DNA from: Thermoplasmata archaeon
GTDB lineage: Archaea > Thermoplasmatota > Thermoplasmata > Lutacidiplasmatales > UBA184
Direction of reading: 5' to 3'
Assembly: GCA_021844945.1 (NCBI GenBank)
Contig: JAKBSJ010000001.1
Coordinates: 248,001 to 312,000, forward strand
Length of the DNA: 64,000 bases
Positions 1 to 64,000 of the stretch are shown here, piece by piece. The translations under genes and the position numbers were made by a program. Position 1 is the stretch's first letter. Each line of letters opens with the position of its first letter. The notes beneath the pieces are model-generated. The model ran no database searches, was not told where the DNA came from, and saw only the letters and a list, made by a program, of their open reading frames with translations.

Positions 1-462
1 GGGAGGTCGCTCGAGTCGTGCGTCGGCGCAGCGGTCTATGCCGCCTGCCGAGTCTATTCGGTGCCCCGGACCCTGACCGAGGTCGCCGACGCTGTCGGGG
101 CCCCCCGCACGGATGTCGGCCGCGCGTTCAAGGTCCTCTCGCGAGCGCCGATTACCCGCATCCCTTCGATCGGCTTGAAGGGGTTTCTCGCACGCTACGC
201 CGAAGAGCTCGCGCTGAGCCCCATGGTACGCTCCACGGTCGAGGCCATGCTCGAAGAGGCTCACAAGAGCCCGGAGCTTTCGGGCCTCAGCCCGCATGGC
301 TTGGTGGCGGCGATGATCTGCGTCGCTTCCGACCAGCACGGCGAGAAGCGGTCCCGGGCCCAGATCGCGCGGGTCAGCGCGGTCACCGAAGTCACCCTGC
401 GTTCCACGCGCCGCATCCTCGAGAGGGCGCTCTCGAACCCAACCACCCCGACCGGGCCGTAA
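1..462 (+). CDS. tfb: Transcription initiation factor B (TFB), 3' part
   Basis: This is the C-terminal 153 residues of archaeal TFB, cut by the window edge. TFB bridges TATA-bound TBP and RNA polymerase at every promoter. The visible part covers the end of the first cyclin-fold repeat (AAVYAACRVYSVPRTLTEVA, about residues 10-29 of the fragment) and the whole second repeat (LKGFLARYAEEL ... GLVAAMICVAS ... VSAVTEVTLRSTRRILE), including its recognition helix. The zinc ribbon and B-finger must lie upstream of base 1. The TAA stop is at 460-462. This gene is the strongest single proof that the DNA is archaeal. Whether it is the only TFB of the genome cannot be seen here. Confidence 0.93.
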   Translation, partial: GRSLESCVGAAVYAACRVYSVPRTLTEVADAVGAPRTDVGRAFKVLSRAPITRIPSIGLKGFLARYAEELALSPMVRSTVEAMLEEAHKSPELSGLSPHGLVAAMICVASDQHGEKRSRAQIARVSAVTEVTLRSTRRILERALSNPTTPTGP

Positions 463-595
463 CCGGTCCCCGCGGTGACACGCCTTATCTCCCTCGGACC
501 TTACTCGGCCTCGGGGAGCGCTCCGTCCCGAGCCGCCCTCGCGACGCCCCGGAGCGTCGCGACCCCGGGCCGACCGCGCCCCGACGAGGAGAACC

Positions 596-1762
596 TTGCC
601 GGACCATCCCGCGGTCGCGGACCATCGGACCACCGTCATCTGGGACCCGCGCTTCCTCGACTACAATTTCGGGCCGGGCCATCCGTTCGTGATGGAGTAC
701 CGGGGGCTCGCCGCGCACCTTCTCCGGGAGATTGCCCCGATTTCCGGTGGCGTGCGCTGGCAGACGGAGGTCCCGGTAGCCGATCACGGGACCCTGATTC
801 GGTTCCATCGAGAGGAGTACATCCAGCTCGTAGAGGGAGCGTCGAACCTCGAGCGACGGGTCTGGCTGGATTCCGGCGACACACCGGCGTTCCCGGGCTG
901 CCATGATGCGGCCGCACGGATCGTCCAAGGATCGATCGCTGCCGTCCACGCGGCGACCGAGCACTCCGCCCCCGCGCTCCAGCTCGGAGGCGGTCTGCAT
1001 CACGCCCATCGCGACCGAGCCAGCGGGTTCTGCATCTACAACGACGTGGCGCTCGCGGTCGACGAGGCCTGCCGGAAGGTTGGGAAGGTAGCCTACGTGG
1101 ACATCGATGCCCATCACGGGGATGGGGTCATGTACGGGTTCTACGCGCGCGGGGACGTGCTCGACATCGACATTCACCAGGATGGAAGCTCCCTGTTCCC
1201 GGGCACCGGGGACGTGGACGAGACCGGCGTCGAGGATGGCGCGGGCCTCAAGGTCAATCTACCGCTCCCCGCAGGAGCCGGGGACCGGGCGCTCGTGAGC
1301 CTCTTCCACCGAGTGGTCCTCCCGATGCTGCGGGAGTACCGGCCCCCGCTCGTCATCCTCCAGCACGGGGTGGATGGGCACGCGGGTGACCCCCTCGCGC
1401 AGCTCCAGTACACTCGGGCCGGGTATGCGGAGATTCTCCGAGAACTGCTCTCGTACGCACGCTCGAACTGCGCGGGACGCCTCGTGGTTACGGGGGGTGG
1501 AGGGTACGATCCGGCGAACGTCGCCTTGACCTTGGCCCGCGTGGGCGAGGTCCTAGGCGGAAATCCGGACGGGCCGCCGCTCGGTGCCGCACTTCCGGCG
1601 GAGTGGCGCGACTCGTTCGCCGTCCGAGCGAAGTCCGAAGCTCCTCGGCACTGGTCGGACGAGACTCGGGCCACCTCGGAAACGTGGAGCCCGGCTGTGG
1701 AGCAGTCGCTGGTGGACCGTCTCGAGTCTTCGCTCGGCCGTCGTTTCCCGCGGGTCCGCTAA
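596..1762 (+). CDS. HDAC-family deacetylase (AcuC / histone deacetylase-like)
   Basis: A 388-residue zinc-dependent amidohydrolase of the arginase/deacetylase superfamily. It likely removes acetyl groups from proteins, small amines or acetoin-pathway enzymes; the substrate cannot be told from sequence. The catalytic landmarks are intact: tandem His in GGGLHHAH (H135/H136), zinc ligands D171 and H173 in DIDAHHGDG, a third zinc Asp in QHGVDGHAGDP, and the transition-state Tyr in GGGGYDP. The TTG start at 596 follows a GAGGAG-like ribosome site at 586-591. The 3' end overlaps the convergent neighbour by four bases. Length is normal for AcuC and class I HDAC cores. Confidence 0.9.
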   Translation: MPDHPAVADHRTTVIWDPRFLDYNFGPGHPFVMEYRGLAAHLLREIAPISGGVRWQTEVPVADHGTLIRFHREEYIQLVEGASNLERRVWLDSGDTPAFPGCHDAAARIVQGSIAAVHAATEHSAPALQLGGGLHHAHRDRASGFCIYNDVALAVDEACRKVGKVAYVDIDAHHGDGVMYGFYARGDVLDIDIHQDGSSLFPGTGDVDETGVEDGAGLKVNLPLPAGAGDRALVSLFHRVVLPMLREYRPPLVILQHGVDGHAGDPLAQLQYTRAGYAEILRELLSYARSNCAGRLVVTGGGGYDPANVALTLARVGEVLGGNPDGPPLGAALPAEWRDSFAVRAKSEAPRHWSDETRATSETWSPAVEQSLVDRLESSLGRRFPRVR

Positions 1763-2820
1763 GGGATCGATCCGGGGCTATCGCGATCGAGGAGATCGGC
1801 GTCGCTCGCCCCGATCCCGCGATCGATCGCCTCGCGACCGAGGATGCGTCCGTACTCCCCGCCGAGATGGGCGCGCACGAGCGCGCGAGAGAGGACCGTG
1901 GCTCGGATGAACGCTAGTTCCGAATCGAGTCGCTCCTCGAGCGGCGTCGGCTCGCCATCTTCTGAGGCGACCGAGAGGATTCCGTCGATGAGTTGGTCGC
2001 GATGGAGCCAGTAGACCAGATAGCCGGCGAGCCGCCGAGCGGCGTCGTCGTCGAGGGTTGGGACCTCGGTCGGGACCGAAAAGACCCCAAGGGCCCGGGC
2101 GACACCGCCGCGCGGTGCGAGCTCGTCGAGCGACCAGCCCAGCGGGTGGGCGCCGATCGCAACCGGGCCGGGCCGTCCGTCGAAGAATATCGGCAGGAGT
2201 TCTCGCCCCTCCCTAGGGTCCGGGGGCTCCTCACCCGGAAGATTCTCCGCATCGGATCGATAGAGGCGGGGGGCCACCGCGGCCCGAAGGGATTCGCGAT
2301 CCGTCCATAACCCACGCCGACGGAGCCGGGCCTCCCAGCGACGACGTGCGCGGGCCACGGACGAAGGGACGGCGGCGGCGGGGGTTCGGGCGGTTCGGCG
2401 ACGGGCCGAGCGTAGCTCGGGATCGAGACCCGACGGCGACGAGGTCGGCACGACGCCCCGAGCCCAGTCGTCCAGAGGGTCCAACGAGAGCCCCGGACAG
2501 GAGAGCACCACCGACGGTTGCCAACCGTGCAGCCCGGCGTACGGCTCGACCGGGAAACTGGAGCAGACGAGCGGCCGGAGCGAATGGACGGAGCAGCGGT
2601 TCTCGGATAGCAGGCGGCAGGAACCCCCGTCCGGGAAGGATTCGACATGTAGGACGAGGCCGTCGTCGCGCCGCACCGGGATTTCACGTTCGGCTCGCAA
2701 ACGGGCAAGCTCCTCCCCGTCCAGGCGCGGTTGGGTGTAGCAGCAGAGCCCGCACCCCGGTCGGCATGCGAACCGGAACCCTCTCAGGAGACGGTCGTCC
2801 CATTCGGAGTCACGCAACAC
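1759..2820 (-). CDS. CxxCxxCC-type (YkgJ-like) metal-binding protein
   Basis: A 353-residue protein whose N-terminus carries FACRPGCGLCC (about residues 17-27), followed by two more Cys in SCRLLSENRCSVH and another in PLVCSSFP. This Cys layout is that of the YkgJ / zinc- or iron-chelating family, whose biochemical role is unknown. The C-terminal two thirds is Arg-rich and I recognise no domain in it. The start used is GTG at 2820; an alternative is the next codon, TTG. It is divergent from the HAD gene and convergent with the deacetylase. No function is proposed beyond metal binding. Confidence 0.7.
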   Translation of the reverse strand: MLRDSEWDDRLLRGFRFACRPGCGLCCYTQPRLDGEELARLRAEREIPVRRDDGLVLHVESFPDGGSCRLLSENRCSVHSLRPLVCSSFPVEPYAGLHGWQPSVVLSCPGLSLDPLDDWARGVVPTSSPSGLDPELRSARRRTARTPAAAVPSSVARARRRWEARLRRRGLWTDRESLRAAVAPRLYRSDAENLPGEEPPDPREGRELLPIFFDGRPGPVAIGAHPLGWSLDELAPRGGVARALGVFSVPTEVPTLDDDAARRLAGYLVYWLHRDQLIDGILSVASEDGEPTPLEERLDSELAFIRATVLSRALVRAHLGGEYGRILGREAIDRGIGASDADLLDRDSPGSIP

Positions 2821-2972
2821 GGTTCACCTTCACCGCGAAACGGCTCCGAGCCACCCCGCGAAGGATGCGCGGAAGATGCGCCATCCATTTACGCCATCGC
2901 CCGGCATGGGGGGTGGGCCCGGCGCCCCGGTCCACGCTTAGTACGGATCGGTCCCGGTCCGGATGGAGTCCC

Positions 2973-3719
2973 GTGGTCGACGCTGTGACGTTGGATCTTT
3001 GGTACACATTGTGGTACCAGCGCCCAAACGAGCGCGCGGATTTCCGGCGGCGCAAGCGGCGCGTTTGGAGCGATTGCCTGAGGGCCGCGGGCGCAAGCCC
3101 GGCCGAGGTCCGCACGAGTTCGAAGGCGCTGAGGCTCGAACGGCTGCGGCATGTGGTCGACGGCACGGCGTGGAGCCCGCGCTTGGCCGCGGCGTGGCTC
3201 GGGAAGCATGCCGGCATACGAGTGGACGTCGGGGCGCTGGAATTCGAACTCGACCGGGTCGTCGCACAGATCCCGGTGCATCGCACGCCCGGCTCGGAAC
3301 AGTTCGTGGAACGGATGCGTCGAGAGGGTCGCCGTATCGGACTCGTCTCGAACATCCTAGAGGAGACGCCCCTGTCGATACGGAGCCGGCTCGCGGAGGA
3401 TGGGATGATGGACTGGTTCGACGCGCTGGCGATTTCGAGTGAGGTGGGCTGGGCCAAGCCGGATCCCCGGATCTTCTGGGATTGTCTTCGCCGCCTTCGC
3501 GCGCCGCCGACGAGCTCCGTGCATGTGGGCGATCTACCCGTGGATATTCGAGGGGCGCGCGCGGCTCACATGAAGGCCGTGTGGTTTTGGGGGGCCGACC
3601 GGTGGAGCTCTCGTGCCGATCGCAGCACCCGGCGATTGGCGCGGCTCAACCTCCCGCGGATTCGCACTTGGACCGGAGTCGCGCATGCGCTAGCCGCGCG
3701 CCGGAGGGTGGACGGATGA
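2973..3719 (+). CDS. HAD-superfamily hydrolase
   Basis: A 248-residue haloacid dehalogenase-type phosphatase. Motif I is LDLWYTLW (nucleophile Asp 7; Trp two residues later instead of the usual second Asp), motif II is LVSN, motif III is the Lys of GWAKPDP, and motif IV is HVGDLPVDIRGA. The GTG at 2973 is the only sensible start; the frame stays open upstream but reads Arg/Pro-rich nonsense. The stop overlaps the next start as ATGA, so it is translationally coupled to the GH15 gene. It may act on a sugar phosphate released by or feeding that enzyme (inference); the substrate is unknown. Confidence 0.8.
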   Translation: MVDAVTLDLWYTLWYQRPNERADFRRRKRRVWSDCLRAAGASPAEVRTSSKALRLERLRHVVDGTAWSPRLAAAWLGKHAGIRVDVGALEFELDRVVAQIPVHRTPGSEQFVERMRREGRRIGLVSNILEETPLSIRSRLAEDGMMDWFDALAISSEVGWAKPDPRIFWDCLRRLRAPPTSSVHVGDLPVDIRGARAAHMKAVWFWGADRWSSRADRSTRRLARLNLPRIRTWTGVAHALAARRRVDG

Positions 3720-5671
3720 GAAGCCCCCCGTCTCCCACCCCGACCTCCTACCGGTTCGACCCCAACGCCCCTCGACCCGGGTTCCTTCCGATCACCGAGT
3801 ACGGGGTTATCGGCAACCTCGAAACCGTAGCGCTCGTCTCCCCCCTTGGTTCGGTCGATTGGATATGCTTGCCCCGCTTCTCCTCGCCGAGCGTACTCGG
3901 GCGAGTCCTCGACCCCTCGAAAGGGGGAATGCTCGAGGTCGTGCCGGAGAGATCGGGCCGCGCGAGCATCGAGTACATCACGGGTACCAACGTCCTTCGT
4001 ACGCGCTTCGAGCTCTCCCGGCGGCGCGTCCTCACCCTCGTCGACTTCCTGCCGATCACGATGGACCAGCCCTCCTCTCCCTCGATGCTGATCCGCCTCG
4101 TCTCAGCGAGGGGCGGTCCCATCCGCGTGCGTACCCTGCTCGATGCGCGGCCCGGCTACGGGAGCGAACGGCTCACCTGGGAAACCACGGCCTCGGGCGC
4201 CATCGCGCAAGCGGACCTCGCTCATTGGACCTACCTGCACCCGTCTCCCCTGACCATCACCGACGGAGGGGTGGTCGGCGGGGGAATCGTCCGGCCCGGC
4301 GAGCCGTGGGCGATCGAACTGATCCGGGGGGACCGGCGCGCCGGGCTCCCAAGCTCTCGGGTCCTGCTCGAGCAGTCCATTCGGTTCTGGCAGACATGGG
4401 TCCGGCGGGGAGCTGCGCCGCTCGCGCACCTCCCCCGTGCCTGGCGACGCTGGGTGCTCCGCTCGGAGTTGACCCTCAAGCTCCTTTCCCAACGCCAAAG
4501 CGGCGCATTCGTGGCCGCCGCGACGACCTCGATCCCCGAATGGCCCACGGGGAGTCGGAACTGGGACTATCGCTACGCGTGGTTTCGGGATGCTGCGTTC
4601 TCCGCTCAGGCCCTCCTGCTGCTGGGGCACGTCGAGGAGGCCGAAGGGTTCCTGCGCTGGGTGATCGGAAGGCTCGGGGTCCCGGGGGGTCCGGAGGGCC
4701 CGCTGCGCCCTCTGTACGATGCCCACGGGGAAAGAATCGTTCCTGAGCGCTCGCTCCCCGGGTGGTCGGGCTACATGGACGCACGCCCGGTCCGGGTCGG
4801 GAACCGGGCCGAGACCCAGTTCCAGCTCGACATCTATGGAGAGATTCTTTCGGCCGCACTCCTGTACGCCCACCTGCACGAAGAGCACGTCGCGACCTAC
4901 TGGCCGATGCTCCGGGGCCTCGCCGAGAGCGTGGAGCGTCGGTGGACCGAACCCGACCATGGGATCTGGGAGGCCCGGGGCCCCCCGCAGCACTACGTCC
5001 ACTCGAAGGTGATGGCATGGGTCGCTCTCGACCGCGCGACGGAACTGGCCCAGCGCTTCGAGGGGCGGGCCGTCGCGGAACGTTTCGCGCGGACCGCGAA
5101 CGAGATTCGATCAGTGGTCGAGCGGCGAGGGTGGAATGAGCGACGCCGGTCGTTCATGCAGGCCTTCGACTCGGACCAGCCCGACGCGAGCAACCTGCGA
5201 ATTCCGCTCGTCCGGTTCCTCCCCTTCGACGACCCCCGGGTCGACGGCACGGTCCGTTACATCGACCGAACGCTAACGCGCGGCCCGTTCGTGATGCGGT
5301 TCCTTACCGACCGCGATCCGATGGGGCCCGAGGGGTCGTTCCTCGCCTGTTCGTTCTGGCGGATCGAGTGCCTCGCACGGATGGGCCGGTTGGAGTCGGC
5401 GATTTCCGACTGGAACGAGCTGCTGAGCGTGGCCGGCCCGCTGCGGCTCTTCAGCGAAGAGTACGACCCCGTGCGCCGTCTACCGCTGGGAAACTACCCC
5501 CAGGCGCTCACGCACATCGGCGTGCTCCGCAGCGCCTTCGCGCTCGCCTCGAACCTCGGCGCCGAACAGGCGCACCCGACCGTGCCGCACCTGCTCGAGT
5601 ACGTCCGCCCGCCGCCGGACGTCCTGACGAGGGCGGCGGGGGAGTGGGGCACCTTCGCGAGGAAGAGCTAG
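3716..5671 (+). CDS. GH15 glucoamylase / trehalase
   Basis: A 651-residue glycoside hydrolase family 15 enzyme with an N-terminal beta-sandwich (about 1-260) and an (alpha/alpha)6 barrel (about 290-640). Signature pieces are RNWDYRYAWFRDAAF, the acid Glu in GIWEARG with HYVHSKVMAWVALDRA after it, and the base Glu in FSEEYDP near the C-terminus. Family members of this length in Thermoplasma are intracellular phosphate-dependent trehalases; others are glucoamylases or dextranases. No signal peptide is seen, which fits an intracellular trehalase (inference). It overlaps the upstream HAD gene (ATGA). The glucose released would feed the glucokinase and pentose-phosphate genes at 19-28 kb. Confidence 0.87.
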   Translation: MRSPPSPTPTSYRFDPNAPRPGFLPITEYGVIGNLETVALVSPLGSVDWICLPRFSSPSVLGRVLDPSKGGMLEVVPERSGRASIEYITGTNVLRTRFELSRRRVLTLVDFLPITMDQPSSPSMLIRLVSARGGPIRVRTLLDARPGYGSERLTWETTASGAIAQADLAHWTYLHPSPLTITDGGVVGGGIVRPGEPWAIELIRGDRRAGLPSSRVLLEQSIRFWQTWVRRGAAPLAHLPRAWRRWVLRSELTLKLLSQRQSGAFVAAATTSIPEWPTGSRNWDYRYAWFRDAAFSAQALLLLGHVEEAEGFLRWVIGRLGVPGGPEGPLRPLYDAHGERIVPERSLPGWSGYMDARPVRVGNRAETQFQLDIYGEILSAALLYAHLHEEHVATYWPMLRGLAESVERRWTEPDHGIWEARGPPQHYVHSKVMAWVALDRATELAQRFEGRAVAERFARTANEIRSVVERRGWNERRRSFMQAFDSDQPDASNLRIPLVRFLPFDDPRVDGTVRYIDRTLTRGPFVMRFLTDRDPMGPEGSFLACSFWRIECLARMGRLESAISDWNELLSVAGPLRLFSEEYDPVRRLPLGNYPQALTHIGVLRSAFALASNLGAEQAHPTVPHLLEYVRPPPDVLTRAAGEWGTFARKS

Positions 5672-5684
5672 TTTCCTACCACGG

Positions 5685-5691
5685 TTATAAA
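5685..5691 (+). promoter_or_regulatory. TATA box, leaderless promoter of the alpha/beta hydrolase
   Basis: TTATAAA centred about 27 nt before the ATG at 5715. This is the usual TATA-to-start-site distance in archaea, so transcription should begin at or next to the start codon, giving a leaderless mRNA. No ribosome site is present between box and start. Confidence 0.75.
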
Positions 5692-5714
5692 CCGCCCGCG
5701 TCGTCCCGGGACCG

Positions 5715-6671
5715 ATGACGGACGGTTGGCCAGAGCCGATGAAAGAAGGCACGGTTTCGGTCACGGGCTATCCGATGTACTATCGGATCTGCGGCCCTCG
5801 CGATGCCCGGGAAACGGTTCTCTGCATGCACGGAGGGCCGGGCGGGACGCATGACTACCTGCAGCCGATTGCCGACCTCTCTCGCGATGGCTACCGCGTC
5901 GTCTTCTACGATCAGCTCGGATGCGGCCGCTCCGCGCGCATTACGGACACCTCGCTGTTCACCCTCGAGCACAACGTGCTCGAGGTGGAAGAGCTCCGAC
6001 GCACCCTCGATTTGGGCCGGATACACCTCTTCGGCTCGAGCTACGGAGGCACGCTGGCGCTTGCTTACACGCTCGCGCATCCCGAGGCGGTCCGTACGCT
6101 GACGACGGCGGGAGGGGTCGCCGACATCCCGTTCGCGACGGAGGAGATGCGGCGATGGATTTCCGAGCTTCCCCCGCCCGTCCAAGCCGTCCTGCATCGG
6201 GGCCAGGAGACCGGCCAGTTCGATACGCCGGAATACGAAGCCGCGATGATGGAGTTCTACCGGCGCCATGTCTGCCGCCTTTGGCCGTGGCCCCCGCCGG
6301 TGACCTACACGCTCGACAACCTCAGCCGGCCCGTGTACCTCTACATGAACGGACCGAACGAGTTCACGATCGTCGGCACGATCAAGGACCTCCGATTCGT
6401 CGACCGTCTCGGAGCCATCCGGGCACCCACGCTGGTGACTGGGGGCCGGTACGATGAGGTGAGCCCCCGAGTGGCGGAGCAGATCGCCCGAGCCATCCCG
6501 GGCGCCGAGCTCGAGATCTTCGCCCAAAGCTCTCACATGCCGTTCTGGGAGGAGCGGACGATGTACCTGAGCCGGTTCCGCCGATTTCTGGCCGCCCATC
6601 GCGAGACCGATCCGGCGGTGGGCAACCCGGCTCGGCCCCCGGGGCCTAGTACGAACCACCGTCCGATATAG
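5715..6671 (+). CDS. Prolyl iminopeptidase-like alpha/beta hydrolase
   Basis: A 318-residue serine hydrolase of family S33. MHGGPGGTHDY (about 38-48) is the HGGPG oxyanion motif of proline iminopeptidases, FGSSYGGT carries the nucleophile Ser, and the catalytic Asp and His lie in GGRYDEVSP and SSHMPFW. It resembles the tricorn-interacting factor F1 of Thermoplasma, which trims peptides from the proteasome/tricorn route; that assignment is by family only. It is preceded by a clear TATA box and no leader. The C-terminal 25 residues are Pro-rich and probably disordered. Confidence 0.85.
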   Translation: MTDGWPEPMKEGTVSVTGYPMYYRICGPRDARETVLCMHGGPGGTHDYLQPIADLSRDGYRVVFYDQLGCGRSARITDTSLFTLEHNVLEVEELRRTLDLGRIHLFGSSYGGTLALAYTLAHPEAVRTLTTAGGVADIPFATEEMRRWISELPPPVQAVLHRGQETGQFDTPEYEAAMMEFYRRHVCRLWPWPPPVTYTLDNLSRPVYLYMNGPNEFTIVGTIKDLRFVDRLGAIRAPTLVTGGRYDEVSPRVAEQIARAIPGAELEIFAQSSHMPFWEERTMYLSRFRRFLAAHRETDPAVGNPARPPGPSTNHRPI

Positions 6672-6752
6672 GGCTCCCACCTCCGAAAGGTCGCCGCGGG
6701 GCCGGGCAAACCCGGCCCGACCGGCTCCCGGAAGAGAGGAAGCGCTGGATCG

Positions 6753-7784
6753 ATGTGGGCAGGGCTGCTTGCGGTCACTCCCGCCACATCCTGGGCAGCG
6801 TTGATCGCCGCCGGGATGGTCGCACTGAACCTCTACGTCCTTTGGCGACTCCTGCTCGGGCCCAAGCGCCCGTCCATTTCCACCGCCGTGCTCGGGATTG
6901 GGATCCTGCTCAGCCAGCTCATCTTCTGGATGGGGACCGCGTACTACGTCGAAGTCCCCACGGTCGCGGGATTCACGGTCTTCGGCCTCGCGGCACAGTT
7001 CATGATGGTGCCGTTCGGGCTGTGGCTTCTCTCGCTCGTGTTCGAGCAATCCGAGCACCCGATTGCGGCGGGAGAGGCGTGGACCTGGACGTTGGCCCTT
7101 CTCGTCGTGGGGAACGAGGTGTTCATGAGTTGGGCGTTTGCCGCGCTCGTGCCCGGCATGCTGCCGACCGCGATCGATTCGTTCGCGGCGGTGGGCCACG
7201 CGCTGCTCGTCTCGCTGAGCTCGGTCTGGTACTACTGGCCGATGGGCGTTACGATGGCCGTCCTGATCCGGGGATGCCGTTTCGACGACGACGAGGACCG
7301 CCGGGCGCTCTATGCCCTGACCGCGACCACCTTCGTCGCGCCGTGGGCCATTGACGTCCCCATCGTCGGAGCCATCGCGATGGCGGCGATCATGAGCGGA
7401 GGGATCTACATCCTTTGGCGAGGGACCCAGTTCACCCGGGTATCGCGTTCCTCGCTGGTCCTTCGCGGGGAGGTCGGTGCCGCCTTCCTCGCGATGGGGC
7501 TCAGCTGGGTCGGCTCCTTCCTTTTCCTTCCGGGGGCCGGATTCGCTCCGTTCGCCGGTGTGATGGTGATCGCGATGTCCCTGGAGACGGTCTACCTCAT
7601 TGGCCGCCTGGCGCGCTTTGGCTACGGCCGCGCATCGACGTCGACGGCCAGCGAACCGGCGAGTTCCCCGATGGCGGCCCCCAGCCCGGCCGCCCCTCGG
7701 CCCGACGCCGGTTCCCTTGCATCTGGGACCGGGAACGTTCCGCATACCGGGGAGGCGGCCTCGGGAACCTACTACGAGGTGTAG
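6753..7784 (+). CDS. Polytopic membrane protein, first gene of a three-gene membrane cluster
   Basis: A 343-residue protein with about eight hydrophobic segments (roughly 10-32, 45-65, 70-95, 105-135, 148-172, 190-215, 240-260, 265-285) and a Pro/Ala/Ser-rich cytoplasmic tail. I do not recognise the family. Several segments carry Trp/Tyr and acidic residues (WMGTAYYVEVP, WYYWPMGV), and there is no Cys cluster. The next two genes on the same strand also encode membrane proteins, the last with iron-sulfur motifs, so all three may form one membrane redox complex (inference). The ATG at 6753 follows a purine-rich GGAAGAGAGGAAG stretch. Confidence 0.7.
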   Translation: MWAGLLAVTPATSWAALIAAGMVALNLYVLWRLLLGPKRPSISTAVLGIGILLSQLIFWMGTAYYVEVPTVAGFTVFGLAAQFMMVPFGLWLLSLVFEQSEHPIAAGEAWTWTLALLVVGNEVFMSWAFAALVPGMLPTAIDSFAAVGHALLVSLSSVWYYWPMGVTMAVLIRGCRFDDDEDRRALYALTATTFVAPWAIDVPIVGAIAMAAIMSGGIYILWRGTQFTRVSRSSLVLRGEVGAAFLAMGLSWVGSFLFLPGAGFAPFAGVMVIAMSLETVYLIGRLARFGYGRASTSTASEPASSPMAAPSPAAPRPDAGSLASGTGNVPHTGEAASGTYYEV

Positions 7785-7802
7785 AAGTTAGCACGGCGCT
7801 CC

Positions 7803-7808
7803 AATAAA
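7803..7808 (+). promoter_or_regulatory. TATA-like box before the second membrane-cluster gene
   Basis: AATAAA lies about 26 nt upstream of the ATG at 7831, the spacing expected of a leaderless archaeal transcript. It sits in the short gap after the preceding gene, so this gene may have its own promoter. Confidence 0.55.
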
Positions 7809-7830
7809 GGGGCGACCGGATGGTTCGGCA

Positions 7831-9096
7831 ATGACGTCCAAGGGCGGACCCGTGGCCCGGTCCGTGTTCACCTTCCGGGCTACCCGTCAGGTGCTGGCGC
7901 GGCGCTGGGCGATCCCGCTCTTCCTGCTGATCGCCGCGGTCTTCGCGTTCGCGGCGATGATCATGGGAGGGATGCTCGTGTTTGCCCGTACCGGCTACAC
8001 GCACCTCACCGTGATCGTCCTCACCACCGCCAGCGGCGGAGCCGCGTGGTGGAATTATCCCGGGGTGATCGTGGGGTTCCCGAACGGAGGGCTGTTCCTC
8101 CCCTTCTTCGGCACCTTGACGATGCTCATCGTTTCGATCGGGGTCGGTGCGGGAATGTCGGTCGCCGTCGTCCTGTGGACCCGCCTGATCCGCCTGAGAC
8201 GCCTCGCGGCGTCGGGGAACGTGGCGATCGGTTCGATGGCCGGCCTCACCCCGGCGTTCCTCTCCCTCGCCACGATCGGTGCCTGCTGCACGATCACGAC
8301 CAGCACCGCGGCGGGGCTAGGGGTAGTGGCTCAGACGAGCGGCACTACGGCCTACACGCTGCTCGCGAACAATTGGTTCCTCGGCGTGTTCGAGATCGTG
8401 GTCCTTACGATCGCCCTGCTCGCGCACGAGGCCCTACTAGAGACGTATGGGCCGCTCCTCGGGCTCACGACGTCCCCGAACGGCCGGATCGTCCGCCTCC
8501 CCGACGACCTGCCGACCCCCGCCCCTCTCTCGGGCGCCACGATCGTCCGCGCGGTCGTGCGCGTGGTCCTCCTGCTCGGCGGGGTCCTGTGGGCCCTGGC
8601 GGGCGTCGGCCTGGCCGCGACCTACAACTATCCGTTCTCCTCCGCGTCGTTCTGGTTCGCCGTGCTCGTTCAGCACGAGTTCATCGCGGCGATCGCGGTC
8701 TTCATTGCCATTCTGCCCGACGCTGGGTCCCAGGGGCTGAGGCGCGCGAGCCGGTCGATTTCGGGGTGGGGACTTAGGGCGGCCCTCTTCGTCGCGGGTG
8801 CCTCGGTAATTGCATGGCTCCCTCCGGTCGGGCTCGGAACCGGTGCCGAGGGCTTGTTCAATGAGTTTTTCGGCATGGCCGGCCTTCCCGCGAGCTGGGG
8901 GGCGATCGCTCCCCCGTACGGGATGGGGGTCGCCCTAGTGGTCCGGTTCGTGTTCCAGTTCGGGCTGATGGGTTCGTTCGCCCTCTTACTCGCGCTGGCG
9001 CCCACAAAAGCGCTCGCGTGGGTATCCACCGACCGTCGGCCGGTCGCGGAGCGGAGCGGGATCGCGCCCACGGCGGGTCACCCGGCCGGAGAGTGA
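7831..9096 (+). CDS. Polytopic membrane protein of unknown function
   Basis: A 421-residue membrane protein with about nine to ten transmembrane segments. A central segment holds a Cys pair in TIGACCTITTSTAAG (about residues 148-162), and a later segment carries VQHEFIAAIAVFIA with a conserved-looking His-Glu. I do not recognise the family. A TATA-like box 26 nt upstream and the absence of a ribosome site suggest a leaderless message. It lies between another multi-TM protein and a membrane polyferredoxin, all on one strand. The intramembrane Cys and His residues could bind a metal or haem, but nothing proves it. Confidence 0.7.
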   Translation: MTSKGGPVARSVFTFRATRQVLARRWAIPLFLLIAAVFAFAAMIMGGMLVFARTGYTHLTVIVLTTASGGAAWWNYPGVIVGFPNGGLFLPFFGTLTMLIVSIGVGAGMSVAVVLWTRLIRLRRLAASGNVAIGSMAGLTPAFLSLATIGACCTITTSTAAGLGVVAQTSGTTAYTLLANNWFLGVFEIVVLTIALLAHEALLETYGPLLGLTTSPNGRIVRLPDDLPTPAPLSGATIVRAVVRVVLLLGGVLWALAGVGLAATYNYPFSSASFWFAVLVQHEFIAAIAVFIAILPDAGSQGLRRASRSISGWGLRAALFVAGASVIAWLPPVGLGTGAEGLFNEFFGMAGLPASWGAIAPPYGMGVALVVRFVFQFGLMGSFALLLALAPTKALAWVSTDRRPVAERSGIAPTAGHPAGE

Positions 9097-9108
9097 GCCT
9101 TCGCGGGG

Positions 9109-9115
9109 TCTAAAC
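9109..9115 (+). promoter_or_regulatory. TATA-like box of the polyferredoxin gene
   Basis: TCTAAAC centred 27 nt before the GTG start at 9139, with no ribosome site between. The same CTAAACC core occurs at the same distance before the ATG at 60632. Confidence 0.55.
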
Positions 9116-9138
9116 CGCGGGTTGGGAAGGGTTCGATC

Positions 9139-11274
9139 GTGGTCTACGAAGAGGTCCTGATCCCGCTTGCCATCGGGATGGTCGTTGCGACCGCCTTCCT
9201 GGTCCGCATGTGTGCGCAGGCTCGCACGACGCCCCGGGCGGCCGGCGCAGTGTTCCTGGTCGTGATGATGGGTGCGATGCTGCTCGGTGCCCTCGTCTAT
9301 TTCGTCCATCCCGGGGCGTCGGCGCTCATCGAGGCGCTTTGGGTCACAAGCATTGTGATGTCGCTCGGGGTCGTTCCCGTCTTCATCACCTTTGTTCGGG
9401 ACGCTCAACGGCAGGCCGACTCGCCCGAGGAGTACGCGGCACGGCCCTTCCGGCCCACGCTCGGTTTCGCACTCCTCGTCATCGCTCTCATCCTGGCGAC
9501 CGAATTTCTGATGGGGATGGTGTTCGATATCGCTTCCGGCACATCGCTCGCGATGCTCGACGCGGGACCGTACGGGGCGGTCAGCCTCATCGCGAACGTC
9601 GTTCAGTCTCCGTGGTTCATTTTCACGATGGCCGGTGAAATGGCGCTGACCGGCGCTCTCCTACGGCACGAGTTGCCGCGGCCGCTGTTGGCCCTGCTAG
9701 GAGTGCAGACGGCGATCATGGTCCTCACCCCCACGGCGCTGAGCGACGCGGCCTGGCGGGCCCTCGCGATCTACGGCGCTTCGGTCCTGATGATCGGGAT
9801 CTTCGTTCTCGGTATGGAATACGTTTACCGGAACCGGGAGATTCCCGCGTCCATCGCCGGATACCTCCTCCGGCTCTTCGCGGTTTACGGCCTGATGATG
9901 GTCGGCCTGTTCCTATGGCTCGGTTACGGTCTCTCCGAGGTCTACGTCCTGAGCATCCTTGTAGAGATGGTTCTCTACTTCGGCCTGATCCTCCGATCGC
10001 ACGCTCTGGCGAGCGACGACCGGGTCTCCTGGCAGCTGCACCCGAACTGGGCTTTCGCGCTCCTCGCCACGATCTTCGTTGCCGAGATCTTCATGGGGGC
10101 CCTCCTTGACCAACAGATCGGCCTCCAGTACTACGGCACGAACTGGTTTGCGAGCCTCGGCATGCTCGGTCTGGTCGGGTCCCCCGCCTCCATCGCCTAT
10201 GCTGCGTTCTACAACGGATTCTTCTTCCTCGCCGCCGTGACGGCGTCGACCTGGTTCCTCTTGATGATGGGGGTCGAGATGGGCGCCCTAGTTGTCTTCA
10301 AGCTCCAGGAAACTCGCAGCCGCGAGACGCGAGTGCGCCTCGGGCTGATGATCGGGAGCTACGCCGCCTTCATCGTGTTCTTCCCCAGCATCTACTACTC
10401 GCTCGTCTTCCCCGGAGCGCCGGCGCGGGACGCGATGCCCCTGCTCGGCTGGAGCATGGGAATCGGCACCGAGGCGCTCGCCCCCGCGGTCTTCGGAGTG
10501 GTCATCGCGACGTACCTCCTCACCGCCGTGCTCTCGATGGCGTTCGGCCGACGCTGGTTGTGCTCGGTGTTCTGCAGCGCGCCTCTGATGTTCCAAGGGA
10601 CTACGATCGACGCGATGAAGTCGTTCAACCGCTCGAGCGGCCTCGCTCACCGATTCCTGGGGAGCCGGTTCTCTACGGCGTATTCGTTCACGATGGGAGC
10701 GACGATGGCCGCGCTCGCCGGGACGTCGGTGCTCTCCTATCTGGACGCTACCGGTCGGCTGAGCGTCCGCGTGTTGGGTCTCGATCCAACCGTGTTCTTC
10801 TTCACGCTCTCCTTCGGCGTGCTCTGGTACGTGATGTTCGTCACGATCCCATACGCGGGTACCTACAACTGCGTCACGATGGGTTGGTGTTACACCGGCG
10901 TCATCGCCCAGGCATTCCAGAGGATCGGCGCGTTCAAGCTGAAGGTCTACGACCGGCAGGTGTGCCGGTCGTGCACGACGCTCGATTGCGCGAAAGCATG
11001 CCCGGTCGGCCTCGTCGACATGCCCGGTCACTTCCGCACGAAGGGCGAGTTCCGAAGTACCAAGTGCTGCGGCGTCGGCGACTGCGTGGAGACCTGCCCC
11101 TACGGGAACCTCTACATTCACGACATTCGCCACGTCCTCGGGCGCGCCTTCGGCGTCGAGGTCGCGCGAAAGCGCCCATCTCGCCTCCCCATGGTGCACG
11201 GGATCCCGGTGGCCACGCACGGAACTCCTCCGCACCCCGCTGGCCCACCCGCCCAGGCCGAGGTACAACCGTAG
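9139..11274 (+). CDS. Membrane-bound polyferredoxin (NapH/CcoG-like C-terminus)
   Basis: A 711-residue protein. Residues 1 to about 440 form roughly ten transmembrane helices of unrecognised type. Residues 450-600 resemble NapH/NosR/CcoG-like polyferredoxins, with GRRWLCSVFCSAPLMF carrying a CxxxC element. Two ferredoxin-type clusters follow at about 612-660: CRSCTTLDCAKACP and CCGVGDCVETCPYG, for two [4Fe-4S] centres. It likely passes electrons across or along the membrane. It starts with a leaderless-looking GTG. The long N-terminal membrane part is much larger than in NapH, and with the two upstream membrane genes it points to a dedicated but unidentified respiratory complex. Confidence 0.78.
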   Translation: MVYEEVLIPLAIGMVVATAFLVRMCAQARTTPRAAGAVFLVVMMGAMLLGALVYFVHPGASALIEALWVTSIVMSLGVVPVFITFVRDAQRQADSPEEYAARPFRPTLGFALLVIALILATEFLMGMVFDIASGTSLAMLDAGPYGAVSLIANVVQSPWFIFTMAGEMALTGALLRHELPRPLLALLGVQTAIMVLTPTALSDAAWRALAIYGASVLMIGIFVLGMEYVYRNREIPASIAGYLLRLFAVYGLMMVGLFLWLGYGLSEVYVLSILVEMVLYFGLILRSHALASDDRVSWQLHPNWAFALLATIFVAEIFMGALLDQQIGLQYYGTNWFASLGMLGLVGSPASIAYAAFYNGFFFLAAVTASTWFLLMMGVEMGALVVFKLQETRSRETRVRLGLMIGSYAAFIVFFPSIYYSLVFPGAPARDAMPLLGWSMGIGTEALAPAVFGVVIATYLLTAVLSMAFGRRWLCSVFCSAPLMFQGTTIDAMKSFNRSSGLAHRFLGSRFSTAYSFTMGATMAALAGTSVLSYLDATGRLSVRVLGLDPTVFFFTLSFGVLWYVMFVTIPYAGTYNCVTMGWCYTGVIAQAFQRIGAFKLKVYDRQVCRSCTTLDCAKACPVGLVDMPGHFRTKGEFRSTKCCGVGDCVETCPYGNLYIHDIRHVLGRAFGVEVARKRPSRLPMVHGIPVATHGTPPHPAGPPAQAEVQP

Positions 11275-11287
11275 CCGGGCGCCGGTC

Positions 11288-12754
11288 CTACCCGGTCTCG
11301 GGGGACGGGGCGGCCGCCTCGAACGGAACGGATTCCCTCGGGCCCCGGGATACGGTGAGTCGTATCAGGACGAGCGAGGCCACGAGCAGTCCCGCGGAGA
11401 TCAGGAACGCGAGGCTCTGTCCGGACAGGTACGCGCTCGCAACGGAGGCGGGGAGATGGCCCTTGAACGTGCCCAGGAACAGCTCGTAGGCGATCGCTGC
11501 CGGGACCGCGGCCGTCACCGCGATAAGGCTCACCGCAAAACTCAGCACCGCGCCGGTGTTCCGCAGCGTGTTCAGGACCCCCGAAGCGATGCCGTACCGG
11601 CCCCGCGGTGCATCGGACATGACCATGCTCGTGTTCGCGGGGAAGAACATCCCACCCCCGATCCCGAAGACCGCCTCGATCACCCCGAGGACGTAGATGG
11701 GGGTGGTCGTGGCGAGTTGGCTGAACGCCACGAGCGCGACGATCTGTAGGGCCAACCCTATCGTGGCGACGCGTCGGGCGCCGAACCGATCGGTCAGCCG
11801 CCCGCCGAACGGACCGACGAGCGCCACGGCCGCGGCGTACGGGATGATCAAGTACGATGCCGTGAGGACCGAGAGGCCGTAGATCCCTTCGAGGTAGAAC
11901 ACCAACAAGAAGTTCACGCTGAAGATCGCGATCGACTGCAACATCGCCCCGACGATCCCGAAGGTAAACGTTCTCATCCGAAAGAACCCGAAGTCGACGA
12001 TCGGCTGCTGGCTCACGCGGGTCTCCCAGAACACGAACGCCGCGAAGAGCGGAAGGACCAGGACGAACGCGACGAGCGTCGAAGCGTTCGTCCAGCCGTA
12101 GAGAAGTCCCCAGGTAACGCCAATGAGCAGCGAGGTCACCGCGCCGGTGAAGAGGGCCGCGGCGGGAAGATCAAACGACTCCCCTTGGGCGGTCGGGCTC
12201 TTCGACTCGCGGAGCACCCGGTAGGCCCAGACGGTGCCGATGATGCCGATCGGGACGTTGATCCAGAAGATCACCCTCCACGTCGTGAACGCCACGATCA
12301 GACCGCCCAGAATGATTCCGATGACGGAACCGACGCCCCAGATGATCGCGGTGGAGCCGAATGCGATCCCGCGTTCGTTCGATGGGAACGCTTCCGCGAG
12401 GATTGCGAGGGAGTTGGCGGTCAGCATTGCCGCACCGACGCCCTGAATCACGCGGAATGCGATCAGAAAGTTCGCGTCGGGAGAGAAACCGCAAAGAGCG
12501 GAGCCGACCGTGAAAGCGACGAACCCGAGGTTGTACATCCGTTTGCGGCCGTAGATGTCCGATATCCGGCCCAGGCTGAGGACAAGGGCGGTCATCGCGA
12601 GCAGGTAGGCGATGATGACCCAGATGATCGCGATGTAGCTCGCGCTCAAGTCGCGCGCGATCGGGAGGAGCGCAAGAAGGACGATGGTCCCGTCGATCCC
12701 TGCCATCATGGAGCCGATGGAGGTGACGCTGAACGCCTTCCACTTGTACTCCAT
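11288..12754 (-). CDS. MFS transporter, 14-TM drug:H+ antiporter (DHA2/EmrB-QacA type)
   Basis: A 488-residue major facilitator with about 14 transmembrane helices. Motif A is GRISDIYGRKRMY between helices 2 and 3, helix 1 carries GIDGTIVLLALLPIA typical of EmrB/QacA exporters, and the motif C-like antiporter element is GSVIGIILGG in helix 5. It likely exports an organic solute or toxin against protons; the substrate cannot be predicted. ATG at 12754 is preferred, with a GTG one codon earlier possible. It is convergent with the polyferredoxin gene and looks monocistronic. Confidence 0.88.
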   Translation of the reverse strand: MEYKWKAFSVTSIGSMMAGIDGTIVLLALLPIARDLSASYIAIIWVIIAYLLAMTALVLSLGRISDIYGRKRMYNLGFVAFTVGSALCGFSPDANFLIAFRVIQGVGAAMLTANSLAILAEAFPSNERGIAFGSTAIIWGVGSVIGIILGGLIVAFTTWRVIFWINVPIGIIGTVWAYRVLRESKSPTAQGESFDLPAAALFTGAVTSLLIGVTWGLLYGWTNASTLVAFVLVLPLFAAFVFWETRVSQQPIVDFGFFRMRTFTFGIVGAMLQSIAIFSVNFLLVFYLEGIYGLSVLTASYLIIPYAAAVALVGPFGGRLTDRFGARRVATIGLALQIVALVAFSQLATTTPIYVLGVIEAVFGIGGGMFFPANTSMVMSDAPRGRYGIASGVLNTLRNTGAVLSFAVSLIAVTAAVPAAIAYELFLGTFKGHLPASVASAYLSGQSLAFLISAGLLVASLVLIRLTVSRGPRESVPFEAAAPSPETG

Positions 12755-12911
12755 CACGCGCTCCGTTTCGATGGTCTACCCTTCGTTCGATTCCCCGGCC
12801 GTCGGACTCTCTCACTCACCCCGTACCGGGGGGACCCGGTCGCCTATCCGGAGGACTAGACGAAGAGACTCCGCCCGGTCCGGGTCCTCCCGCACGGACG
12901 GGGCGCAGGGC

Positions 12912-13088
12912 CTACGGGATGATCTCTACCTTCGCCGCCGGAGCCTTGAAACCTGCCGTGCGATGCGAACCGTCGCAGTTGGGCTTATGTTGGCTGTGAC
13001 CGCAGCGGCATAGCGCCGCTACGACCTTTCCGTCCACAAAGACCAGGTTCGGGCCGTTCTCGCTCGACTGTACCTCGACGTGGCTCAT
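12912..13088 (-). CDS. CDGSH iron-sulfur domain protein
   Basis: A 58-residue protein containing the complete CDGSH signature CRCGHSQHKPNCDGSH (residues 27-42). This binds a [2Fe-2S] cluster with three Cys and one His. Single-domain archaeal members are small soluble redox proteins of uncertain partner. ATG at 13088 gives the natural start; the frame runs further upstream without family similarity. A TATA-like element lies 27 nt before the ATG, so the message is probably leaderless. Confidence 0.88.
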   Translation of the reverse strand: MSHVEVQSSENGPNLVFVDGKVVAALCRCGHSQHKPNCDGSHRTAGFKAPAAKVEIIP

Positions 13089-13110
13089 GTCCGGAGACCG
13101 ACATCGGCAA

Positions 13111-13120
13111 AGATAAAGGA
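13111..13120 (-). promoter_or_regulatory. TATA-like box of the CDGSH gene
   Basis: On the minus strand the sequence reads TCCTTTATCT, centred 27 nt before the ATG at 13088. Spacing and A/T content in a very GC-rich background fit an archaeal leaderless promoter. Confidence 0.55.
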
Positions 13121-13374
13121 GCGCTGACCCCCAGGGAACCGACCTACGCAAAGCGGGTCCAGGGCCTACGGACCTTCGTGCAAGGATCGGGAGAGGCTCC
13201 GGTCCGCGACCTACGGCCGCACATTGCCCCGCCTCCCCACGGGAACGCGAGCCGATTCCCGCTTCACGTCGCCGGGCGCGCGGTGGGTCCAGACCCCTAA
13301 AGCGCCTACCGACATTATCTATCTGCGATGCTCCCACTGCTCGCGCCGTCAACGTTCGGCGATACGTGGGTCAC

Positions 13375-14298
13375 ATGAGCCGCCATCGGACGTTCCGCGT
13401 CGGGCTCGTTCAAATGTCTTCGGGCCCCGACCCGGACGAGAACCTGGAGCGCGCGGTCGCCCATGTCCGCACTGCCCGAGAGCTCGGAGCCGATGTCGTA
13501 GCCCTACCAGAACTCTTCCGGTCGCAGTACTTCGCCCAGCGGGAAGACCACGCCATGTTCGACCTGGCGGAGCCGATCCCCGGGCCGACGGTGGATCGGA
13601 TGGCGGCCCTCGCGAAGGAGCTGAAAGTAGCGATCCTAGTCCCCATCTTCGAACGACGGGCGGCGGGGGTGTATCACAATACGGTTGCCATCACCGACCG
13701 AGACGGCGGCATCGCAGGCACGTATCGGAAGATGCACATCCCGGACGATCCGCTCTACTTTGAGAAGTTCTATTTCGCCCCGGGCGACCTCGGATTCCGC
13801 AGCTTCCCGCTTCACGCCGGACGCGTCGGAGTGTTGATCTGCTGGGATCAGTGGTACCCGGAGGCGGCCCGACTTACCGCGCTCTCTGGCGCCGAGGTAC
13901 TGATCTATCCGACGGCCATCGGCTGGCATCCCGGGGAGAAGGAAGACTTCGGCGAAGCGCAGTTCGATGCGTGGCGAACTATCCAGCGCGCGCATGCGAT
14001 CGCGAACGGTGTCTACGTGGCGGTGCCGAACCGGGTGGGCCTCGAACACGGCGACGTACGGGGCGACCGCGTCGAGGGCCCCGGCATCGAGTTCTGGGGG
14101 GGATCGTTCGTGGCCGACCCGTTCGGACGTATCATCGCCGAAGCCCGGCGTGACCGAGAGGAGGTGCTCGTCGCCGAGATCGATCCCGCGATGATCGAGC
14201 GAACTCGCCAGCACTGGCCGTTCCTGCGCGATCGCCGACTCGACGCCTACTCTCCCTTGACGCAGCGCTACATCGACTCCTCGAGCCCGTCCGGATGA
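13375..14298 (+). CDS. aguB: N-carbamoylputrescine amidase
   Basis: A 307-residue nitrilase-superfamily enzyme that hydrolyses N-carbamoylputrescine to putrescine, CO2 and ammonia. The catalytic triad is visible: Glu in VVALPELFRSQYF, Lys in YRKMHIPDDP, and Cys in LICWDQWYPEAA. The sequence AIGWHPGEKEDFG is typical of the AguB branch. ATG at 13375 is preferred over an in-frame GTG nine bases upstream. The stop overlaps the agmatine deiminase start (ATGA), so the two enzymes are coupled and catalyse consecutive steps from agmatine. Confidence 0.92.
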   Translation: MSRHRTFRVGLVQMSSGPDPDENLERAVAHVRTARELGADVVALPELFRSQYFAQREDHAMFDLAEPIPGPTVDRMAALAKELKVAILVPIFERRAAGVYHNTVAITDRDGGIAGTYRKMHIPDDPLYFEKFYFAPGDLGFRSFPLHAGRVGVLICWDQWYPEAARLTALSGAEVLIYPTAIGWHPGEKEDFGEAQFDAWRTIQRAHAIANGVYVAVPNRVGLEHGDVRGDRVEGPGIEFWGGSFVADPFGRIIAEARRDREEVLVAEIDPAMIERTRQHWPFLRDRRLDAYSPLTQRYIDSSSPSG

Positions 14299-15380
14299 GC
14301 GGGCCCTCCGATCGGCGAACGCCGGCCGGCAACGGCTTCCGCATGCCCGCCGAGTGGGAGCCACATGCGGCGACGTGGATCGCCTGGCCCCACGAGGCAA
14401 GCGACTGGCCGGGAAAGTTTCCGGCGATCCGATGGGTCTATGCCGAAATCGTTCGGGTTCTGACGGCCAGCGAGCACGTCGAGATCGTCGTACCGGACGC
14501 GGTGTACGAACGTTCGGTCCTCCGTGTCCTCCGCAGTGTGGGAGTCGACCCCGGGCGGATCCGGTTCCATCGTTGGCCGACCGATCGCAGCTGGGTCCGA
14601 GACTCCGGCCCCACGTTCGTGCGCCGAACGCGAAGTAGCACGACCGACGGCGCAGTGGGACTGGTTCAGTGGAAGTTCAACGGATGGGCGAAGTACGACA
14701 ACTTCCGGCTCGACCGCGCGCTGCCCTTGCGGATCGCGCGCGCCACGCACCTTCCGGTGTGGAAGGCACGAGCGTCGGATCGCTGGGTCGTGATGGAGGG
14801 GGGCGCGTTCGACGTCGACGGCCGGGGCCTCTTGATCACGACGGAGGAGTGCCTCCTTAGCGAAGTCCAGGCCCGCAACCCCGGGCTCGATCGCGCAGAT
14901 CTGGAGAGGGTCTTTTGGAATTACCTCGGAGCCACGACGGTGATCTGGCTCCATCGGGGGATCAAGGGCGACGACACCCACGGACACGTGGACGACATTG
15001 CTCGATTCGTAGCTCCGAGAACGCTCGTGGCCGTTCAGCCCGGGGACGCCTCGCATCCGGACGGGAATGCGCTACGGGAGAACTTCGAGCGTTTGCAAGC
15101 GTTCCGGACTCCGAACGGGGATGCTCTGAAGGTGTACCCGCTGCCGGCGCCCGACCCCGTGGTCTTCCGAAACCAACACCTGCCGGCGAGCTATGCGAAC
15201 TTCTACATCGCGAACCGATCCGTGCTCGTACCGACGTTCGACGACCCTCACGATCGCGAGGCGCTCGAGGTGCTGTCTCGGGTGTTCCCGGGGCGCGAAG
15301 TCGTCGGTATCCACGCTCGGGATCTAGTCTGGGGCCTGGGAACGGTCCACTGTCTCACCCAGCCGCAGCCGGCTCCGTGA
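14295..15380 (+). CDS. aguA: Agmatine deiminase
   Basis: A 361-residue guanidino-group-modifying enzyme that converts agmatine to N-carbamoylputrescine and ammonia. Family marks are MPAEWEPHAATWIAWPH near the N-terminus, SWVRDSGPTFV, MEGGAFDVDG, KGDDTHGHVDDIARF, and the C-terminal nucleophile Cys in GLGTVHCLTQ. It overlaps aguB by four bases, in reverse of the reaction order. Together they form putrescine without ornithine decarboxylase. An arginine decarboxylase to supply agmatine is not in the window. Confidence 0.93.
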   Translation: MSGPSDRRTPAGNGFRMPAEWEPHAATWIAWPHEASDWPGKFPAIRWVYAEIVRVLTASEHVEIVVPDAVYERSVLRVLRSVGVDPGRIRFHRWPTDRSWVRDSGPTFVRRTRSSTTDGAVGLVQWKFNGWAKYDNFRLDRALPLRIARATHLPVWKARASDRWVVMEGGAFDVDGRGLLITTEECLLSEVQARNPGLDRADLERVFWNYLGATTVIWLHRGIKGDDTHGHVDDIARFVAPRTLVAVQPGDASHPDGNALRENFERLQAFRTPNGDALKVYPLPAPDPVVFRNQHLPASYANFYIANRSVLVPTFDDPHDREALEVLSRVFPGREVVGIHARDLVWGLGTVHCLTQPQPAP

Positions 15381-15493
15381 ATCCGCGCCTACAGCGCCGG
15401 GAGATGCTCGCATAAGCAGTAAACTCATACGACATCGAGAGTAACGGGTCCCGCCACCGCCATTTTCATGGTCGGCGGCACGAGTGAGGAGAG

Positions 15494-17383
15494 TTGACTA
15501 CCGGCGGTTCGACTCCATCCACCCCCGCCCATGCCCCGATTCCCGGCCTGTTAGAGCGCTTCGAGGCGTTCGGCGGCTCCTTTAAGAAGTCGCTCACGAA
15601 CCTGCGAACGCTCTACCGGTGGGCCCTCATCGGGATCACCGTCGGGGTCATCGCGGGGGTCGTCGCGATCGCGTTCTTCGTCGCGCTGCAAGAAGCGTCG
15701 GACCTCTTCCTCGGGACAAGCCTTGGAATCAATTTACCCGTCAATGGGGTCCCACCTCCCACGACCCCCTTCGATTGGACGACCAATCCGTCGACCTTCT
15801 GGATACTCCCCGGGATGATGGTCGCGGGCGGCCTGGGCGTCGGCGGTCTCATCACCTGGGTGGCGCCGGAAACGGAGGGCCACGGCACGGACCAAGCCAT
15901 CCGGTCGTTCCACCGAGGGCGGGGGACCGTGCGCGCGCGAGTCCCGCCGGTGAAGTTCCTTGCCTCGGTCCTTACGCTCGGCACCGGAGGCAGTGGGGGT
16001 CGAGAGGGCCCCACCGCTCAGATCGGCTCCGGTATCGGCAGCATCGTCGGCGGACCGCTCGGGCTGTCCACGAAAGAGCGTCGCATTGCGATCATGGTGG
16101 GAGTCGGCGCGGGGATCGGTGCGATATTCAAGGCGCCTTTCGGCGCGGCCCTCCTCGCCAGCGAGATCCTCTACATCTCGGACTTCGAGCCCGACGTGAT
16201 CATGCCGGCGATCCTCGCGTCGGTCATCTCCTACTCCATCTTCGGGATCTATGACGGCTTCGGCTCGGAGTTCGTGACGCCCGCCGGTCTCGGTTTCACT
16301 CCGGAGCAGCTTCCCGTCTATGCCCTTCTCGGGGGGATATGCGCCGGCTTCGGAGTCCTGTATGTCGTCTGGTTCTACGGATCGCGTAGATGGTTCGCGC
16401 GATCCCGGATCCCACGCTACGCGCGACCCGCGTTCGGCGTCGCAATCGTGGGGGTGATCTTCGCGGCCGCCTACTACCTTCTCCCGCAGGAGAACCACCT
16501 CCTCGCGATCGGTTCGATCGGCATCGGCTACGGGTTCGTTCAGTGGCTGGTCTTCCAGAACAGTTTCACACCGATATTGCTCGCGATGATCGTCGCGTTA
16601 ATTATCCTCAAGATCGGCGCCACCTCGCTCACGGTGGGCTCCGGCGGAAGCGCCGGCTTATTCGGGGCGGGGGTGGTCACCGGAGCCCTGATCGGCTTCG
16701 CCGTGGCCGGCCTCATGACCGTCGCATTACCCGGCCTCGTGACCGGCGCGGACTTCGCGGCCTTCGCCGTGATTGGAATGATGGCGTTCTTCGGGAGCGT
16801 TTCCAAGGCACCGATCGCCGTGATCCTGATGGTGGTGGAGATGACCGGGTCCGAGGCGCTTCTCGTTCCCGCGATGGTCGCCATCTTCGTCGCGTACTTC
16901 CTCACCGGCCGCTATCACCTGTACCACGAGCAAGTTCCCAACCGCCTCGACTCGCCCAGTCACACGACCGAGTACTTCTCGGAGTACCTGAGGCACGTCC
17001 CGGTCTCGAACGTCGTAGCCAAGGACGTGGGCACGGTCAGTCTGGAGACCAACGTCGCGTCCGCCGCCGCGATGCTCCGGGATGCCCCGGTTCCCATCCT
17101 CGCGGTGATGCGAGGGATCGACCTGCTCGGGGAGGTCCGGATGGTCGACGTTCTAGAGATCCCCCCCTCGGAACAGAATCTGGTATCGGTTCGCGAGATT
17201 CTCCGGGAGAACCCTCCGCCGGTGCATCCCGACATGAGCGTGCTGGCGGCTCTCGGGGTCATGGACCAGGAGGAGACCGACGCCGTGCTGGTCTTCACTT
17301 CCGGTAAACCTCGAACGCTCAATGGGGTCCTGACCCGTGAGAGGATTGCGCAGTTCCAGAGCGGCTCCAGTCTTCAACGATAG
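15494..17383 (+). CDS. ClC-family chloride channel/transporter with CBS domains
   Basis: A 629-residue protein. A ClC membrane core occupies about residues 35-470, with the selectivity-filter segment GSGGREGPTAQIGSG (gating Glu in GREGP), the FKAPFGAALLASEI helix and GSGGSAGLFGAGV. A cytoplasmic CBS pair follows at about 500-620 (VSNVVAKDVGTVS ... VREILRENPPPVHPDMSVL). It moves chloride, probably by Cl-/H+ exchange; some ClC-CBS proteins sense adenine nucleotides. The TTG start at 15494 follows a GAGGAGAG ribosome site. The first 35 residues are Pro/Thr-rich. Confidence 0.92.
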   Translation: MTTGGSTPSTPAHAPIPGLLERFEAFGGSFKKSLTNLRTLYRWALIGITVGVIAGVVAIAFFVALQEASDLFLGTSLGINLPVNGVPPPTTPFDWTTNPSTFWILPGMMVAGGLGVGGLITWVAPETEGHGTDQAIRSFHRGRGTVRARVPPVKFLASVLTLGTGGSGGREGPTAQIGSGIGSIVGGPLGLSTKERRIAIMVGVGAGIGAIFKAPFGAALLASEILYISDFEPDVIMPAILASVISYSIFGIYDGFGSEFVTPAGLGFTPEQLPVYALLGGICAGFGVLYVVWFYGSRRWFARSRIPRYARPAFGVAIVGVIFAAAYYLLPQENHLLAIGSIGIGYGFVQWLVFQNSFTPILLAMIVALIILKIGATSLTVGSGGSAGLFGAGVVTGALIGFAVAGLMTVALPGLVTGADFAAFAVIGMMAFFGSVSKAPIAVILMVVEMTGSEALLVPAMVAIFVAYFLTGRYHLYHEQVPNRLDSPSHTTEYFSEYLRHVPVSNVVAKDVGTVSLETNVASAAAMLRDAPVPILAVMRGIDLLGEVRMVDVLEIPPSEQNLVSVREILRENPPPVHPDMSVLAALGVMDQEETDAVLVFTSGKPRTLNGVLTRERIAQFQSGSSLQR

Positions 17384-17442
17384 CACTCGGAACCCGCGCG
17401 CGGGGAGGTCACGGTGAAATACCGCGCGCGTCCAAGAGGCCC

Positions 17443-18054
17443 GTGGTCGTCCGTGTGTGCCCGAGCTGCGGCGCTCCGCTGAAACCGGGGGGTGCGTTCT
17501 GCGCGTACTGTGGCGCGCGGGCTCCCGCGATCGCCGGCTCGGGTGAAGCTCCCGGCCCTGCACCGGCGCCGGCAATCTCGGCGCAACCTACGTTGCCGTC
17601 GGGGACCGCGCCACCCCACCACCCGCGACGCGCTATCCTGGCGGTCGTGATCGTGGTGATCCTTCTGGTCGCGGGTGCCGGCGCCTATCTCTACTACGAG
17701 AACCGTCGGAACGTCGATGTCGGGGTCTTCCTCAGTTCCTCCCCGAGCGATACCTGTGGGCTGCAGAATTACACCGAGGTCTGGGACGGCTTCAACAACA
17801 CCCCCGGGGCCACCATCGACTGGGAGTTCGAATTCCTGAATGCCAACACGACCGGGCCGTGCACGCCAACGAACCTTACGACCAACACGACCGGGTTCAG
17901 CATATCCGATGTCACGTGGAACCAGACATCGGTCCCGGCGAGCCCGGCGCCGTTCGACTCGAACGATCCGGAGGATGGGATCGGAGAGGTCTCCTTCGCG
18001 CTCGCGACCCCTGGGTCGAGCTGGTCGGGGAACGTCTACCTGATCTTCAACTAG
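17443..18054 (+). CDS. Zinc-ribbon protein with one TM helix and an exported domain
   Basis: A 203-residue protein: N-terminal zinc ribbon CPSCGAPLKPGGAFCAYCG (about 6-24), Pro/Ala-rich linker, one transmembrane helix (about 64-82, ILAVVIVVILLVAGAGAYL), then an outward domain with several N-x-S/T sequons (NYT, NTT, NLT, NQT) and two Cys that could form a disulfide. Such zinc-ribbon-TM proteins are common in Thermoplasmata and usually have no assigned function. The GTG start at 17443 lies about 25 nt after an A/T-rich GAAATACC, consistent with a leaderless message. Function unknown. Confidence 0.65.
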   Translation: MVVRVCPSCGAPLKPGGAFCAYCGARAPAIAGSGEAPGPAPAPAISAQPTLPSGTAPPHHPRRAILAVVIVVILLVAGAGAYLYYENRRNVDVGVFLSSSPSDTCGLQNYTEVWDGFNNTPGATIDWEFEFLNANTTGPCTPTNLTTNTTGFSISDVTWNQTSVPASPAPFDSNDPEDGIGEVSFALATPGSSWSGNVYLIFN

Positions 18055-18096
18055 CGAGCGCCAGGTTCATCTCGGCAAGGCCCGTTCCCGTGAGGG

Positions 18097-19170
18097 ATGG
18101 CGGACCTGCGGCGCACTCGACCCCGGGACCTCGGAGTTTCGCTCGGCACCCTCGACCCGGGCCCGCGGAACGCGATCACGGACGTCGAGGGGGTCCTGAT
18201 CGGCCACGCAACGGTGATCCGGGGAGATTCGATCCGTACGGGCGTGACCGCTATCGTCCCGCGCCCGGGCAATGGGATCCGAGACCCGGTCCCGGGTGCC
18301 GTCCATTGTTTTAACGGGTTCGGGAAGCCGTTCGGGTTCACTCAGGTCGAGGAGCTCGGCGAGATCGAGACTCCGATCCTGCTGACGTCCACGCTGAACG
18401 TTCCCCGGGTCGCCGACGCTCTGATCGACTACATCCTCGACCAGCCCGGCAATGAATCCGTCGAGTCGATCAACCCGCTCGTGGCCGAAACGAACGATCG
18501 GTGGCTGAACGACGCCCGCGCTCGAGCGGTGGGCCGTGACGAGGTCTACTCCGCGCTCCAAAGCGCGCGCGATACGCCTCCGGACGAAGGAACGGTAGGC
18601 GGAGGTACCGGTACGGTCGCGTTCGGGTTCAAAGGAGGCATCGGCACGTCGTCCCGACGCCTGCCGCCATCGATGGGCGGACACACGATCGGTGTCCTCG
18701 TCCAGACGAACTACGGCGGCGTGCTCACGATCGCGGGAGCCCCGGTCGGAAGAGAACTGGGCCAAGAATTTCCCCGTCCCCGAACTCCGACGTCGCGCGG
18801 CTCGGTGGTGGTCGTCGTGGCGACGGATGCCCCGCTGGACGCGCGCAATCTGCGCCGGGTGGCGGCGCGGACCATGCTCGGGATCGCCCGCACGGGCGCC
18901 GCCGGCTCCAATGGAAGCGGAGACTACGCCATAGGGTTCTCGACTACCGGGGATCGGCGGTCCCTCCTTGCGAACGCCGACCTCGACCCGCTCTTCTGGG
19001 CGGCGATCGAGGCCACGGAAGAGGCGGTGTACAACTCGCTCTTCCGCGCGACCACGGTGCAAAGCCGGGATCGGACGATCGACGCGCTGCCGATCGATCG
19101 AACGATGGAGATCCTGCGTCGGCATCACCGGGTCGAGGCGTACTCACAAGGAACCCCTCGCCGATCGTAG
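18097..19170 (+). CDS. P1-family (DmpA-type) aminopeptidase
   Basis: A 357-residue N-terminal-nucleophile peptidase of family S58. It matches DmpA/BapA through its length: RNAITDVEGVLIGH at the start, VGGGTGTVAFGFKGGIGTSS (about 167-186), GVLVQTNYG (about 199-207), and RGSVVVVVATDAPL where the predicted self-cleavage is between Gly235 and Ser236. Cleavage would give alpha and beta chains with Ser236 as the new N-terminal nucleophile. It hydrolyses N-terminal residues of short peptides or amides, including D- or beta-amino acids in some members. Single gene, no clear operon partner. Confidence 0.88.
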   Translation: MADLRRTRPRDLGVSLGTLDPGPRNAITDVEGVLIGHATVIRGDSIRTGVTAIVPRPGNGIRDPVPGAVHCFNGFGKPFGFTQVEELGEIETPILLTSTLNVPRVADALIDYILDQPGNESVESINPLVAETNDRWLNDARARAVGRDEVYSALQSARDTPPDEGTVGGGTGTVAFGFKGGIGTSSRRLPPSMGGHTIGVLVQTNYGGVLTIAGAPVGRELGQEFPRPRTPTSRGSVVVVVATDAPLDARNLRRVAARTMLGIARTGAAGSNGSGDYAIGFSTTGDRRSLLANADLDPLFWAAIEATEEAVYNSLFRATTVQSRDRTIDALPIDRTMEILRRHHRVEAYSQGTPRRS

Positions 19171-19351
19171 CGCCCGTTCGCGACCCGCGCGTCCCGGCCT
19201 CTTTGGACACCAACCCGAAGACACGGGGGTGGGGCCACGATGCCGTATCCTCATTGACGGTGGCCGGAGCGCGGCGCGTTTCGAACTCGGGTACAGCTAG
19301 CCGGCGGGACGGCCCGGAAACTACTTCCGAGCAGCGGCATGACCTTCCCTC

Positions 19352-20104
19352 GTGGCAGCGAAGCGACCGACCCGACCCCGGCGCGTGCTCGTTCTCGACG
19401 TAGGAGGGACCCATGTCAAGGCGGCTTTTTCCGGCCGGGCGAGAGAGATCAAGATCGTCTCCGGTCCGACGATGACACCGCACGAGATGATCCGAAAGCT
19501 GGCGGGGCGTCTCCTCGGCCGGAGCTACGACGCTGTAGCGATCGGGTATCCGGGGCCGGTCCGTCATGGCCGCATCGTGGGGGAACCTCACAACCTCGGG
19601 CCCGGCTGGCTGGGCTTTGACTTCGAATCCGCGCTCCATCGACCCACCCGCATCATCAACGACGCCGCGATGCAGGCCCTCGGAAGCTACCGGGGAGGCC
19701 GCATGCTCTTCCTCGGTCTCGGCACGGGTCTCGGGACGGCGATGATCCTCGACGGTACGATTGCTCCCTTGGAGCTGGCGCACCTTCCCTACAAGAAGGG
19801 GAAGACGTACGAGGACTTTGTGGGCGACGCGGCCCTCAAGCGAATGGGTCGACGAAAGTGGCGAAAGGAAGTCTTCGAAGTAGCGGCGACCTTCTACGCG
19901 GCGCTCGAGCCCGACTACATCGTGATCGGTGGCGGGAACCAGCGACACCTCAAGGAACTCCCCCCACACGCCGAGCGCGGAGACAATCGTAGCGCGATCG
20001 CAGGAGGAGCGCGCCTATGGGCCGGCCCCACCCCTCCGACGGCCCCGGTCCCGGCGCCCCGGACCCATGCGCGACCGAGCCACGGGAAGCTCGGCGGCCG
20101 CTAA
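19352..20104 (+). CDS. ROK-family glucokinase (polyphosphate-glucokinase-like)
   Basis: A 250-residue sugar kinase. Phosphate-binding motifs are VLDVGGTHVKAAFSG near the N-terminus, GPVRHGRIV, INDAAMQALG, and FLGLGTGLGTAMI. The segment AHLPYKKGKTYEDFVG matches polyphosphate/ATP glucokinases, so it probably makes glucose-6-phosphate using ATP or polyphosphate. It starts with GTG at 19352. The last 30 residues are Pro/Arg-rich and overlap, tail to tail, 90 bases of the lactonase gene. It faces the pentose-phosphate operon, which would consume its product. Confidence 0.83.
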   Translation: MAAKRPTRPRRVLVLDVGGTHVKAAFSGRAREIKIVSGPTMTPHEMIRKLAGRLLGRSYDAVAIGYPGPVRHGRIVGEPHNLGPGWLGFDFESALHRPTRIINDAAMQALGSYRGGRMLFLGLGTGLGTAMILDGTIAPLELAHLPYKKGKTYEDFVGDAALKRMGRRKWRKEVFEVAATFYAALEPDYIVIGGGNQRHLKELPPHAERGDNRSAIAGGARLWAGPTPPTAPVPAPRTHARPSHGKLGGR

Positions 20105-20839
20105 CCGATCCATAAACCAGAGCTGGCGGCCGTACGGTTCGACGCAGCTCGCCGGGAACTGGGGGTCCCCGTGTGGTCCGCTTCGGAAGATCCGGGCCAC
20201 GGCCCGGGCTTTGTCCTCCCCGGCGACGAGGAACCAGATCTCCCGCGCCGAGGAGAGGGCGGGGGGCGTCAGCGTGAGCCGAGGCACGAAGGGGGGCTGC
20301 CCGCTGCGTCGGACGGCCACGACCGCGCGTTGCCCCTCTCGCACCGCGGGTTGGCCGGGAAAGAGCGAGGCGGTGTGACCGTCCGGCCCGATCCCGAGGA
20401 GCACGAGATCGAACCGGGGGGGTGCGTTGGTCCCGCGCCGGGGCAGAGGACCGATCTGTCGGCCGTAGCGGCGGGCGGCCTCCGACGGCGGCCGAAACTC
20501 GCCCAACATCCGGTGGACGCGGTACCGCGGGATCCGCGTCTTCGACAGGAACGATGTCCAGGCCATCCCGAAATTGCTCTCGGGCCGGTCGGGGGGGACG
20601 CATCGTTCGTCCGCGAAGAAGATCTCGGTCTCCTTCCACGGGAGCCGTCGGCGGAACGGCCCGCGCAGCAGGGCGAAGAGCTCCCGGGGGGTGCGACCGC
20701 CCGAAATGACCCAGGAAAAGCGTCCCCGCTCCCGGACGGCCCTGGCAGCGAACGAAGCGAGCTCGCGCGCAAGGGCCTGGCTGGCGCGCGATAGGTCCGG
20801 AGAGATACGGGGCTCGCGCGCTACGCCGAGTAGTACCAA
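20015..20839 (-). CDS. pgl: 6-phosphogluconolactonase
   Basis: A 274-residue enzyme of the Pgl/DevB type that hydrolyses 6-phosphoglucono-delta-lactone. The family pattern is VISGGRTPRELFALL, IFFADERCVPPDRPESNFGMA, LLGIGPDGHTASLFPG (active-site His) and RLTLTPPALSSAREIWFLVAG. It starts with TTG inside the last codons of zwf (19-bp overlap), so it is the last gene of the operon. The final 35 residues are Arg/Gly-rich and not typical of the family; they overlap the glucokinase 3' end on the other strand. Confidence 0.88.
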   Translation of the reverse strand: MVLLGVAREPRISPDLSRASQALARELASFAARAVRERGRFSWVISGGRTPRELFALLRGPFRRRLPWKETEIFFADERCVPPDRPESNFGMAWTSFLSKTRIPRYRVHRMLGEFRPPSEAARRYGRQIGPLPRRGTNAPPRFDLVLLGIGPDGHTASLFPGQPAVREGQRAVVAVRRSGQPPFVPRLTLTPPALSSAREIWFLVAGEDKARAVARIFRSGPHGDPQFPASCVEPYGRQLWFMDRLAAAELPVARSRMGPGRRDRGRRRGGAGP

Positions 20840-22281
20840 CGTTGCCCCCAGTCCAGGGCGAGCTTCTGTGCCACTTCCGGTCCCCAGGTCCCTGCGGGAT
20901 AGAAGGCCAGGGGCGGGGGCGATCGGAGCAGCGGGTCGTACAGGCGCCAGGATTCCTCGACCTCGTCGGCGCGCACGAAGAGGGTGGGGTCTCCGAGCAT
21001 GACGTCGACGAGCAGGGTTTCGTAACCATCCGGCAGCTCCCCGAACGCGTCCGCGTACTGGAACCTCATGCGGTGGGTCTCAACGCGCATCTCGCGGCCC
21101 GGCACCTTGACTTCGAACGCGAGCTCGAATCCTTCGTCCGGCTGGATGAGGATCGAGATCCGGTCCGGGTTGGAGTGGTACTCCGAGGCCGTCTGGAAGA
21201 ACGAGACCGGCGGGGCCTTGAACGTCAGGATCACCCGGGTCATCTTCGCCGGAAGCCGCTTGCCCGTGCGCAGGAAGAACGGCACGTCCTGCCACCTCCA
21301 GTTCGCGATCTTCAGCCGGAGCGCGACGAACGTCTCCGTGTCCGATCGCGGATCGATCCCGGGCTCCTCGCGGTAGCTCACGACGGGAGCGCCGTCGCTC
21401 GTACCCGCCACGTACTGGCCGCGTACGACGTCGCCCTCGGAGAGGCGGACGATGCTCTGGAGCACCTTCACCTTCTCGTTCCGTATCGAGTCCTCGTCGC
21501 GGGTGGCCGGTGGTTCCATCGCGATCAGCGTCAATAGTTGGGTCACGTGGTTTTGGACCATATCCCGCAGCGCACCGGAGGACTCGTAGTACTGGCCTCG
21601 ACCTTCGACGCCGAGGGATTCGGCCACCGTGATGGTGACGTGGTCGATGTGGTCGCGGTTCCACAGGGACTCGATGAACATGTTCGCGAAGCGGAAGACC
21701 AGCAGGTTCTGGACGGTCTCCTTGCCCAAGTAGTGGTCGATGCGGAAGACCTGCTTCTCCTCGAAATAACGGTGGAGGAGGCGGTTGAGCTGCTGGGCGG
21801 AGGCGAGGTCCCGTCCGAAAGGTTTCTCGATCACGAGGCGGACCCATCCGGGAGCTTGGTGGAGACCGGATTCACCCAGGCCCGAGATCGTCGGGGCGAA
21901 CGCCCCCAGCGGGAGCGCGAGATAGAAGATCCGGTTTCCCGTGAGCCCGTGGTCGCGCTCCACGCTCTCGATCCGTTGTTTGAGCGCCGCGAAGCTCGAG
22001 GACGAAGCGTCGGGCGTCGATTGGTAGAAGAGCGTCGAGTTGCAGAACGACGCGATGTCCTCCGGTGATCCGGCCTTCGTTTCCGCGAGCGCCTTTTCGG
22101 CCAGCGTCCGGAAGGCGGTGTCGTTCATGGGGCGACGCGCGACGCCAAGCACGAGGCTCCCGGCCGGGAGCCTTCCGCTCGCGCGCAGCCGATAGAGCAC
22201 CGGCAGGAGCTTGCGCTGCATCAGGTCGCCGGTGCCGCCGAACACCACGAAAAGGTGGGGATCGGGAACTCCCGAAGGCAT
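20821..22281 (-). CDS. zwf: Glucose-6-phosphate 1-dehydrogenase
   Basis: A 486-residue enzyme of the classical bacterial/eukaryal family that oxidises glucose-6-phosphate with NADP+ or NAD+. The cofactor site is VVFGGTGDLMQRKLLP at the N-terminus, the active site is FRIDHYLGKETVQN, and VIEKPFGRDLASA is the substrate-binding segment. ATG at 22281 is chosen because the open frame above it overlaps gnd and lacks similarity. It lies 2 bases after the gnd stop. The only well-characterised archaeal G6PDH, in haloarchaea, is from a different family, so this bacterial-type Zwf suggests transfer (inference). Confidence 0.95.
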   Translation of the reverse strand: MPSGVPDPHLFVVFGGTGDLMQRKLLPVLYRLRASGRLPAGSLVLGVARRPMNDTAFRTLAEKALAETKAGSPEDIASFCNSTLFYQSTPDASSSSFAALKQRIESVERDHGLTGNRIFYLALPLGAFAPTISGLGESGLHQAPGWVRLVIEKPFGRDLASAQQLNRLLHRYFEEKQVFRIDHYLGKETVQNLLVFRFANMFIESLWNRDHIDHVTITVAESLGVEGRGQYYESSGALRDMVQNHVTQLLTLIAMEPPATRDEDSIRNEKVKVLQSIVRLSEGDVVRGQYVAGTSDGAPVVSYREEPGIDPRSDTETFVALRLKIANWRWQDVPFFLRTGKRLPAKMTRVILTFKAPPVSFFQTASEYHSNPDRISILIQPDEGFELAFEVKVPGREMRVETHRMRFQYADAFGELPDGYETLLVDVMLGDPTLFVRADEVEESWRLYDPLLRSPPPLAFYPAGTWGPEVAQKLALDWGQRWYYSA

Positions 22282-22283
22282 CC

Positions 22284-23192
22284 CTACGTCTCCCGCTTGA
22301 CTTCGTGACCACCGAACTTGTTGCGCATCATCGCGAGGAGTCGCTCGGAGAACGGGTCCCCCTCCCGGGAGCGCAGCCGTTGCTGGAGCGCGAGCGTGAT
22401 CACCGGCGCGGGGATGTTGAGGTCGAGCGCCTCGACCACGGTCCAGCGTCCCTCCCCGGAGTCCGCGACCCACGGCTCGATGCCCTTCAGCGTCGGGTTC
22501 TCCGCCAGCGCCTCTTCGGTGAGCTCCAGAAGCCAGGAGCGGATGACGCTCCCGTAGCGCCAGACCTCGGCAATCTGATGGAGGTCGAGGGCGAACTCGG
22601 TCTTCCCTTGCAACACCGCGAATCCCTCGGCGTAGGCCTGCATCATGCCGTACTCGATCCCGTTGTGGACCATCTTCACGAAGTGTCCCGACCCCACCGG
22701 TCCCATGTGCCCCCAGCCCCGCTGGGGTCCCGGCGCCAGTGTCTCCAGGACCGGACGGATCCGTTCGACGTCGGCGTCCGCTCCGCCCACCATCATGGAA
22801 TACCCTTCCGTAAGGCCCCAGATCCCGCCGCTCGTGCCGACATCGACGTAGCGCAGGCCCCAGCCCGTCACCAACGTCGACCGGCGGAGCGTGTCGCGAT
22901 AGTACGAGTTTCCCCCATCCACGATCAGGTCGCCCGGCGCGAGAAGAGTGTGGAGCTGGGCGATCGTTTGATCGACCGGGTCACCGGAGGGGATCATCAG
23001 CCACACGACGCGAGGCGGCTTCAGTTGGGCGACCAGGTTCGCGAGGGAATCCGCACCCTTGGCGCCCTGCCGAACGACCGCATCAACGACCTCCCTCTTC
23101 CGCGCGAATCCCACGACCGTGTGACCGCCTCGCACGAGCCGTACGGTCATGTTTCCGCCCATCTTCCCGAGACCTACCATTCCGATTTCCAT
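22284..23192 (-). CDS. gnd: 6-phosphogluconate dehydrogenase, short (GndA/YqeC-type)
   Basis: A 302-residue decarboxylating dehydrogenase that turns 6-phosphogluconate into ribulose-5-phosphate, CO2 and NAD(P)H. The Rossmann motif is MVGLGKMGGNM, followed by IVDGGNSYYRDT, YVDVGTSGGIWGL and the catalytic Lys/Asn element GHFVKMVHNGIEYGMMQAYAE. About 300 residues marks the short form often preferring NAD+, rather than the 470-residue long form. It sits directly upstream of zwf in the operon. Confidence 0.95.
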   Translation of the reverse strand: MEIGMVGLGKMGGNMTVRLVRGGHTVVGFARKREVVDAVVRQGAKGADSLANLVAQLKPPRVVWLMIPSGDPVDQTIAQLHTLLAPGDLIVDGGNSYYRDTLRRSTLVTGWGLRYVDVGTSGGIWGLTEGYSMMVGGADADVERIRPVLETLAPGPQRGWGHMGPVGSGHFVKMVHNGIEYGMMQAYAEGFAVLQGKTEFALDLHQIAEVWRYGSVIRSWLLELTEEALAENPTLKGIEPWVADSGEGRWTVVEALDLNIPAPVITLALQQRLRSREGDPFSERLLAMMRNKFGGHEVKRET

Positions 23193-23203
23193 CGCTTTCC
23201 TCC

Positions 23204-23818
23204 TTATCCAGACCGGACGCCCATGCGGGCGAGTTCCTCTCGCAACCGTCCCGTATCTTGGACTATCAGGGTGTGAAGGCCGAGGCGCGCCGCCGCTTCG
23301 ATGTTCTCGCGGCGGTCGTCCAATAAGAGGCTCTCCTCGGGGGTTCTCTGGGTGACGTCGAGCGCGAGTCGGTAGGCCTCCGGCGCCGGCTTACGTCGGC
23401 CGGTGTAGCCGGAACTGAAGAAGCCATCGAAGAGGTCCCGGAGGCCAAAGGCGCGGATCCGGTAGTCGTTGAGCTCGCGAGACTCGTTGTTGAGCGTCGC
23501 CATGACGTACGACCGTTGCGCCCTCAGGGATCGCACGAGAGCGATTGCGTCCTGGTTCGCGGTCGATTGCGCGCGCATGAATTGCCGGAACTCCTCCCGC
23601 GAGAAGAGCCGCGGAACGTAGAAGACCGTCGCGTCGAGGTAGCCCTCCCAATCCATCCGGCCGGTCTCGAAATCCTCTTCGACGAGGGCGTGTCGCCGCT
23701 CGAACTCCGTGCCGTCGAGGCCGAAGAGCCTCGCGGCCGCAGCGCGGGCGTCCCGATCCCATGCGTTGGAGAGCAGCACTCCTCCGACGTCCCAGAGGAG
23801 CAGGGAAATCCTAGACAT
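23204..23818 (-). CDS. HAD-superfamily phosphatase in the pentose-phosphate operon
   Basis: A 204-residue HAD hydrolase with LLLWDVGGVLLSN as motif I (the usual second Asp is Gly), MATLNNESREL as motif II, Lys in GRRKPAPEAYRLAL and LLLDDRRENIEAA as motif IV. The size and YihX/sEH-like pattern suggest a small-molecule phosphatase. Its place between the transaldolase/isomerase and gnd genes (8-base overlap upstream, 11-base gap downstream) suggests it removes or repairs a sugar phosphate of this pathway, but the substrate is unknown. Confidence 0.78.
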   Translation of the reverse strand: MSRISLLLWDVGGVLLSNAWDRDARAAAARLFGLDGTEFERRHALVEEDFETGRMDWEGYLDATVFYVPRLFSREEFRQFMRAQSTANQDAIALVRSLRAQRSYVMATLNNESRELNDYRIRAFGLRDLFDGFFSSGYTGRRKPAPEAYRLALDVTQRTPEESLLLDDRRENIEAAARLGLHTLIVQDTGRLREELARMGVRSG

Positions 23819-26567
23819 GCAGAGCTTCCTTGACGAGTCCTAGGCCCTTGCGAGCATCCGAACCGAGGTCGACGCGCAGCACGCGCCTTCCTTTCTGCCG
23901 AAGCGCGCGGTAGTCCCCGAGGGCTTGGGCGCGGATGAGCTGCCCGAAGGAGTAGTCGGTCCCGGGAACGGGCAGGTCGTGGACCGGAGCGTCGATCAAC
24001 TGCAGGAACAGCCCGATGTTCGGCCCTCCCTTGTGGAGCTGACCGGTCGAGTGGAGGAAGCGCGGTCCGTATCCCACGGTCGTCGCCAAGTGGACCCGGT
24101 CCAGAAGGCCCTGGCGAAGCTGTGCGAGCGCGGCCGACGTATCCGGACGGGGGGCGAGGTAGGCTTGTATCGCAACGTAATCGCCGGGGCGCGCGGAGCG
24201 CATCCAGGCGTCGACCGCGGGCCCGAGCGCGGTCGCGTCGAGGGCGGAGACCGTGATCGTCCCGTCGGCGATCCCCGTGGCGGGGGATCCGGCCATCGCC
24301 TGGCGCGCGAGCTCTTTCGCGAGCTCGACGTCCGGTTGGTCGTACGGGTCGATCCCGAGGACCATTCCGGCGCTGGCGACCGCCATCTCCCACCGGAAGA
24401 ACTCCTCCGCGATCTCCTCCCGGCTCGGAACTCGCACGCGCACCATCGGGAACCCGGAACTCTCGAGTCGGGCCGTATGTGCGGCCAGGGTGGCATCAGG
24501 ATGGGGTCCCTCTTGGATCTCGACGAAGAGGCGGTCCGCTCCGTATCGATCGGGCGAAGCGAACGGCTCGTCGACCACGGGCACGATTCCCTTGCCGATC
24601 TTGCCGGTGCTCTCCGCGACCAGCTGCTCGAGCCATGCGGGGAATGCGGCGAATCCCGGCGACGCGTAGAAGGTGAGCTTGTCGTGCCCGCGGAGGGCAA
24701 GCTCGCCGAGCACGGCCCCCAACGAAAGACCAGGATTGTCCCGGACCGGGATCGACGGTGCGCAGGCTTCGGCCATCGTCCAGGCTCGATCGAGCACGGC
24801 CCGCACGTCGATCCCGATCAACGCGGCGGGAACGAGACCGAACATTGTGAGCGCGGAGTACCTCCCACCCACCGTGGGCAGGGCCCGGAACACCCGACGG
24901 AAGTTCTGTTGATCCGCGAGCTTCTCGAGCGGAGTCCCCGGGTCGGTTACCGCGACGAAGGACTGAGCCGCATCTCCCCCGGCGTTGCGAACTGCCTCGC
25001 GGAAGTAGCGGTGGAAGGAGAGCGGTTCCTGTGTCGTTCCGGACTTGCTCGAGACCAGAAACAGCGTACGGGTCAGATCGAGACGGCCGGCGAGAGCGGA
25101 AATGGCGTCCGGATGCGTGCTATCCAGCACGGAGAGCCGGGGGTAGCCGGGCCGCTCGCCAAAGATCCGTCCGAGCACGTCGGGCGCGAGGCTAGAACCG
25201 CCCATGCCGAGCACGACCACATCCCGGACGCCCTCCGCCCGTATCTCCTCGGAGAACTCGAGTAGCTGAGCGACCGCGTCCTGCATCGTTTCGGGGAGGT
25301 GCAGCCATCCCATCCGTTCGGCCACATCGCTCGGGGGAGCGGCCGGCCATAGAGTCGGGTCCTGCCGCCAGAACCGCTCGGCCACGCGAGCGCTCTGCCA
25401 AGCGTCGCACCGCGACGAGACCCGGTCCGTGTCAGGGCCGAGGCTCCATGCCGTCGGATCTACCGCGCCCGCGAGGAGCGCGGCCTTCTTCGTCGCAAGG
25501 GAGCCCAAGAGATGGGCGTAGGACTCTGTGAACGCCGTGACGCCCTCGACCTGAAGCCCTTCCGTGATGGCCCGGAGGTCGATGCCGACCTTCGCGGCCC
25601 GAGCCAGCGCCTCGCGTGCAGCAGGAACCTCGGCGGTCAAGCTATCTCCCCGTACGACCCCGTGGTTCTCGAATGCGGTGAGCGTCGCGGGCGGAATCGT
25701 ATCGATCGTATCGGGTCCTACGAGGGCCTCGACGTAGAGGGTGTCGCGGTACCGAGGGTCCTTCGTGCTGGTGCTCGCCCAAAGGACCCGCTGCGGGGCG
25801 GCCCCCCTCGACCTCAGCCGAGCGAAGGCATCGCCGTGGAAGAGCTCCTGGAACCGAGCGTAGATGATCCGGCAGTTCGCGAGCGCCACGGTCCCTCGGA
25901 GCGCGGCGGCGTCCGCGGTCTTCCGCGCGTCCAGTTCGCGGTCAACGGCGGTGTCGATCCGACTGACGAAGATCGACGCCACCGAGGCTACGCGCGACGG
26001 GTCCGAAGCCCGGTCCACGCCCCGCAGGTACGCCTGGGCTACGGCCTCGTAATGCTCTATCGAGAACATCAACGTCACATTCACGTTGATCCCCTCGGAG
26101 ATGAGTTGCTCGATGGCCGGGATCCCCTCTTTCGTCGCCGGAACCTTGATCAGAAGGTTGGGCCGATGGACCTCCGCCCAAAGTCGGCGGGCCTCCGCAA
26201 TCGTTCCCGCCGTGTCGTGCGCGAGTCCCGGAGCGACCTCGAGGCTGACGAAGCCGTCCCTTCCCCCCGTGCGGTCGTAGACCGGGCGGAGGATCTCCGC
26301 GGCCAGCGTGACGTCCTCTATCGCCAACCGCTCGTACAGCTCGGCGGGGGAAAGCTGGGGATCACGGTTCAATAGCTGTGTCAGCGCATGGTCGTAGTCG
26401 TGGCTCCCGGAGATCGCCTTATCGAATATCGTAGGATTGGCCGTCACACCGGTGATCCCGTCCTGCTCGATCATCCGCTTCAGGTCGCCGCTCGTGAGCA
26501 GACTACGTCGGATGTAGTCCAGCCAAGGCGACTGGCCGTGCGATAGGAGTTCACTGAGACGCGCCAT
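23811..26567 (-). CDS. Bifunctional transaldolase / glucose-6-phosphate isomerase
   Basis: A 918-residue fusion. Residues 1 to about 360 are transaldolase: [13 protein letters not shown], the Schiff-base Lys in [12 protein letters not shown], and [14 protein letters not shown]. Residues about 390-918 are phosphoglucose isomerase: [30 protein letters not shown], and a C-terminal Lys-containing segment. It links the pentose-phosphate cycle with glycolysis by interconverting sugar phosphates and glucose-6-P with fructose-6-P. This fusion architecture is known from some bacteria. ATG at 26567 is chosen; the frame is open further upstream but inside transketolase. It overlaps tkt by 17 bases. Confidence 0.93.
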
Positions 26568-28581
26568 GGTAACGCGATTCCTCCTCGGCGAGGGCCTTCC
26601 GCGCGCATTCGACCACGTGCTCCGCGGTGATTCCCAACTCGCGCTGGACGACAGGTCCGGGGGCCGATGCGCCGAACCGGTCCACCCCGACCGACTGGCC
26701 GCTCGACCCGACGTAACGGGACCACCCCAGGGTAACCCCTGCTTCCACGGAGATCTTTGGGATCCCGGGACGGAGCACGGATTCCCGGTAGGACAAGGGC
26801 TGTTCGTCAAAGACCCGCCAGCTGGGGAGGGACACGACGCGCGAGCGGGTTCCCGCCTCCGCAAGCTGGCGCTGTGCCTCCAACGCGATGGAGACCTCGG
26901 AGCCGGTGGCGATGAGGATCGCCTGGGGGTCACCGAGGGGAGGATCCGACAGAACATACCCGCCTCGGGGTACGCCATTCGCGATCGGATAGGTCGCGGG
27001 GTCGAGGACCGGGACCTTTTGGCGGGTCAGCACGAGCGCCGCCGGTTCCCGTCGCATCACTGCGAGACGCCATGCGGCCGCCGTCTCGTTGGCATCCGCC
27101 GGTCGATAGACCGTGAACCCGGGGATCGCGCGTAGACTCAGGAGGTGCTCTACGGGCTGATGCGTGGGACCGTCCTCGCCCATCGCGATGCTGTCGTGTG
27201 TGAAGACAAAGATCACGTGCGTCCTTTGAAGGGCCGCGAGCCGCAACGCCCCGCGCGCGTAATCGGAGAAGACGAGGAACGTGCCTCCGTAGGGGAGCAG
27301 CCCCCCGTGGAGGGCCATTCCGTTTAGAACGGCGACCATCGCGTGCTCTCGCACGCCGAAATGGAAGTTGCGGCCGCTCCGGTCCCCCGCCGCGTAATCG
27401 GGAGTACCGGGCAGAACGGTCTTCGTGGACGGGGACAGATCCGCGGCTCCGCCGACCAACGCCGTCAGCCGAGGGGAGAGCGCGGCAAGGACCTGTTGGG
27501 AAGCATCGCGGGTGGCGATCGGTCCGCCGGCCGGACGGAAGGTGGGAAACCCCGAATCCCAACCGGGGGGAAACTCGCCGGAAATCTGGGCATCGAAGGT
27601 CCTAGCGGCCACCGGGTCCTGCGTCCGGAACCTCGCTCGAAGGGATTCCCACTCGTTTTGCCACAAGCTCCCCCGCTCGAGCGCGTGACGGAAGTGCTCG
27701 CGGGCTTCGGAAGGGAACCAGAACGTAGGCTCCAAAGGCCATCCCAACTTCTCCTTGGTCGCTTTGAGATTGGCCGGCCCCAGAGGCTCTCCGTGCGCCT
27801 CTCGCGTGTCCTGTACGGGACTGCCGTAGCCGATGTGGGTCCGCACGCAGATGAGGGAGGGGTGCCGCGAGTCGGCCCGAGCCACCCGCAGCGCGGCGTC
27901 GATCGCGTCGAGGTCGTTACCGTCCTCCACCCGGAGTACCTGCCAATCGTACGCTTCGAAACGGCGCGGAACATCCTCGGTGAACGCCCAGCTCGTGGGA
28001 CCCTCGAGGGAGATGTGGTTGTCGTCGTAGAGATAGATGAGCTTGCCAAGACCCAGGTGGCCCGCTAACGAAGCCGCCTCCGAGGCGATCCCTTCCATCA
28101 GGTCTCCATCGGACACGATACCGTAGGTATAGTGGTCGACCAGCGGCCATCCTTCGCGGTTGAGCGTCGACGCGAGGTGCCGCTCTGCGATCGCCATCCC
28201 GACTCCCATTGCGAAGCCCTGTCCGAGCGGCCCCGTCGTTGCTTCGACCCCCGGGACCACTCCGTACTCAGGATGCCCGGGAGTCCGACTCCCCCATTGA
28301 CGGAACCGCTCGAGCTCTCCGAGCGGGAGGTCGTATCCCGTAGCATGGAGGAGGGCATAGAGCAATGCCGAGCCGTGGCCCGCCGACAGGATGAAGCGGT
28401 CGCGGTTCGGCCAGTGCGGATCGGCCGGATTGTGACGGAGGAACCGGTCCCAGAGGACGTAGGCCATCGGCGCAGCGCCCAACGGTAGCCCGGGATGACC
28501 GGACTTGGCCTTCTCGACCGAGTCGATCGCAAGGAATCGCAGCGTGTTGACGCAGGTACGGTCGAGCTCCGTCGTGGCCAT
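26551..28581 (-). CDS. tkt: Transketolase
   Basis: A 676-residue full-length TPP-dependent transketolase, moving two-carbon units between ketose and aldose phosphates. Landmarks are [14 protein letters not shown], the TPP motif region [18 protein letters not shown] through [12 protein letters not shown], and [17 protein letters not shown] with the catalytic Glu/His area. It is a single polypeptide, not the split two-subunit form common in archaea. It is the first gene of the six-gene minus-strand operon and is divergent from sat across 186 bp. That gap holds a T-rich box (revcomp of GGGAAAAGGG near 28606) which could be its promoter. Confidence 0.96.
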
Positions 28582-28737
28582 AATCGCTCCAGTAGCACCG
28601 ACCGGGGAAAAGGGTGGCGGGTTCGGATCCGTCCGACGTGGCTCTCGCTACCGCCGCTCTTCGCCGCGATCGTCGGCGGGGGCGCCCGGGTCTTCCCCGG
28701 TCTTCGATGGGGTGCCTGCGCACGGAACGGGCGAAGG

Positions 28738-28743
28738 ATTAAG
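28738..28743 (+). promoter_or_regulatory. TATA-like box of sat
   Basis: ATTAAG lies 25-30 nt before the GTG start at 28768, with no ribosome site between, fitting a leaderless transcript. It supports the chosen sat start. Confidence 0.55.
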
Positions 28744-28767
28744 TCGCCGACTTGGCTCCCACGGACC

Positions 28768-29934
28768 GTGATTCCTCTACCTCACGGCGGGCGACTCATC
28801 AACCGTGAGAGCCCACCGTCCGAGCGGCAACGGCGCGAGTCGGAGTCCCGGGACCTCCTAAAGCTCTCCCCATTCATCGATGCGATCTACGATGCCGAGA
28901 AGATCGGGATCGGCGCCTACAGTCCGCTGGACGGTTTCCAGGGAAAGGAAGCCGTCGATGCGGTGGTGGAGCGGGGTCGCCTACCGGACGGTCTCCCCTG
29001 GACGATCCCGATCCTGCTCGCCCCTACTGGGAAGGAGAATCTCGGCGTCGTGGACTCGGTGCGGGCGGGGGACGAGGTGGGCCTCACGGACCAGTCGGGG
29101 CGCTTGTTCGCCATCGTCCGAGTGGAGGAGAAGTTCCGCTACGACCGGCACCGGCTCGCCGAGCAGGTGTACGGAACGACCGATCCTCAGCATCCGAATG
29201 TCGCGGACCTCCAAGCCCAGGGCGAAGTTGCCCTCGCGGGTCCCCTGGTGCTCCTGCGACGACTGGAGCTCCCCACGGGCACGTTGGAGAAGACTCCCGC
29301 GGAGGTTCGGGAGGAGTTCGCGCGACGAGGTTGGTCCAACGTCGCGGCCTACCAGACCCGCAACGTGCCGCATACCGCTCATGAGTATCTTCAGCGGTGC
29401 ACGCTCGAGCGGGAAGAGATCGATGGGTTGTTCGTGCATCCGATCCTCGGCCGTCTCAAGCGAGGCGACTACCGGCCCGCGGTCATCGCCGAAGCCTACC
29501 AGGCGCTCATTCAGAACTATTACCCCGCCCATCGGGTCCTGCTCGCCGCTTTGAGCATCACGATGCGCTACGGCGGTCCCAAAGCAGCCCTCTTCCTCGC
29601 GATCATCCGGAAGAACTTCGGCTGCAGCCACTATATCGTAGGACGGGACCAAGCTGGCATCGGAAAGTACTACGACCCGTTCGCCTGCCAACGGATCTTC
29701 GATGAGTATCCGATCGACGTCGTACCGGTACGATACGAAGAGACGTTCTTTTGCAGGGATTGCGGTTGGATGGCGACGGCCCGGACCTGCGCGCACCCGG
29801 TGTCATCCCGCCTCGACACGAGCCAGACTCGAATCCGTACGGCGATCGCGAAGGGCGAGTCGCTCCCCAAGGAACTCCTGCGGCCGGAAGTCTATCGAGT
29901 CCTCGCACGAGGCGACGTGCTCATCACCGAATAA
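28768..29934 (+). CDS. sat: Sulfate adenylyltransferase (ATP sulfurylase)
   Basis: A 388-residue enzyme interconverting ATP + sulfate and APS + pyrophosphate. In sulfur oxidisers it runs toward ATP and sulfate from APS made by AprAB. Motifs: PHGGRLINRE at the N-terminus, the QxRN/HxxH element QTRNVPHTAHEYLQR (196-210), GRDQAGIGKYYDPF (292-305) and a zinc site CRDCGWMATARTCAH. The third motif normally reads GRDHAG; here the His is Gln, to be kept in mind. GTG at 28768 is chosen from the family N-terminus and a TATA-like box. It precedes the shdr operon by 2.3 kb on the same strand. Confidence 0.93.
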   Translation: MIPLPHGGRLINRESPPSERQRRESESRDLLKLSPFIDAIYDAEKIGIGAYSPLDGFQGKEAVDAVVERGRLPDGLPWTIPILLAPTGKENLGVVDSVRAGDEVGLTDQSGRLFAIVRVEEKFRYDRHRLAEQVYGTTDPQHPNVADLQAQGEVALAGPLVLLRRLELPTGTLEKTPAEVREEFARRGWSNVAAYQTRNVPHTAHEYLQRCTLEREEIDGLFVHPILGRLKRGDYRPAVIAEAYQALIQNYYPAHRVLLAALSITMRYGGPKAALFLAIIRKNFGCSHYIVGRDQAGIGKYYDPFACQRIFDEYPIDVVPVRYEETFFCRDCGWMATARTCAHPVSSRLDTSQTRIRTAIAKGESLPKELLRPEVYRVLARGDVLITE

Positions 29935-30087
29935 CGCGGCGACGGTTCTTGGGCCGGCGGCCGTTGGTTCGGACCGATGCAAAGCAACCCGACCGCGCGC
30001 GCCGATCGGCGGACTTCGGCTCGATGACCTCCAAGCCCTCCCGGAGCGTAGGTAATATGGGCAAGGGCGCATACGCGAGCCAGAGAG

Positions 30088-30402
30088 ATGGCGGACCGCC
30101 CTGCGGACCCTTCCCCCATTGACCCCGCGACGTTCGATCGCCAGATGAACGAGAAGGTGCTCAAGTTCGGCTCGCGCGGCGACGAGCGGTGCCCAAGGTG
30201 TGGCGAGGTCGGGTACCGCCGGGTCGCAGACTCCGAGATGGTCGCCCTCTACGCCTGCCGACGCTGCGGCTTCCAACGCGAAGAGCTCCACGAAGAACGC
30301 ACGGACATCGAGCCGCCGTTCCGGGAGTACCGTGAGGGTCGGGGATTCCGAGCCACGGTCGAGGACGAGGCGCCGCCATCGGACGGAGTCGACCCCGCGT
30401 GA
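30088..30402 (+). CDS. Small zinc-ribbon protein
   Basis: A 104-residue protein with one zinc ribbon, CPRCGEVGYRR ... YACRRCGFQ (about 34-61), flanked by charged tails. I do not recognise a specific family; the ribbon looks like those of transcription or RNA-related proteins. Its stop overlaps the Lrp-type regulator start (GTGA), so the two are co-translated. A TATA-like GTAATATG about 33 nt upstream could drive both. The gene lies between sat and the shdr operon. Confidence 0.68.
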   Translation: MADRPADPSPIDPATFDRQMNEKVLKFGSRGDERCPRCGEVGYRRVADSEMVALYACRRCGFQREELHEERTDIEPPFREYREGRGFRATVEDEAPPSDGVDPA

Positions 30403-31040
30403 CGGCCCGCGCGTCTCACGCTTTCCGGACCGGACTCTATCCGCGCGGAGTGGAACGAGCTACACGGCAACCGCTCGTACGGCGGGGGCGCCATCGCTTA
30501 CCGGTCGAACCGATCGACCGGCTGGATGTCGCGATCCTCTCGGCGCTTCAGGCCGATGGCCGGGCGTCCTTGCGTCGAGTCGCGAAGTCCGTCGGAGCGA
30601 GCGTGACGACGGTCAGCACTCGGGTACGGGCGCTCGAGCGCACAGGGGTCCTCCAGGGGTTTGTCCCCCTCGTCAGCGTCCAGGGTCTTGCGGCGTTGGG
30701 CCGTTCTCCCGATTGCGTGGCCCTCCGCATCGTTCCCCGTCGCCTCTCGGAGAACGGGCGCGAAGCACTGGCCCACTCTATCGCCCGGGAACCAAGTGTG
30801 TGCTATTTGTTCCAGTTAGCGGGCTCGCACGAGCTCCTGGCGCTCGCCTCGACCGTCTCGGCAGCGGCAACGGACCGGCTCGTTCGCACGGTCACCGCAC
30901 TCCCCGAAGTGGATCGGGTCGTCCCCATGTCGATCGCGCGGGTGCACAAGGAACGGCCCGGCCACCCGGTGGGGATGGCGACCGATCCGCGGCCGACCGC
31001 TCCTAGGTCCCCTACCCAGGGCCGACCCTACCGGCATTGA
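30399..31040 (+). CDS. Lrp/AsnC-family transcriptional regulator
   Basis: A 213-residue regulator. A winged HTH at about 38-90 (DRLDVAILSALQADGRASLRRVAKSVG, cited in parts: DRLDVAILSAL, ASLRRVAKSVGASVTTVSTR) is followed by a RAM/AsnC effector domain (VALRIVPRR ... CYLFQLAGSHELLALAS). The first 36 residues are Arg-rich and may not be translated if a later start is used. It has one Cys in the effector domain (SVCYLFQL). Placed 70 bp upstream of shdrC1, it is a candidate controller of sulfur oxidation (inference from position). Bacterial shdr loci use an ArsR-type regulator instead. Confidence 0.82.
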   Translation: MTARASHAFRTGLYPRGVERATRQPLVRRGRHRLPVEPIDRLDVAILSALQADGRASLRRVAKSVGASVTTVSTRVRALERTGVLQGFVPLVSVQGLAALGRSPDCVALRIVPRRLSENGREALAHSIAREPSVCYLFQLAGSHELLALASTVSAAATDRLVRTVTALPEVDRVVPMSIARVHKERPGHPVGMATDPRPTAPRSPTQGRPYRH

Positions 31041-31064
31041 CCGCCCAACCGACGCCGTGCAAAT

Positions 31065-31072
31065 CCTTATCA
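31065..31072 (+). promoter_or_regulatory. TATA-like box of the shdr operon
   Basis: CCTTATCA lies 39-46 nt before the ATG of shdrC1 at 31111, predicting a start site near 31094 and a leader of about 17 nt. The TTGGACAAACGT motif at 31084-31095 would then cover the start site. Confidence 0.45.
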
Positions 31073-31083
31073 CGGCCTTCCCA

Positions 31084-31097
31084 TTGGACAAACGTCC
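31084..31097 (+). promoter_or_regulatory. Candidate operator TTGGACAAACGTCC before shdrC1
   Basis: TTGGACAAACGT is identical to a 12-mer on the minus strand at 43457-43468 before a tusA coding part, and similar to TTGGACAATTGT before aprB. Here it contains arms GGAC and GTCC around AAAC. It lies between the TATA-like box and the shdrC1 ATG, a position suited to repression. This is a hypothesis from three sites only. Confidence 0.4.
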
Positions 31098-31110
31098 AGG
31101 TTTGGGCCGC

Positions 31111-31947
31111 ATGACCATCGTCGCCCATCTTCCGCAACGTGCGCTCACCCTCACTGAGGAGGAGTCGGCGGCGCCGCCCGCGATGGAGCTGACCGGCCGC
31201 CGTCGTGCCTCGCCCGAGGAGCGCGCGCTCTCGGAGACGATCTTTGCGGAGTTCCATGCCGATCCGCGCTACCACGAGTTCGTCCTTGGCTGCCTCAACT
31301 GCGGGGAGTGTACGACCGGATGTCCAGCGGCCCGATTCTACGACTTCTCCCCCCGCGAGATGCTCCAGATCGCAGAGACCGGCGACGCGACGACCCTCTG
31401 GGACGCCCTCCAAGAGAAGATCTGGGCATGCTGCCAGTGTTACACCTGCAACATGCGCTGCCGCTTTGGCAACGACATCGCCGGGATCATCAGCGTCATG
31501 CGCGAGCTCTCGGTCTCCCACGGGGTTGCCTCGACGCGCAAGACCCTCGCGCCCTTTGGGCGATCGCTCACGCTGTTGATGACGGTCGGGACCCAGGTCT
31601 CGTCCGATATGATCCAGCCGGATTTCTTCCGGGACTGGGGGCCGTTCGCAACGGGCTCCGACCGGGCTTGGGGCGTCGGTGCCGACATCATGCGCCGTGC
31701 GATCCCCTCGGACGTCCTGCAGACGACCCGATCGTCCTGGGAGGTCTCGGTACAGACGTCACTCGAGCTGTTCCGAATCTACGAGGAGACCGGCGTCCTC
31801 GACATGCTCCGGGGCCTCGATCCCGACCTTACGGAGATGCTGATCGACATCATCGAGGAGCGACGCGAGGAGTTCGAAGAGGCCCGAGAACGGTTCCGGA
31901 CAGAGCTCGAAGGCATGAGCGGCCCGGTGGCCACGTTCCGGGGATAG
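31111..31947 (+). CDS. shdrC1: sHdrC1, iron-sulfur subunit of the sulfur-oxidising Hdr-like complex
   Basis: A 278-residue HdrC-type ferredoxin subunit. Two [4Fe-4S] motifs are clear: CLNCGECTTGCP (about 61-72) and CCQCYTCNMRC (about 111-121). It should pass electrons between the sHdrA flavin and the sHdrB CCG sites of the complex that oxidises LbpA-bound sulfur to sulfite. ATG at 31111 is preferred to an in-frame GTG 18 codons earlier, because a TATA-like box lies within that interval. The gene opens the canonical C1-B1-A-hyp-C2-B2 order; the next gene begins 10 bp later. Confidence 0.92.
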   Translation: MTIVAHLPQRALTLTEEESAAPPAMELTGRRRASPEERALSETIFAEFHADPRYHEFVLGCLNCGECTTGCPAARFYDFSPREMLQIAETGDATTLWDALQEKIWACCQCYTCNMRCRFGNDIAGIISVMRELSVSHGVASTRKTLAPFGRSLTLLMTVGTQVSSDMIQPDFFRDWGPFATGSDRAWGVGADIMRRAIPSDVLQTTRSSWEVSVQTSLELFRIYEETGVLDMLRGLDPDLTEMLIDIIEERREEFEEARERFRTELEGMSGPVATFRG

Positions 31948-31957
31948 GGGACTGTCC

Positions 31958-33244
31958 ATGTTGAGCGCGAACGAAATCCGCAAGGTCGTCCAAGAGAGGA
32001 ACCAGCACCAGAAGGGCACCGGGAAGAAGGTGGTCGACGTCCGCGAGGAGATGGAGCGCCTGGAGGCCGCCGGCGAGATCGTCATCCACCGGATCCGTCC
32101 GGAGAATCGGCCCGTCGAGGTATCCACATTATTCGGATGGAAGAAACGGATCCCTACCGACCGACTCTGGCATCACAAGTCCTGCGGACAGTGCGGCAAC
32201 ATCCCTGGCTACCCATCCTCTCTGCTATGGCTGATGAACGAGACCGGCCGCACGTACCTCAACGAGCCGCACCAGACTTCCTGCACCGCGTGGAACTACC
32301 ACGGGACGGCCACTTCGAACCCGGTCGCTCTGGCCGCCGTAGCCGCCCGAAACTTCCACCGCGCCTTCGAAACGGGTCACTTTCCTCTCATCCACTGCGG
32401 GACCAGCTACGGGGACTACAAGGAGATGCGTAAACTCCTCGTCGAGAACGCGACGGTTCGCGCGAAGGTCCGCGACGTCTTAGGGAAAATGGGCCGCGAG
32501 CTTGTGCTCCCGGAAGAGATCGTCCACTACTCTGAGTGGGTTCACGTCATGGCGCCCGAGATCTTGGCCCGTCAAAAGCACAGGGTCGAGGGAGTCGTGG
32601 CGACTGTACACGAACCCTGCCACTACTACAAGATGGTGCCCGAGGACGCCGTCTACGATGAGAGTATCTATGCCGGGCAGCGGCCGGCCGTCCCCTCGGG
32701 AATACTTATGGCGCTCGGGGCCAAGGTCGCCGATTACTCGACGTGGTATGACTGCTGCGGGTTTGGTTTCCGTCACATCCTGAGCGAGCGCGAGTTCAGC
32801 CGGTCGTTCGCGAACCTACGGAAGATCCGACCGATGGTCGAAGAGGCGCACGCGGATGTCGCGATCACGAGCGACACGGGTTGCGTGACCACGCTCGACA
32901 AGAGCCAATGGATCGGGAAGGCTCACGGGCTCCCGTACATGCTCCCCGTACTCTCCGACGTACAGTTCGCCGCGCTCACGATGGGAGCGCATCCGTACAA
33001 GATCGCCCAGGTCCACTGGCATGCGGCCTCGGCGGAGGCGTTGATGACGAAGATGGGTATCGATTGGAAGACGGCGAAGGCCGAGTTCCGGGAGTATCTT
33101 CAGGCGCTCAAGAACGGCCAGGCGCCCGAACTGCTCCACCCTGCCCACGGGGAGATCGAGACGTTCTTCGCGATCAACAAGGGCCAAGTCCTTCCGGACG
33201 AGGCTCCGGCTGCCCCCGCCGGCGCGGGGGGGCGTTCTCGGTGA
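31958..33244 (+). CDS. shdrB1: sHdrB1, CCG-domain subunit
   Basis: A 428-residue HdrB-type subunit. Cys motifs lie in HHKSCGQCGNIPG, HEPCHYYKM and WYDCCGFGFRH, with TSDTGCVTT completing a CCG-type set, as in proteins carrying the non-cubane cluster that cleaves heterodisulfides in methanogen HdrB. In the sulfur-oxidising version it is a proposed site of sulfur-substrate oxidation. The length near 430 and the charged N-terminal region fit sHdrB1 rather than the shorter methanogen HdrB. Its stop overlaps the sHdrA start (GTGA). Confidence 0.92.
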   Translation: MLSANEIRKVVQERNQHQKGTGKKVVDVREEMERLEAAGEIVIHRIRPENRPVEVSTLFGWKKRIPTDRLWHHKSCGQCGNIPGYPSSLLWLMNETGRTYLNEPHQTSCTAWNYHGTATSNPVALAAVAARNFHRAFETGHFPLIHCGTSYGDYKEMRKLLVENATVRAKVRDVLGKMGRELVLPEEIVHYSEWVHVMAPEILARQKHRVEGVVATVHEPCHYYKMVPEDAVYDESIYAGQRPAVPSGILMALGAKVADYSTWYDCCGFGFRHILSEREFSRSFANLRKIRPMVEEAHADVAITSDTGCVTTLDKSQWIGKAHGLPYMLPVLSDVQFAALTMGAHPYKIAQVHWHAASAEALMTKMGIDWKTAKAEFREYLQALKNGQAPELLHPAHGEIETFFAINKGQVLPDEAPAAPAGAGGRSR

Positions 33245-34278
33245 ATCCGATCCTCGTGCTCGGAGCCGGTCCGGCCGGCTTGAGCGCGGCGGCGGAGATC
33301 GCCGAGCTCGGTGCGCCGACGATCTTGGTCGAGCGGGAGGCCTACCTCGGAGGCAATCCGAAGCGCTGGCACTACTCGCTCCTTGCTCCGGACCTACGCC
33401 CGTCGGACGAGATTCTCGGGCCGTTGATCGCAAAGGTCGAGGGAAATCCGAGGGTCCAGCTCCATCGATCGACGACCGTTACGAAAGCGGAGCGCCTTCC
33501 GAAAGGGTTCCGCATCACGCTGAAAACCGGCGACGCGCTCGAGACCCAGGAGGTCAGCGCCGTGGTCCTCGCGACCGGCTTCGACCATTTCGATTCGCGA
33601 CGCAAGTTCGAGTACGGATACGGTCGCTACCCGGACGTTCTGGATTTCAAGGAGCTCGAGGGGATGATCCATGACGACCGGGTGCTCCGTCCGTCCGACG
33701 GTAAACCGCCCCGACGAATTGCGTGGATCCTCTGCGTGGGGTCCCGGGATCTCCAAGTCGGGAACCCTTGGTGCTGCCGAATGGGGTGCGCGGTGAGCAT
33801 CAAGCAGGCGGTCGAGATCCGGCAGAAGCATCCCGATATCGACGCCTACGTCTACTACATGGACATTCGGACCTACGGCCTGTGGGAAGACCTCTACTGG
33901 AAGTCGATGCAAGAGTACGGGGTCAAGTTCATCCGGGGACGCATTGGTCAGGTGACGCTCGCCGAGGGAGGCTCCCAACTGCTCGCGACCGGAGAGGATA
34001 CGATCCTCCGCCGCCCGACCGAGGTTCCGTTCGATATGATCGTCCTCGCGAGCGGCATGGAGCCCGGCACCGGGACCCAAGAGGCGGCCGCCCTCTTCGG
34101 AGTCCCCGTCGGCCCCGAAGGATTCCTCACCCCGAATCTCTCGGACATGAACCCTGTCGACTCCGGGCTGCCCGGCGTGTTCCTCGCGGGCGCGGCGACC
34201 GGGCCGAAGGCGATCCCTGACTCCGTGACCGAGGGAATGGGCGCGGCCCTCCGCGCATACCAATATGCTCGCAACTGA
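33241..34278 (+). CDS. shdrA: sHdrA, FAD-binding core subunit
   Basis: A 345-residue flavoprotein. The FAD dinucleotide fold is VLGAGPAGLSAAAEIAE at the N-terminus, and the Cys set CVGSRDLQVGNPWCCRMGC (about 166-184) should bind a [4Fe-4S] cluster. It is much shorter than methanogen HdrA and lacks its extra ferredoxin domains, as sHdrA proteins do. It is the electron hub of the complex. GTG start overlaps shdrB1; the 3' end overlaps the hyp gene by 14 bases, showing tight coupling. Confidence 0.93.
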   Translation: MNPILVLGAGPAGLSAAAEIAELGAPTILVEREAYLGGNPKRWHYSLLAPDLRPSDEILGPLIAKVEGNPRVQLHRSTTVTKAERLPKGFRITLKTGDALETQEVSAVVLATGFDHFDSRRKFEYGYGRYPDVLDFKELEGMIHDDRVLRPSDGKPPRRIAWILCVGSRDLQVGNPWCCRMGCAVSIKQAVEIRQKHPDIDAYVYYMDIRTYGLWEDLYWKSMQEYGVKFIRGRIGQVTLAEGGSQLLATGEDTILRRPTEVPFDMIVLASGMEPGTGTQEAAALFGVPVGPEGFLTPNLSDMNPVDSGLPGVFLAGAATGPKAIPDSVTEGMGAALRAYQYARN

Positions 34279-35002
34279 AACCTCACGGACGAGTCGCCCT
34301 ACTGGCGCGGATCCTAGCCGCGTCGCACAAGAATTCCGGGAACGCGTGCTGCCGTGTGGGGTGGGTGAAGTCAACCGCCTCGAGGCATCGGTCGAGGCGA
34401 AACTGACCGCCGTGCGCGAGCTCGAGCGCATTCCAGCGGACCGATTCCCCGCCGCGTTCCAATCCGTTCTCGGCGGGGTCGTTTCGACCCGCCCGTGGCG
34501 CGCAGACCTCGTCGCGCGGACCGACCCTGCGGCCGTGCGCACCATCCTACGCGACGCGCACGGAGGCCGGTTGGGTCCGTCGGACCTTCCGGCGGTAGCC
34601 CGGCGGTTCGACGGAGCGCCGGCGGACGTGGGGATCGACCTCGCGAGCGAGCTCCTCCACGCAGCCGCCCCCGACCGGATCGCGCTCCTCGCGCGTTGGG
34701 TATGGAACCCGGCGCGGCGGACCGGGATCCTCGCGGCGTTCGGGGGACCCGACCCCGAAAGCTACGCGGCGACCCAAGCCCGTCTCGGCGAGATTCGGCT
34801 CCAGCTCGGCGCGCTCGGCTTCCCCTCGCCAACGTTCGCCGGGGTCGACGTGCTGCTCGCCCTCAGTTACGCCGGTCGCCTGGGGGAGGCGACCGACCGA
34901 AGTTTCCAGGGAGGCGGCATCGAGCGTCTCCTTCCGGGTCCGTTCCCTCTCGCGACGATGCTCCTCGGCGTACGGAGGCGCCCCACCATTGCCGATCGTT
35001 GA
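34265..35002 (+). CDS. sHdr-locus conserved hypothetical protein (Hyp)
   Basis: A 245-residue soluble, Arg/Ala/Leu-rich protein lying exactly where the conserved hyp gene sits in shdrC1B1A-hyp-C2B2 loci of Acidithiobacillus, Hyphomicrobium and Sulfolobales. It has no TM helix and only one Cys (LPCGVGEVN). No catalytic motif is visible. Its conservation in order and its 14-bp overlaps with both neighbours imply a structural or assembly role in the complex (inference). Confidence 0.8.
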   Translation: MLATETSRTSRPTGADPSRVAQEFRERVLPCGVGEVNRLEASVEAKLTAVRELERIPADRFPAAFQSVLGGVVSTRPWRADLVARTDPAAVRTILRDAHGGRLGPSDLPAVARRFDGAPADVGIDLASELLHAAAPDRIALLARWVWNPARRTGILAAFGGPDPESYAATQARLGEIRLQLGALGFPSPTFAGVDVLLALSYAGRLGEATDRSFQGGGIERLLPGPFPLATMLLGVRRRPTIADR

Positions 35003-35720
35003 AAAGTCACTCGTCACCGTCGATCGCTCCGAGCGGCTCGAAATCGAGGGGATCGACGTCTCCGGCGACTGGAACACGTTCCTGCGCTCGCGCGTCCAGA
35101 CGGACCTCGACGTACGGATCGTCGACTGGATTCGAAGCCAGCCTCAGGGCGATACGATCTCGCGCTGCTGGCAATGCGGGACGTGCACGGCCGGCTGTTG
35201 CCTTCACACCGATTACGGGTTAAGCGAGTTCAATCCGCGCTACTTCATCTACCTCGCCCAGGTAGGTTACGAGGAGGAGCTGCGGAAGTACGCTACTACG
35301 ATCTGGCGCTGCGTCTCGTGCAACAAGTGCGTCGAGCGCTGTCCGAAGGGCGTCAAAGTCGAAGAGGTCATCCACACGATCGGAAGCTATCTCGAATTCA
35401 CTGGTGGCGCCCCTGAGAGCCCGGCCGACCGGTTCGACCGGGCCTACACGGAGAACCTGCTTCGCCGGGGGGTCCTCGACGAGGCGAGCCTGTTCCGGAC
35501 CTACGAACGCATGGAAGGGAGGACGATGCCGGCGGGCGAGATGCTCAAAATGGGCTTCCAGCTGTTCCGGAGCGGCCGGCTCCGGACCGGTCCTCTCGCC
35601 CACCGGACCCGCGGATGGCGCCGGTTCGGGAACGTACTGCGTGAGAAGCTGAAGGAGGACGAACGCTGCCGGCGCGCATCGCTGAGCGCGGCGGGAGGAA
35701 CGGGGGGCCACTCTCCGTGA
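34989..35720 (+). CDS. shdrC2: sHdrC2, second iron-sulfur subunit
   Basis: A 243-residue HdrC-type subunit with motifs CWQCGTCTAGCC (about 59-70) and CVSCNKCVERCPKG (about 107-120) for two [4Fe-4S] clusters. It pairs with sHdrB2 as the second C/B module of the symmetric complex. The TTG start at 34989 lies inside the end of the hyp gene; no better start agrees with the family N-terminus. The stop overlaps the shdrB2 GTG (GTGA). Confidence 0.92.
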   Translation: MPIVEKSLVTVDRSERLEIEGIDVSGDWNTFLRSRVQTDLDVRIVDWIRSQPQGDTISRCWQCGTCTAGCCLHTDYGLSEFNPRYFIYLAQVGYEEELRKYATTIWRCVSCNKCVERCPKGVKVEEVIHTIGSYLEFTGGAPESPADRFDRAYTENLLRRGVLDEASLFRTYERMEGRTMPAGEMLKMGFQLFRSGRLRTGPLAHRTRGWRRFGNVLREKLKEDERCRRASLSAAGGTGGHSP

Positions 35721-36652
35721 GCGCCGGCATCTCGCGCGGGCCGACGGACAGCGTTCCGGCGTACTACCCCGGTTGTTCGCTCGACGGGCTCGGGAAGGCC
35801 TACGAGGTCACCGCGCAGCAGGTGCTCCATCGACTCGGCCTTTCGCTCGATCGGATCGTGGACTACAACTGTTGCGGCGCGACGGAGGTCAAGAACCTGA
35901 GCCAGGACGTCTCGGTCGCTCTCCCCGCACGCAACCTCGCGCTCGCCCGGTCGATGGGGCGCCACCAGGTCGTGGCGGCCTGCAACGGTTGCGTCTATTC
36001 GCTCGCGCGGGCCAACGATGCGGTCCGCGAGCCGGCGACCCGGGGCCGCATCAACGCGACCCTGGAGGAAGGAGGTGCTCCCACGTACGACGGCGAAGCG
36101 TCGGTCCAGCACGTGCTCGAATTCATCCACGCCCGGGCCGGACCCGAACGGGTACGGGCGGCCGTGCGACGACCCTTGACCGGCCTCACGGTGGCCCCGT
36201 ACTACGGCTGTCTCTACACACGGCCGAAGCGCTACACCGGAGCCGGCACAACACCGGGCGCCGATGACCCGGAGCATCCGCACTTTCTGGATGAACTGCT
36301 CGAGGCGTGCGGAGCGAAGGTCCTCACCGACTTCTCGGCGAAGACGATCTGCTGCGGCGGCGGTCACGCGCTGAGCGACCTCGACGTTGCGGTCGCGTTT
36401 AGCGCGTCGATCCTCAACGAGGCTCGTCGCGCCGGTGCCGATCTGGTCGCCACCATCTGCCCGCTGGGCCAAATCAACATCGAGAACCACCTGGATCGGA
36501 TCCGTGCCGCGTACGGCGAGGAGGTACTGCGTCCGGTGGTGTACTTCACCCAGCTCATGAGCCTCGCGTTCGGCGCGAGCGTGGCCGAGGCTCGGTTCCG
36601 GGACAATTTCTCACGACCCGACCTCTTCTTGCGCTCGCGGGGTTTTGCCTAG
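35717..36652 (+). CDS. shdrB2: sHdrB2, second CCG-domain subunit
   Basis: A 311-residue HdrB-type protein with two CCG modules: YYPGCSLDG, DYNCCGATEVK and CNGCVYS in the first; VAPYYGCLYTRP, TICCGGGHAL and TICPLGQIN in the second. The variant second module (CPLG in place of CxxC) leaves one ligand position without Cys. It likely forms the second non-cubane cluster site. Length is near that of methanogen HdrB. It is followed 10 bp later by lbpA. Confidence 0.92.
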   Translation: MSAGISRGPTDSVPAYYPGCSLDGLGKAYEVTAQQVLHRLGLSLDRIVDYNCCGATEVKNLSQDVSVALPARNLALARSMGRHQVVAACNGCVYSLARANDAVREPATRGRINATLEEGGAPTYDGEASVQHVLEFIHARAGPERVRAAVRRPLTGLTVAPYYGCLYTRPKRYTGAGTTPGADDPEHPHFLDELLEACGAKVLTDFSAKTICCGGGHALSDLDVAVAFSASILNEARRAGADLVATICPLGQINIENHLDRIRAAYGEEVLRPVVYFTQLMSLAFGASVAEARFRDNFSRPDLFLRSRGFA

Positions 36653-36662
36653 GTGGGGGACG

Positions 36663-37112
36663 ATGGCGATTCTGAACGGCTGCGAATTCCCGGACGACCG
36701 TGCCTACTTCATTGAGCGAACTCAGATGACCTGGGTCAAGGTCGAGGGGGATCGCCTGATGGTCGGCCTCACCGACCCGGCTCAGACCCGGGCGGGCAAG
36801 ATCCTCCACGTTCGCATTAAGGCGGCGGGCACTTCGCGGGAACGCGGCAAGCCGATCGCGACGGTCGAGAGCGGCAAGTGGGCCGGCCCGGTTATGGCGC
36901 CGGTGACGGGCACGGTGATCGCAGCGAACGCGGAGGTCGAGCAGGACCCCGGGCTCCTCAATACCGACCCCTACGGCCGAGGGTGGATCGTGGTGATGAC
37001 CGCGTCCGATCCGAGCGAAGTTGGGTCGCTGTTGCGGGGAGAAGCGGCGCTCGCGCGCTTCAAAGAGATCCTGGAGAAGGACAGCATCCGTTGTATGCGG
37101 TGCCAAACCTGA
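36663..37112 (+). CDS. lbpA: Lipoate-binding protein LbpA1 (GcvH-like)
   Basis: A 149-residue lipoyl-carrier protein of the GcvH fold. The predicted lipoylated Lys is K72 in TVESGKWAGPV, and TDPYGRGWIVVM is the usual second strand after it. In sHdr organisms LbpA carries the sulfur substrate on its lipoyl group to the complex. ATG at 36663 follows AGGTGGGGGA. An unusual feature is the C-terminal CMRCQT, a CxxC pair not needed for lipoyl binding. No glycine-cleavage genes are nearby, which excludes an ordinary GcvH role here. Confidence 0.92.
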   Translation: MAILNGCEFPDDRAYFIERTQMTWVKVEGDRLMVGLTDPAQTRAGKILHVRIKAAGTSRERGKPIATVESGKWAGPVMAPVTGTVIAANAEVEQDPGLLNTDPYGRGWIVVMTASDPSEVGSLLRGEAALARFKEILEKDSIRCMRCQT

Positions 37113-37134
37113 GGCGTTTCGGAGGAAGCGAACG

Positions 37135-37527
37135 ATGAGCGCGAACACTCCGGCGGACCCCGCCGGGAAGAAGATTCTGATGATCATGACGACCGGGCCG
37201 GAGGATCCCGACAAGACGTACGCCCCGTTCTACACCGCGGCGCTCATGGCTGCCATGGAGATCGATACAACGATGTACTTCTTGATGCACGCTCCCGAGC
37301 TCCTTCGCAAGGGAGGGGCCGAGTCCGTCCCTCTCAAGAAGGGCGGGAACCTGAAGATGTTCATCGATATGGCGCGCGAGAACGGCGTCAAGTTCCTGGC
37401 GTGCGCCGAGAGCTGCCGCGACCTCTGCGACATTCCGCCGACCGACCTCATCGAGGGCGTCAAGCTCGTCGGATCGGCGACGCTCGCCGACCTCGCGCTC
37501 GACGCCGACTCGGTCATCTCGTTTTAG
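37135..37527 (+). CDS. DsrE-family sulfurtransferase
   Basis: A 130-residue DsrE/F-like protein. ILMIMTTGPEDPDKTYAPF forms the first strand and loop, and a Cys-rich segment FLACAESCRDLCDIPP (about 86-101) places Cys residues at the usual persulfide-carrying site. It probably hands sulfane sulfur between TusA and the sHdr/LbpA system. A GGAGGAAG ribosome site precedes the ATG at 37135. It sits between lbpA and its ligase, as in several shdr loci. Confidence 0.88.
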   Translation: MSANTPADPAGKKILMIMTTGPEDPDKTYAPFYTAALMAAMEIDTTMYFLMHAPELLRKGGAESVPLKKGGNLKMFIDMARENGVKFLACAESCRDLCDIPPTDLIEGVKLVGSATLADLALDADSVISF

Positions 37528-37548
37528 CGATCCGAAACCGGGGGAACG

Positions 37549-38685
37549 GTGGGCGCGGCGTGGCGCTGGCTCGACCTCGGAGCGGTCGACGGCGCCACGA
37601 TGATCAACGTGTTCGTCGCACTCGCCCGGCCCGTTGCCGCCGGCCGTTCGCCCCCTACGGCTCTCGTCCTCTACCCGGAACGTCCGTTCGCGAACGTCGG
37701 CTACCATCAGGAGGCCGAGCGGGAGCTCGACCTCGCCTACTGCCGCGCCCAGGGGATCCCGGTCGTCCGTCGGGCCGTCGGCGGGGGCGCGATTCTCGAC
37801 GGCCCGTGGGAGCTCGACTACATGCTCGTGCTCCCGCCCGGCGCTCCGGGCACCGACGCTGGCGTTGCCGCCTTCTACGACCGGCACCTCGCGCCCGTCG
37901 CGGCGGCGCTGCGTAGGCTCGGTGTCGCCGCGGAGCGAGCCGGCATCAACGACCTCTCCTCCCGCGGCCGGAAGCTGAGCGCGAACGGGGCCATGCAACT
38001 GCACGGCTCGTGGATTCTGGTGGGGGACCTCTTGCTCGACCTCGACGTCCTTGCGATGAGCCGGGTCCTACGGGTCCCGGACGAGAAGTTCCGCGGGAAG
38101 CTCGCGAGCGGGATGTCCGAGTGGCTCACGTCGATCCGCGCCGAGACCGGTCGCCTTCCCGAGCGGGAGCTCGTCGTTCGAACCCTGAGGGAGGAGTTCG
38201 CTCGATCGCTGGGAGTCTCGTGGGTACCCGGGGCGCTGAGCGCGGAGGAAGCGGCGTCCCTGGCCGAGCTCAAGATCTCACGAACCCAGGACGACTGGAC
38301 GTACCGGAAGGATCGCTCCCACCCGGGCCTGTCGGGCGCCCCATACGAGGGACGGGCCCTCAAGATCGCGCACGACACCTTCCTCGCCCGGTGCGATCGC
38401 AAGGCCGGAAAGCTCGTTCGGATCACGCTCTTGCACGGCGGCGGCCGGGTGAAGGAGGTCGAGATCTCCGGCGACTTCTTCACCATGCCGTTTGACGCGC
38501 CGCTCGCGGACCTCGAACGGGGCCTCGCGGGCCAGATCCTCGATGAGCGTTCGCTCCAGGGATCTATCGCGGACTGGCTCCGCCAGCACCACGTCGAGCT
38601 GGTCGGTGCGACGGCCGCCGACCTCGCGGCTTCGATCGTGGCCGCCGCAGAGCTCGCGCCCACCACCGCTAGTCGAACCCCGTGA
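37549..38685 (+). CDS. Lipoate-protein ligase, sHdr-associated (sLpl-type), copy 1
   Basis: A 378-residue ligase of the LplA/BPL fold, expected to load lipoate or octanoate on LbpA1. The adenylate-binding motif is PVVRRAVGGGAILDG (71-85) and the catalytic Lys is K142 in GRKLSANGAM. Residues about 265-370 form a C-terminal accessory domain like that of LplA/sLpl(AB), fused rather than separate. GTG at 37549 follows a GGGGGAA stretch. The 3' end overlaps the second, convergent ligase by 17 bases. Confidence 0.88.
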   Translation: MGAAWRWLDLGAVDGATMINVFVALARPVAAGRSPPTALVLYPERPFANVGYHQEAERELDLAYCRAQGIPVVRRAVGGGAILDGPWELDYMLVLPPGAPGTDAGVAAFYDRHLAPVAAALRRLGVAAERAGINDLSSRGRKLSANGAMQLHGSWILVGDLLLDLDVLAMSRVLRVPDEKFRGKLASGMSEWLTSIRAETGRLPERELVVRTLREEFARSLGVSWVPGALSAEEAASLAELKISRTQDDWTYRKDRSHPGLSGAPYEGRALKIAHDTFLARCDRKAGKLVRITLLHGGGRVKEVEISGDFFTMPFDAPLADLERGLAGQILDERSLQGSIADWLRQHHVELVGATAADLAASIVAAAELAPTTASRTP

Positions 38686-39706
38686 TCGAGCGCACGGCCG
38701 CCGCGAGCTCCTCAAACTCGGAAGACTCGCGGGGAAGCGGCCGAGCGACCGCTTCGAGCGACGGGCCGAGCGTGTAGCCGGCGCCTACCTCGGCGCCGTT
38801 CACGATCGCGATGCGGCGCTCCCCCGACCCCGGCCCTGCAAGAACGAGGATCCCGTGCGGGCCGGCCACCCGCAGTCGCCGCTCCACAGAGCTCGCCGTT
38901 CGCGGTAGCGGGGGGAGCTCGCGCCATGTCGTCTCTTGGTGGCGGACCACCGTTTCCCGACGGAAGTGCGCCTCTTCGGCCTCGGACGGATCGGCGGAGC
39001 GCGTCCGAAAGAGGCCGGCCTCGCCGAACGCCTTCGTGACCGCGTCGGCGAACGCCGTCCATTCGGGGAGATGCCCGGTCTCGTCGACCCAGGAGGTGAC
39101 CCATCGCGCGAGCTCGGCACGCACGATCGGACGGACTCCGGGGTGCGGGAGTCGTAATAGATCCGCCATGCTCTCCCGGTCCGCACGGCCCAGGATCCCT
39201 CCCACCAGGATGTGGGCGCCGTCCCAGTCGCCGCCCGCGTTGCCCGAGATCTTGCGCTCTCCTACGACCAGATCGCTCGGCGGACGCACCGTCAGAGTCA
39301 GCCCTTGCTCCGTGGCCGCCTCGGCGACGGGACGCAAGAAGCGAGCAAGGTCCCCGGGCCCTCCTGCCCCTTCGTCGCGGTACACGAGCTGGTAGAACCA
39401 CTGGTCCGAGTCGAGCCAGGTCGTCCCCCCTCCCTCGACCCGTCGGATCACCGGGATCCGGCGACGGGCAACGAACTGCGGATCGACCTCCTCGGCGAAG
39501 GACTGATGGAACCCCAGGGAGACGTACGGGGAATCCGGCCGGGCGAACAGCAGGGTGTTGGGCACCTCGCCGGCGCCGACGAACGGAGCAACGCTCTCGA
39601 CGAACGTCTGGGCTCTCAGCGGGGAGCAACGACCGAGGTCGATCCTCCGCCAGACGGGAAGCTCGGGACGGAAGGGCGACGGTCCGTCCGTGACCTGCCC
39701 GCTCAC
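38669..39706 (-). CDS. Lipoate-protein ligase-like, copy 2
   Basis: A 345-residue second LplA-like protein. The binding motif reads PVIRRVEGGGTTWLD and the catalytic Lys lies in GERKISGNAGG; both are present but differ from copy 1. A C-terminal domain of about 90 residues follows. It starts with GTG overlapping the stop of the second LbpA (GTGA), so carrier and ligase are coupled. It is the last gene of the long minus-strand sulfur operon and meets copy 1 tail to tail. It most likely serves LbpA2 specifically (inference). Confidence 0.85.
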   Translation of the reverse strand: MSGQVTDGPSPFRPELPVWRRIDLGRCSPLRAQTFVESVAPFVGAGEVPNTLLFARPDSPYVSLGFHQSFAEEVDPQFVARRRIPVIRRVEGGGTTWLDSDQWFYQLVYRDEGAGGPGDLARFLRPVAEAATEQGLTLTVRPPSDLVVGERKISGNAGGDWDGAHILVGGILGRADRESMADLLRLPHPGVRPIVRAELARWVTSWVDETGHLPEWTAFADAVTKAFGEAGLFRTRSADPSEAEEAHFRRETVVRHQETTWRELPPLPRTASSVERRLRVAGPHGILVLAGPGSGERRIAIVNGAEVGAGYTLGPSLEAVARPLPRESSEFEELAAAVRSITGFD

Positions 39707-40089
39707 CCGGTGCCCTCGGTCCACGCTTCGAGCAGTCCCGATGCGCGCGGTCGCATTCGGTAGAGCCAGCCCGTGCCGTAGGGGTCGCGGTTGATGGTCC
39801 CCGGATCGGCCTCCACCACCGGGTTGGTCTCCACGACCGTTCCGTCGACCGGGAGCGCCAAGTGACCGACCCACTTCTCCGATTCAATCGAGGCGACGGT
39901 CTCGTCGCGCAGGTACGTGCGGCCGGGCTCGGGTCCCCGGTACTGAGCGAGACGTCCCGCTCGTCGTTGGGCCTCATCGGTGAGCCCGATGACGTACGTT
40001 CCGTCCGGTTCGCGCCGGTACCAAAGGTCCGGGCCGATGCGGCACGCAGGACGCGGATCGCCCAATGCCGGAAATGAGGCGGGGGCCAT
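39703..40089 (-). CDS. Lipoate-binding protein LbpA2 (GcvH-like)
   Basis: A 128-residue GcvH-fold carrier. The predicted lipoylated Lys is K72 in SIESEKWVGHLA, the same position as in LbpA1, and NRDPYGTGWLYRM matches the LbpA strand. It lacks the C-terminal CxxC of LbpA1. ATG at 40089 is chosen; the frame is open far upstream but inside the DUF1641 gene. It lies in one operon with SQR-like, TusA and DsrE genes, so it is probably a second sulfur carrier rather than a glycine-cleavage H protein. Confidence 0.87.
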   Translation of the reverse strand: MAPASFPALGDPRPACRIGPDLWYRREPDGTYVIGLTDEAQRRAGRLAQYRGPEPGRTYLRDETVASIESEKWVGHLALPVDGTVVETNPVVEADPGTINRDPYGTGWLYRMRPRASGLLEAWTEGTG

Positions 40090-40093
40090 CACC

Positions 40094-40792
40094 CTAGCGC
40101 GGCGGAGCGGAGCCCCACGACCGGCCCAGCTGCTTGAGGAGGAGCAGGACCGCCTGAAGTCCGCGCTGCGTCTCCGGGTCCCGCAGGGCACGACCGAGGG
40201 CGAACACCCCCGAGACGTTCGGGATCTCCGCGAGCGCCTTCTCCCGCGCGGCCGGGTCGCCGAGCCCTGAGGTGGACTCGGCCAGAGCTCCGAGGACCGG
40301 GCCGGCGCGCACGGCGGCGCGGACCAAGGGCTCGATCTCCTCCTTGGGAGGCAGCGACTCGACGAACTGTATCCAGCCAACCGCGGAAGCGCCGGCATGG
40401 GCGACCATCTGATCGGTGGTCGCCTGGGCGACGCCGACCGCGCCTTCGGCGAGAGTGACGATCGTGTCCAGCGCTCCCGTCTCCTTCCATTCGGCGAGCC
40501 GGTCGATGAGGAACAGCACCGCGTCCCGCCGCCGCTCGTCCTGGGAGATCCAGTCGAGCAGAGAGAAGGCTCCGACGAGGGTCGTGCCCGCGGACTCCAG
40601 CATACGGTCCGTGACCGCGTCCGAAATCCCGACGGCGCCTTCGGCGAGGGAAAAGAGCCGCTCGAGCGTTCCGTCCGACTGCCAGCGCGCGAGGCGCTCT
40701 CCGAGGGTCTGGAGTGCGGCGAGCGAGTCGGCGGTAGAGGGGGTCGGGGACACGGCCGCCGAAGGCGGCGCGGAGGGGGGGGACGCCGGCAT
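40094..40792 (-). CDS. DUF1641 protein
   Basis: A 232-residue helical protein. The C-terminal LGRALRDPETQRGLQAVLLLLKQLG is the DUF1641 hallmark (given here as its parts ALRDPETQRGL and LLLLKQLG). The middle contains two repeats with the shared words TLAEGAVGVAQATTDQM and SLAEGAVGISDAVTDRM. DUF1641 proteins often accompany SQR-like flavoproteins and are proposed to be accessory or membrane-associated partners; the role is not established. It follows the SQR-like gene by 10 bp. Confidence 0.82.
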   Translation of the reverse strand: MPASPPSAPPSAAVSPTPSTADSLAALQTLGERLARWQSDGTLERLFSLAEGAVGISDAVTDRMLESAGTTLVGAFSLLDWISQDERRRDAVLFLIDRLAEWKETGALDTIVTLAEGAVGVAQATTDQMVAHAGASAVGWIQFVESLPPKEEIEPLVRAAVRAGPVLGALAESTSGLGDPAAREKALAEIPNVSGVFALGRALRDPETQRGLQAVLLLLKQLGRSWGSAPPR

Positions 40793-40802
40793 GATGTTCG
40801 TC

Positions 40803-41951
40803 CTAGAACAGCGCCCGGGCCGTCAGGTCCCAGTACGTGCGGTTGTAGATCACTTTGTTCCAGTAGTGCGCGAACGAGGGGGTCGGAGGGTGCGGCGGGT
40901 GGAGATAGTCGAACTTGATGTACGTCGCCTGAGCGAGCCCGGTCAGTATCCAGCAATAGACCCGCCCCTCGTAGCGCGACGTCGGGGCTTCGCCCCGGGC
41001 GAGCGCCGCCACGTTCTGCGTCACGGTCTCGGCCTCGTAGTCCGCCGTCGAGCCTGCCTTCGAGATCGGGATGTTGGTCGCGTCCCCGAGGACGAAGATG
41101 TTCTGCTTGCCTTCGGCCCGCAGCAGGTAGCGGTCGGTCGGGATCCAGTTGCCCTTATCGCCGAGCCCCGACGCCCCGACGAAGTCGGCCCCGCGGTGCG
41201 GGGGTATGGCGATGAGCAGATCGTAGGGTAGCACGTCCCCCTCGACGCCCTTGATCGTCTTCCCGGCAGGGTCGATCTTGTCGACGTTGAACGGGACGTG
41301 GATGCGGATGCCGCGCTCGCTCATCAGGCGCTGCATCGGCTGCGCGACCGTGTCGATCCCAAAGACCTTCGGAATGGGGTAGGTGTAGTGGATCTCGGTC
41401 TTGTCCCGAATCCCCTGCGTTCGAAGGTAGTCGTCGAGCAAGAACGTGACCTCCAGCGGAGCGACCGGGCACTTGTAGGGCATACCCGCAACCGAGACGA
41501 CGATCTTCCCTCCCGTGAAGCCGTGGAGCGCCGTGCGCAGCTTCTGAGCGTTCTCGAGATCGTAGAAGCTGTGCGCTCCCTCGACGAGACCCGGGATGAG
41601 CTCGGGATGGATGACCGAGCCGCTCGCGATCACGAGGATGTCGTACCCGACCTCCGTACCGCCCTTGAGCAGGATCTTGTTCGCGGGGGAGTCGATCTTC
41701 TCGACCTCGCCCTTGATCAGCTGAATAGATCGGTGGAGGAGCCGGGCCTCCTCGCGTAGGGTCTCTTCCGGCCGCATCTTGTCGAAGACGACCATGAGGT
41801 AGCCCGGCTGATACGCGTGAATACCCTCCCGGTCGATCAGCGCGAGCTGGACCTGGCCCGCTGCGACCTCGCCCTCGAGCGCCTTGCGAATTCGGTTCGC
41901 CACCGTAGTTCCACCAATTCCTCCTCCCAAGATCACCACTCGCTTTGCCAT
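40803..41951 (-). CDS. Sulfide:quinone oxidoreductase-like flavoprotein
   Basis: A 382-residue FAD protein of the SQR/FCC group. The FAD fold is VVILGGGIGGTTVANRI, the second nucleotide motif is IFVLGDATNIPISKAGS, and Cys residues occur in AGMPYKCPVAP (the conserved second SQR Cys) and RVYCWILTG. SQR proper uses three Cys; a counterpart of the first was not found, so polysulfide chemistry may differ. It likely oxidises sulfide or a persulfide at the membrane surface and passes electrons to quinone. The gene pairs with DUF1641 and TusA/DsrE genes. Confidence 0.82.
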   Translation of the reverse strand: MAKRVVILGGGIGGTTVANRIRKALEGEVAAGQVQLALIDREGIHAYQPGYLMVVFDKMRPEETLREEARLLHRSIQLIKGEVEKIDSPANKILLKGGTEVGYDILVIASGSVIHPELIPGLVEGAHSFYDLENAQKLRTALHGFTGGKIVVSVAGMPYKCPVAPLEVTFLLDDYLRTQGIRDKTEIHYTYPIPKVFGIDTVAQPMQRLMSERGIRIHVPFNVDKIDPAGKTIKGVEGDVLPYDLLIAIPPHRGADFVGASGLGDKGNWIPTDRYLLRAEGKQNIFVLGDATNIPISKAGSTADYEAETVTQNVAALARGEAPTSRYEGRVYCWILTGLAQATYIKFDYLHPPHPPTPSFAHYWNKVIYNRTYWDLTARALF

Positions 41952-41968
41952 CGTTTTCCTCCTGCTCC

Positions 41969-42241
41969 TCACTCATGCGTTTTGCGGACAATGAACCGGT
42001 CGAACCCGGAATCCGGCCGGAGTTCGACCAACTGGTGGCCGGCTTTGTTGAGCCAGATCGGAATGTCCTTTCGGGACCCCTCGTCGCTCGACAGGAGCTC
42101 GAATTCAGTGCCGACGGGTTCCTCTTTGATCACTCGGACGAGCTCCATCAGAGGGCCCGGACACCAACTCCCTCGGGCATCGACCACCATCCGGGGAGGC
42201 GCGCCGGTCGGTGTCGGTCGGGGCTCATCGGGTCCGGTCAT
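41969..42241 (-). CDS. tusA: TusA-family sulfur carrier
   Basis: A 90-residue TusA-like protein. The active Cys is in DARGSWCPGPLMELVR, the standard CPxP motif. TusA proteins carry a persulfide and exchange it with DsrE partners. ATG at 42241 overlaps the TGA of the upstream DsrE gene, so the pair is co-translated. The frame continues upstream without TusA similarity. Confidence 0.9.
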   Translation of the reverse strand: MTGPDEPRPTPTGAPPRMVVDARGSWCPGPLMELVRVIKEEPVGTEFELLSSDEGSRKDIPIWLNKAGHQLVELRPDSGFDRFIVRKTHE

Positions 42242-42669
42242 ATGAAGTAGGTAATTTGTGCGGACCGGGTGGTGTCGATGAAGGTTGCTACCCCGGTGAC
42301 GCTTTCGACCAGAGGGTCGAGCTCCTCCTTCTGGAATCCGAGAATCTCCATCGACTGAGAGCACGCGTAAATGTGAAGGTCGCCGAGCGACTTCGCCATC
42401 TCGAGGATCGCCCTCCAAGAGGGGGCCTTCGGCGCGGTCAACGCCTGCTCCAGGCGCGCGCCGAGCTCGCCATGCCCTGGGCTTACTTCCGGGACCGACG
42501 GCCCCTTACGAAAGGCGCTCAGCCCCCAGTAGCTCGCGAAGACGTCCACGCGGAACCCCATCGCAATCGCCCCGCTCACGAGCGTCGCGAAGGGAAGGAG
42601 CTTGTCGGTGGCGCTTTCCGTGAGGACAATCGCCATCTGATCGGGGGAAGGGGTCGAGGGGGTAGACAT
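42238..42669 (-). CDS. DsrE-family protein (DsrE3-like), copy 2
   Basis: A 143-residue DsrE-superfamily protein. MAIVLTESATDKLLPFATL starts the fold and the Cys lies in LHIYACSQSMEILGF, the CxxSMxxxG pattern of DsrE3-like persulfide carriers. It overlaps the downstream tusA (ATGA), a classic TusA-DsrE pair. It shares the pattern of, but is clearly diverged from, the next upstream DsrE gene. Confidence 0.88.
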   Translation of the reverse strand: MSTPSTPSPDQMAIVLTESATDKLLPFATLVSGAIAMGFRVDVFASYWGLSAFRKGPSVPEVSPGHGELGARLEQALTAPKAPSWRAILEMAKSLGDLHIYACSQSMEILGFQKEELDPLVESVTGVATFIDTTRSAQITYFI

Positions 42670-42692
42670 CGACCCCTTCCCCGGCTCGCGCT

Positions 42693-43148
42693 CTAGATGA
42701 AGAGCGTGACCGCGTCGGGCCTCGACGCGAGTTCGAGGTACGTGCTGGCACCGATGACGTCGTCGACCTCGTTCACGAGGCTCTGTTTCGTCATTCCGAA
42801 CATGTCCATGGTCGGGGAGCAAGCATGGATGTGGACACCCGCCTGCTTCGCTTGCTGCATGAATTGCTCGACGGTCGGGAACTTTGCCGCGATCGCCTTC
42901 TGCATCTCGGGAGGGAAGACGTCCATCGACTTCTTTCGTCCCTCCGGGGTCAGGAGTTGCATGCCCCAGAACGTGAAGTACATGTGGGCATCCATCCCGA
43001 GGGCCCGCGCGGTGGTCGCGAGGATCAGGGACGGGTACGCCATGTCCGCCCCTCCCTTCGACACCACGAGGATCAGGGACTTCTTCCCCTCCTGCTTCGC
43101 CCGTTCTACCGTCTCGGTCGCTCGTCCAGCCACTGCTCCCGCCGTCAT
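42693..43148 (-). CDS. DsrE-family protein, copy 3
   Basis: A 151-residue DsrE-superfamily protein. SLILVVSKGGADMAYPSL forms the first strand, and the carrier Cys is in VHIHACSPTMDMFGM, parallel to copy 2. It lies 24 bp before copy 2 on the minus strand. The two copies may form a hetero-oligomer or serve different TusA partners (inference); one TusA gene lies on each side of the pair. Confidence 0.88.
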   Translation of the reverse strand: MTAGAVAGRATETVERAKQEGKKSLILVVSKGGADMAYPSLILATTARALGMDAHMYFTFWGMQLLTPEGRKKSMDVFPPEMQKAIAAKFPTVEQFMQQAKQAGVHIHACSPTMDMFGMTKQSLVNEVDDVIGASTYLELASRPDAVTLFI

Positions 43149-43171
43149 GGTTCTGTTTTGTTCCTCCTACT

Positions 43172-43873
43172 CTACTTATGTTCCAGCACGAATCGATACG
43201 TTCCGGAGTCCTCGCTGTGCTCCCGCAGCGGATGGCCCGTGCGCTTCGAGAACGCCTCGAAGTCCGAAGGAGCCGCCGGGTCGTCGGCAAGGATCTCGAG
43301 TCGCTCCCCGGGTTGCAGCGTCTCGATCATCGCGCTCGCCTTGAGGATCGGCATCGGACAGAAAAGGCCCCGCGCATCGAGGAGGGTGTGTTCGTTCTGT
43401 TCGCTCACCGTGCGACTCTCCCGCATGGGGGGAGGCGGCTGGGCTATTTCGGCTTTACGTTTGTCCAATATCAGGTCCTGGTCGGGTGAAGGGGGCCCCC
43501 GGTCCTCGGACGGCTCCGAGAAATTCCATCGTGCGATGATGGCCGCTTTCGGTATCGTCAGGACGTTGCGATACGCGGGGAAGAGGTCGGCTCCGTAGCG
43601 CTGGGCGAGGGGACGGTTCTCCTCCGCGAACGCGATCTCGCCGAGGGCGAGGAACTCATCATCCTCGCGCAGGAGGACCCCGGCCGCGTGGAAGAGCGGT
43701 CCGGCAAGCTTCTCGGGTCGGTCGGGGAACTCGAGCGGGTTCGGATCTCGGTATCGTACGTAGACCACGCGGATCTTCACGGGGGAGCGGGCCGGGGCCC
43801 GGTCCGCCGGGGCAGTAGGATCGCCCGAGTGCATGGGAAGCGGCACAAAGGGTTCCGGACGGTCCTCGTTCAT
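43172..43873 (-). CDS. Unknown domain fused to TusA (or two adjacent genes in one frame)
   Basis: A 233-residue open frame. Residues about 30-118 are an unrecognised compact domain (YVRYRDPNPLEFPDRPEKLA, FLALGEIAFAEENRPLAQRY). A low-complexity linker of about 30 residues follows, then TusA at about 150-233 with its Cys in LDARGLFCPMPILKA. ATG at 43426 could start TusA separately, and the TTGGACAAACGT motif lies 31 nt before it, inside the linker. So this is either a fusion or an upstream gene that reads through. The first ATG overlaps the stop of the TusB-like gene (ATGA). Confidence 0.75.
   Translation of the reverse strand: MNEDRPEPFVPLPMHSGDPTAPADRAPARSPVKIRVVYVRYRDPNPLEFPDRPEKLAGPLFHAAGVLLREDDEFLALGEIAFAEENRPLAQRYGADLFPAYRNVLTIPKAAIIARWNFSEPSEDRGPPSPDQDLILDKRKAEIAQPPPPMRESRTVSEQNEHTLLDARGLFCPMPILKASAMIETLQPGERLEILADDPAAPSDFEAFSKRTGHPLREHSEDSGTYRFVLEHK
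43457..43468 (-). promoter_or_regulatory. Second copy of TTGGACAAACGT, before the TusA part
   Basis: On the minus strand the 12-mer TTGGACAAACGT is identical to that before shdrC1. It lies 31-42 nt upstream of the possible internal tusA ATG at 43426. It is also translated as part of the linker, so it may be coincidence. Confidence 0.3.
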
Positions 43874-44196
43874 GGTAGCTGAATCACCCTCTCCGCGGTC
43901 ATGATCGCTTCTACGAGCTCATCATACGAGACCGTCCGGCCGGGGCGGCCGGTCGAGCGGCGGATCCCTCGCCCGTTCGCGTCGTCTTCGAGGACCCATT
44001 CCTCACCGCTCCGAGCGATCGCGGGGTCGGAGGATTCCGCATCGTAGCTCGCCGTACCGAGCAGGACCGTGACGAGATCGTGGTGGTCTGCCTCGGCGGT
44101 GAGTCGTAGGGAGGCGAGAACCGCTCTCTCTTCCGGCGCGAGCGGACCCTGGCGCACGAGGACCCAAGAATGCGGTCGTCCCCGGGGCGCGGTCAC
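43870..44196 (-). CDS. Small protein in the TusB/DsrH position
   Basis: A 108-residue protein following DsrE- and DsrF-like genes with GTGA overlap, the place of DsrH/TusB in dsrEFH or tusDCB operons. WVLVRQGPLAPEERAVLASL could be the first strand and helix of that fold. It has no Cys, so it cannot carry a persulfide itself, unlike classical DsrH. The C-terminal half is acidic and Arg-rich (GRPGRTVSYDELVEAIM). The TusB assignment is by position and size only. Confidence 0.6.
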   Translation of the reverse strand: MTAPRGRPHSWVLVRQGPLAPEERAVLASLRLTAEADHHDLVTVLLGTASYDAESSDPAIARSGEEWVLEDDANGRGIRRSTGRPGRTVSYDELVEAIMTAERVIQLP

Positions 44197-44555
44197 ATCG
44201 TCACCGTCCTTCCCGCCTCCACGAGCGACCGTGCGGCCTCGTCGTCTTCGACCAGACGTAGCGCAACGCCCTCCGCGAGGTCGTCCCGGGCAATGCCCCG
44301 GTGGTCGAGCGAAGGTGCGTGCACCAGGGCGGGCCGGTCCTCGGACACGATGTCCTGCAGCATCCGCTGCACGGGGGGGCCGAGTCGGTAGCCCGCCTGA
44401 CCGCGAGCAAGCACGCGCACCCCCTCTGCGATGAAGAGAAATCGTACGGGCTGGTCGAGCGCGGCGGCCATACCCGCGACCCGCACCGCCTCGGCGAAAT
44501 GAGTCGTCGTGTACGGCGGCCGCCGGATCCAGAGAAGTATCGGGGCCAGGGTCAC
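44193..44555 (-). CDS. DsrF/TusC-like protein
   Basis: A 120-residue protein of the DsrE/F superfamily. ILLWIRRPPYTTTHFAEAVR resembles the DsrF/TusC N-terminus (basic PPY loop), and RFLFIAEGVRVLARGQAG matches its second strand-loop. There is no Cys, as in many TusC proteins. GTG at 44555 overlaps the stop of the DsrE-like gene, and its own stop overlaps the TusB-position gene, so the three are translationally coupled and probably form one complex. Confidence 0.75.
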   Translation of the reverse strand: MTLAPILLWIRRPPYTTTHFAEAVRVAGMAAALDQPVRFLFIAEGVRVLARGQAGYRLGPPVQRMLQDIVSEDRPALVHAPSLDHRGIARDDLAEGVALRLVEDDEAARSLVEAGRTVTM

Positions 44556-44908
44556 GTTTCCTCCGTGAGCGCGAGGAAGCGGTCCGCCCCGACGAACAGC
44601 TCAACCAAGTCTTCGAGGGTCCCGTTTCGCGCGTTTCCAATCAGCGCCTCGTCTCGCAACCCGCGGAATCGAGCGCACGTACTGCAGTTGACCAGCGAGG
44701 TCGAAGAGGAGAGTTGCGAGAACCGGTGCGCGACCCCCTCGGGATCCGCGAGCGCTAGTGCCTGGCCCGTGCAGTAGACCGCATCCCCGAGAAAGAACAC
44801 GGTCACCCGATGGCCTTGGCGTCCGGCAGCTTCCGCGAGGTTCAGCGCGATCTCGGACATCCGATGCTGGACGGGCGATGCGAAGAGAAGGATCCCCAGG
44901 TGACCCAT
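44552..44908 (-). CDS. DsrE/TusD-like protein
   Basis: A 118-residue protein with the DsrE/TusD pattern: ILLFASPVQHRMSEIALNLA, then VTVFFLGDAVYCTGQAL, then Cys in SLVNCSTCARFRGL (about 75-88). These Cys residues are candidates for persulfide transfer. ATG at 44908 overlaps the preceding stop by one base. It is the first gene of the D-C-B-like trio. Confidence 0.8.
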   Translation of the reverse strand: MGHLGILLFASPVQHRMSEIALNLAEAAGRQGHRVTVFFLGDAVYCTGQALALADPEGVAHRFSQLSSSTSLVNCSTCARFRGLRDEALIGNARNGTLEDLVELFVGADRFLALTEET

Positions 44909-45147
44909 CAGCGCTCCGAGGCGTCCGGAACGGCCCGCCACCCGGCACGGGTGCAAATGTAGACCCGCCCGTCGATGCGAACCAGACTTCCCAGGTCGAC
45001 GGTACTATCGTAGAACAGCTTGTGGAGGATCGCGACGTGCCGCGGGTCATCCACGATCCCACCGTCCTCGAACCGATCGGCCTCGAAGGGGTCCCCGTCG
45101 CGCCGGAGGACGGTGACGCTCGGGGCCCGCGCACCGGGAGCGCCCAC
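44908..45147 (-). CDS. Small protein of unknown function in the sulfur operon
   Basis: A 79-residue protein with no recognised family. RRDGDPFEADRFEDGG is acidic, RHVAILHKLFYDSTVDLGSL may be a helix-strand unit, and GRVYICTRAGWRAVP holds the only Cys. GTG at 45147 is chosen because it follows the apbC stop by 4 bp; the longer frame would run into apbC. Its stop overlaps the next start by one base, supporting a real coupled gene. Confidence 0.55.
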   Translation of the reverse strand: MGAPGARAPSVTVLRRDGDPFEADRFEDGGIVDDPRHVAILHKLFYDSTVDLGSLVRIDGRVYICTRAGWRAVPDASER

Positions 45148-45151
45148 CCGC

Positions 45152-46066
45152 TCACGCCTCCGACAAAGGAGTCGCGCGCCCAGAGTCGCCGGCTCGGTCT
45201 CGCGCGGCCCGTACGCGATCAAGCAGCATTCGGATGCGATTCGCGATCAGAGAGGCCTCGGGGGAGCGCATCTCTTCGACTCGACCGGAGTCGGCGAGCG
45301 CCGGAAGCCCCGGTAGGATCGGGATGCTCCCAAGGAAGGGGATTCCCATGCGCGTGGCGAACTCCGGGCCGCGCGAAGGTCCGAACAAATCGATCCGGTC
45401 CCCATGTGGACAGGTGAGATACGCCATGTTCTCGACGAGTCCCAGTATCGGCGCGGAGAACGTTTTGGCCATCGCCGACGCCTTACCGACGACCTCCGCA
45501 GAAAGTTCGGTCGGCGCGGTTACGATGACGACCCCGTCCGGTTCGAAGGACTGGAAGACGGTCATCGGAGCATCGCTCGTTCCCGGCGGGAGATCGACCA
45601 CGAGGTAGTCGAGGTCCGGCCACGCGGTGTCCTTGAAGAGCCCACGAATCGCGCCGTTGATCATCGGCCCGCGCCAGATCAAGGGGATTTGAGTCGACGC
45701 CGTGACCGAAGCCATCGACATGACGTAGACTCCACCTGCCGAGCGCATCGGCTCGATCTTCTTTTCGTCGGGAGTCAGATGGGGGACGCTGGCCACCCCG
45801 AAGACCCGGGCCATCGATGGCCCCGTGATGTCCGCGTCGAGCACGCCCACCGATGCCCCTCCCCTGTGGAACTCCGAGGCGAGCAGGGCCGCTACGAACG
45901 TCTTGCCCACACCACCCTTTCCGGAAAGGACGGCGAGAACCGAACGGATCCGCGAACGGTCGAGCTTACCGATCGAGAACCCTCCGTCGTCTCGCAAGGG
46001 TCGGGGTCTCGTGCCGCCGACCATCGGAAGAGCCACCGGTGTGTCCTCGTCGGGCGGACGTGCCAT
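45152..46066 (-). CDS. Mrp/ApbC/NBP35-type P-loop ATPase
   Basis: A 304-residue deviant-Walker ATPase of the iron-sulfur-cluster carrier family. The P-loop is GKGGVGKT (49-56), with LDADITGPSMARVFG and LVVDLPPGTSDAP as further marks. Family members carry a CxxC near NMxYxxCPxC that bridges a [4Fe-4S] cluster between subunits; here it reads NMAYLTCPHGDRI (C219 only), so the second Cys is missing. It may still load clusters onto sHdr or Apr proteins, or have another role. It is the first gene of the minus-strand operon; GGCTTACC 25-32 nt upstream could be its TATA box. Confidence 0.88.
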   Translation of the reverse strand: MARPPDEDTPVALPMVGGTRPRPLRDDGGFSIGKLDRSRIRSVLAVLSGKGGVGKTFVAALLASEFHRGGASVGVLDADITGPSMARVFGVASVPHLTPDEKKIEPMRSAGGVYVMSMASVTASTQIPLIWRGPMINGAIRGLFKDTAWPDLDYLVVDLPPGTSDAPMTVFQSFEPDGVVIVTAPTELSAEVVGKASAMAKTFSAPILGLVENMAYLTCPHGDRIDLFGPSRGPEFATRMGIPFLGSIPILPGLPALADSGRVEEMRSPEASLIANRIRMLLDRVRAARDRAGDSGRATPLSEA

Positions 46067-46192
46067 ACCGTTGGCCTAGGGCGACACGCTAGGTAAGCCT
46101 GGCGTGCCGGCGTCGGAGCAGAGGTTATCTCGGAGAGCGATTTCACACCCCCGTCGGGTCGACGCTCCCGGGAGCGCCCCTCGAAGAGGACG

Positions 46193-46372
46193 ATGTCGGC
46201 CGTGGCATTCGAGTGCAAGTCTCTGGGGTTCTCGTGCGAATGGGCACTACGGGCGGACACGCCGCGCGAGGTCGTCGACCGCGTGAGAGACCATCTCCGC
46301 TGCGCCCACAACACCCCCGAGCTATCGGCGGAGATCCTCCGCAAGGTCGAGTCTGCGATCCACCCGGTATAG
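46193..46372 (+). CDS. DUF1059 small protein
   Basis: A 59-residue protein with the DUF1059 layout: FECKSLGFSCEWALRADT, then EVVDRVRDHLRCAHN and a short helix ELSAEILRKVESAI. The Cys pair and the His of the central helix are conserved in the family, whose function is unknown. It lies in the gap between the divergent apbC operon and the fixX-apr genes and could share their promoter region. Confidence 0.78.
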   Translation: MSAVAFECKSLGFSCEWALRADTPREVVDRVRDHLRCAHNTPELSAEILRKVESAIHPV

Positions 46373-46388
46373 ACGCGGGAGGGCGGAA

Positions 46389-46682
46389 GTGGCCGGACGA
46401 GCGAGTACTGCCGAACGTCTCGGGTCGGATGCGTTCGACACCGACTCGGCGTCGCACTTGACCCTCTCGGACCCCGCGCTCTGTCGGACGTGCGAGAAGA
46501 AGCCCTGTATCCAGGTTTGCCCGGCCGAGGTCTACCACTGGGAGAGCGAGCGGCTGAGGATCAGCTACGAGAGCTGTATCGAGACCGGGGCATGCCGCGT
46601 CGCCTGCCAGTCGATGGGAAATCACGCGCTCATCTGGGCGTACCCGGCCGGTGGCAAGGGCGTCCAATACCGTCTGGGGTGA
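46389..46682 (+). CDS. fixX: FixX-type ferredoxin
   Basis: A 97-residue ferredoxin-like protein. CRTCEKKPCIQVCPAEVYHW (about 32-51), CIETGACRVACQSMG and the C-terminal WAYPAGGKGVQYRLG form the FixX pattern, where the sequence up to YRxG is diagnostic. FixX works with FixC to pass electrons from electron-transferring flavoprotein to quinone. The matching FixC and ETF genes lie 4-7 kb away, beyond aprBA. The GTG start is at 46389. Confidence 0.85.
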   Translation: MAGRASTAERLGSDAFDTDSASHLTLSDPALCRTCEKKPCIQVCPAEVYHWESERLRISYESCIETGACRVACQSMGNHALIWAYPAGGKGVQYRLG

Positions 46683-46731
46683 TCCGAGGGCCGAACCCGT
46701 CGATCGGGCGCGCGCCTCTCGCGATCCTAAT

Positions 46732-46747
46732 TTGGACAATTGTCGAA
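46732..46747 (+). promoter_or_regulatory. Candidate operator upstream of aprB
   Basis: TTGGACAATTGTCGAA contains the perfect palindrome GACAATTGTC (46735-46744) and is symmetric over 16 bp apart from one G/G pair. It resembles the TTGGACAAACGT sites before shdrC1 and tusA. A TATA-like TTTTCATA follows at 46752-46759, predicting a leader of about 65 nt with a GAGGAG ribosome site before aprB. Confidence 0.45.
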
Positions 46748-46846
46748 AGCGTTTTCATAGGCCACACCTACCGTCCGAGGCATGTCACGGGCGTTCGGCC
46801 GTTCATCCGCGGGCCGTCGGATGCTCCGCCCGCGACGAGGAGTTCG

Positions 46847-47293
46847 ATGCCGACCTACGTTCTGACGGACAAGTGCAAGGGATGCATGGAGTGCGTGAAG
46901 ATCTGCCCGAGCGACATCATGCACATCGATGCCGGGCAGGGTCGCGCGTACAACATCGAGCCGTCGATGTGCTGGGAGTGCTACGCGTGCGTCAAGGCGT
47001 GCCCCGAGGCCGCCATCGAAGTCCGGGGATACGCAGATTTCGCTCCGCTCGGTCACTTGGTGATGCCGACCCGAACCACCGATCGCATCGACTGGAAGAT
47101 CCGCATGCGTAGCGGGGAGATCAAGGAGTTCACGTTCCCGATCCGAACGACCCCGTGGGGCTCGATCCGAGCTCCGCAGGATTCCCCCGAGCCCGCGGCG
47201 GAAACGGTTTCGAGCGAGCTGCTCGCGTATGAGCCGGACTACCTGGCGGTGGAGGCCCTTCCGACCCTGCCCAAGAAAGCCGCCGGGAGCTGA
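46847..47293 (+). CDS. aprB: Adenylylsulfate reductase beta subunit
   Basis: A 148-residue iron-sulfur subunit. CKGCMECVKICPSDIM (about 10-25) and CWECYACVKACPEAAI (about 44-59) bind two [4Fe-4S] clusters, and the extended tail (WKIRMRSGEIKEFTFPIR onward) is specific to AprB, wrapping the alpha subunit. With AprA it interconverts sulfite + AMP and APS; with sHdr making sulfite it should run oxidatively. ATG at 46847 follows GAGGAG. It precedes aprA by 15 bp. Confidence 0.94.
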   Translation: MPTYVLTDKCKGCMECVKICPSDIMHIDAGQGRAYNIEPSMCWECYACVKACPEAAIEVRGYADFAPLGHLVMPTRTTDRIDWKIRMRSGEIKEFTFPIRTTPWGSIRAPQDSPEPAAETVSSELLAYEPDYLAVEALPTLPKKAAGS

Positions 47294-47308
47294 CGACCGG
47301 GAGGGAAA

Positions 47309-49147
47309 ATGGGAGAAAGTCCAGCCTCCGTCCCGGTCCATACGGTCGACTCCGACATCCTGATCGTCGGAGGCGGCTTCGCCGGTTGCGGCGCGGCGTT
47401 CGAGGCGCGCTACTGGGGACGCGACCTGAAAATCGTCGTCGCGGAGAAGGCCGCGATCGAGCGCAGCGGCGCGGTGGCGCAGGGCCTCAGCGCGATCAAC
47501 TGCTACATGGGAATGCGCTGGAACGAGAACCAGCCCGAGGACTTCGTGCGGTACGTACGCAACGACCTCATGGGCCTCTCGAGGGAGGACTTGGTCTACG
47601 ATATCGCCCGGCACGTCGACTCGACCGTCCACATGTTCGAGGAATGGGGGCTGCCCATCTTTACCGACCCGCAGACCGGGCGCTACGTCCGCGAGGGCCG
47701 CTGGCAAGTGATGATCCACGGCGAGTCCTACAAGCCGATCATCGCGGAAGCGACCCGCAAGGCCGCCTCCGAGGTGTACGAGCGGATCATGGTAACGCAC
47801 CTCCTACCGGACGCGAGCGACCCGAAACGTGTCGCCGGCGCGGTCGGAGTAAACGTTCGAGATGGATCGTTCTACGTGTTTCGCGCGAAGGCAGTGATCG
47901 TCTGCGCCGCCGGGGCGTCGCATATCTACCGACCCCGCTCGGCCGGGGAAGGCTCGGGGCGTACGTGGTATCCCCCGTGGGCGACCGGATCGGCCTACGC
48001 GCTGCTGATCCAGATGGGCGCCGAGATGACCCAGATGGAGAATCGTCTGGTCGTGACCCGGTTCAAAGACGGATACGGCCCCGTGGGCGCGTGGTTCCTA
48101 CTCTTGAAGGCGGTCGCATCCAACTCTGCCGGGGAGAGCTACGAGACCTCTCGCCTCCCGGAGCTGAGGGAACGCGTCGGGGCGTACGCCGACGCAAAGC
48201 CCATGCCCACGTGCCTGCGCAATCACCTCATGCTCCAGGAGATTCTAGCGGGACGCGGTCCGATCCTACTCCACACGGAACGCGTTCTCAACACCCCCGA
48301 AAAGGAAGCGATCGGCTGGGAGGACTTCCTCAACATGACGATCGGTCAGGCGGTCACATGGGCATCGCAGGGGATCGAACCCAAGAACGAACCTTCCGAG
48401 CTCATCCTGTCCGAACCGTACGTGATGGGGTCCCATGCGGTCTGCGCGGGAGCGTGGGCGAGCGGACCGGGGGACGTCGCCCCGTCGGAATACCAGTGGG
48501 GCTACAATCGCATGACGACCATCACGGGCTTGTTCGGCGCCGGCGACACGATCGGAGGATCGGCGCATAAGTTCTCGAGCGGCTCGTACTCCGAGGGCCG
48601 CCTCGCGGGCAAAGCCGCGGTCGCGTTTGTCCGAGATCATCCCGACCGCCCGACCGTGACGGACGCTCAGGTCCAGTCGATTCGTACGACCGTTTACGCT
48701 CCCCTCGAGCTGGGTTCGCAACGTTCGGTGGTAACGGCCGGCACGGTGAACCCTCAGGTCCTCCAGCCCGACCATGCTCTGAACCGGCTCGAGAAGATCA
48801 TGGACGAGTACGGGGGAGGGGTCAGCGCGAACTACACGACCAACCGAGCGCTCCTCGAGCGGGGTCTCCACCACCTCGCCGCCCTCAAGGAGGACCTCCC
48901 GCACCTGATCGCGCGAGACCTGCACCAGTTGCAGCGAGCTTGGGAGCTCCAGCACCGCGTGTGGACCGCCGAGGCCGTGCTCCGGCATACGCTGTTCCGC
49001 GAGGAGACCCGCTGGCCCGGCTACTACTATCGCGCCGACTTCCCGCACGTCGACGACGAGCGCTGGAAGTGCTTCGTCAACTCGGTCTACGACCCGGCGA
49101 CGGGCAACTGGCGCCTCTTCACCCGGCCCTACCAGCCGCTCTTTTAG
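47309..49147 (+). CDS. aprA: Adenylylsulfate reductase alpha subunit
   Basis: A 612-residue FAD subunit of the fumarate reductase-like superfamily. The FAD site is ILIVGGGFAGCGAAFEARYW, the capping domain runs through about 250-400, and MGSHAVCAGAWASGPGD holds the active-site His region. GAGDTIGGSAHKFSSGSYSEG is the second FAD segment. It catalyses sulfite oxidation to APS in the direction inferred from neighbours. Full length. No aprM or qmo genes are adjacent, so the electron partner is open; the ETF/FixCX genes downstream are candidates. Confidence 0.95.
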   Translation: MGESPASVPVHTVDSDILIVGGGFAGCGAAFEARYWGRDLKIVVAEKAAIERSGAVAQGLSAINCYMGMRWNENQPEDFVRYVRNDLMGLSREDLVYDIARHVDSTVHMFEEWGLPIFTDPQTGRYVREGRWQVMIHGESYKPIIAEATRKAASEVYERIMVTHLLPDASDPKRVAGAVGVNVRDGSFYVFRAKAVIVCAAGASHIYRPRSAGEGSGRTWYPPWATGSAYALLIQMGAEMTQMENRLVVTRFKDGYGPVGAWFLLLKAVASNSAGESYETSRLPELRERVGAYADAKPMPTCLRNHLMLQEILAGRGPILLHTERVLNTPEKEAIGWEDFLNMTIGQAVTWASQGIEPKNEPSELILSEPYVMGSHAVCAGAWASGPGDVAPSEYQWGYNRMTTITGLFGAGDTIGGSAHKFSSGSYSEGRLAGKAAVAFVRDHPDRPTVTDAQVQSIRTTVYAPLELGSQRSVVTAGTVNPQVLQPDHALNRLEKIMDEYGGGVSANYTTNRALLERGLHHLAALKEDLPHLIARDLHQLQRAWELQHRVWTAEAVLRHTLFREETRWPGYYYRADFPHVDDERWKCFVNSVYDPATGNWRLFTRPYQPLF

Positions 49148-49181
49148 GGCGCAAGCCTCGGGCGGCACGCGCGAAGGTCCG

Positions 49182-50198
49182 ATGAGCGATTGGGCCGACC
49201 AAGTCCGGTCCGACCCGAAAGCGCTCATCGGCGCACCGGCCTCGGCGGTCCGCGACGTCCTCGAAGAAGTCGCCGAAGCGTTCGGCCGACGACCCTGGCC
49301 CGTTCTCGCGGAGATCCCCTCCGACGTCCCGCTCCAGGTCATCGGGGACAGCCACGGCGACTGGCCGTCGGTCTCGGCGGCAATGGCGTTTGCGCGACGC
49401 GCCACGCCCCCTCAGCGATTCGTCGGACTCGGCGACTACATCCATCGGGCGACACGCGCCGAGCCGGATCCGGCCGCACTCCCGGGCGGTTCGGTGTGGA
49501 ACGCAGCCTACTTGCTGGCGTGGGCCGCGTACGACCCCGACCATGTCATCCTCCTTCGCGGCAATCACGAAGCGAGCCGGCAGCTGCCCGTGCCGGGACC
49601 GACGCTGTTGCGAGAGCTCCGGCGGATCTACCCTCGGGAAGAGGCCCTCCGGCTCTGGGATCGGTTCATGGATCTGTTCGAACGGCTTCCGCTGGCGGGA
49701 CGCACCGCGAACGGCGTCTTCCTTGTCCACGGGGGCCTGCCCCCACCCGACCGCTACGATCCCGCGCAGTGGAAAGCGACCGATCTAGCGTTGCTCGAGG
49801 GCCTCCTTTGGAGCGATCCCGACGTCGAGTACGAGGACCGCGCGATCGGCTTCGCCTACGGACCTCGCGAGGTCCGCGAATTCCTAAACTCGATCGGGTG
49901 CCGGGTGATCATCCGGGGGCACGGGCCCATCCACTCGGGCCGCGCCCTCTGGAACGGGTCGGTCCTCACCATCCATACGAGCGACCTGTTCCTCCGCCTC
50001 GGAGACGGAGGGATCCTACTCGCAGAGGTCCCGAACCGCTCTCGGGTCGAGAGCGCCCGCGAGATTACGCTTCGGGCCTGGGATGGGTCCACTTGGCGGC
50101 CGAGGACGATCACGCTCCTTCCTTCTGGCGAGGGGCCCATGGGCCCACCGTCGTCGGTTGGCTTCCCTTCGTCGCCGACCGTCGCAGGAGGCCCCTGA
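49182..50198 (+). CDS. PPP-family (PP2A-like) phosphatase
   Basis: A 338-residue metallophosphoesterase. Motifs in order: GDSHGD (55-60), GDYIHR (84-89), GNHE (127-130) and LVHGGLPPP, with RGHGPIHSG near the C-terminus. In PPP phosphatases the second motif is GDxVDRG; here the second Asp, partner of the catalytic His, is His88. It may act on phosphoproteins or a nucleotide. It lies between aprA and etfB, 34 bp after aprA, so it may regulate or repair the sulfur system (inference). Confidence 0.83.
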   Translation: MSDWADQVRSDPKALIGAPASAVRDVLEEVAEAFGRRPWPVLAEIPSDVPLQVIGDSHGDWPSVSAAMAFARRATPPQRFVGLGDYIHRATRAEPDPAALPGGSVWNAAYLLAWAAYDPDHVILLRGNHEASRQLPVPGPTLLRELRRIYPREEALRLWDRFMDLFERLPLAGRTANGVFLVHGGLPPPDRYDPAQWKATDLALLEGLLWSDPDVEYEDRAIGFAYGPREVREFLNSIGCRVIIRGHGPIHSGRALWNGSVLTIHTSDLFLRLGDGGILLAEVPNRSRVESAREITLRAWDGSTWRPRTITLLPSGEGPMGPPSSVGFPSSPTVAGGP

Positions 50199-50271
50199 CC
50201 GGTGCAGGTCACGAGCGAGCGGCCCGTTCGAGGGAAGAGATTCTCGGGATAGGAAACCGGAGGTTCGGATC

Positions 50272-51063
50272 ATGGTAGAGAAGCTGAGGATTTGGGTCGC
50301 GGTGAAGCATGGAATTGACGTCGGCCTTGCGCGCGCCGATCGGGCAACGGGCCTGGTCCGTGTCGACTCGGCGCCTCGCAAAACGAGCGACTTCGACAAG
50401 AACGCCATCGAAGAAGCCGTGAGGGTCCGGGAGCACCACGGAGGCGTCGTGACCGCGGTTTCGGTCGGCGGTCCGGCGGCGCGCGAGGCGCTCCGGGAGG
50501 CAGTAGCGATCGGCGCGGACGAGGTGATCCTGGTCACGGGCGAACACTGGGCCGAGTGGGACACCCGCGCCGTGGCCCGCCTCCTCGCTGCCGCGACCCG
50601 GAAGCTTGGGGGGTTCGATCTCTTCCTCTTGGGGGAAGGCAGCACGGACCATTTCGCCGGTCTCGTGGGCCCCCGCATTGCGGGCGAGCTGAAGTGCGGC
50701 GATGTCGCCTACGCGCGCCGCCTCACGATCGTCGCCGATGGGGTCGTCGTCGAGAAGGATCTTGAGAAGGAGGTCGAGGTCGTACACGCTCGATATCCGG
50801 TCGTGGTCTCGGTGGGGCAGGAGATCAATACGCCACGGCTTCCGACGTTCATGGCGAACCTGAAAGCCTCCAAGAAGGAAGTACGGGTCGTCCGCCCTTC
50901 CGACCTGGACGTCCCTGACGACAGCCTCGCGCCGGTCGTCGTGATCGAGCGGGTCGCAGTTCCTGAGATCTCGCGGAAGCAGCAGACGATTACGGGGGCG
51001 AATCCGGACGAGCTCGCGGCGCATTTGCGGGACGCCCTGAAAGAAGAGGGGGTGCTGCCATGA
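50272..51063 (+). CDS. etfB: Electron transfer flavoprotein beta subunit
   Basis: A 263-residue EtfB/FixA-type protein. VAVKHGIDVGLARADRATG starts the fold, NAIEEAVRVREHHGG, EAVAIGADEVILV and GEGSTDHFAGLVGPRIAGEL are family segments, and RYPVVVSVGQEINTPR is the AMP-binding region. It forms the FAD-containing ETF with EtfA. The ATG at 50272 follows a purine-rich GGAAACCGGAGG. The stop overlaps etfA (ATGA). Confidence 0.92.
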   Translation: MVEKLRIWVAVKHGIDVGLARADRATGLVRVDSAPRKTSDFDKNAIEEAVRVREHHGGVVTAVSVGGPAAREALREAVAIGADEVILVTGEHWAEWDTRAVARLLAAATRKLGGFDLFLLGEGSTDHFAGLVGPRIAGELKCGDVAYARRLTIVADGVVVEKDLEKEVEVVHARYPVVVSVGQEINTPRLPTFMANLKASKKEVRVVRPSDLDVPDDSLAPVVVIERVAVPEISRKQQTITGANPDELAAHLRDALKEEGVLP

Positions 51064-52010
51064 ACGACGAGCGGGTCCTATGCGTCTCGGAAGAGCCCGA
51101 TCTCGGCATCGCCCTCGTGCGCCTCGCGCGCTCGATCGTCGGCGTGGAGGCGGGGAGAGTCTTTGCCGTGGTCCTGCCGGGGAGCGCGCCGGATGTGATT
51201 GAGCGGATCGCGGCGGGGGGAGCCGACGGGATCCACGTGCTCGAGGGTGCTGCGAGCTCCGACCCGCACGTCGTGGCCGAAGCGTTGAGCGCGCTAGTGT
51301 CCGATCTCGCTCCGACCCTCATCCTCATGGGGTCGACCAAGCGGGGCCGGGAGCTCGCGGGACGACTGGCAGGAACGCTCGACCTTCCCGCAACGACCGG
51401 CGTGACGGGCCTCCGGCTTGAAGCCGATGGGATCCGAATCGACCGGGAGGCGCTGAGCGGCAACGCGGTCGCCGTCGAACGTATCGTCCGTCGCCCGGCG
51501 ATCGTTGCCGTGATGTCGGGGGTCGACGCACCACCGGCGTCTCCCCCGGCCTCGACCGAACGATCCTCGCATCCGATGCCGGCGACGGTCCCATTGACGG
51601 AGCGGACGGAGGCGCGCCCGAAAGCCGGGGGCCAACTGGAGATCGAGAAGGCCGAGCGGATCGTCACGATCGGGCGGGGCCTTCAGAAGAAGGAGGACCT
51701 CTCGATCGTCGAAGCCCTCGCGAAGGCGCTCCGGGCGGAGGTCGGATGCACTCGGCCGCTCGCAGCCGAAGCTGGCTGGTTGACCGACGACCACTGGATC
51801 GGCCTCACCGGTCACCGAGTGCATCCGAAGCTCTACGTTGCGGTCGGTGTTTCGGGCGCGGTCCAGCACCTCGTCGGTATGCGTTCCTCTCGGGTGGTGG
51901 TCGCCATCAACAAGGATCCGAACGCGCCCATCTTCGCCCAAGCGGACTACCGTGTGACCGGTGACCTGTACCAGGTGGTCCCAGCCCTCACCAAGGCGCT
52001 CGGCGGCTGA
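51060..52010 (+). CDS. etfA: Electron transfer flavoprotein alpha subunit
   Basis: A 316-residue EtfA/FixB-type protein. The N-terminal nucleotide-like fold spans about 1-160. A Pro/Ser/Thr linker follows, then the C-terminal FAD domain with IGRGLQKKEDLSIVEALAKA, GLTGHRVHPKLYVAVGVSGA and VQHLVGM. It lacks any extra ferredoxin domain. It carries electrons from an oxidoreductase to FixC and thereby quinone. In some sHdr loci an ETF and its quinone oxidoreductase replace part of the complex; here they are near a full C1-B1-A-hyp-C2-B2 locus. Confidence 0.93.
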   Translation: MNDERVLCVSEEPDLGIALVRLARSIVGVEAGRVFAVVLPGSAPDVIERIAAGGADGIHVLEGAASSDPHVVAEALSALVSDLAPTLILMGSTKRGRELAGRLAGTLDLPATTGVTGLRLEADGIRIDREALSGNAVAVERIVRRPAIVAVMSGVDAPPASPPASTERSSHPMPATVPLTERTEARPKAGGQLEIEKAERIVTIGRGLQKKEDLSIVEALAKALRAEVGCTRPLAAEAGWLTDDHWIGLTGHRVHPKLYVAVGVSGAVQHLVGMRSSRVVVAINKDPNAPIFAQADYRVTGDLYQVVPALTKALGG

Positions 52011-52079
52011 GAGGAGAAACCGACGCGTTCTCCGAGGAGGACCGCCCGGCGAGCCGTCGGGTCACCGGTACGGGCCTCC

Positions 52080-53369
52080 CTACAACGTCCGCATGGCCTT
52101 CCACAGGTCGCGGGCGAGGGTAAGGTTGGAGACGCGACCTTTCCGAACGGACCGCAGCGAGGCGCTCAGGTGCTCCCGGTCGGACCCATCGACGAAGTAC
52201 GCGCGATGGAGCAAGGCCCCGATCATCTCAGGGTAGACTCCGTAGAGTCGAGGGGTCGCGAAGAGTTTCGGGTAGCCCCGGTGTCGTTTCAGGTCCTTGA
52301 GAACGAACGACGACTGAAGAGCGGTGTGGTAACGCTGAAGGAATGGCGCGGACCCGTCCTGCGCCTTGGCCGCGGAGCCCGCCACTTCGCCCGCGATTCG
52401 ACCCGACTCGATCGCGAAGTCCATGCCGCGCAGCGTCAGTCCCGCATTGAGGAACATCTGGGCCGCCGAGCCCGCGAGCAGGAAGCCGTCGCCGAGAAGC
52501 GGCGGAACGGCGTCAAATCCCCCTTCGTTCACGATGCAGCCGCTGTACTCGAGCAGCGTCCCGCCCTCGAGGTATCGGGCGAGGAGGGGGTGCTGCTTGA
52601 ACTCCTCCAGGACCTCGTACATCGCGACCCCGCGGTCGACCGCCGTCCGCAGGTTGAGGATCATGCCAATCGAGAGCGACTCCCGGTTAGTGTAGAGGAA
52701 TCCGCCTCCTTCGACTCCCGAAGGCAGGCCCGTCGCGGTCATCTGGAACCCTTCGGTTCCGCGCAGCTGGAAGCGTCGCTCGATCTCGCCGCTCGGGAGT
52801 CCGATGACCTGCTTCACGCCGATCCCCACCGTATCCGGCGACACGTCCGGCTCGAGCGCGGCGCCGCGGGCCGCGAGCGAGTTGAACCCTTCCGCGAGGA
52901 CGACCACGGTCGCGCGCAGCTCCTCAGAGCCGAGCCGGACCCCGACGACTCGGTTCCCCTCCCGGACGAGTCCGTCGACCCGGGCCCCGTAGACCGCCGT
53001 CGCCCCCGCCCGCTCGGCGTGAGCCACGAGCCACGGATCGAGGGTGGCCCTCAGGACGCTGAACGAGTTGAACGGAGGTCGAGCAAAGGCGCTATCGAAG
53101 AAATCGACCGAGGTCGCTTGGGTGGGTGTTAGGAAAGTGAGCACGTTGCGGGTGATCGCCCGCTCGACGGGACTGGGTCGCTCCTCCCAGAAGCCCGGGA
53201 ATAGCTTCGTGAGGGCGTGCGTATACAACAGCCCACCCGAAACGCTCTTCGAGCCGGCCCGAGCGCCGCGCTCGGCAAGAACGACCTGCGCACCGGACTT
53301 CGCCGCAGCGTAGGCGGCCGAGGCGCCGGCGAGCCCGCCGCCGACGACGACAACGTCGACCTTCTCCAC
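52080..53369 (-). CDS. fixC: FixC-type ETF:quinone oxidoreductase
   Basis: A 429-residue flavoprotein. VDVVVVGGGLAGASAAYAAA is the FAD fold, SKSVSGGLLYTHALTKLFPG is typical FixC, and GDGFLLAGSAAQMFLNAG with GMDFAIESGRIAGE is the second FAD motif. It should accept electrons from EtfAB and, with the FixX ferredoxin at 46.4 kb, reduce quinone. It starts with GTG at 53369 and is convergent with etfA, 69 bp between stops. Related geranylgeranyl-reductase-type flavoproteins (LipT) occur in sHdr clusters; the FixC-like VSGGLLYTH segment argues for FixC. Confidence 0.88.
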   Translation of the reverse strand: MEKVDVVVVGGGLAGASAAYAAAKSGAQVVLAERGARAGSKSVSGGLLYTHALTKLFPGFWEERPSPVERAITRNVLTFLTPTQATSVDFFDSAFARPPFNSFSVLRATLDPWLVAHAERAGATAVYGARVDGLVREGNRVVGVRLGSEELRATVVVLAEGFNSLAARGAALEPDVSPDTVGIGVKQVIGLPSGEIERRFQLRGTEGFQMTATGLPSGVEGGGFLYTNRESLSIGMILNLRTAVDRGVAMYEVLEEFKQHPLLARYLEGGTLLEYSGCIVNEGGFDAVPPLLGDGFLLAGSAAQMFLNAGLTLRGMDFAIESGRIAGEVAGSAAKAQDGSAPFLQRYHTALQSSFVLKDLKRHRGYPKLFATPRLYGVYPEMIGALLHRAYFVDGSDREHLSASLRSVRKGRVSNLTLARDLWKAMRTL

Positions 53370-53787
53370 GCTAGCTTTGAGACGAGGGACCTATTGGGAG
53401 TTTCGACCGGGCTGCCGAAGGGGAAGCGGGGGCCTTGCCCCTCTCCCCCCGCGGTCACCGACCCGCGACGAGTCGGAGGGATGCGGAGTTCCAAGGTTGC
53501 ATCCTTCCACGCCTATCGGGGTACCCGTCGCGGAGCGGGCCAGCCTCGAACAGATGGCTCGCGCGGCGTCGCTCCCCGGATCGCGTTCGCGACCTTAGCT
53601 ACCGCCCGGTCGACCGAACGCCGAATGCAACCTCGAATTCGGTCGATGCGTCCACCGATCTCACCGCGCCGACCAAAGCTCATGCGCCTCGAGTGCCCGC
53701 CGACCGCTACGGGAAGCGGAGCTCGCCAGCCCGGTCACGATCGCCCGTTGGCATCGATCGTAGCTTTGGAGCTTGCGCGGTAGCTTC
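53370..53787 (+). other. 418-bp gap without a recognised gene
   Basis: Between the fixC start and the hypothetical gene at 53788. Several short frames run through it, but none has a sensible start, family pattern or coding-like composition. I saw no tRNA-like arms, repeats or clear TATA box. Promoters for both flanking, divergent genes are expected here. Confidence 0.5.
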
Positions 53788-54204
53788 ATGGCTCTTGAGG
53801 CCGTGAGAGGATCGGGAACGACCCTGCGAGCGGCGACAATGACGATCACCGGGATGTCGAACCTTCTCGCGCGTTTCCTTAGCGAGTTCTCGGACGGCTC
53901 CGTTGAAGTCGATCTCGATTCAGCTCCGTTCGCTTCCTTGGACGCACGATCTCGGAACCTCGACGTCCAGATCGCTCCATTTCTCGGTGGAGACCTACGC
54001 GCTCGTTCGATCATGCGGGAAGAAGGTCCGGCTGGCCTCTGGAACGCGCGAAAGATCCCCCGCGAACTGGCCCGCAGAGGTTGGAGACTCACCCTGTACG
54101 ATGGGAGCCAGGAACTCCTGGCTCTCGGTCGAGGAACGAGCGCGCTCTCCGGACACGTCCGGGTGAAGCCGGCGGCCCTGTGGAAGCTTCGAAAGCTCGT
54201 CTAG
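53788..54204 (+). CDS. Hypothetical protein
   Basis: A 138-residue protein with no recognised family. The first half, TMTITGMSNLLARFLSEF and VEVDLDSAPFASLDARSRNL, suggests beta strands; the second half is basic with MREEGPAGLWNARKIPRELA and WRLTLYDGSQELLALGRGTS. No TM helix, no Cys. It may be a small regulatory protein common to the lineage. The 3' end overlaps the convergent small gene by four bases. Confidence 0.55.
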   Translation: MALEAVRGSGTTLRAATMTITGMSNLLARFLSEFSDGSVEVDLDSAPFASLDARSRNLDVQIAPFLGGDLRARSIMREEGPAGLWNARKIPRELARRGWRLTLYDGSQELLALGRGTSALSGHVRVKPAALWKLRKLV

Positions 54205-54437
54205 GAGCGTATGCTCGCGACGTTGCTGGCCACATGGGCGGCCTTTTCGTCCTCGGTCAGGTCCCGCATGTGGACCGCCACGATGACGTCGCCCGAGACC
54301 CTCACGGATAGCCGACTGTCGCCCATACTGAGTGTGAGGCCCCGCAGTCGTAGGTCGAGCTGACTGTGCTTGTCCGTCAGTCCCTGAATGACTCCTTCCA
54401 CCAGCCCCTTGGTGATCTCCTCGGTATCGTCGACCAT
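54201..54437 (-). CDS. Small hypothetical protein
   Basis: A 78-residue protein with no recognised family. An acidic N-terminal helix (DDTEEITKGLVEGVIQGL) is followed by beta-rich LDLRLRGLTLSMGDSRLSV and VSGDVIVAVHMRDLTEDEK. ATG at 54437 is chosen; the frame continues upstream with Arg/Ser/Pro-rich residues. It is convergent with the hypothetical gene at 53788. Confidence 0.5.
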   Translation of the reverse strand: MVDDTEEITKGLVEGVIQGLTDKHSQLDLRLRGLTLSMGDSRLSVRVSGDVIVAVHMRDLTEDEKAAHVASNVASIRS

Positions 54438-54796
54438 TTGCTGCCTCGACGGGGCATGAACGACGAGGGATATCACTGAGTCGCTCGGGTCTCGACTCAG
54501 CTCAGGGACGATCCGCAGGCGGTTCGATTCCCGGGAAGGACCTTGCGGGTGGGTGGCCCTCACCACGGGAGGCGGGCCGGTCGCGTCGAACACGCAACAA
54601 GCCCGAAACGTACGGAGGCCGTAACGTCGCGGGGATGACCCATCGAGCGTACGACGCCGCTTCGCCGTCCGAAGGAGTAGAGGAGGGAAGGGCGGGTCTA
54701 GGTGTTTTGTAGGGTAGTCTCTCCTCGATCATCCTCGGCACGGACCGGGGCCGCGTCGCGTACCCGCATCCAACCCACGCTGACAGATAACCGCGT
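54438..54796 (-). other. 359-bp gap without a recognised gene
   Basis: Lies between the small hypothetical gene and the end of the glycosyltransferase, both on the minus strand. A purine/pyrimidine-skewed stretch (GGAGTAGAGGAGGGAAGGG, near 54670) and T-rich runs (TGTTTTGTAGG) are present; on the minus strand these could belong to a terminator or promoter. No coding pattern or structured RNA was recognised. Confidence 0.4.
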
Positions 54797-55603
54797 TCAC
54801 GATTCGTCCGGGGGAAGGAAACGTCGATCGCGCATCCACCAGCGCTGGGGGTCCATGAACCCTCGCAACAGCTTGAAGTAGAACACGGGCGTGTACGCCA
54901 CGTTGCGCGCGCTGTGGCTGTTCGCATGGATGAGAAGGACCACGAGAAGGGAGTAGGTCAGCTCCCGAGGGCTCCACCCCGCCGAACGGCGGATCTGAGC
55001 ACCCTGCCATTCGGGCCAATGCCGCCCGCGGTACGGGCTCCGATGGTCCATCGCGTTGGGGACGTAGGCGATCCTTCGGCGGTCCCTCCGTAACTGCTGA
55101 CGGAAGAAGTACGTCTCGGCCCCCTGAGCCTCGGGAGGTATCGTGACGCCGAGGGCCCAGGTTCGCGGGAGGAGCGTGAGCCCGAGCGGGAGTCCATAGA
55201 GGAAGGAGTGGCCGACCGGGGTCCCGACCACGGCACCCACCCCCGGCCGCGCGATCGCGCGCAGGGCTTCGCGGTAGAAGTCGGGCCGTCGGAGCGTGAC
55301 GTCGCTATCCAGGAAGAGGACCAGCTCAGTGTCGGCCAGTTCGAGGGCCCAGTGCGTCGCACGCCCGATGCCCACCTCGTCGACGTAGATCTCGGCGCCG
55401 TAGCGTTTCGCGATGGCTTGCGTATCGTCCGTGCTCGCGCGGTCCACCACGATGAACCGATGAACGGGGAGCCAGCGCCGGGCGGGCGCGAGCGCGCTCT
55501 CCAGAGTGCGAGCAGAATTGGCGGTTCGGACTAGTACGTCGACGGGTGGGAGGGGTCCGTTAGCGGGAGCATCGACGGGACCGGACCCTTCGTCATCGGA
55601 CAT
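54797..55603 (-). CDS. Family 2 glycosyltransferase
   Basis: A 268-residue GT-A fold enzyme. VDVLVRTANSARTLESALAP is the N-terminal strand and helix, VDRASTDDTQAIAKRYGA the nucleotide-binding part, and ELVLFLDSDVTLRRPDF holds the DxD metal site. The C-terminal segment (ELTYSLLVVLLIHANSHSA) may associate with the membrane. It likely adds a sugar to a lipid or surface glycan. ATG at 55603 is chosen within a longer open frame. Confidence 0.83.
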   Translation of the reverse strand: MSDDEGSGPVDAPANGPLPPVDVLVRTANSARTLESALAPARRWLPVHRFIVVDRASTDDTQAIAKRYGAEIYVDEVGIGRATHWALELADTELVLFLDSDVTLRRPDFYREALRAIARPGVGAVVGTPVGHSFLYGLPLGLTLLPRTWALGVTIPPEAQGAETYFFRQQLRRDRRRIAYVPNAMDHRSPYRGRHWPEWQGAQIRRSAGWSPRELTYSLLVVLLIHANSHSARNVAYTPVFYFKLLRGFMDPQRWWMRDRRFLPPDES

Positions 55604-55701
55604 CCCCCACGGGCCTCCGGGAGCACTCGACGCTCCCGACGGCACGGGGAGGCGACTAGAGTAGATATCCTCGTGAGCGATGGGGCGGAAACCGGGGAGC
55701 G

Positions 55702-55959
55702 ATGAAGATCTACTCGGAGCGGCTTCCGCTGAAGTACCTCCTTTCGGACCATGGTCTGTGCCTCGGCATCGATACGAAACGCTGTTCCTACCTCTTCCTC
55801 GTCTCGTCCCAAGGCGTCCGGCTGAACCGTCGGCCGGTCGGGGATAAAGTGGTCGAGAATCTGAACTACGAGATCCCGGCGATCGTGGTCGCGCTGCGCG
55901 ACGAAGACGAGAAGGTTGCTGCGGGCAGCTCTTCGCGGACGAGCGGACCGGGCCGCTAG
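55702..55959 (+). CDS. Small hypothetical protein
   Basis: An 85-residue protein with alternating strands (GLCLGIDTKRCSYLFLVSSQ, LNYEIPAIVVALRDEDE) and two Cys. No family recognised. A TATA-like TAGATATCC lies about 38 nt before the ATG. It sits 23 bp upstream of the methyltransferase gene, so the two may be one transcript. Confidence 0.5.
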   Translation: MKIYSERLPLKYLLSDHGLCLGIDTKRCSYLFLVSSQGVRLNRRPVGDKVVENLNYEIPAIVVALRDEDEKVAAGSSSRTSGPGR

Positions 55960-55982
55960 CCGCACGTTCGATTCGACGGAAG

Positions 55983-57254
55983 ATGGATCGACCGCGAAAG
56001 ACGATGGAGATCACATCTTCCCCAAGCGACGGGACTCCTCCCAAGGAAGCCGATTCGCTGACCCTTCGGACGAGCAAGGGAAAGGTCCCGCTCGGCTTCG
56101 CTCGCCGGGGGGAATTCGTCTATCTGGCCGCCACCGGCCGATCGTCCCTCTGGCCCATCGAGATCCTTCGCTCCGGAAGTGCGCAGCTCGAGATCGAGGG
56201 CACCGATCGCCGCGGAGCGACGCGCCTTCTCGTGGGAAGCGACGAGCGGGATCGGGTCCTGCGCCTCTTCCGGGAAAAGTATGGGACGATCCTCTTTGAT
56301 CGATGGTACCGATCCGCGAGTCGAATCGTGGAAGTCGCTCTCGGAGCGAGCCCGCCCTCGGTCGCCGACGCGGACTCGAGGTACTATCGCTGGCTAACCG
56401 ACGAGTTCGACCTGATCGCCCGCGAGTACGACCGGCACATTCTGGGGAACCGCATGAATCGATTGCTTCGCGACCGATCGCTCGCGATCCTCCGCCCGAC
56501 GTTCGCCTCGGCCCACCGCCTTCTCGAGATAGGATGTGGCTCGGGCACGGAGACCTTGAGCCTGCTTCGGGAGGGCCACGAAATCCTCGCGATCGACATC
56601 TCCGAGGAGATGCTCGAGGTCGTTCGGGCGAAGGCGCGGACCGAGGGCCTCTCCGAGCGGCTCGAGACGCGACGTCTCCGCGCGGTGGACGTCGCGATGC
56701 TCGCACGAGACGGCGACAGGGGGCGATTCGACGGAGCGTACTCGACGTACGGGGCTCTGAACTGCGAACCGGATCTGGGTCCCGTGGTCACCGGGCTCGC
56801 CGAGCTCCTGCCTCCGAAGGCGGCCTTCGTCGCCGGGGTCTACAATCGCTGGTGCCTGTTCGAAATCGTCGGCTACTCGCTCGTGGGCCGACCCGGGCGG
56901 GCGTTCGCGAGGCGAGAGCGGCCCGTCCAAGTGGGGGACTCGCGATTCTGCGTCGATGTGTACGCGCACTCGGTGCACGACTTCCGAGAGACGTTCTCCC
57001 CGTACTTCGAGGCTCGAACGGTCGAAGGAGTTCCCGTCCTACTTCCTCCCTCCGACCTCACGACCTACGCGGAGAGGTTCTCGCGCCGGTTTGACCGGCT
57101 TGCCGGTTGGGACCGCTGGATGGGGCAGCGATGGCCCATGACCGCTCTCGGCGATCACTTCTTGATGGTGTTGGACCGGCGGGATCGTGCCACCGTTCCT
57201 CTCGGACCGGCGGACGGGTCGCGGGGGACTGGCGAGCGACCCCGCCATCCCTAG
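55983..57254 (+). CDS. Split-barrel-like domain fused to SAM methyltransferase
   Basis: A 423-residue protein. Residues about 25-120 look like a flavin/F420 split-barrel or related small domain (GKVPLGFARRGEFVYLAATG ... REKYGTILFDRWYRSA). Residues about 150-400 are a class I methyltransferase with LLEIGCGSGTETLSLL (motif I), ILAIDISEEMLEVV (post I) and FDGAYSTYGALNC (motif IV). The methyl acceptor is unknown. The C-terminal tail is Arg/Pro-rich. It lies among glycosyltransferases, so a surface-lipid or glycan substrate is possible (inference). The stop overlaps the convergent GT4 gene. Confidence 0.75.
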   Translation: MDRPRKTMEITSSPSDGTPPKEADSLTLRTSKGKVPLGFARRGEFVYLAATGRSSLWPIEILRSGSAQLEIEGTDRRGATRLLVGSDERDRVLRLFREKYGTILFDRWYRSASRIVEVALGASPPSVADADSRYYRWLTDEFDLIAREYDRHILGNRMNRLLRDRSLAILRPTFASAHRLLEIGCGSGTETLSLLREGHEILAIDISEEMLEVVRAKARTEGLSERLETRRLRAVDVAMLARDGDRGRFDGAYSTYGALNCEPDLGPVVTGLAELLPPKAAFVAGVYNRWCLFEIVGYSLVGRPGRAFARRERPVQVGDSRFCVDVYAHSVHDFRETFSPYFEARTVEGVPVLLPPSDLTTYAERFSRRFDRLAGWDRWMGQRWPMTALGDHFLMVLDRRDRATVPLGPADGSRGTGERPRHP

Positions 57255-58471
57255 CTCGTCATAGTTCCGTGCTCGCGAGGCGGGAGCCGCAGCTCGCTGG
57301 GAAGGTGGTACTCCTCCGCGACCTCGCGAAACAGTGCAAGGAACCTGGGCAAGAGCCCGGGCCAGGCGAAGGCTCGAGCCCGCTCTTGTCCGCTCCGCCC
57401 GAGTCGCAATCGTAACGAAGGGTCCGAAGCCAGGGCCTGCAGCGCTTCGGCCAGAGCCGTCGGATCCCGCGGGGGCACGAGTCGTCCCGTGACCCCATCC
57501 GCGACCACCTCAGGGATTCCCCCTACCCGCGTCGCTACGGTGGGTAGTCCGGCCGCCATCGCCTCCAGGAGCACGATGCCAAACGGCTCGAAACGCGAGG
57601 GAAGGACCAAGAGGTCAGCCCCCGCGTACTCGGCACGTTTGTCCGCCTCTGAGACGCGGCCGACCCACGTGATCCGCCGAGCGATGCCCAGGTCGCGAGC
57701 GAGGTCTCGGAGGCGACTCTCTCCTCCCCAGTCCTCTCCCACCACACGGAGCGCGAGCGCATCGGGCGACGAGATGAGCGCCAGTGCGCGGAGAAGGTCC
57801 TCCAGGCCTTTCTGCTCCGGCTCGATCCGACCCACATAGAGTGCGGTAACGGGCCGCACCTCAGGGTCCCGAGTACGAGGGGGCAGGAAGTCAACCAAGG
57901 ATACCCCATTCGGGATGATCCGGATACGATCCCGGTCGACTCCGAGGACGGTCAAGGCATCTGCCTCGCGTCCGGTCAACGCGATGACACGGTCCGCGGG
58001 GACGAGCGTGGCCCGCGCGACCGCTCGAGCATACAGACGGGGGCCCTTCTCGCCGTCGTAGTGCGGAGTCACGATCAGGGGTCCCTTGCGTGCGGCTCGG
58101 GCGAGCCTCCCGACCCAGGTTGGGAAGTACCCGAACGCGTGCGCATGGAGGACCCCCGGCCGACGGGTCAGCGCGTCCACGAGCATCCCCGGCGACACGA
58201 TGCTGAGGCCATGGGGAGCGGGGAACGCGCGGAGGGCCCGGTGCCGGTGAACGGGGAACGCGGAGTGGTCCGGTCCGCGGGGAAGTCGCGAGAACGGACG
58301 GTCCCGGCGGAGATCCGAAGTGACTACCTCCACAGCGACACCGGCTTCGGACATGCCGGTCGACAGCTCGCGTACGTGCCGCTCGACGCCGCCGAGAGCG
58401 GGAAAGTAGCGCTGGGTCAGCTCCACGACCTTCAGCGTCCGCTCGGAGGCACGGTCGGATCGGCCGATCAT
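57251..58471 (-). CDS. Family 4 glycosyltransferase
   Basis: A 406-residue GT-B enzyme. The N-terminal glycine loop is RYFPALGGVERHVRELS, and the donor-binding part contains TALYVGRIEPEQKGLEDLL, LVLPSRFEPFGIVLLEAMAA and the EX7E pair within it, then GGIPEVVADGVTGRLVPP. It likely adds mannose, glucose or similar sugar from a nucleotide donor to a lipid-linked or surface glycan. The ATG at 58471 overlaps the stop of the upstream membrane gene (ATGA), so both belong to one operon. Confidence 0.9.
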   Translation of the reverse strand: MIGRSDRASERTLKVVELTQRYFPALGGVERHVRELSTGMSEAGVAVEVVTSDLRRDRPFSRLPRGPDHSAFPVHRHRALRAFPAPHGLSIVSPGMLVDALTRRPGVLHAHAFGYFPTWVGRLARAARKGPLIVTPHYDGEKGPRLYARAVARATLVPADRVIALTGREADALTVLGVDRDRIRIIPNGVSLVDFLPPRTRDPEVRPVTALYVGRIEPEQKGLEDLLRALALISSPDALALRVVGEDWGGESRLRDLARDLGIARRITWVGRVSEADKRAEYAGADLLVLPSRFEPFGIVLLEAMAAGLPTVATRVGGIPEVVADGVTGRLVPPRDPTALAEALQALASDPSLRLRLGRSGQERARAFAWPGLLPRFLALFREVAEEYHLPSELRLPPREHGTMTS

Positions 58472-59823
58472 GACGCCGACGCGCCCGGCTCGGCAGCGGG
58501 CATGCCCCATGGCCACAGCCACGGAATCGGGCGGTCGCGATCTCGGAGGACCTCGAAGATCCATTGCACCAAGCTCAGCGTGATCCCGACATCCAGAATG
58601 TCGAGGGCCCAGATGCGCACGGCACCGTAGGTCAATGTCTGATCCAGATAGGTTAGCGTCGTAAAGAGGCTGGGATCGAGCGGGGTGACGAACCGCGCGC
58701 CGAAGTCATTGTTGAAGAGGAGGTAGACGAGGGAGAGGAGCCACAAGTAGCGTAAGAACGGCTCGCGACCGGGATGGAATGCGGCGACGTCGAGGGCCAA
58801 CAGGGCGAAAAGATACGGCATGTACTGCTCGTAGAGACCCCACCGCAGAAGCAGGAAGACGGTCGTGATGAGCAGAAGAGCTCGCACCTCCGACTTCGGG
58901 CTACCGGAGCCGACCCAGCGGGACGCGACCCAGCCCGCGAGGATGGCGCCCGGCACGTAGAGGTAAGAGAGGGCCGTGAAGAGATACGGGATAGGTTTGA
59001 AGATCGTGGAAACGACCGGCCCGGTTAGGATCCCCACGTAGGTCATCCCGCCGCCGCCGCCCGCGGTCTGGGATTGGGCTGTGGCGAAGATGCCGGCGAA
59101 GCTCCAGCCCTCTAGGAAGAAGACCGCGACCGTTAGTCCAAGGGGGAGGGCCAGCGCGAGGAGAAACGTCAAGCGACGCAGTCCTCGAGAGCGAAAGATC
59201 TCGAAGGGAAGATAGATGGCCGTGATCCACTTCACAAAGATGCCCCATCCGTAGAGAAGATTCCGCTCGATCGGCTCGCGATAGAGCAACGTGGCGAGGA
59301 TCGTGGCCACCACGATCGAGTCGAACTGGCCCCAGATCGCGAAAATGATGATGGCATACGGGAAGAACGACCAGAAGGCAAGCACCGCCAGCGCCCGGGT
59401 TCGGTCGCCGGTCCACCGCAAGACCAAGCGATACAGCAACCCTGCGGTCAGAACATCCCCGAGGATCGGGAGCTGCTTGATCAGGAAGTACAGGACGAAC
59501 CGATCGTTCCCGCCGATCGCCTCCCACGCGCGATAGAGCTCGCCCAGGATCCCCGACCAAAACGGAAGATACGCCGCCGACGGTAGGCGGGTGGTCAGGT
59601 AGGCATAGCTCACGCCGGGTACCGGTCCGAGGAACGACGTGTACGGGTTGAACCCTTGGGCGACCGCGTGGGCGGTCCGCAGCCACACCTCGAAGTCGTA
59701 CGTGCTACCGGTCCAGAACGAGAAAGCCTCGCGCAGGAGGAGCCCGCCGAGAAGGATCTTCCATGCAATCGAGAGGAGAGGCTCGCGCGGGGGCTCGCTG
59801 CCGGACGGAGCGCTCCCCCCCAC
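58468..59823 (-). CDS. Multi-TM glycosyltransferase-like membrane protein
   Basis: A 451-residue protein with about 10-12 transmembrane helices. TGSTYDFEVWLRTAHAVAQG and the loop IWGQFDSIVVATILATLL (QFD motif) resemble PIG-M/DUF2029-type polyprenyl-phosphate-sugar transferases. It probably transfers a lipid-linked sugar outside the cell membrane; donor and acceptor are unknown. It starts with GTG and is coupled to the GT4 gene downstream. Confidence 0.75.
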   Translation of the reverse strand: MGGSAPSGSEPPREPLLSIAWKILLGGLLLREAFSFWTGSTYDFEVWLRTAHAVAQGFNPYTSFLGPVPGVSYAYLTTRLPSAAYLPFWSGILGELYRAWEAIGGNDRFVLYFLIKQLPILGDVLTAGLLYRLVLRWTGDRTRALAVLAFWSFFPYAIIIFAIWGQFDSIVVATILATLLYREPIERNLLYGWGIFVKWITAIYLPFEIFRSRGLRRLTFLLALALPLGLTVAVFFLEGWSFAGIFATAQSQTAGGGGGMTYVGILTGPVVSTIFKPIPYLFTALSYLYVPGAILAGWVASRWVGSGSPKSEVRALLLITTVFLLLRWGLYEQYMPYLFALLALDVAAFHPGREPFLRYLWLLSLVYLLFNNDFGARFVTPLDPSLFTTLTYLDQTLTYGAVRIWALDILDVGITLSLVQWIFEVLRDRDRPIPWLWPWGMPAAEPGASAS

Positions 59824-59827
59824 GGGC

Positions 59828-59995
59828 TCACCTCCGGGCGGGTCGCTTGCACCAGTACCCGCGGAACGAGATCCAAGGTGACTTCCAACGGTCGTCGGGG
59901 GCCCCGTGAGCCTGGGGGCCCCACCGTCGCTTCAGCTCCAGGTGCATCTCGCGCAGGGGACCGCGGCGACTCTCGCGCGCGAACTCCACGGCCAC
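59828..59995 (-). CDS. Possible small basic protein
   Basis: A 55-residue frame (start GTG) ending four bases before the membrane glycosyltransferase start. Residues such as HLELKRRWGPQAHGAPDD and WISFRGYWCKRPARR and a GC-rich third-codon position resemble real coding sequence. No family is recognised, and the N-terminus is uncertain. Confidence 0.35.
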   Translation of the reverse strand: MAVEFARESRRGPLREMHLELKRRWGPQAHGAPDDRWKSPWISFRGYWCKRPARR

Positions 59996-60014
59996 CCGCG
60001 AGACCGGTGAACAC

Positions 60015-60509
60015 TTACTGAGGCGTCGGGACCGGCGAGGCAGGGTTCTTACGGGTAGTAGAGAGGAGCACGATTCCTGCGATGAACGCCGCAATGTAGA
60101 CCCCGAGCATAGCATCGTACAGAAATCGGATGTCTCCCCCGTAATAGGATACTCCGAACAGATAGTTGGCGAAGGACGATGGAGACTTGAAGAACCCGTT
60201 CCCGACTTCGCCGTAGGTCAGAATGTCCCCTAGGAAGATCGCCACGATGAGACCGGACCCCACGGCTCCCGCCTTGACCGACATCCTCGACCGGACCAGC
60301 ACGAGGAGTGCACCGCCTACCACGGTCGCAATCGTCACCAGGAGAATGACGTACCAGTGAAGGAAGTACCCGCTGGACATGTAGCCGAAATTAGTGCGCA
60401 GGTTTTTGTCGGTCACCAGCATGACAACACCCAGCGCGAACGCGACGAAGAACGCGATGCTGTAGAACACGGGATAGAGGGGGCGTTGTGATCCGCGAGA
60501 CAGTGACAT
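60015..60509 (-). CDS. Small membrane protein, four TM helices
   Basis: A 164-residue protein with four hydrophobic helices (about 12-32, 50-72, 85-103, 133-153) separated by Tyr/Gly/Phe-rich loops (GNGFFKSPSSFANYLFGVSY). No family recognised. ATG at 60509 is chosen; an in-frame GTG at 60545 is possible. The 13-mer TTGGACCAAAAAG lies upstream, as it does before the secreted-protein gene at 61517. The tail is Pro/Thr-rich. Confidence 0.62.
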   Translation of the reverse strand: MSLSRGSQRPLYPVFYSIAFFVAFALGVVMLVTDKNLRTNFGYMSSGYFLHWYVILLVTIATVVGGALLVLVRSRMSVKAGAVGSGLIVAIFLGDILTYGEVGNGFFKSPSSFANYLFGVSYYGGDIRFLYDAMLGVYIAAFIAGIVLLSTTRKNPASPVPTPQ

Positions 60510-60545
60510 TAGCGCTGAGTCGGCACAGAACCGCCGAGTCACCAC

Positions 60546-60558
60546 CTTTTTGGTCCAA
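60546..60558 (-). promoter_or_regulatory. TTGGACCAAAAAG element, first copy
   Basis: On the minus strand TTGGACCAAAAAG lies 37-49 nt before the ATG at 60509. It is identical to 61473-61485. The A-tract is at TATA-box distance and GGACC could be a BRE-like or regulator-binding part. Confidence 0.4.
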
Positions 60559-60601
60559 ACGCAGAAACTTCCGTCCCGCGAGCAACGATCCGACCAACGA
60601 G

Positions 60602-60608
60602 CTAAACC
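60602..60608 (+). promoter_or_regulatory. TATA-like box before the small membrane protein
   Basis: CTAAACC lies 24-30 nt before the ATG at 60632, the spacing of a leaderless transcript. It supports 60632 as the true start of the gene below. Confidence 0.5.
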
Positions 60609-60631
60609 TCTGGACCGCCGTTGGTGCGCCC

Positions 60632-60910
60632 ATGGGCCTGGCGGAGCTCTTCCTCGCAGTTATGGTGGTAGGCGTCTCGGGAATCAACGCAGCCCTCCCC
60701 GTCTCGGCATGGAGGAGGGTTCACGATGCGAGGTTCCTCTTCCTGGCAACAGCCAACATCACCCTCGCGGCCCTCGGCGCGATATGGACTTGGGGAGCGC
60801 TACCGGTCGGCCCACCGTCGTACGCGGTCGCTCAGCTCCCGGTGCTTGCCCTCGCGTTGGTCGTTGCTTTCTTCTTTCTCGCGGCGACCCTCTGGCCGAG
60901 ACGCACGTAA
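60632..60910 (+). CDS. Small membrane protein, three TM helices
   Basis: A 92-residue hydrophobic protein: LAELFLAVMVVGVSGINAAL, DARFLFLATANITLAALGAI and LPVLALALVVAFFFLAATLW are three predicted TM helices. No family recognised. The ATG at 60632 has a TATA-like box 27 nt upstream; the frame is open earlier but without hydrophobic or family character. It is followed 3 bp later by the winged-helix regulator, so it may be the regulator's membrane partner or sensor (inference). Confidence 0.6.
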   Translation: MGLAELFLAVMVVGVSGINAALPVSAWRRVHDARFLFLATANITLAALGAIWTWGALPVGPPSYAVAQLPVLALALVVAFFFLAATLWPRRT

Positions 60911-60913
60911 ACT

Positions 60914-61441
60914 ATGGAGCGCGACGTACTCTCCTTGAACACACGCCGTCGCATCTACGAGGTCGTCTGTAACTCTCCCGGACTGAACGGGCGGGGAACG
61001 CAGCGCGCGGCTGCCACCGGCCGAGGGGAGACCATCTACCATCTCAATCGCTTGATCGGTGCCGGCCTCATCCAGCGCGAGCGCTTCGGGCGCGAGGACC
61101 ACTATTTTGCGGCAACGATCCCCGTCGGTGATCGGCGGCTTCTGGGATTGATCAGCTCAGCCTCAGTGCGGCGTGTGCTGATCGCGCTCGTGCAGCAGTC
61201 TCACCAGTCCGTGAGCGACCTGAAGGCCCAGACCGGCCTCAGCGGGGGCCGCCTCTCGATCCATTTGGGTAGGCTGGTCACGATCGGTGTCATTCGAGCG
61301 AGTCGGGAACGGCACGGAAGAACGTTCGAGGTGGTCGATCCATCGTACGTCATTCGAGTCCTGACGACCTATCGTCCCGGGATCACCGACGCGTGGGTGG
61401 AGCGACTCTCCGAGACCTGGTCTGAGCTGTTCCGACGCTAA
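60914..61441 (+). CDS. Tandem winged-helix transcriptional regulator
   Basis: A 175-residue protein with two winged-helix domains. The first, about 5-72, includes RRRIYEVVCNSPGLNGRGTQ, GETIYHLNRLIGAGLIQRER and FAATIP. The second, about 76-150, includes VRRVLIALVQQSHQSVSDLK and GGRLSIHLGRLVTIGVIRAS. Such two-wHTH proteins are common in Euryarchaeota and Thermoplasmata. It follows a small membrane gene by 3 bp. Candidate targets are the two flanking genes that share the TTGGACCAAAAAG upstream element (inference). Confidence 0.8.
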   Translation: MERDVLSLNTRRRIYEVVCNSPGLNGRGTQRAAATGRGETIYHLNRLIGAGLIQRERFGREDHYFAATIPVGDRRLLGLISSASVRRVLIALVQQSHQSVSDLKAQTGLSGGRLSIHLGRLVTIGVIRASRERHGRTFEVVDPSYVIRVLTTYRPGITDAWVERLSETWSELFRR

Positions 61442-61472
61442 CTGTCGGATCCGAAACCCGTGGTTTCCGGGC

Positions 61473-61485
61473 TTGGACCAAAAAG
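61473..61485 (+). promoter_or_regulatory. TTGGACCAAAAAG element, second copy
   Basis: Identical 13-mer to the copy upstream of the 60509 gene, here 32-44 nt before the ATG at 61517. The A-tract lies at TATA distance. The winged-helix regulator gene lies between the two copies. Confidence 0.4.
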
Positions 61486-61516
61486 AGGTTACTTCCCAAT
61501 CCTCTGCTCTCTCACG

Positions 61517-62485
61517 ATGAAAGGTCGGGCTGCAGGGAAGCGAGCTCGAGCCGGACTCGGCTTCGCGTTGGTCGCCGGGCTCGTCCTAGCGCTGGGCATC
61601 GCCACCCTCCCGTCGGCCGGCGCAGGGTCCCCAGCGACCGGGTGGCCGCCACCCTCGCCGCTGTCCTGGACCAACGGTGTGGTCCAGTGCTCGTTCGGAT
61701 CTGCGGCACCCTCGGTTACCGCTTCGGCGGTGGGCTCCGCGGATTCTGGGCTTTCATCGGGCCTCTTGGGGTTGATGGAGATGAACTCGACCGGGCAGGC
61801 CACCGCTGTCGCGTCGATGGCCCATACCAACTGGACCGTAGCGAATGTCAGCACGCCCGAGATGTTCGACCTTGCCTACCGGACCCACCTAGAGCTTCTC
61901 TCTGCGAGCGGCCCGGCGAGAATCATTGGGTCAGCGGAGGTTCGCGTCGATTACGTCCTCGCATCGCGCTCCCCCTTCGACAACATGAGCTCGGTTTCGG
62001 TGGTAGTTCAGATTTCCAATTGGACCTGGCAACATTCCGAAGACGCTCTGGTCCTCGGCCTTTCGGTCTGGCCCACTTCTCCGCGATCCGACTATCTCAC
62101 AAACTCGGGCGCCTCCGGTTTCGAGATTACGAGCTCGTCGGAGGCGACCGGGGCTCCGCGGGAGTATTTTCGACTAGCACCCTACGCGACGGTGGCGGGA
62201 GCGAGCGGAGTGCCCCGTGCGGTCAGCGTCTCGCCCCAAGTGAACCTGGACCGGACCCGCGCATCGGTCAACCTAACGGTAAGCCCGGGAACGAGAAACA
62301 TCACTATGCTCACCTACTCCGCGCAGATCCGGCTCGCGGCCCCCTCGTCGATCGGCGATACGCCGCTCTACGAGTACGCGCTCGTGGGCGGAGCCTCCGG
62401 GTTCGTCTCCGTTCTGCTCGCCATCTCCACGTACCGGGTCCGTCGGCGACCGTCAGCGACGGACATGATCGAGGACCCGCGATGA
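61517..62485 (+). CDS. Exported membrane-anchored protein, Ser/Thr/Asn-rich
   Basis: A 322-residue protein. A signal-like helix lies at about 13-35 (LGFALVAGLVLALGIATLPS), a large external region rich in Ser, Thr and N-x-S/T sequons (NST, NWT, NVS, NMS, NLT, NIT) follows, and a C-terminal TM helix (about 290-310) ends with a basic tail. No family recognised; it looks like an archaeal surface protein. ATG at 61517 is supported by the upstream element. The stop overlaps the next small frame (ATGA). Confidence 0.65.
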   Translation: MKGRAAGKRARAGLGFALVAGLVLALGIATLPSAGAGSPATGWPPPSPLSWTNGVVQCSFGSAAPSVTASAVGSADSGLSSGLLGLMEMNSTGQATAVASMAHTNWTVANVSTPEMFDLAYRTHLELLSASGPARIIGSAEVRVDYVLASRSPFDNMSSVSVVVQISNWTWQHSEDALVLGLSVWPTSPRSDYLTNSGASGFEITSSSEATGAPREYFRLAPYATVAGASGVPRAVSVSPQVNLDRTRASVNLTVSPGTRNITMLTYSAQIRLAAPSSIGDTPLYEYALVGGASGFVSVLLAISTYRVRRRPSATDMIEDPR

Positions 62486-62625
62486 AGTCGACCGAGTCCC
62501 CGGAACAGGATCAGGCCCACGTTCCGATCTGGGACGCCTCGAATGTTCGGAGCTGCTCGCTTCTGGACCACCTAAGGATCCATCGCTACGGCACGCGTTC
62601 GGATCCCGACCGCGCCGGTAGGTGA
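62482..62625 (+). CDS. Possible 47-residue coupled protein
   Basis: A small frame starting with ATGA overlap on the surface-protein stop and ending with GTGA overlap on the next gene. The sequence contains PIWDASNVRSCSLLDHLRIH and no known motif. Overlap at both ends argues for coupling, but a chance frame cannot be excluded. Confidence 0.4.
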   Translation: MKSTESPEQDQAHVPIWDASNVRSCSLLDHLRIHRYGTRSDPDRAGR

Positions 62626-62627
62626 CG

Positions 62628-64000
62628 ATGGTGACGAGCCTGCAAACGGACGCCGTTCCGTCGCCCTATCCCAGGACGCTGGCAGCGGGTGTGGTCGCCT
62701 ACAACGAGGAGCCCAACCTTCGGTTCGCAGTTCGCTCTTTGATCGAACAGGAACTGCCCGATGGGGTCACCTGGGGAAACATTTGGATCGTAGCCAGCGG
62801 ATGCACCGACGGGACCGTGGAGGTTGCCGATACCCTCGCGGCCGAGGACTCGCGAGTACGCGTGATCATCGAGCCCAGGCGGGGGGGTAAGGCCCACGCG
62901 CTGGGCCACGTCTTCCGTCACGCGAAAGGCGATGCGCTCGTCCTCCTGAACTCCGACGCCCGGGCCGAGCCGGGAGCCGTCGGTCAGTTGGTGCGAACGG
63001 CCCAAGGCAAGTCAGCGCCGTACGCGGTAATGGCCCGGCCCGTGGTCCCTCGCTCGACCGTGGGGCGCTGGACGCCTACGCTGCGATGGATGTGGGACCT
63101 CCATCATGAGTTCCATGCCGAGCTGCTCGCCCACGGGATCGGGGGTCATCTTTCCGACGAACTCCTTCTCGTCAGCGCCCCCGGTGTCCCTCCCGTACCC
63201 GATGGGATCATCAACGACGGTTCTTACCTCGCGGTCTGGCTGTCGCAGCACGGCGGGGGCCGGTGGTACGCGCACGACGCGCGCGTGTCGATCCAAGTCC
63301 CTTCCACCGTGAGAGACCACCTAAACCAACGCCGACGGATCCACGTAGGCAACCTGCAGGTCACGTCGGCGCTCGGAGCGCCGCCGGCAACCCTGCCGCG
63401 ACAATTCCTTCAGAGTCCGGCGGACACCGTACGGCTTCTCGGTAGGATGATCGCCCGCGAGGACGGTTTCGAGCATTTTGGAAAGCTCGTAGCGTGGGAG
63501 CTCGCATCGTACGGCCTCGCCGCGTGGGACTGTCTCCCACCGAAGAAAGACCACGTTCGTTGGAAGCGGATTCGAACGTTCTCGCCCCGGCCCGCGACAA
63601 ACTCGGCACCCACGCAGTGGGCGGAGCCGGTGAGACGAGGAGTGACCGAGCGCCGAGTCTCTTCGCTTCTCCGTGTGGCCAGCGAGTTCGGAACCGGGGT
63701 CCCGGTCGAGCAGCTCCACCAGCTCCTCCCTACCGGGAGACCCAGTACGGCCGAAGCGCTCGGCCGGTGGCTTGAGGAGCGGCCCGACCTCGCACGGCTG
63801 AACGGGGGCCGCGCCTTCGCTCCTACCGCGACCATCTCCCCCACGGGAGATCGTGTCGCTCGAGCTCGGCAGTACCGAGAATTTGCCGAGGTCCTGTGGA
63901 ACGGTCCACTCTCCTTCGGCAAGGACCTGGTGCGATGCATCGCGGTCAGCGGGTCCGTCGCGTTCGGTGAGCCGCGCCCGGGCGACGACCTCGACTTGTT
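62628..64000 (+). CDS. Family 2 glycosyltransferase fused to a nucleotidyltransferase domain, partial
   Basis: At least 457 residues, open at the window end. Residues about 15-220 are a GT2 domain: AGVVAYNEEPNLRFAVRSLI, IVASGCTDGTVEVADTLAAE, and DALVLLNSDARAEPGAVGQL with the metal site. A helical middle region follows, then near residue 450 the nucleotidyltransferase signature SGSVAFGEPRPGDDLDL (GS plus DLD). ATG at 62628 is used; GTG at 62622 overlaps the small upstream stop and is an alternative. The fusion suggests sugar transfer coupled to nucleotide chemistry. Confidence 0.8.
   Translation, partial: MVTSLQTDAVPSPYPRTLAAGVVAYNEEPNLRFAVRSLIEQELPDGVTWGNIWIVASGCTDGTVEVADTLAAEDSRVRVIIEPRRGGKAHALGHVFRHAKGDALVLLNSDARAEPGAVGQLVRTAQGKSAPYAVMARPVVPRSTVGRWTPTLRWMWDLHHEFHAELLAHGIGGHLSDELLLVSAPGVPPVPDGIINDGSYLAVWLSQHGGGRWYAHDARVSIQVPSTVRDHLNQRRRIHVGNLQVTSALGAPPATLPRQFLQSPADTVRLLGRMIAREDGFEHFGKLVAWELASYGLAAWDCLPPKKDHVRWKRIRTFSPRPATNSAPTQWAEPVRRGVTERRVSSLLRVASEFGTGVPVEQLHQLLPTGRPSTAEALGRWLEERPDLARLNGGRAFAPTATISPTGDRVARARQYREFAEVLWNGPLSFGKDLVRCIAVSGSVAFGEPRPGDDLDL

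Follow-up and report, generated by a model that had tools for sequence, protein, structure and literature searches.

A coupled second lipoate carrier and ligase, proposed as an accessory cassette of sHdr sulfur oxidation in a Thermoplasmata archaeon

The sHdr sulfur oxidation island of a Thermoplasmata archaeon encodes, beside the lipoate carrier LbpA1 and its ligase Lpl1, a second carrier and a second ligase, LbpA2 and Lpl2, which are translationally coupled, conserved among relatives and linked to sHdr genes. We consider it on balance probable that this second pair is an accessory carrier and ligase cassette of archaeal sHdr sulfur oxidation, in which the carrier is served mainly by its own ligase and is fed by TusA and DsrE proteins. 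The window analyzed here is a stretch of 64,000 nucleotides on contig C3 of the genome G000 (1.26 Mb, 87% complete), whose closest named relatives are Thermoplasmata archaeon MAGs. The name LbpA2 is used as a number only and implies no orthology to the proteobacterial protein of the same name.

The island consists of two operons that face each other (Table 1). On the plus strand LbpA1, a DsrE protein and Lpl1 come after the sHdr operon, and on the minus strand an operon runs from Mrp through TusD, TusC, TusB, TusA, two DsrE2-like proteins and another TusA to SQR, DUF1641, LbpA2 and Lpl2. Several features of the surroundings are recorded here in their own right. The gene called hyp within the sHdr operon (34265-35002) matched no NCBIfam family. 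The longer TusA-domain protein of the minus-strand operon (233 aa) is a single gene both here and in G040, and corresponds to a gene fusion. AprB and AprA homologues, named from sequence and synteny without a family scan, are encoded after the island, on the plus strand, at 46847-49147, and thus sulfite formed by sHdr could proceed to sulfate via the APS route. In the relative G033 the sHdr operon is adjoined by another AprA/AprB-like pair, a diverged second one with identities of 65% and 48% (L051:16874-19149).

Table 1. Features of the sulfur oxidation island, in positions of the window.
Feature	Position	Strand	Remark
sHdr type I operon C1-B1-A-hyp-C2-B2	31111..36652	+	Order kept in every complete relative
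LbpA1, lipoate-binding protein	36663..37112	+	149 aa; Lys72; Cys7; C-terminal CxxC
DsrE-family sulfurtransferase	37135..37527	+	PF02635; between LbpA1 and Lpl1
Lpl1, sLpl(AB)-type ligase	37549..38685	+	378 aa; complete LplB domain, GDFF present; meets Lpl2 tail to tail
Lpl2, lipoate-protein ligase	38669..39706	-	345 aa; Lys152 kept; SDL for NDL; reduced LplB domain
LbpA2, GcvH-like lipoate-binding protein	39703..40089	-	128 aa; ATG at 40089, stop at 39703; Lys72 (ESEKW); one N-terminal Cys; Pfam GCV_H 3.8e-27
DUF1641 protein	40094..40792	-	Upstream of LbpA2; belongs to movable SQR module
SQR, type III-like sulfide:quinone reductase	40803..41951	-	NF049943 1.9e-105, below cut-off
TusA-like sulfur carrier	41969..42238	-	Match 9.4e-8
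DsrE2-like protein of SQR module	42238..42636	-	
Second DsrE2-like protein	42693..43148	-	Immediately precedes LbpA2 in relatives lacking SQR module at the operon
TusA-domain protein, two genes fused	43172..43873	-	Separate genes in most relatives
TusB-, TusC-, TusD-like (DsrEFH-like) genes	43870..44908	-	
Mrp/ApbC-type ATPase	45152..46066	-	Opens minus-strand operon; named from sequence, without family scan

An initial annotation of this DNA had described LbpA2, with its lysine in ESEKW, as coupled through GTGA to a second LplA-like ligase that ends tail to tail with the first, and each of these features holds. The carrier has its Pfam match (Table 1) and the ligase matches LplA-B_cat (2.8e-23), the GTG start of Lpl2 at 39706 falls inside the stop codon of LbpA2, and the stops of the two ligase genes overlap by 17 bp. 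An overlap of the type xTGA recurs in 16 of the 20 orthologous LbpA2-Lpl2 pairs. The pair has orthologues in 16 of the 78 genus genomes and in four genomes from sister genera within the family; beyond this family, 400 sampled genomes of the class yielded no clear orthologue. These are not chance open reading frames, because the orthologues are spread over these genomes, LbpA2 has a dN/dS of about 0.2 and Lpl2 one of 0.2-0.3 (purifying selection; the G007-G051 value for Lpl2, an artefact of a mismatch between protein and DNA, was left out), and the AlphaFold model of Lpl2 reaches a pLDDT of 90.8.

The two genes also change together. In a set of 15 genomes, to which the sister genera were added and from which YP4 was removed as the same genome as G229, the partial correlation of distances between LbpA2 and Lpl2, with shared species signal removed, is 0.44 (p 0.003). 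It is 0.02 for LbpA2 across the pairs with Lpl1, and 0.03 for LbpA2 with the nearby gene DsrE_c; co-divergence of adjacent genes can arise from linkage alone, though DsrE_c shows no such signal. A comparison of carrier and ligase for co-evolution had been put forward as a check; co-divergence is seen in the second pair, whereas the first pair gives 0.07, with LbpA1 too conserved for a strong test. Mean distances in the same set are 0.86 for LbpA2 and 0.77 for Lpl2 vs. 0.27 for LbpA1 and 0.50 for Lpl1, so the second pair diverges faster, which may mean relaxed constraint. Among about 15 correlations tried, LbpA2 also co-diverges with hyp of the sHdr operon (partial r 0.64, p 0.0005), a lead rather than a proof, by which hyp may be a partner of LbpA2. 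A different kind of evidence comes from G048 and G052 (L041:1100-2600 and L040:10230-11660), where LbpA2-Lpl2 are about 75% identical and the flanking SQR operon about 95%, synonymous divergence is threefold higher in the cassette, and the break lies at the junction of DUF1641 and LbpA2. The cassette was apparently replaced there as a block, likely by recombination, or else the contrast reflects a chimeric contig or an artefact of metagenome assembly. Translational coupling, specific co-divergence and apparent block replacement together point to the second pair being a unit of inheritance.

How exclusive the second ligase is for its carrier is a separate question. Both ligases might modify both carriers, the second pair serving as a backup or dosage copy, and we regard this as unlikely, although part of the evidence leans that way. 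In Thioalkalivibrio a single ligase modifies both LbpA1 and LbpA2 and is active across species (PMC6067878). The relative G032 has both carriers, and Lpl2 is the only ligase of the sulfur type found in it, so that in the absence of Lpl1 it may serve both carriers there. Moreover, the two ligases co-diverge with each other in the set of 15 genomes (0.43, p 0.0005). Against such an overlap, LbpA2 follows Lpl2 and not Lpl1 in those genomes, though in a set of 12 genomes the two values are alike (0.32 with Lpl2, 0.25 with Lpl1); in addition, the coupling of LbpA2 and Lpl2 is conserved and the carriers differ in Cys content. The initial annotation had gone further in the opposite direction and proposed two dedicated circuits. 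Two pairs do exist and the second appears to act as a unit, but strict insulation is doubtful, judging from the gene content of G032 and by analogy with Thioalkalivibrio. As for the supply of lipoate, LipA is encoded in the genome (profile match; L064) and a LipB-like gene, recognized by place and sequence, lies in the pyruvate dehydrogenase operon (L055:8169-8807). LipS1/S2, which are found in 88.6% of sHdr-containing archaea (PMC10332631), were not seen among 11 radical-SAM matches in this 87% complete genome.

The same proposal had divided the circuits by pathway, with LbpA1-Lpl1 for sHdr and LbpA2-Lpl2 for sulfur from the SQR/TusA/DsrE operon. We hold two circuits insulated in this manner to be quite improbable. 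The layout of this genome fits the division, since LbpA2-Lpl2 end the SQR operon, and in G022, where the two halves of the island lie 17 kb apart, the second pair stays with SQR. Of the 18 genus genomes with SQR, Lpl2 or both, 14 have the two together (Fisher p 1e-11), and the co-divergence specific to the pair also agrees with it. Across relatives, however, the division fails. SQR is absent or elsewhere in five relatives that bear LbpA2-Lpl2. Two sister-genus genomes, G135 and G229, have their SQR module (DsrE_b, SQR and DUF1641, with TusA in G135) at another place and without LbpA2 by genome-wide search, and the module of another, G174, is likewise apart from the cassette as far as the contig edge; in all three the cassette comes directly after the Mrp-Tus-DsrE genes, and the argument here is one of unlinking, not of SQR absence. 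G001 and G032 keep the cassette and no SQR orthologue was found in either. Conversely, in G033 the sHdr-LbpA1-DsrE-Lpl1 genes face the SQR operon with nothing between them and the second pair is missing, which indicates that it is dispensable where both sHdr and the SQR operon are present. G047, G004, G052, and G059, whose contigs end at the relevant place, were not counted as absences. The second pair goes with sHdr: in a sample of 61 genomes of the genus sHdrB1 is found in 11 of the 12 genomes that bear Lpl2 vs. 2 of the 49 without it (Fisher p 2e-9), and all four sister-genus genomes with the second pair have sHdr beside it. As sHdr is nearly always present, a role of the pair independent of it cannot be demonstrated. 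Since the cassette follows sHdr and the link with SQR breaks across relatives, the second pair is best seen as an accessory of the sHdr and Tus/DsrE system, not of SQR.

From sequence and model, Lpl2 keeps the LplA fold and catalytic lysine but has a reduced LplB domain. The closest PDB chains to its catalytic domain are 3r07_A and 2art, Lys152 aligns with the catalytic lysine of solved LplA structures, and both RRVxGGG and KxSGNAGG can be recognized as motifs, so that the fold, the RRxxGGG motif and the lysine by which LplA is recognized are all present. The difference lies in the accessory part. The LplB profile NF053749 matches 12 of 12 aligned Lpl1 vs. none of 10 Lpl2 proteins, the GDFF motif is found in 19 of 19 Lpl1 vs. 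none of 17 Lpl2, and in the predicted C-terminal domain four strands are accompanied by one helix in Lpl2 vs. three in Lpl1. In this respect Lpl2 departs from the sLpl(AB) type, to which an LplB accessory domain belongs. The lost LplB features and the Asn-to-Ser change in the NDL motif could mean altered chemistry, and one may ask whether Lpl2 is a transferase similar to LipM or LipL that moves octanoyl or lipoyl groups from another carrier onto LbpA2, all the more as LplB loss is thought to be the route of LipM origin (PMC10332631). We consider this very unlikely. No Cys is invariant across ten aligned Lpl2 proteins, which speaks against a Cys-dependent transferase, the acyl-Cys typical of LipM, LipL, and LipB not being evident; the lysine and both motifs are kept, and a remnant of the C-terminal domain is still there.

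LbpA2 combines the GcvH-like fold and conserved lipoyl lysine that characterize LbpA proteins with a coding position linked to sHdr. The ESxK lysine is aligned in all orthologues of the carriers and those of LbpA1 (ESGKW) and LbpA2 align with each other. The earlier remark that both stand at position 72 is accordingly right as to the residue; that the number is the same is partly fortuitous, as N-terminal length varies among LbpA2 orthologues. The extra CxxC ascribed to LbpA1 is also there, in its C-terminal end IRCMRCQT, and all complete LbpA1 orthologues have Cys7 and the terminal CxxC except that of G032, in which the second Cys is lost. LbpA proteins are defined by a conserved N-terminal Cys together with a conserved C-terminal Cys, and the authors of this definition except some archaeal LbpA. 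Most LbpA2 orthologues have the N-terminal Cys and no conserved C-terminal Cys was found among them; as the published exception leaves membership open, LbpA2 is here called LbpA-like. In the tree it forms its own clade on a long stem, apart from the proteobacterial second carriers (Cao et al., 2018), with weak deep support. That LbpA2 is instead a GcvH serving glycine cleavage, one of the cases named at the outset as refuting, is highly improbable: the genome has GcvP homologues and the best PDB matches of LbpA2 are GcvH proteins, but a better GcvH is encoded on another contig (7.7e-40), and LbpA2 has ESEKW, falls outside the GcvH rows of the tree, sits in a sulfur operon and belongs to genes that track sHdr.

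The two pairs differ in their relationships. In the trees, LbpA1 and Lpl1 group with sHdr proteins from Sulfolobales and from other Thermoplasmata (L097, L098, L094-L096; Lpl1 support 100/99), and in the loci of these organisms that were compared there is one LbpA and one ligase each and no Lpl2. LbpA2 and Lpl2 form one clade each on a long stem (2.34 for Lpl2), and the grouping of Lpl2 with the Bathyarchaeota ligase L163 may be due to long-branch attraction. For an origin by duplication from LbpA1-Lpl1, approximately unbiased tests gave p of 0.37 and 0.56 for LbpA and 0.12 and 0.575 for Lpl. Among known systems, the sHdr pathway of Thioalkalivibrio sp. K90mix and Hyphomicrobium has LbpA1, LbpA2, and one sLpl(AB) (PMC6067878, PMC10332631), and shares with the present island the type I operon C1-B1-A-hyp-C2-B2, LbpA1 followed by DsrE, GcvH-like lipoyl-Lys carriers and a dedicated ligase nearby. 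In contrast, the island described here has two ligases, the second coupled to the second carrier and without LplB features, its LbpA2 has no C-terminal Cys, LipA and not LipS1/S2 was found, and the host is an archaeon. The closest solved fold to the Lpl2 catalytic domain is that of the bipartite LplA/LplB of Thermoplasma acidophilum (3r07, 2art), whereas Lpl2, a single chain, has a C-terminal domain that is shortened and without a sequence match to LplB.

Many sHdr organisms are known to have two LbpA proteins. Carrier pairs with more than one ligase are not unique to this family and recur in Bacteroidota (L110, L138, L139, L150), Actinomycetota (L113, L119), and Bacillota (Alicyclobacillus, L153), in islands with two to three LbpA and at least two LplA-like genes. 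There too the second carrier is near a second ligase, in or beside the sHdr island, but carriers and ligases belong to other clades and lie on the same strand, and no kinship to LbpA2-Lpl2 is implied. Some Proteobacteria have a second, very divergent LplA-like gene further away. Clusters of a ligase, an LbpA-like carrier (EAEK or ESxK) and a second ligase were also seen in several phyla (L185 in G136:C293, L113, L119, L153, L164), possibly a separate carrier-ligase system. What is new in the present case is the coupled second pair arranged tail to tail with the first ligase, the LplB-reduced ligase, the unequal Cys content of the two carriers, and the natural absences.

For the accessory cassette that we favor, the following sequence of events can be suggested. 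Lpl2 would be translated by coupling straight after its carrier and would most likely attach lipoate, or octanoate that is then completed by LipA, to Lys72 of LbpA2. The carrier would thereby become a second lipoyl arm, alongside LbpA1 and Lpl1 as the main carrier and its ligase. It would receive sulfane sulfur or electrons from the TusA/DsrE relay and carry them towards or away from the sHdr complex, and without the C-terminal Cys of LbpA1 it would depend on its lipoyl thiols alone. The pair would be inherited as a unit, not tied to SQR, and absolute specificity of Lpl2 would not be required. A bolder version, possible rather than likely in our judgment, is that one sHdr island houses two distinct lipoyl circuits, a Cys-bearing carrier served by a complete ligase and a Cys-poor carrier served by an LplB-reduced one whose specificity is orthogonal, with the second circuit exchanged between species as a cassette, and that the carriers perform different chemical steps, such as sulfur delivery and electron removal.

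The second pair thus offers a natural handle on why some sulfur oxidisers keep two lipoate carriers. Its LplB-reduced ligase bears on the purpose of the accessory domain, and the natural absences, of the second pair in G033, of Lpl1 in G032 and of SQR in G001 and G032, make the division of labor between the two carriers directly testable.
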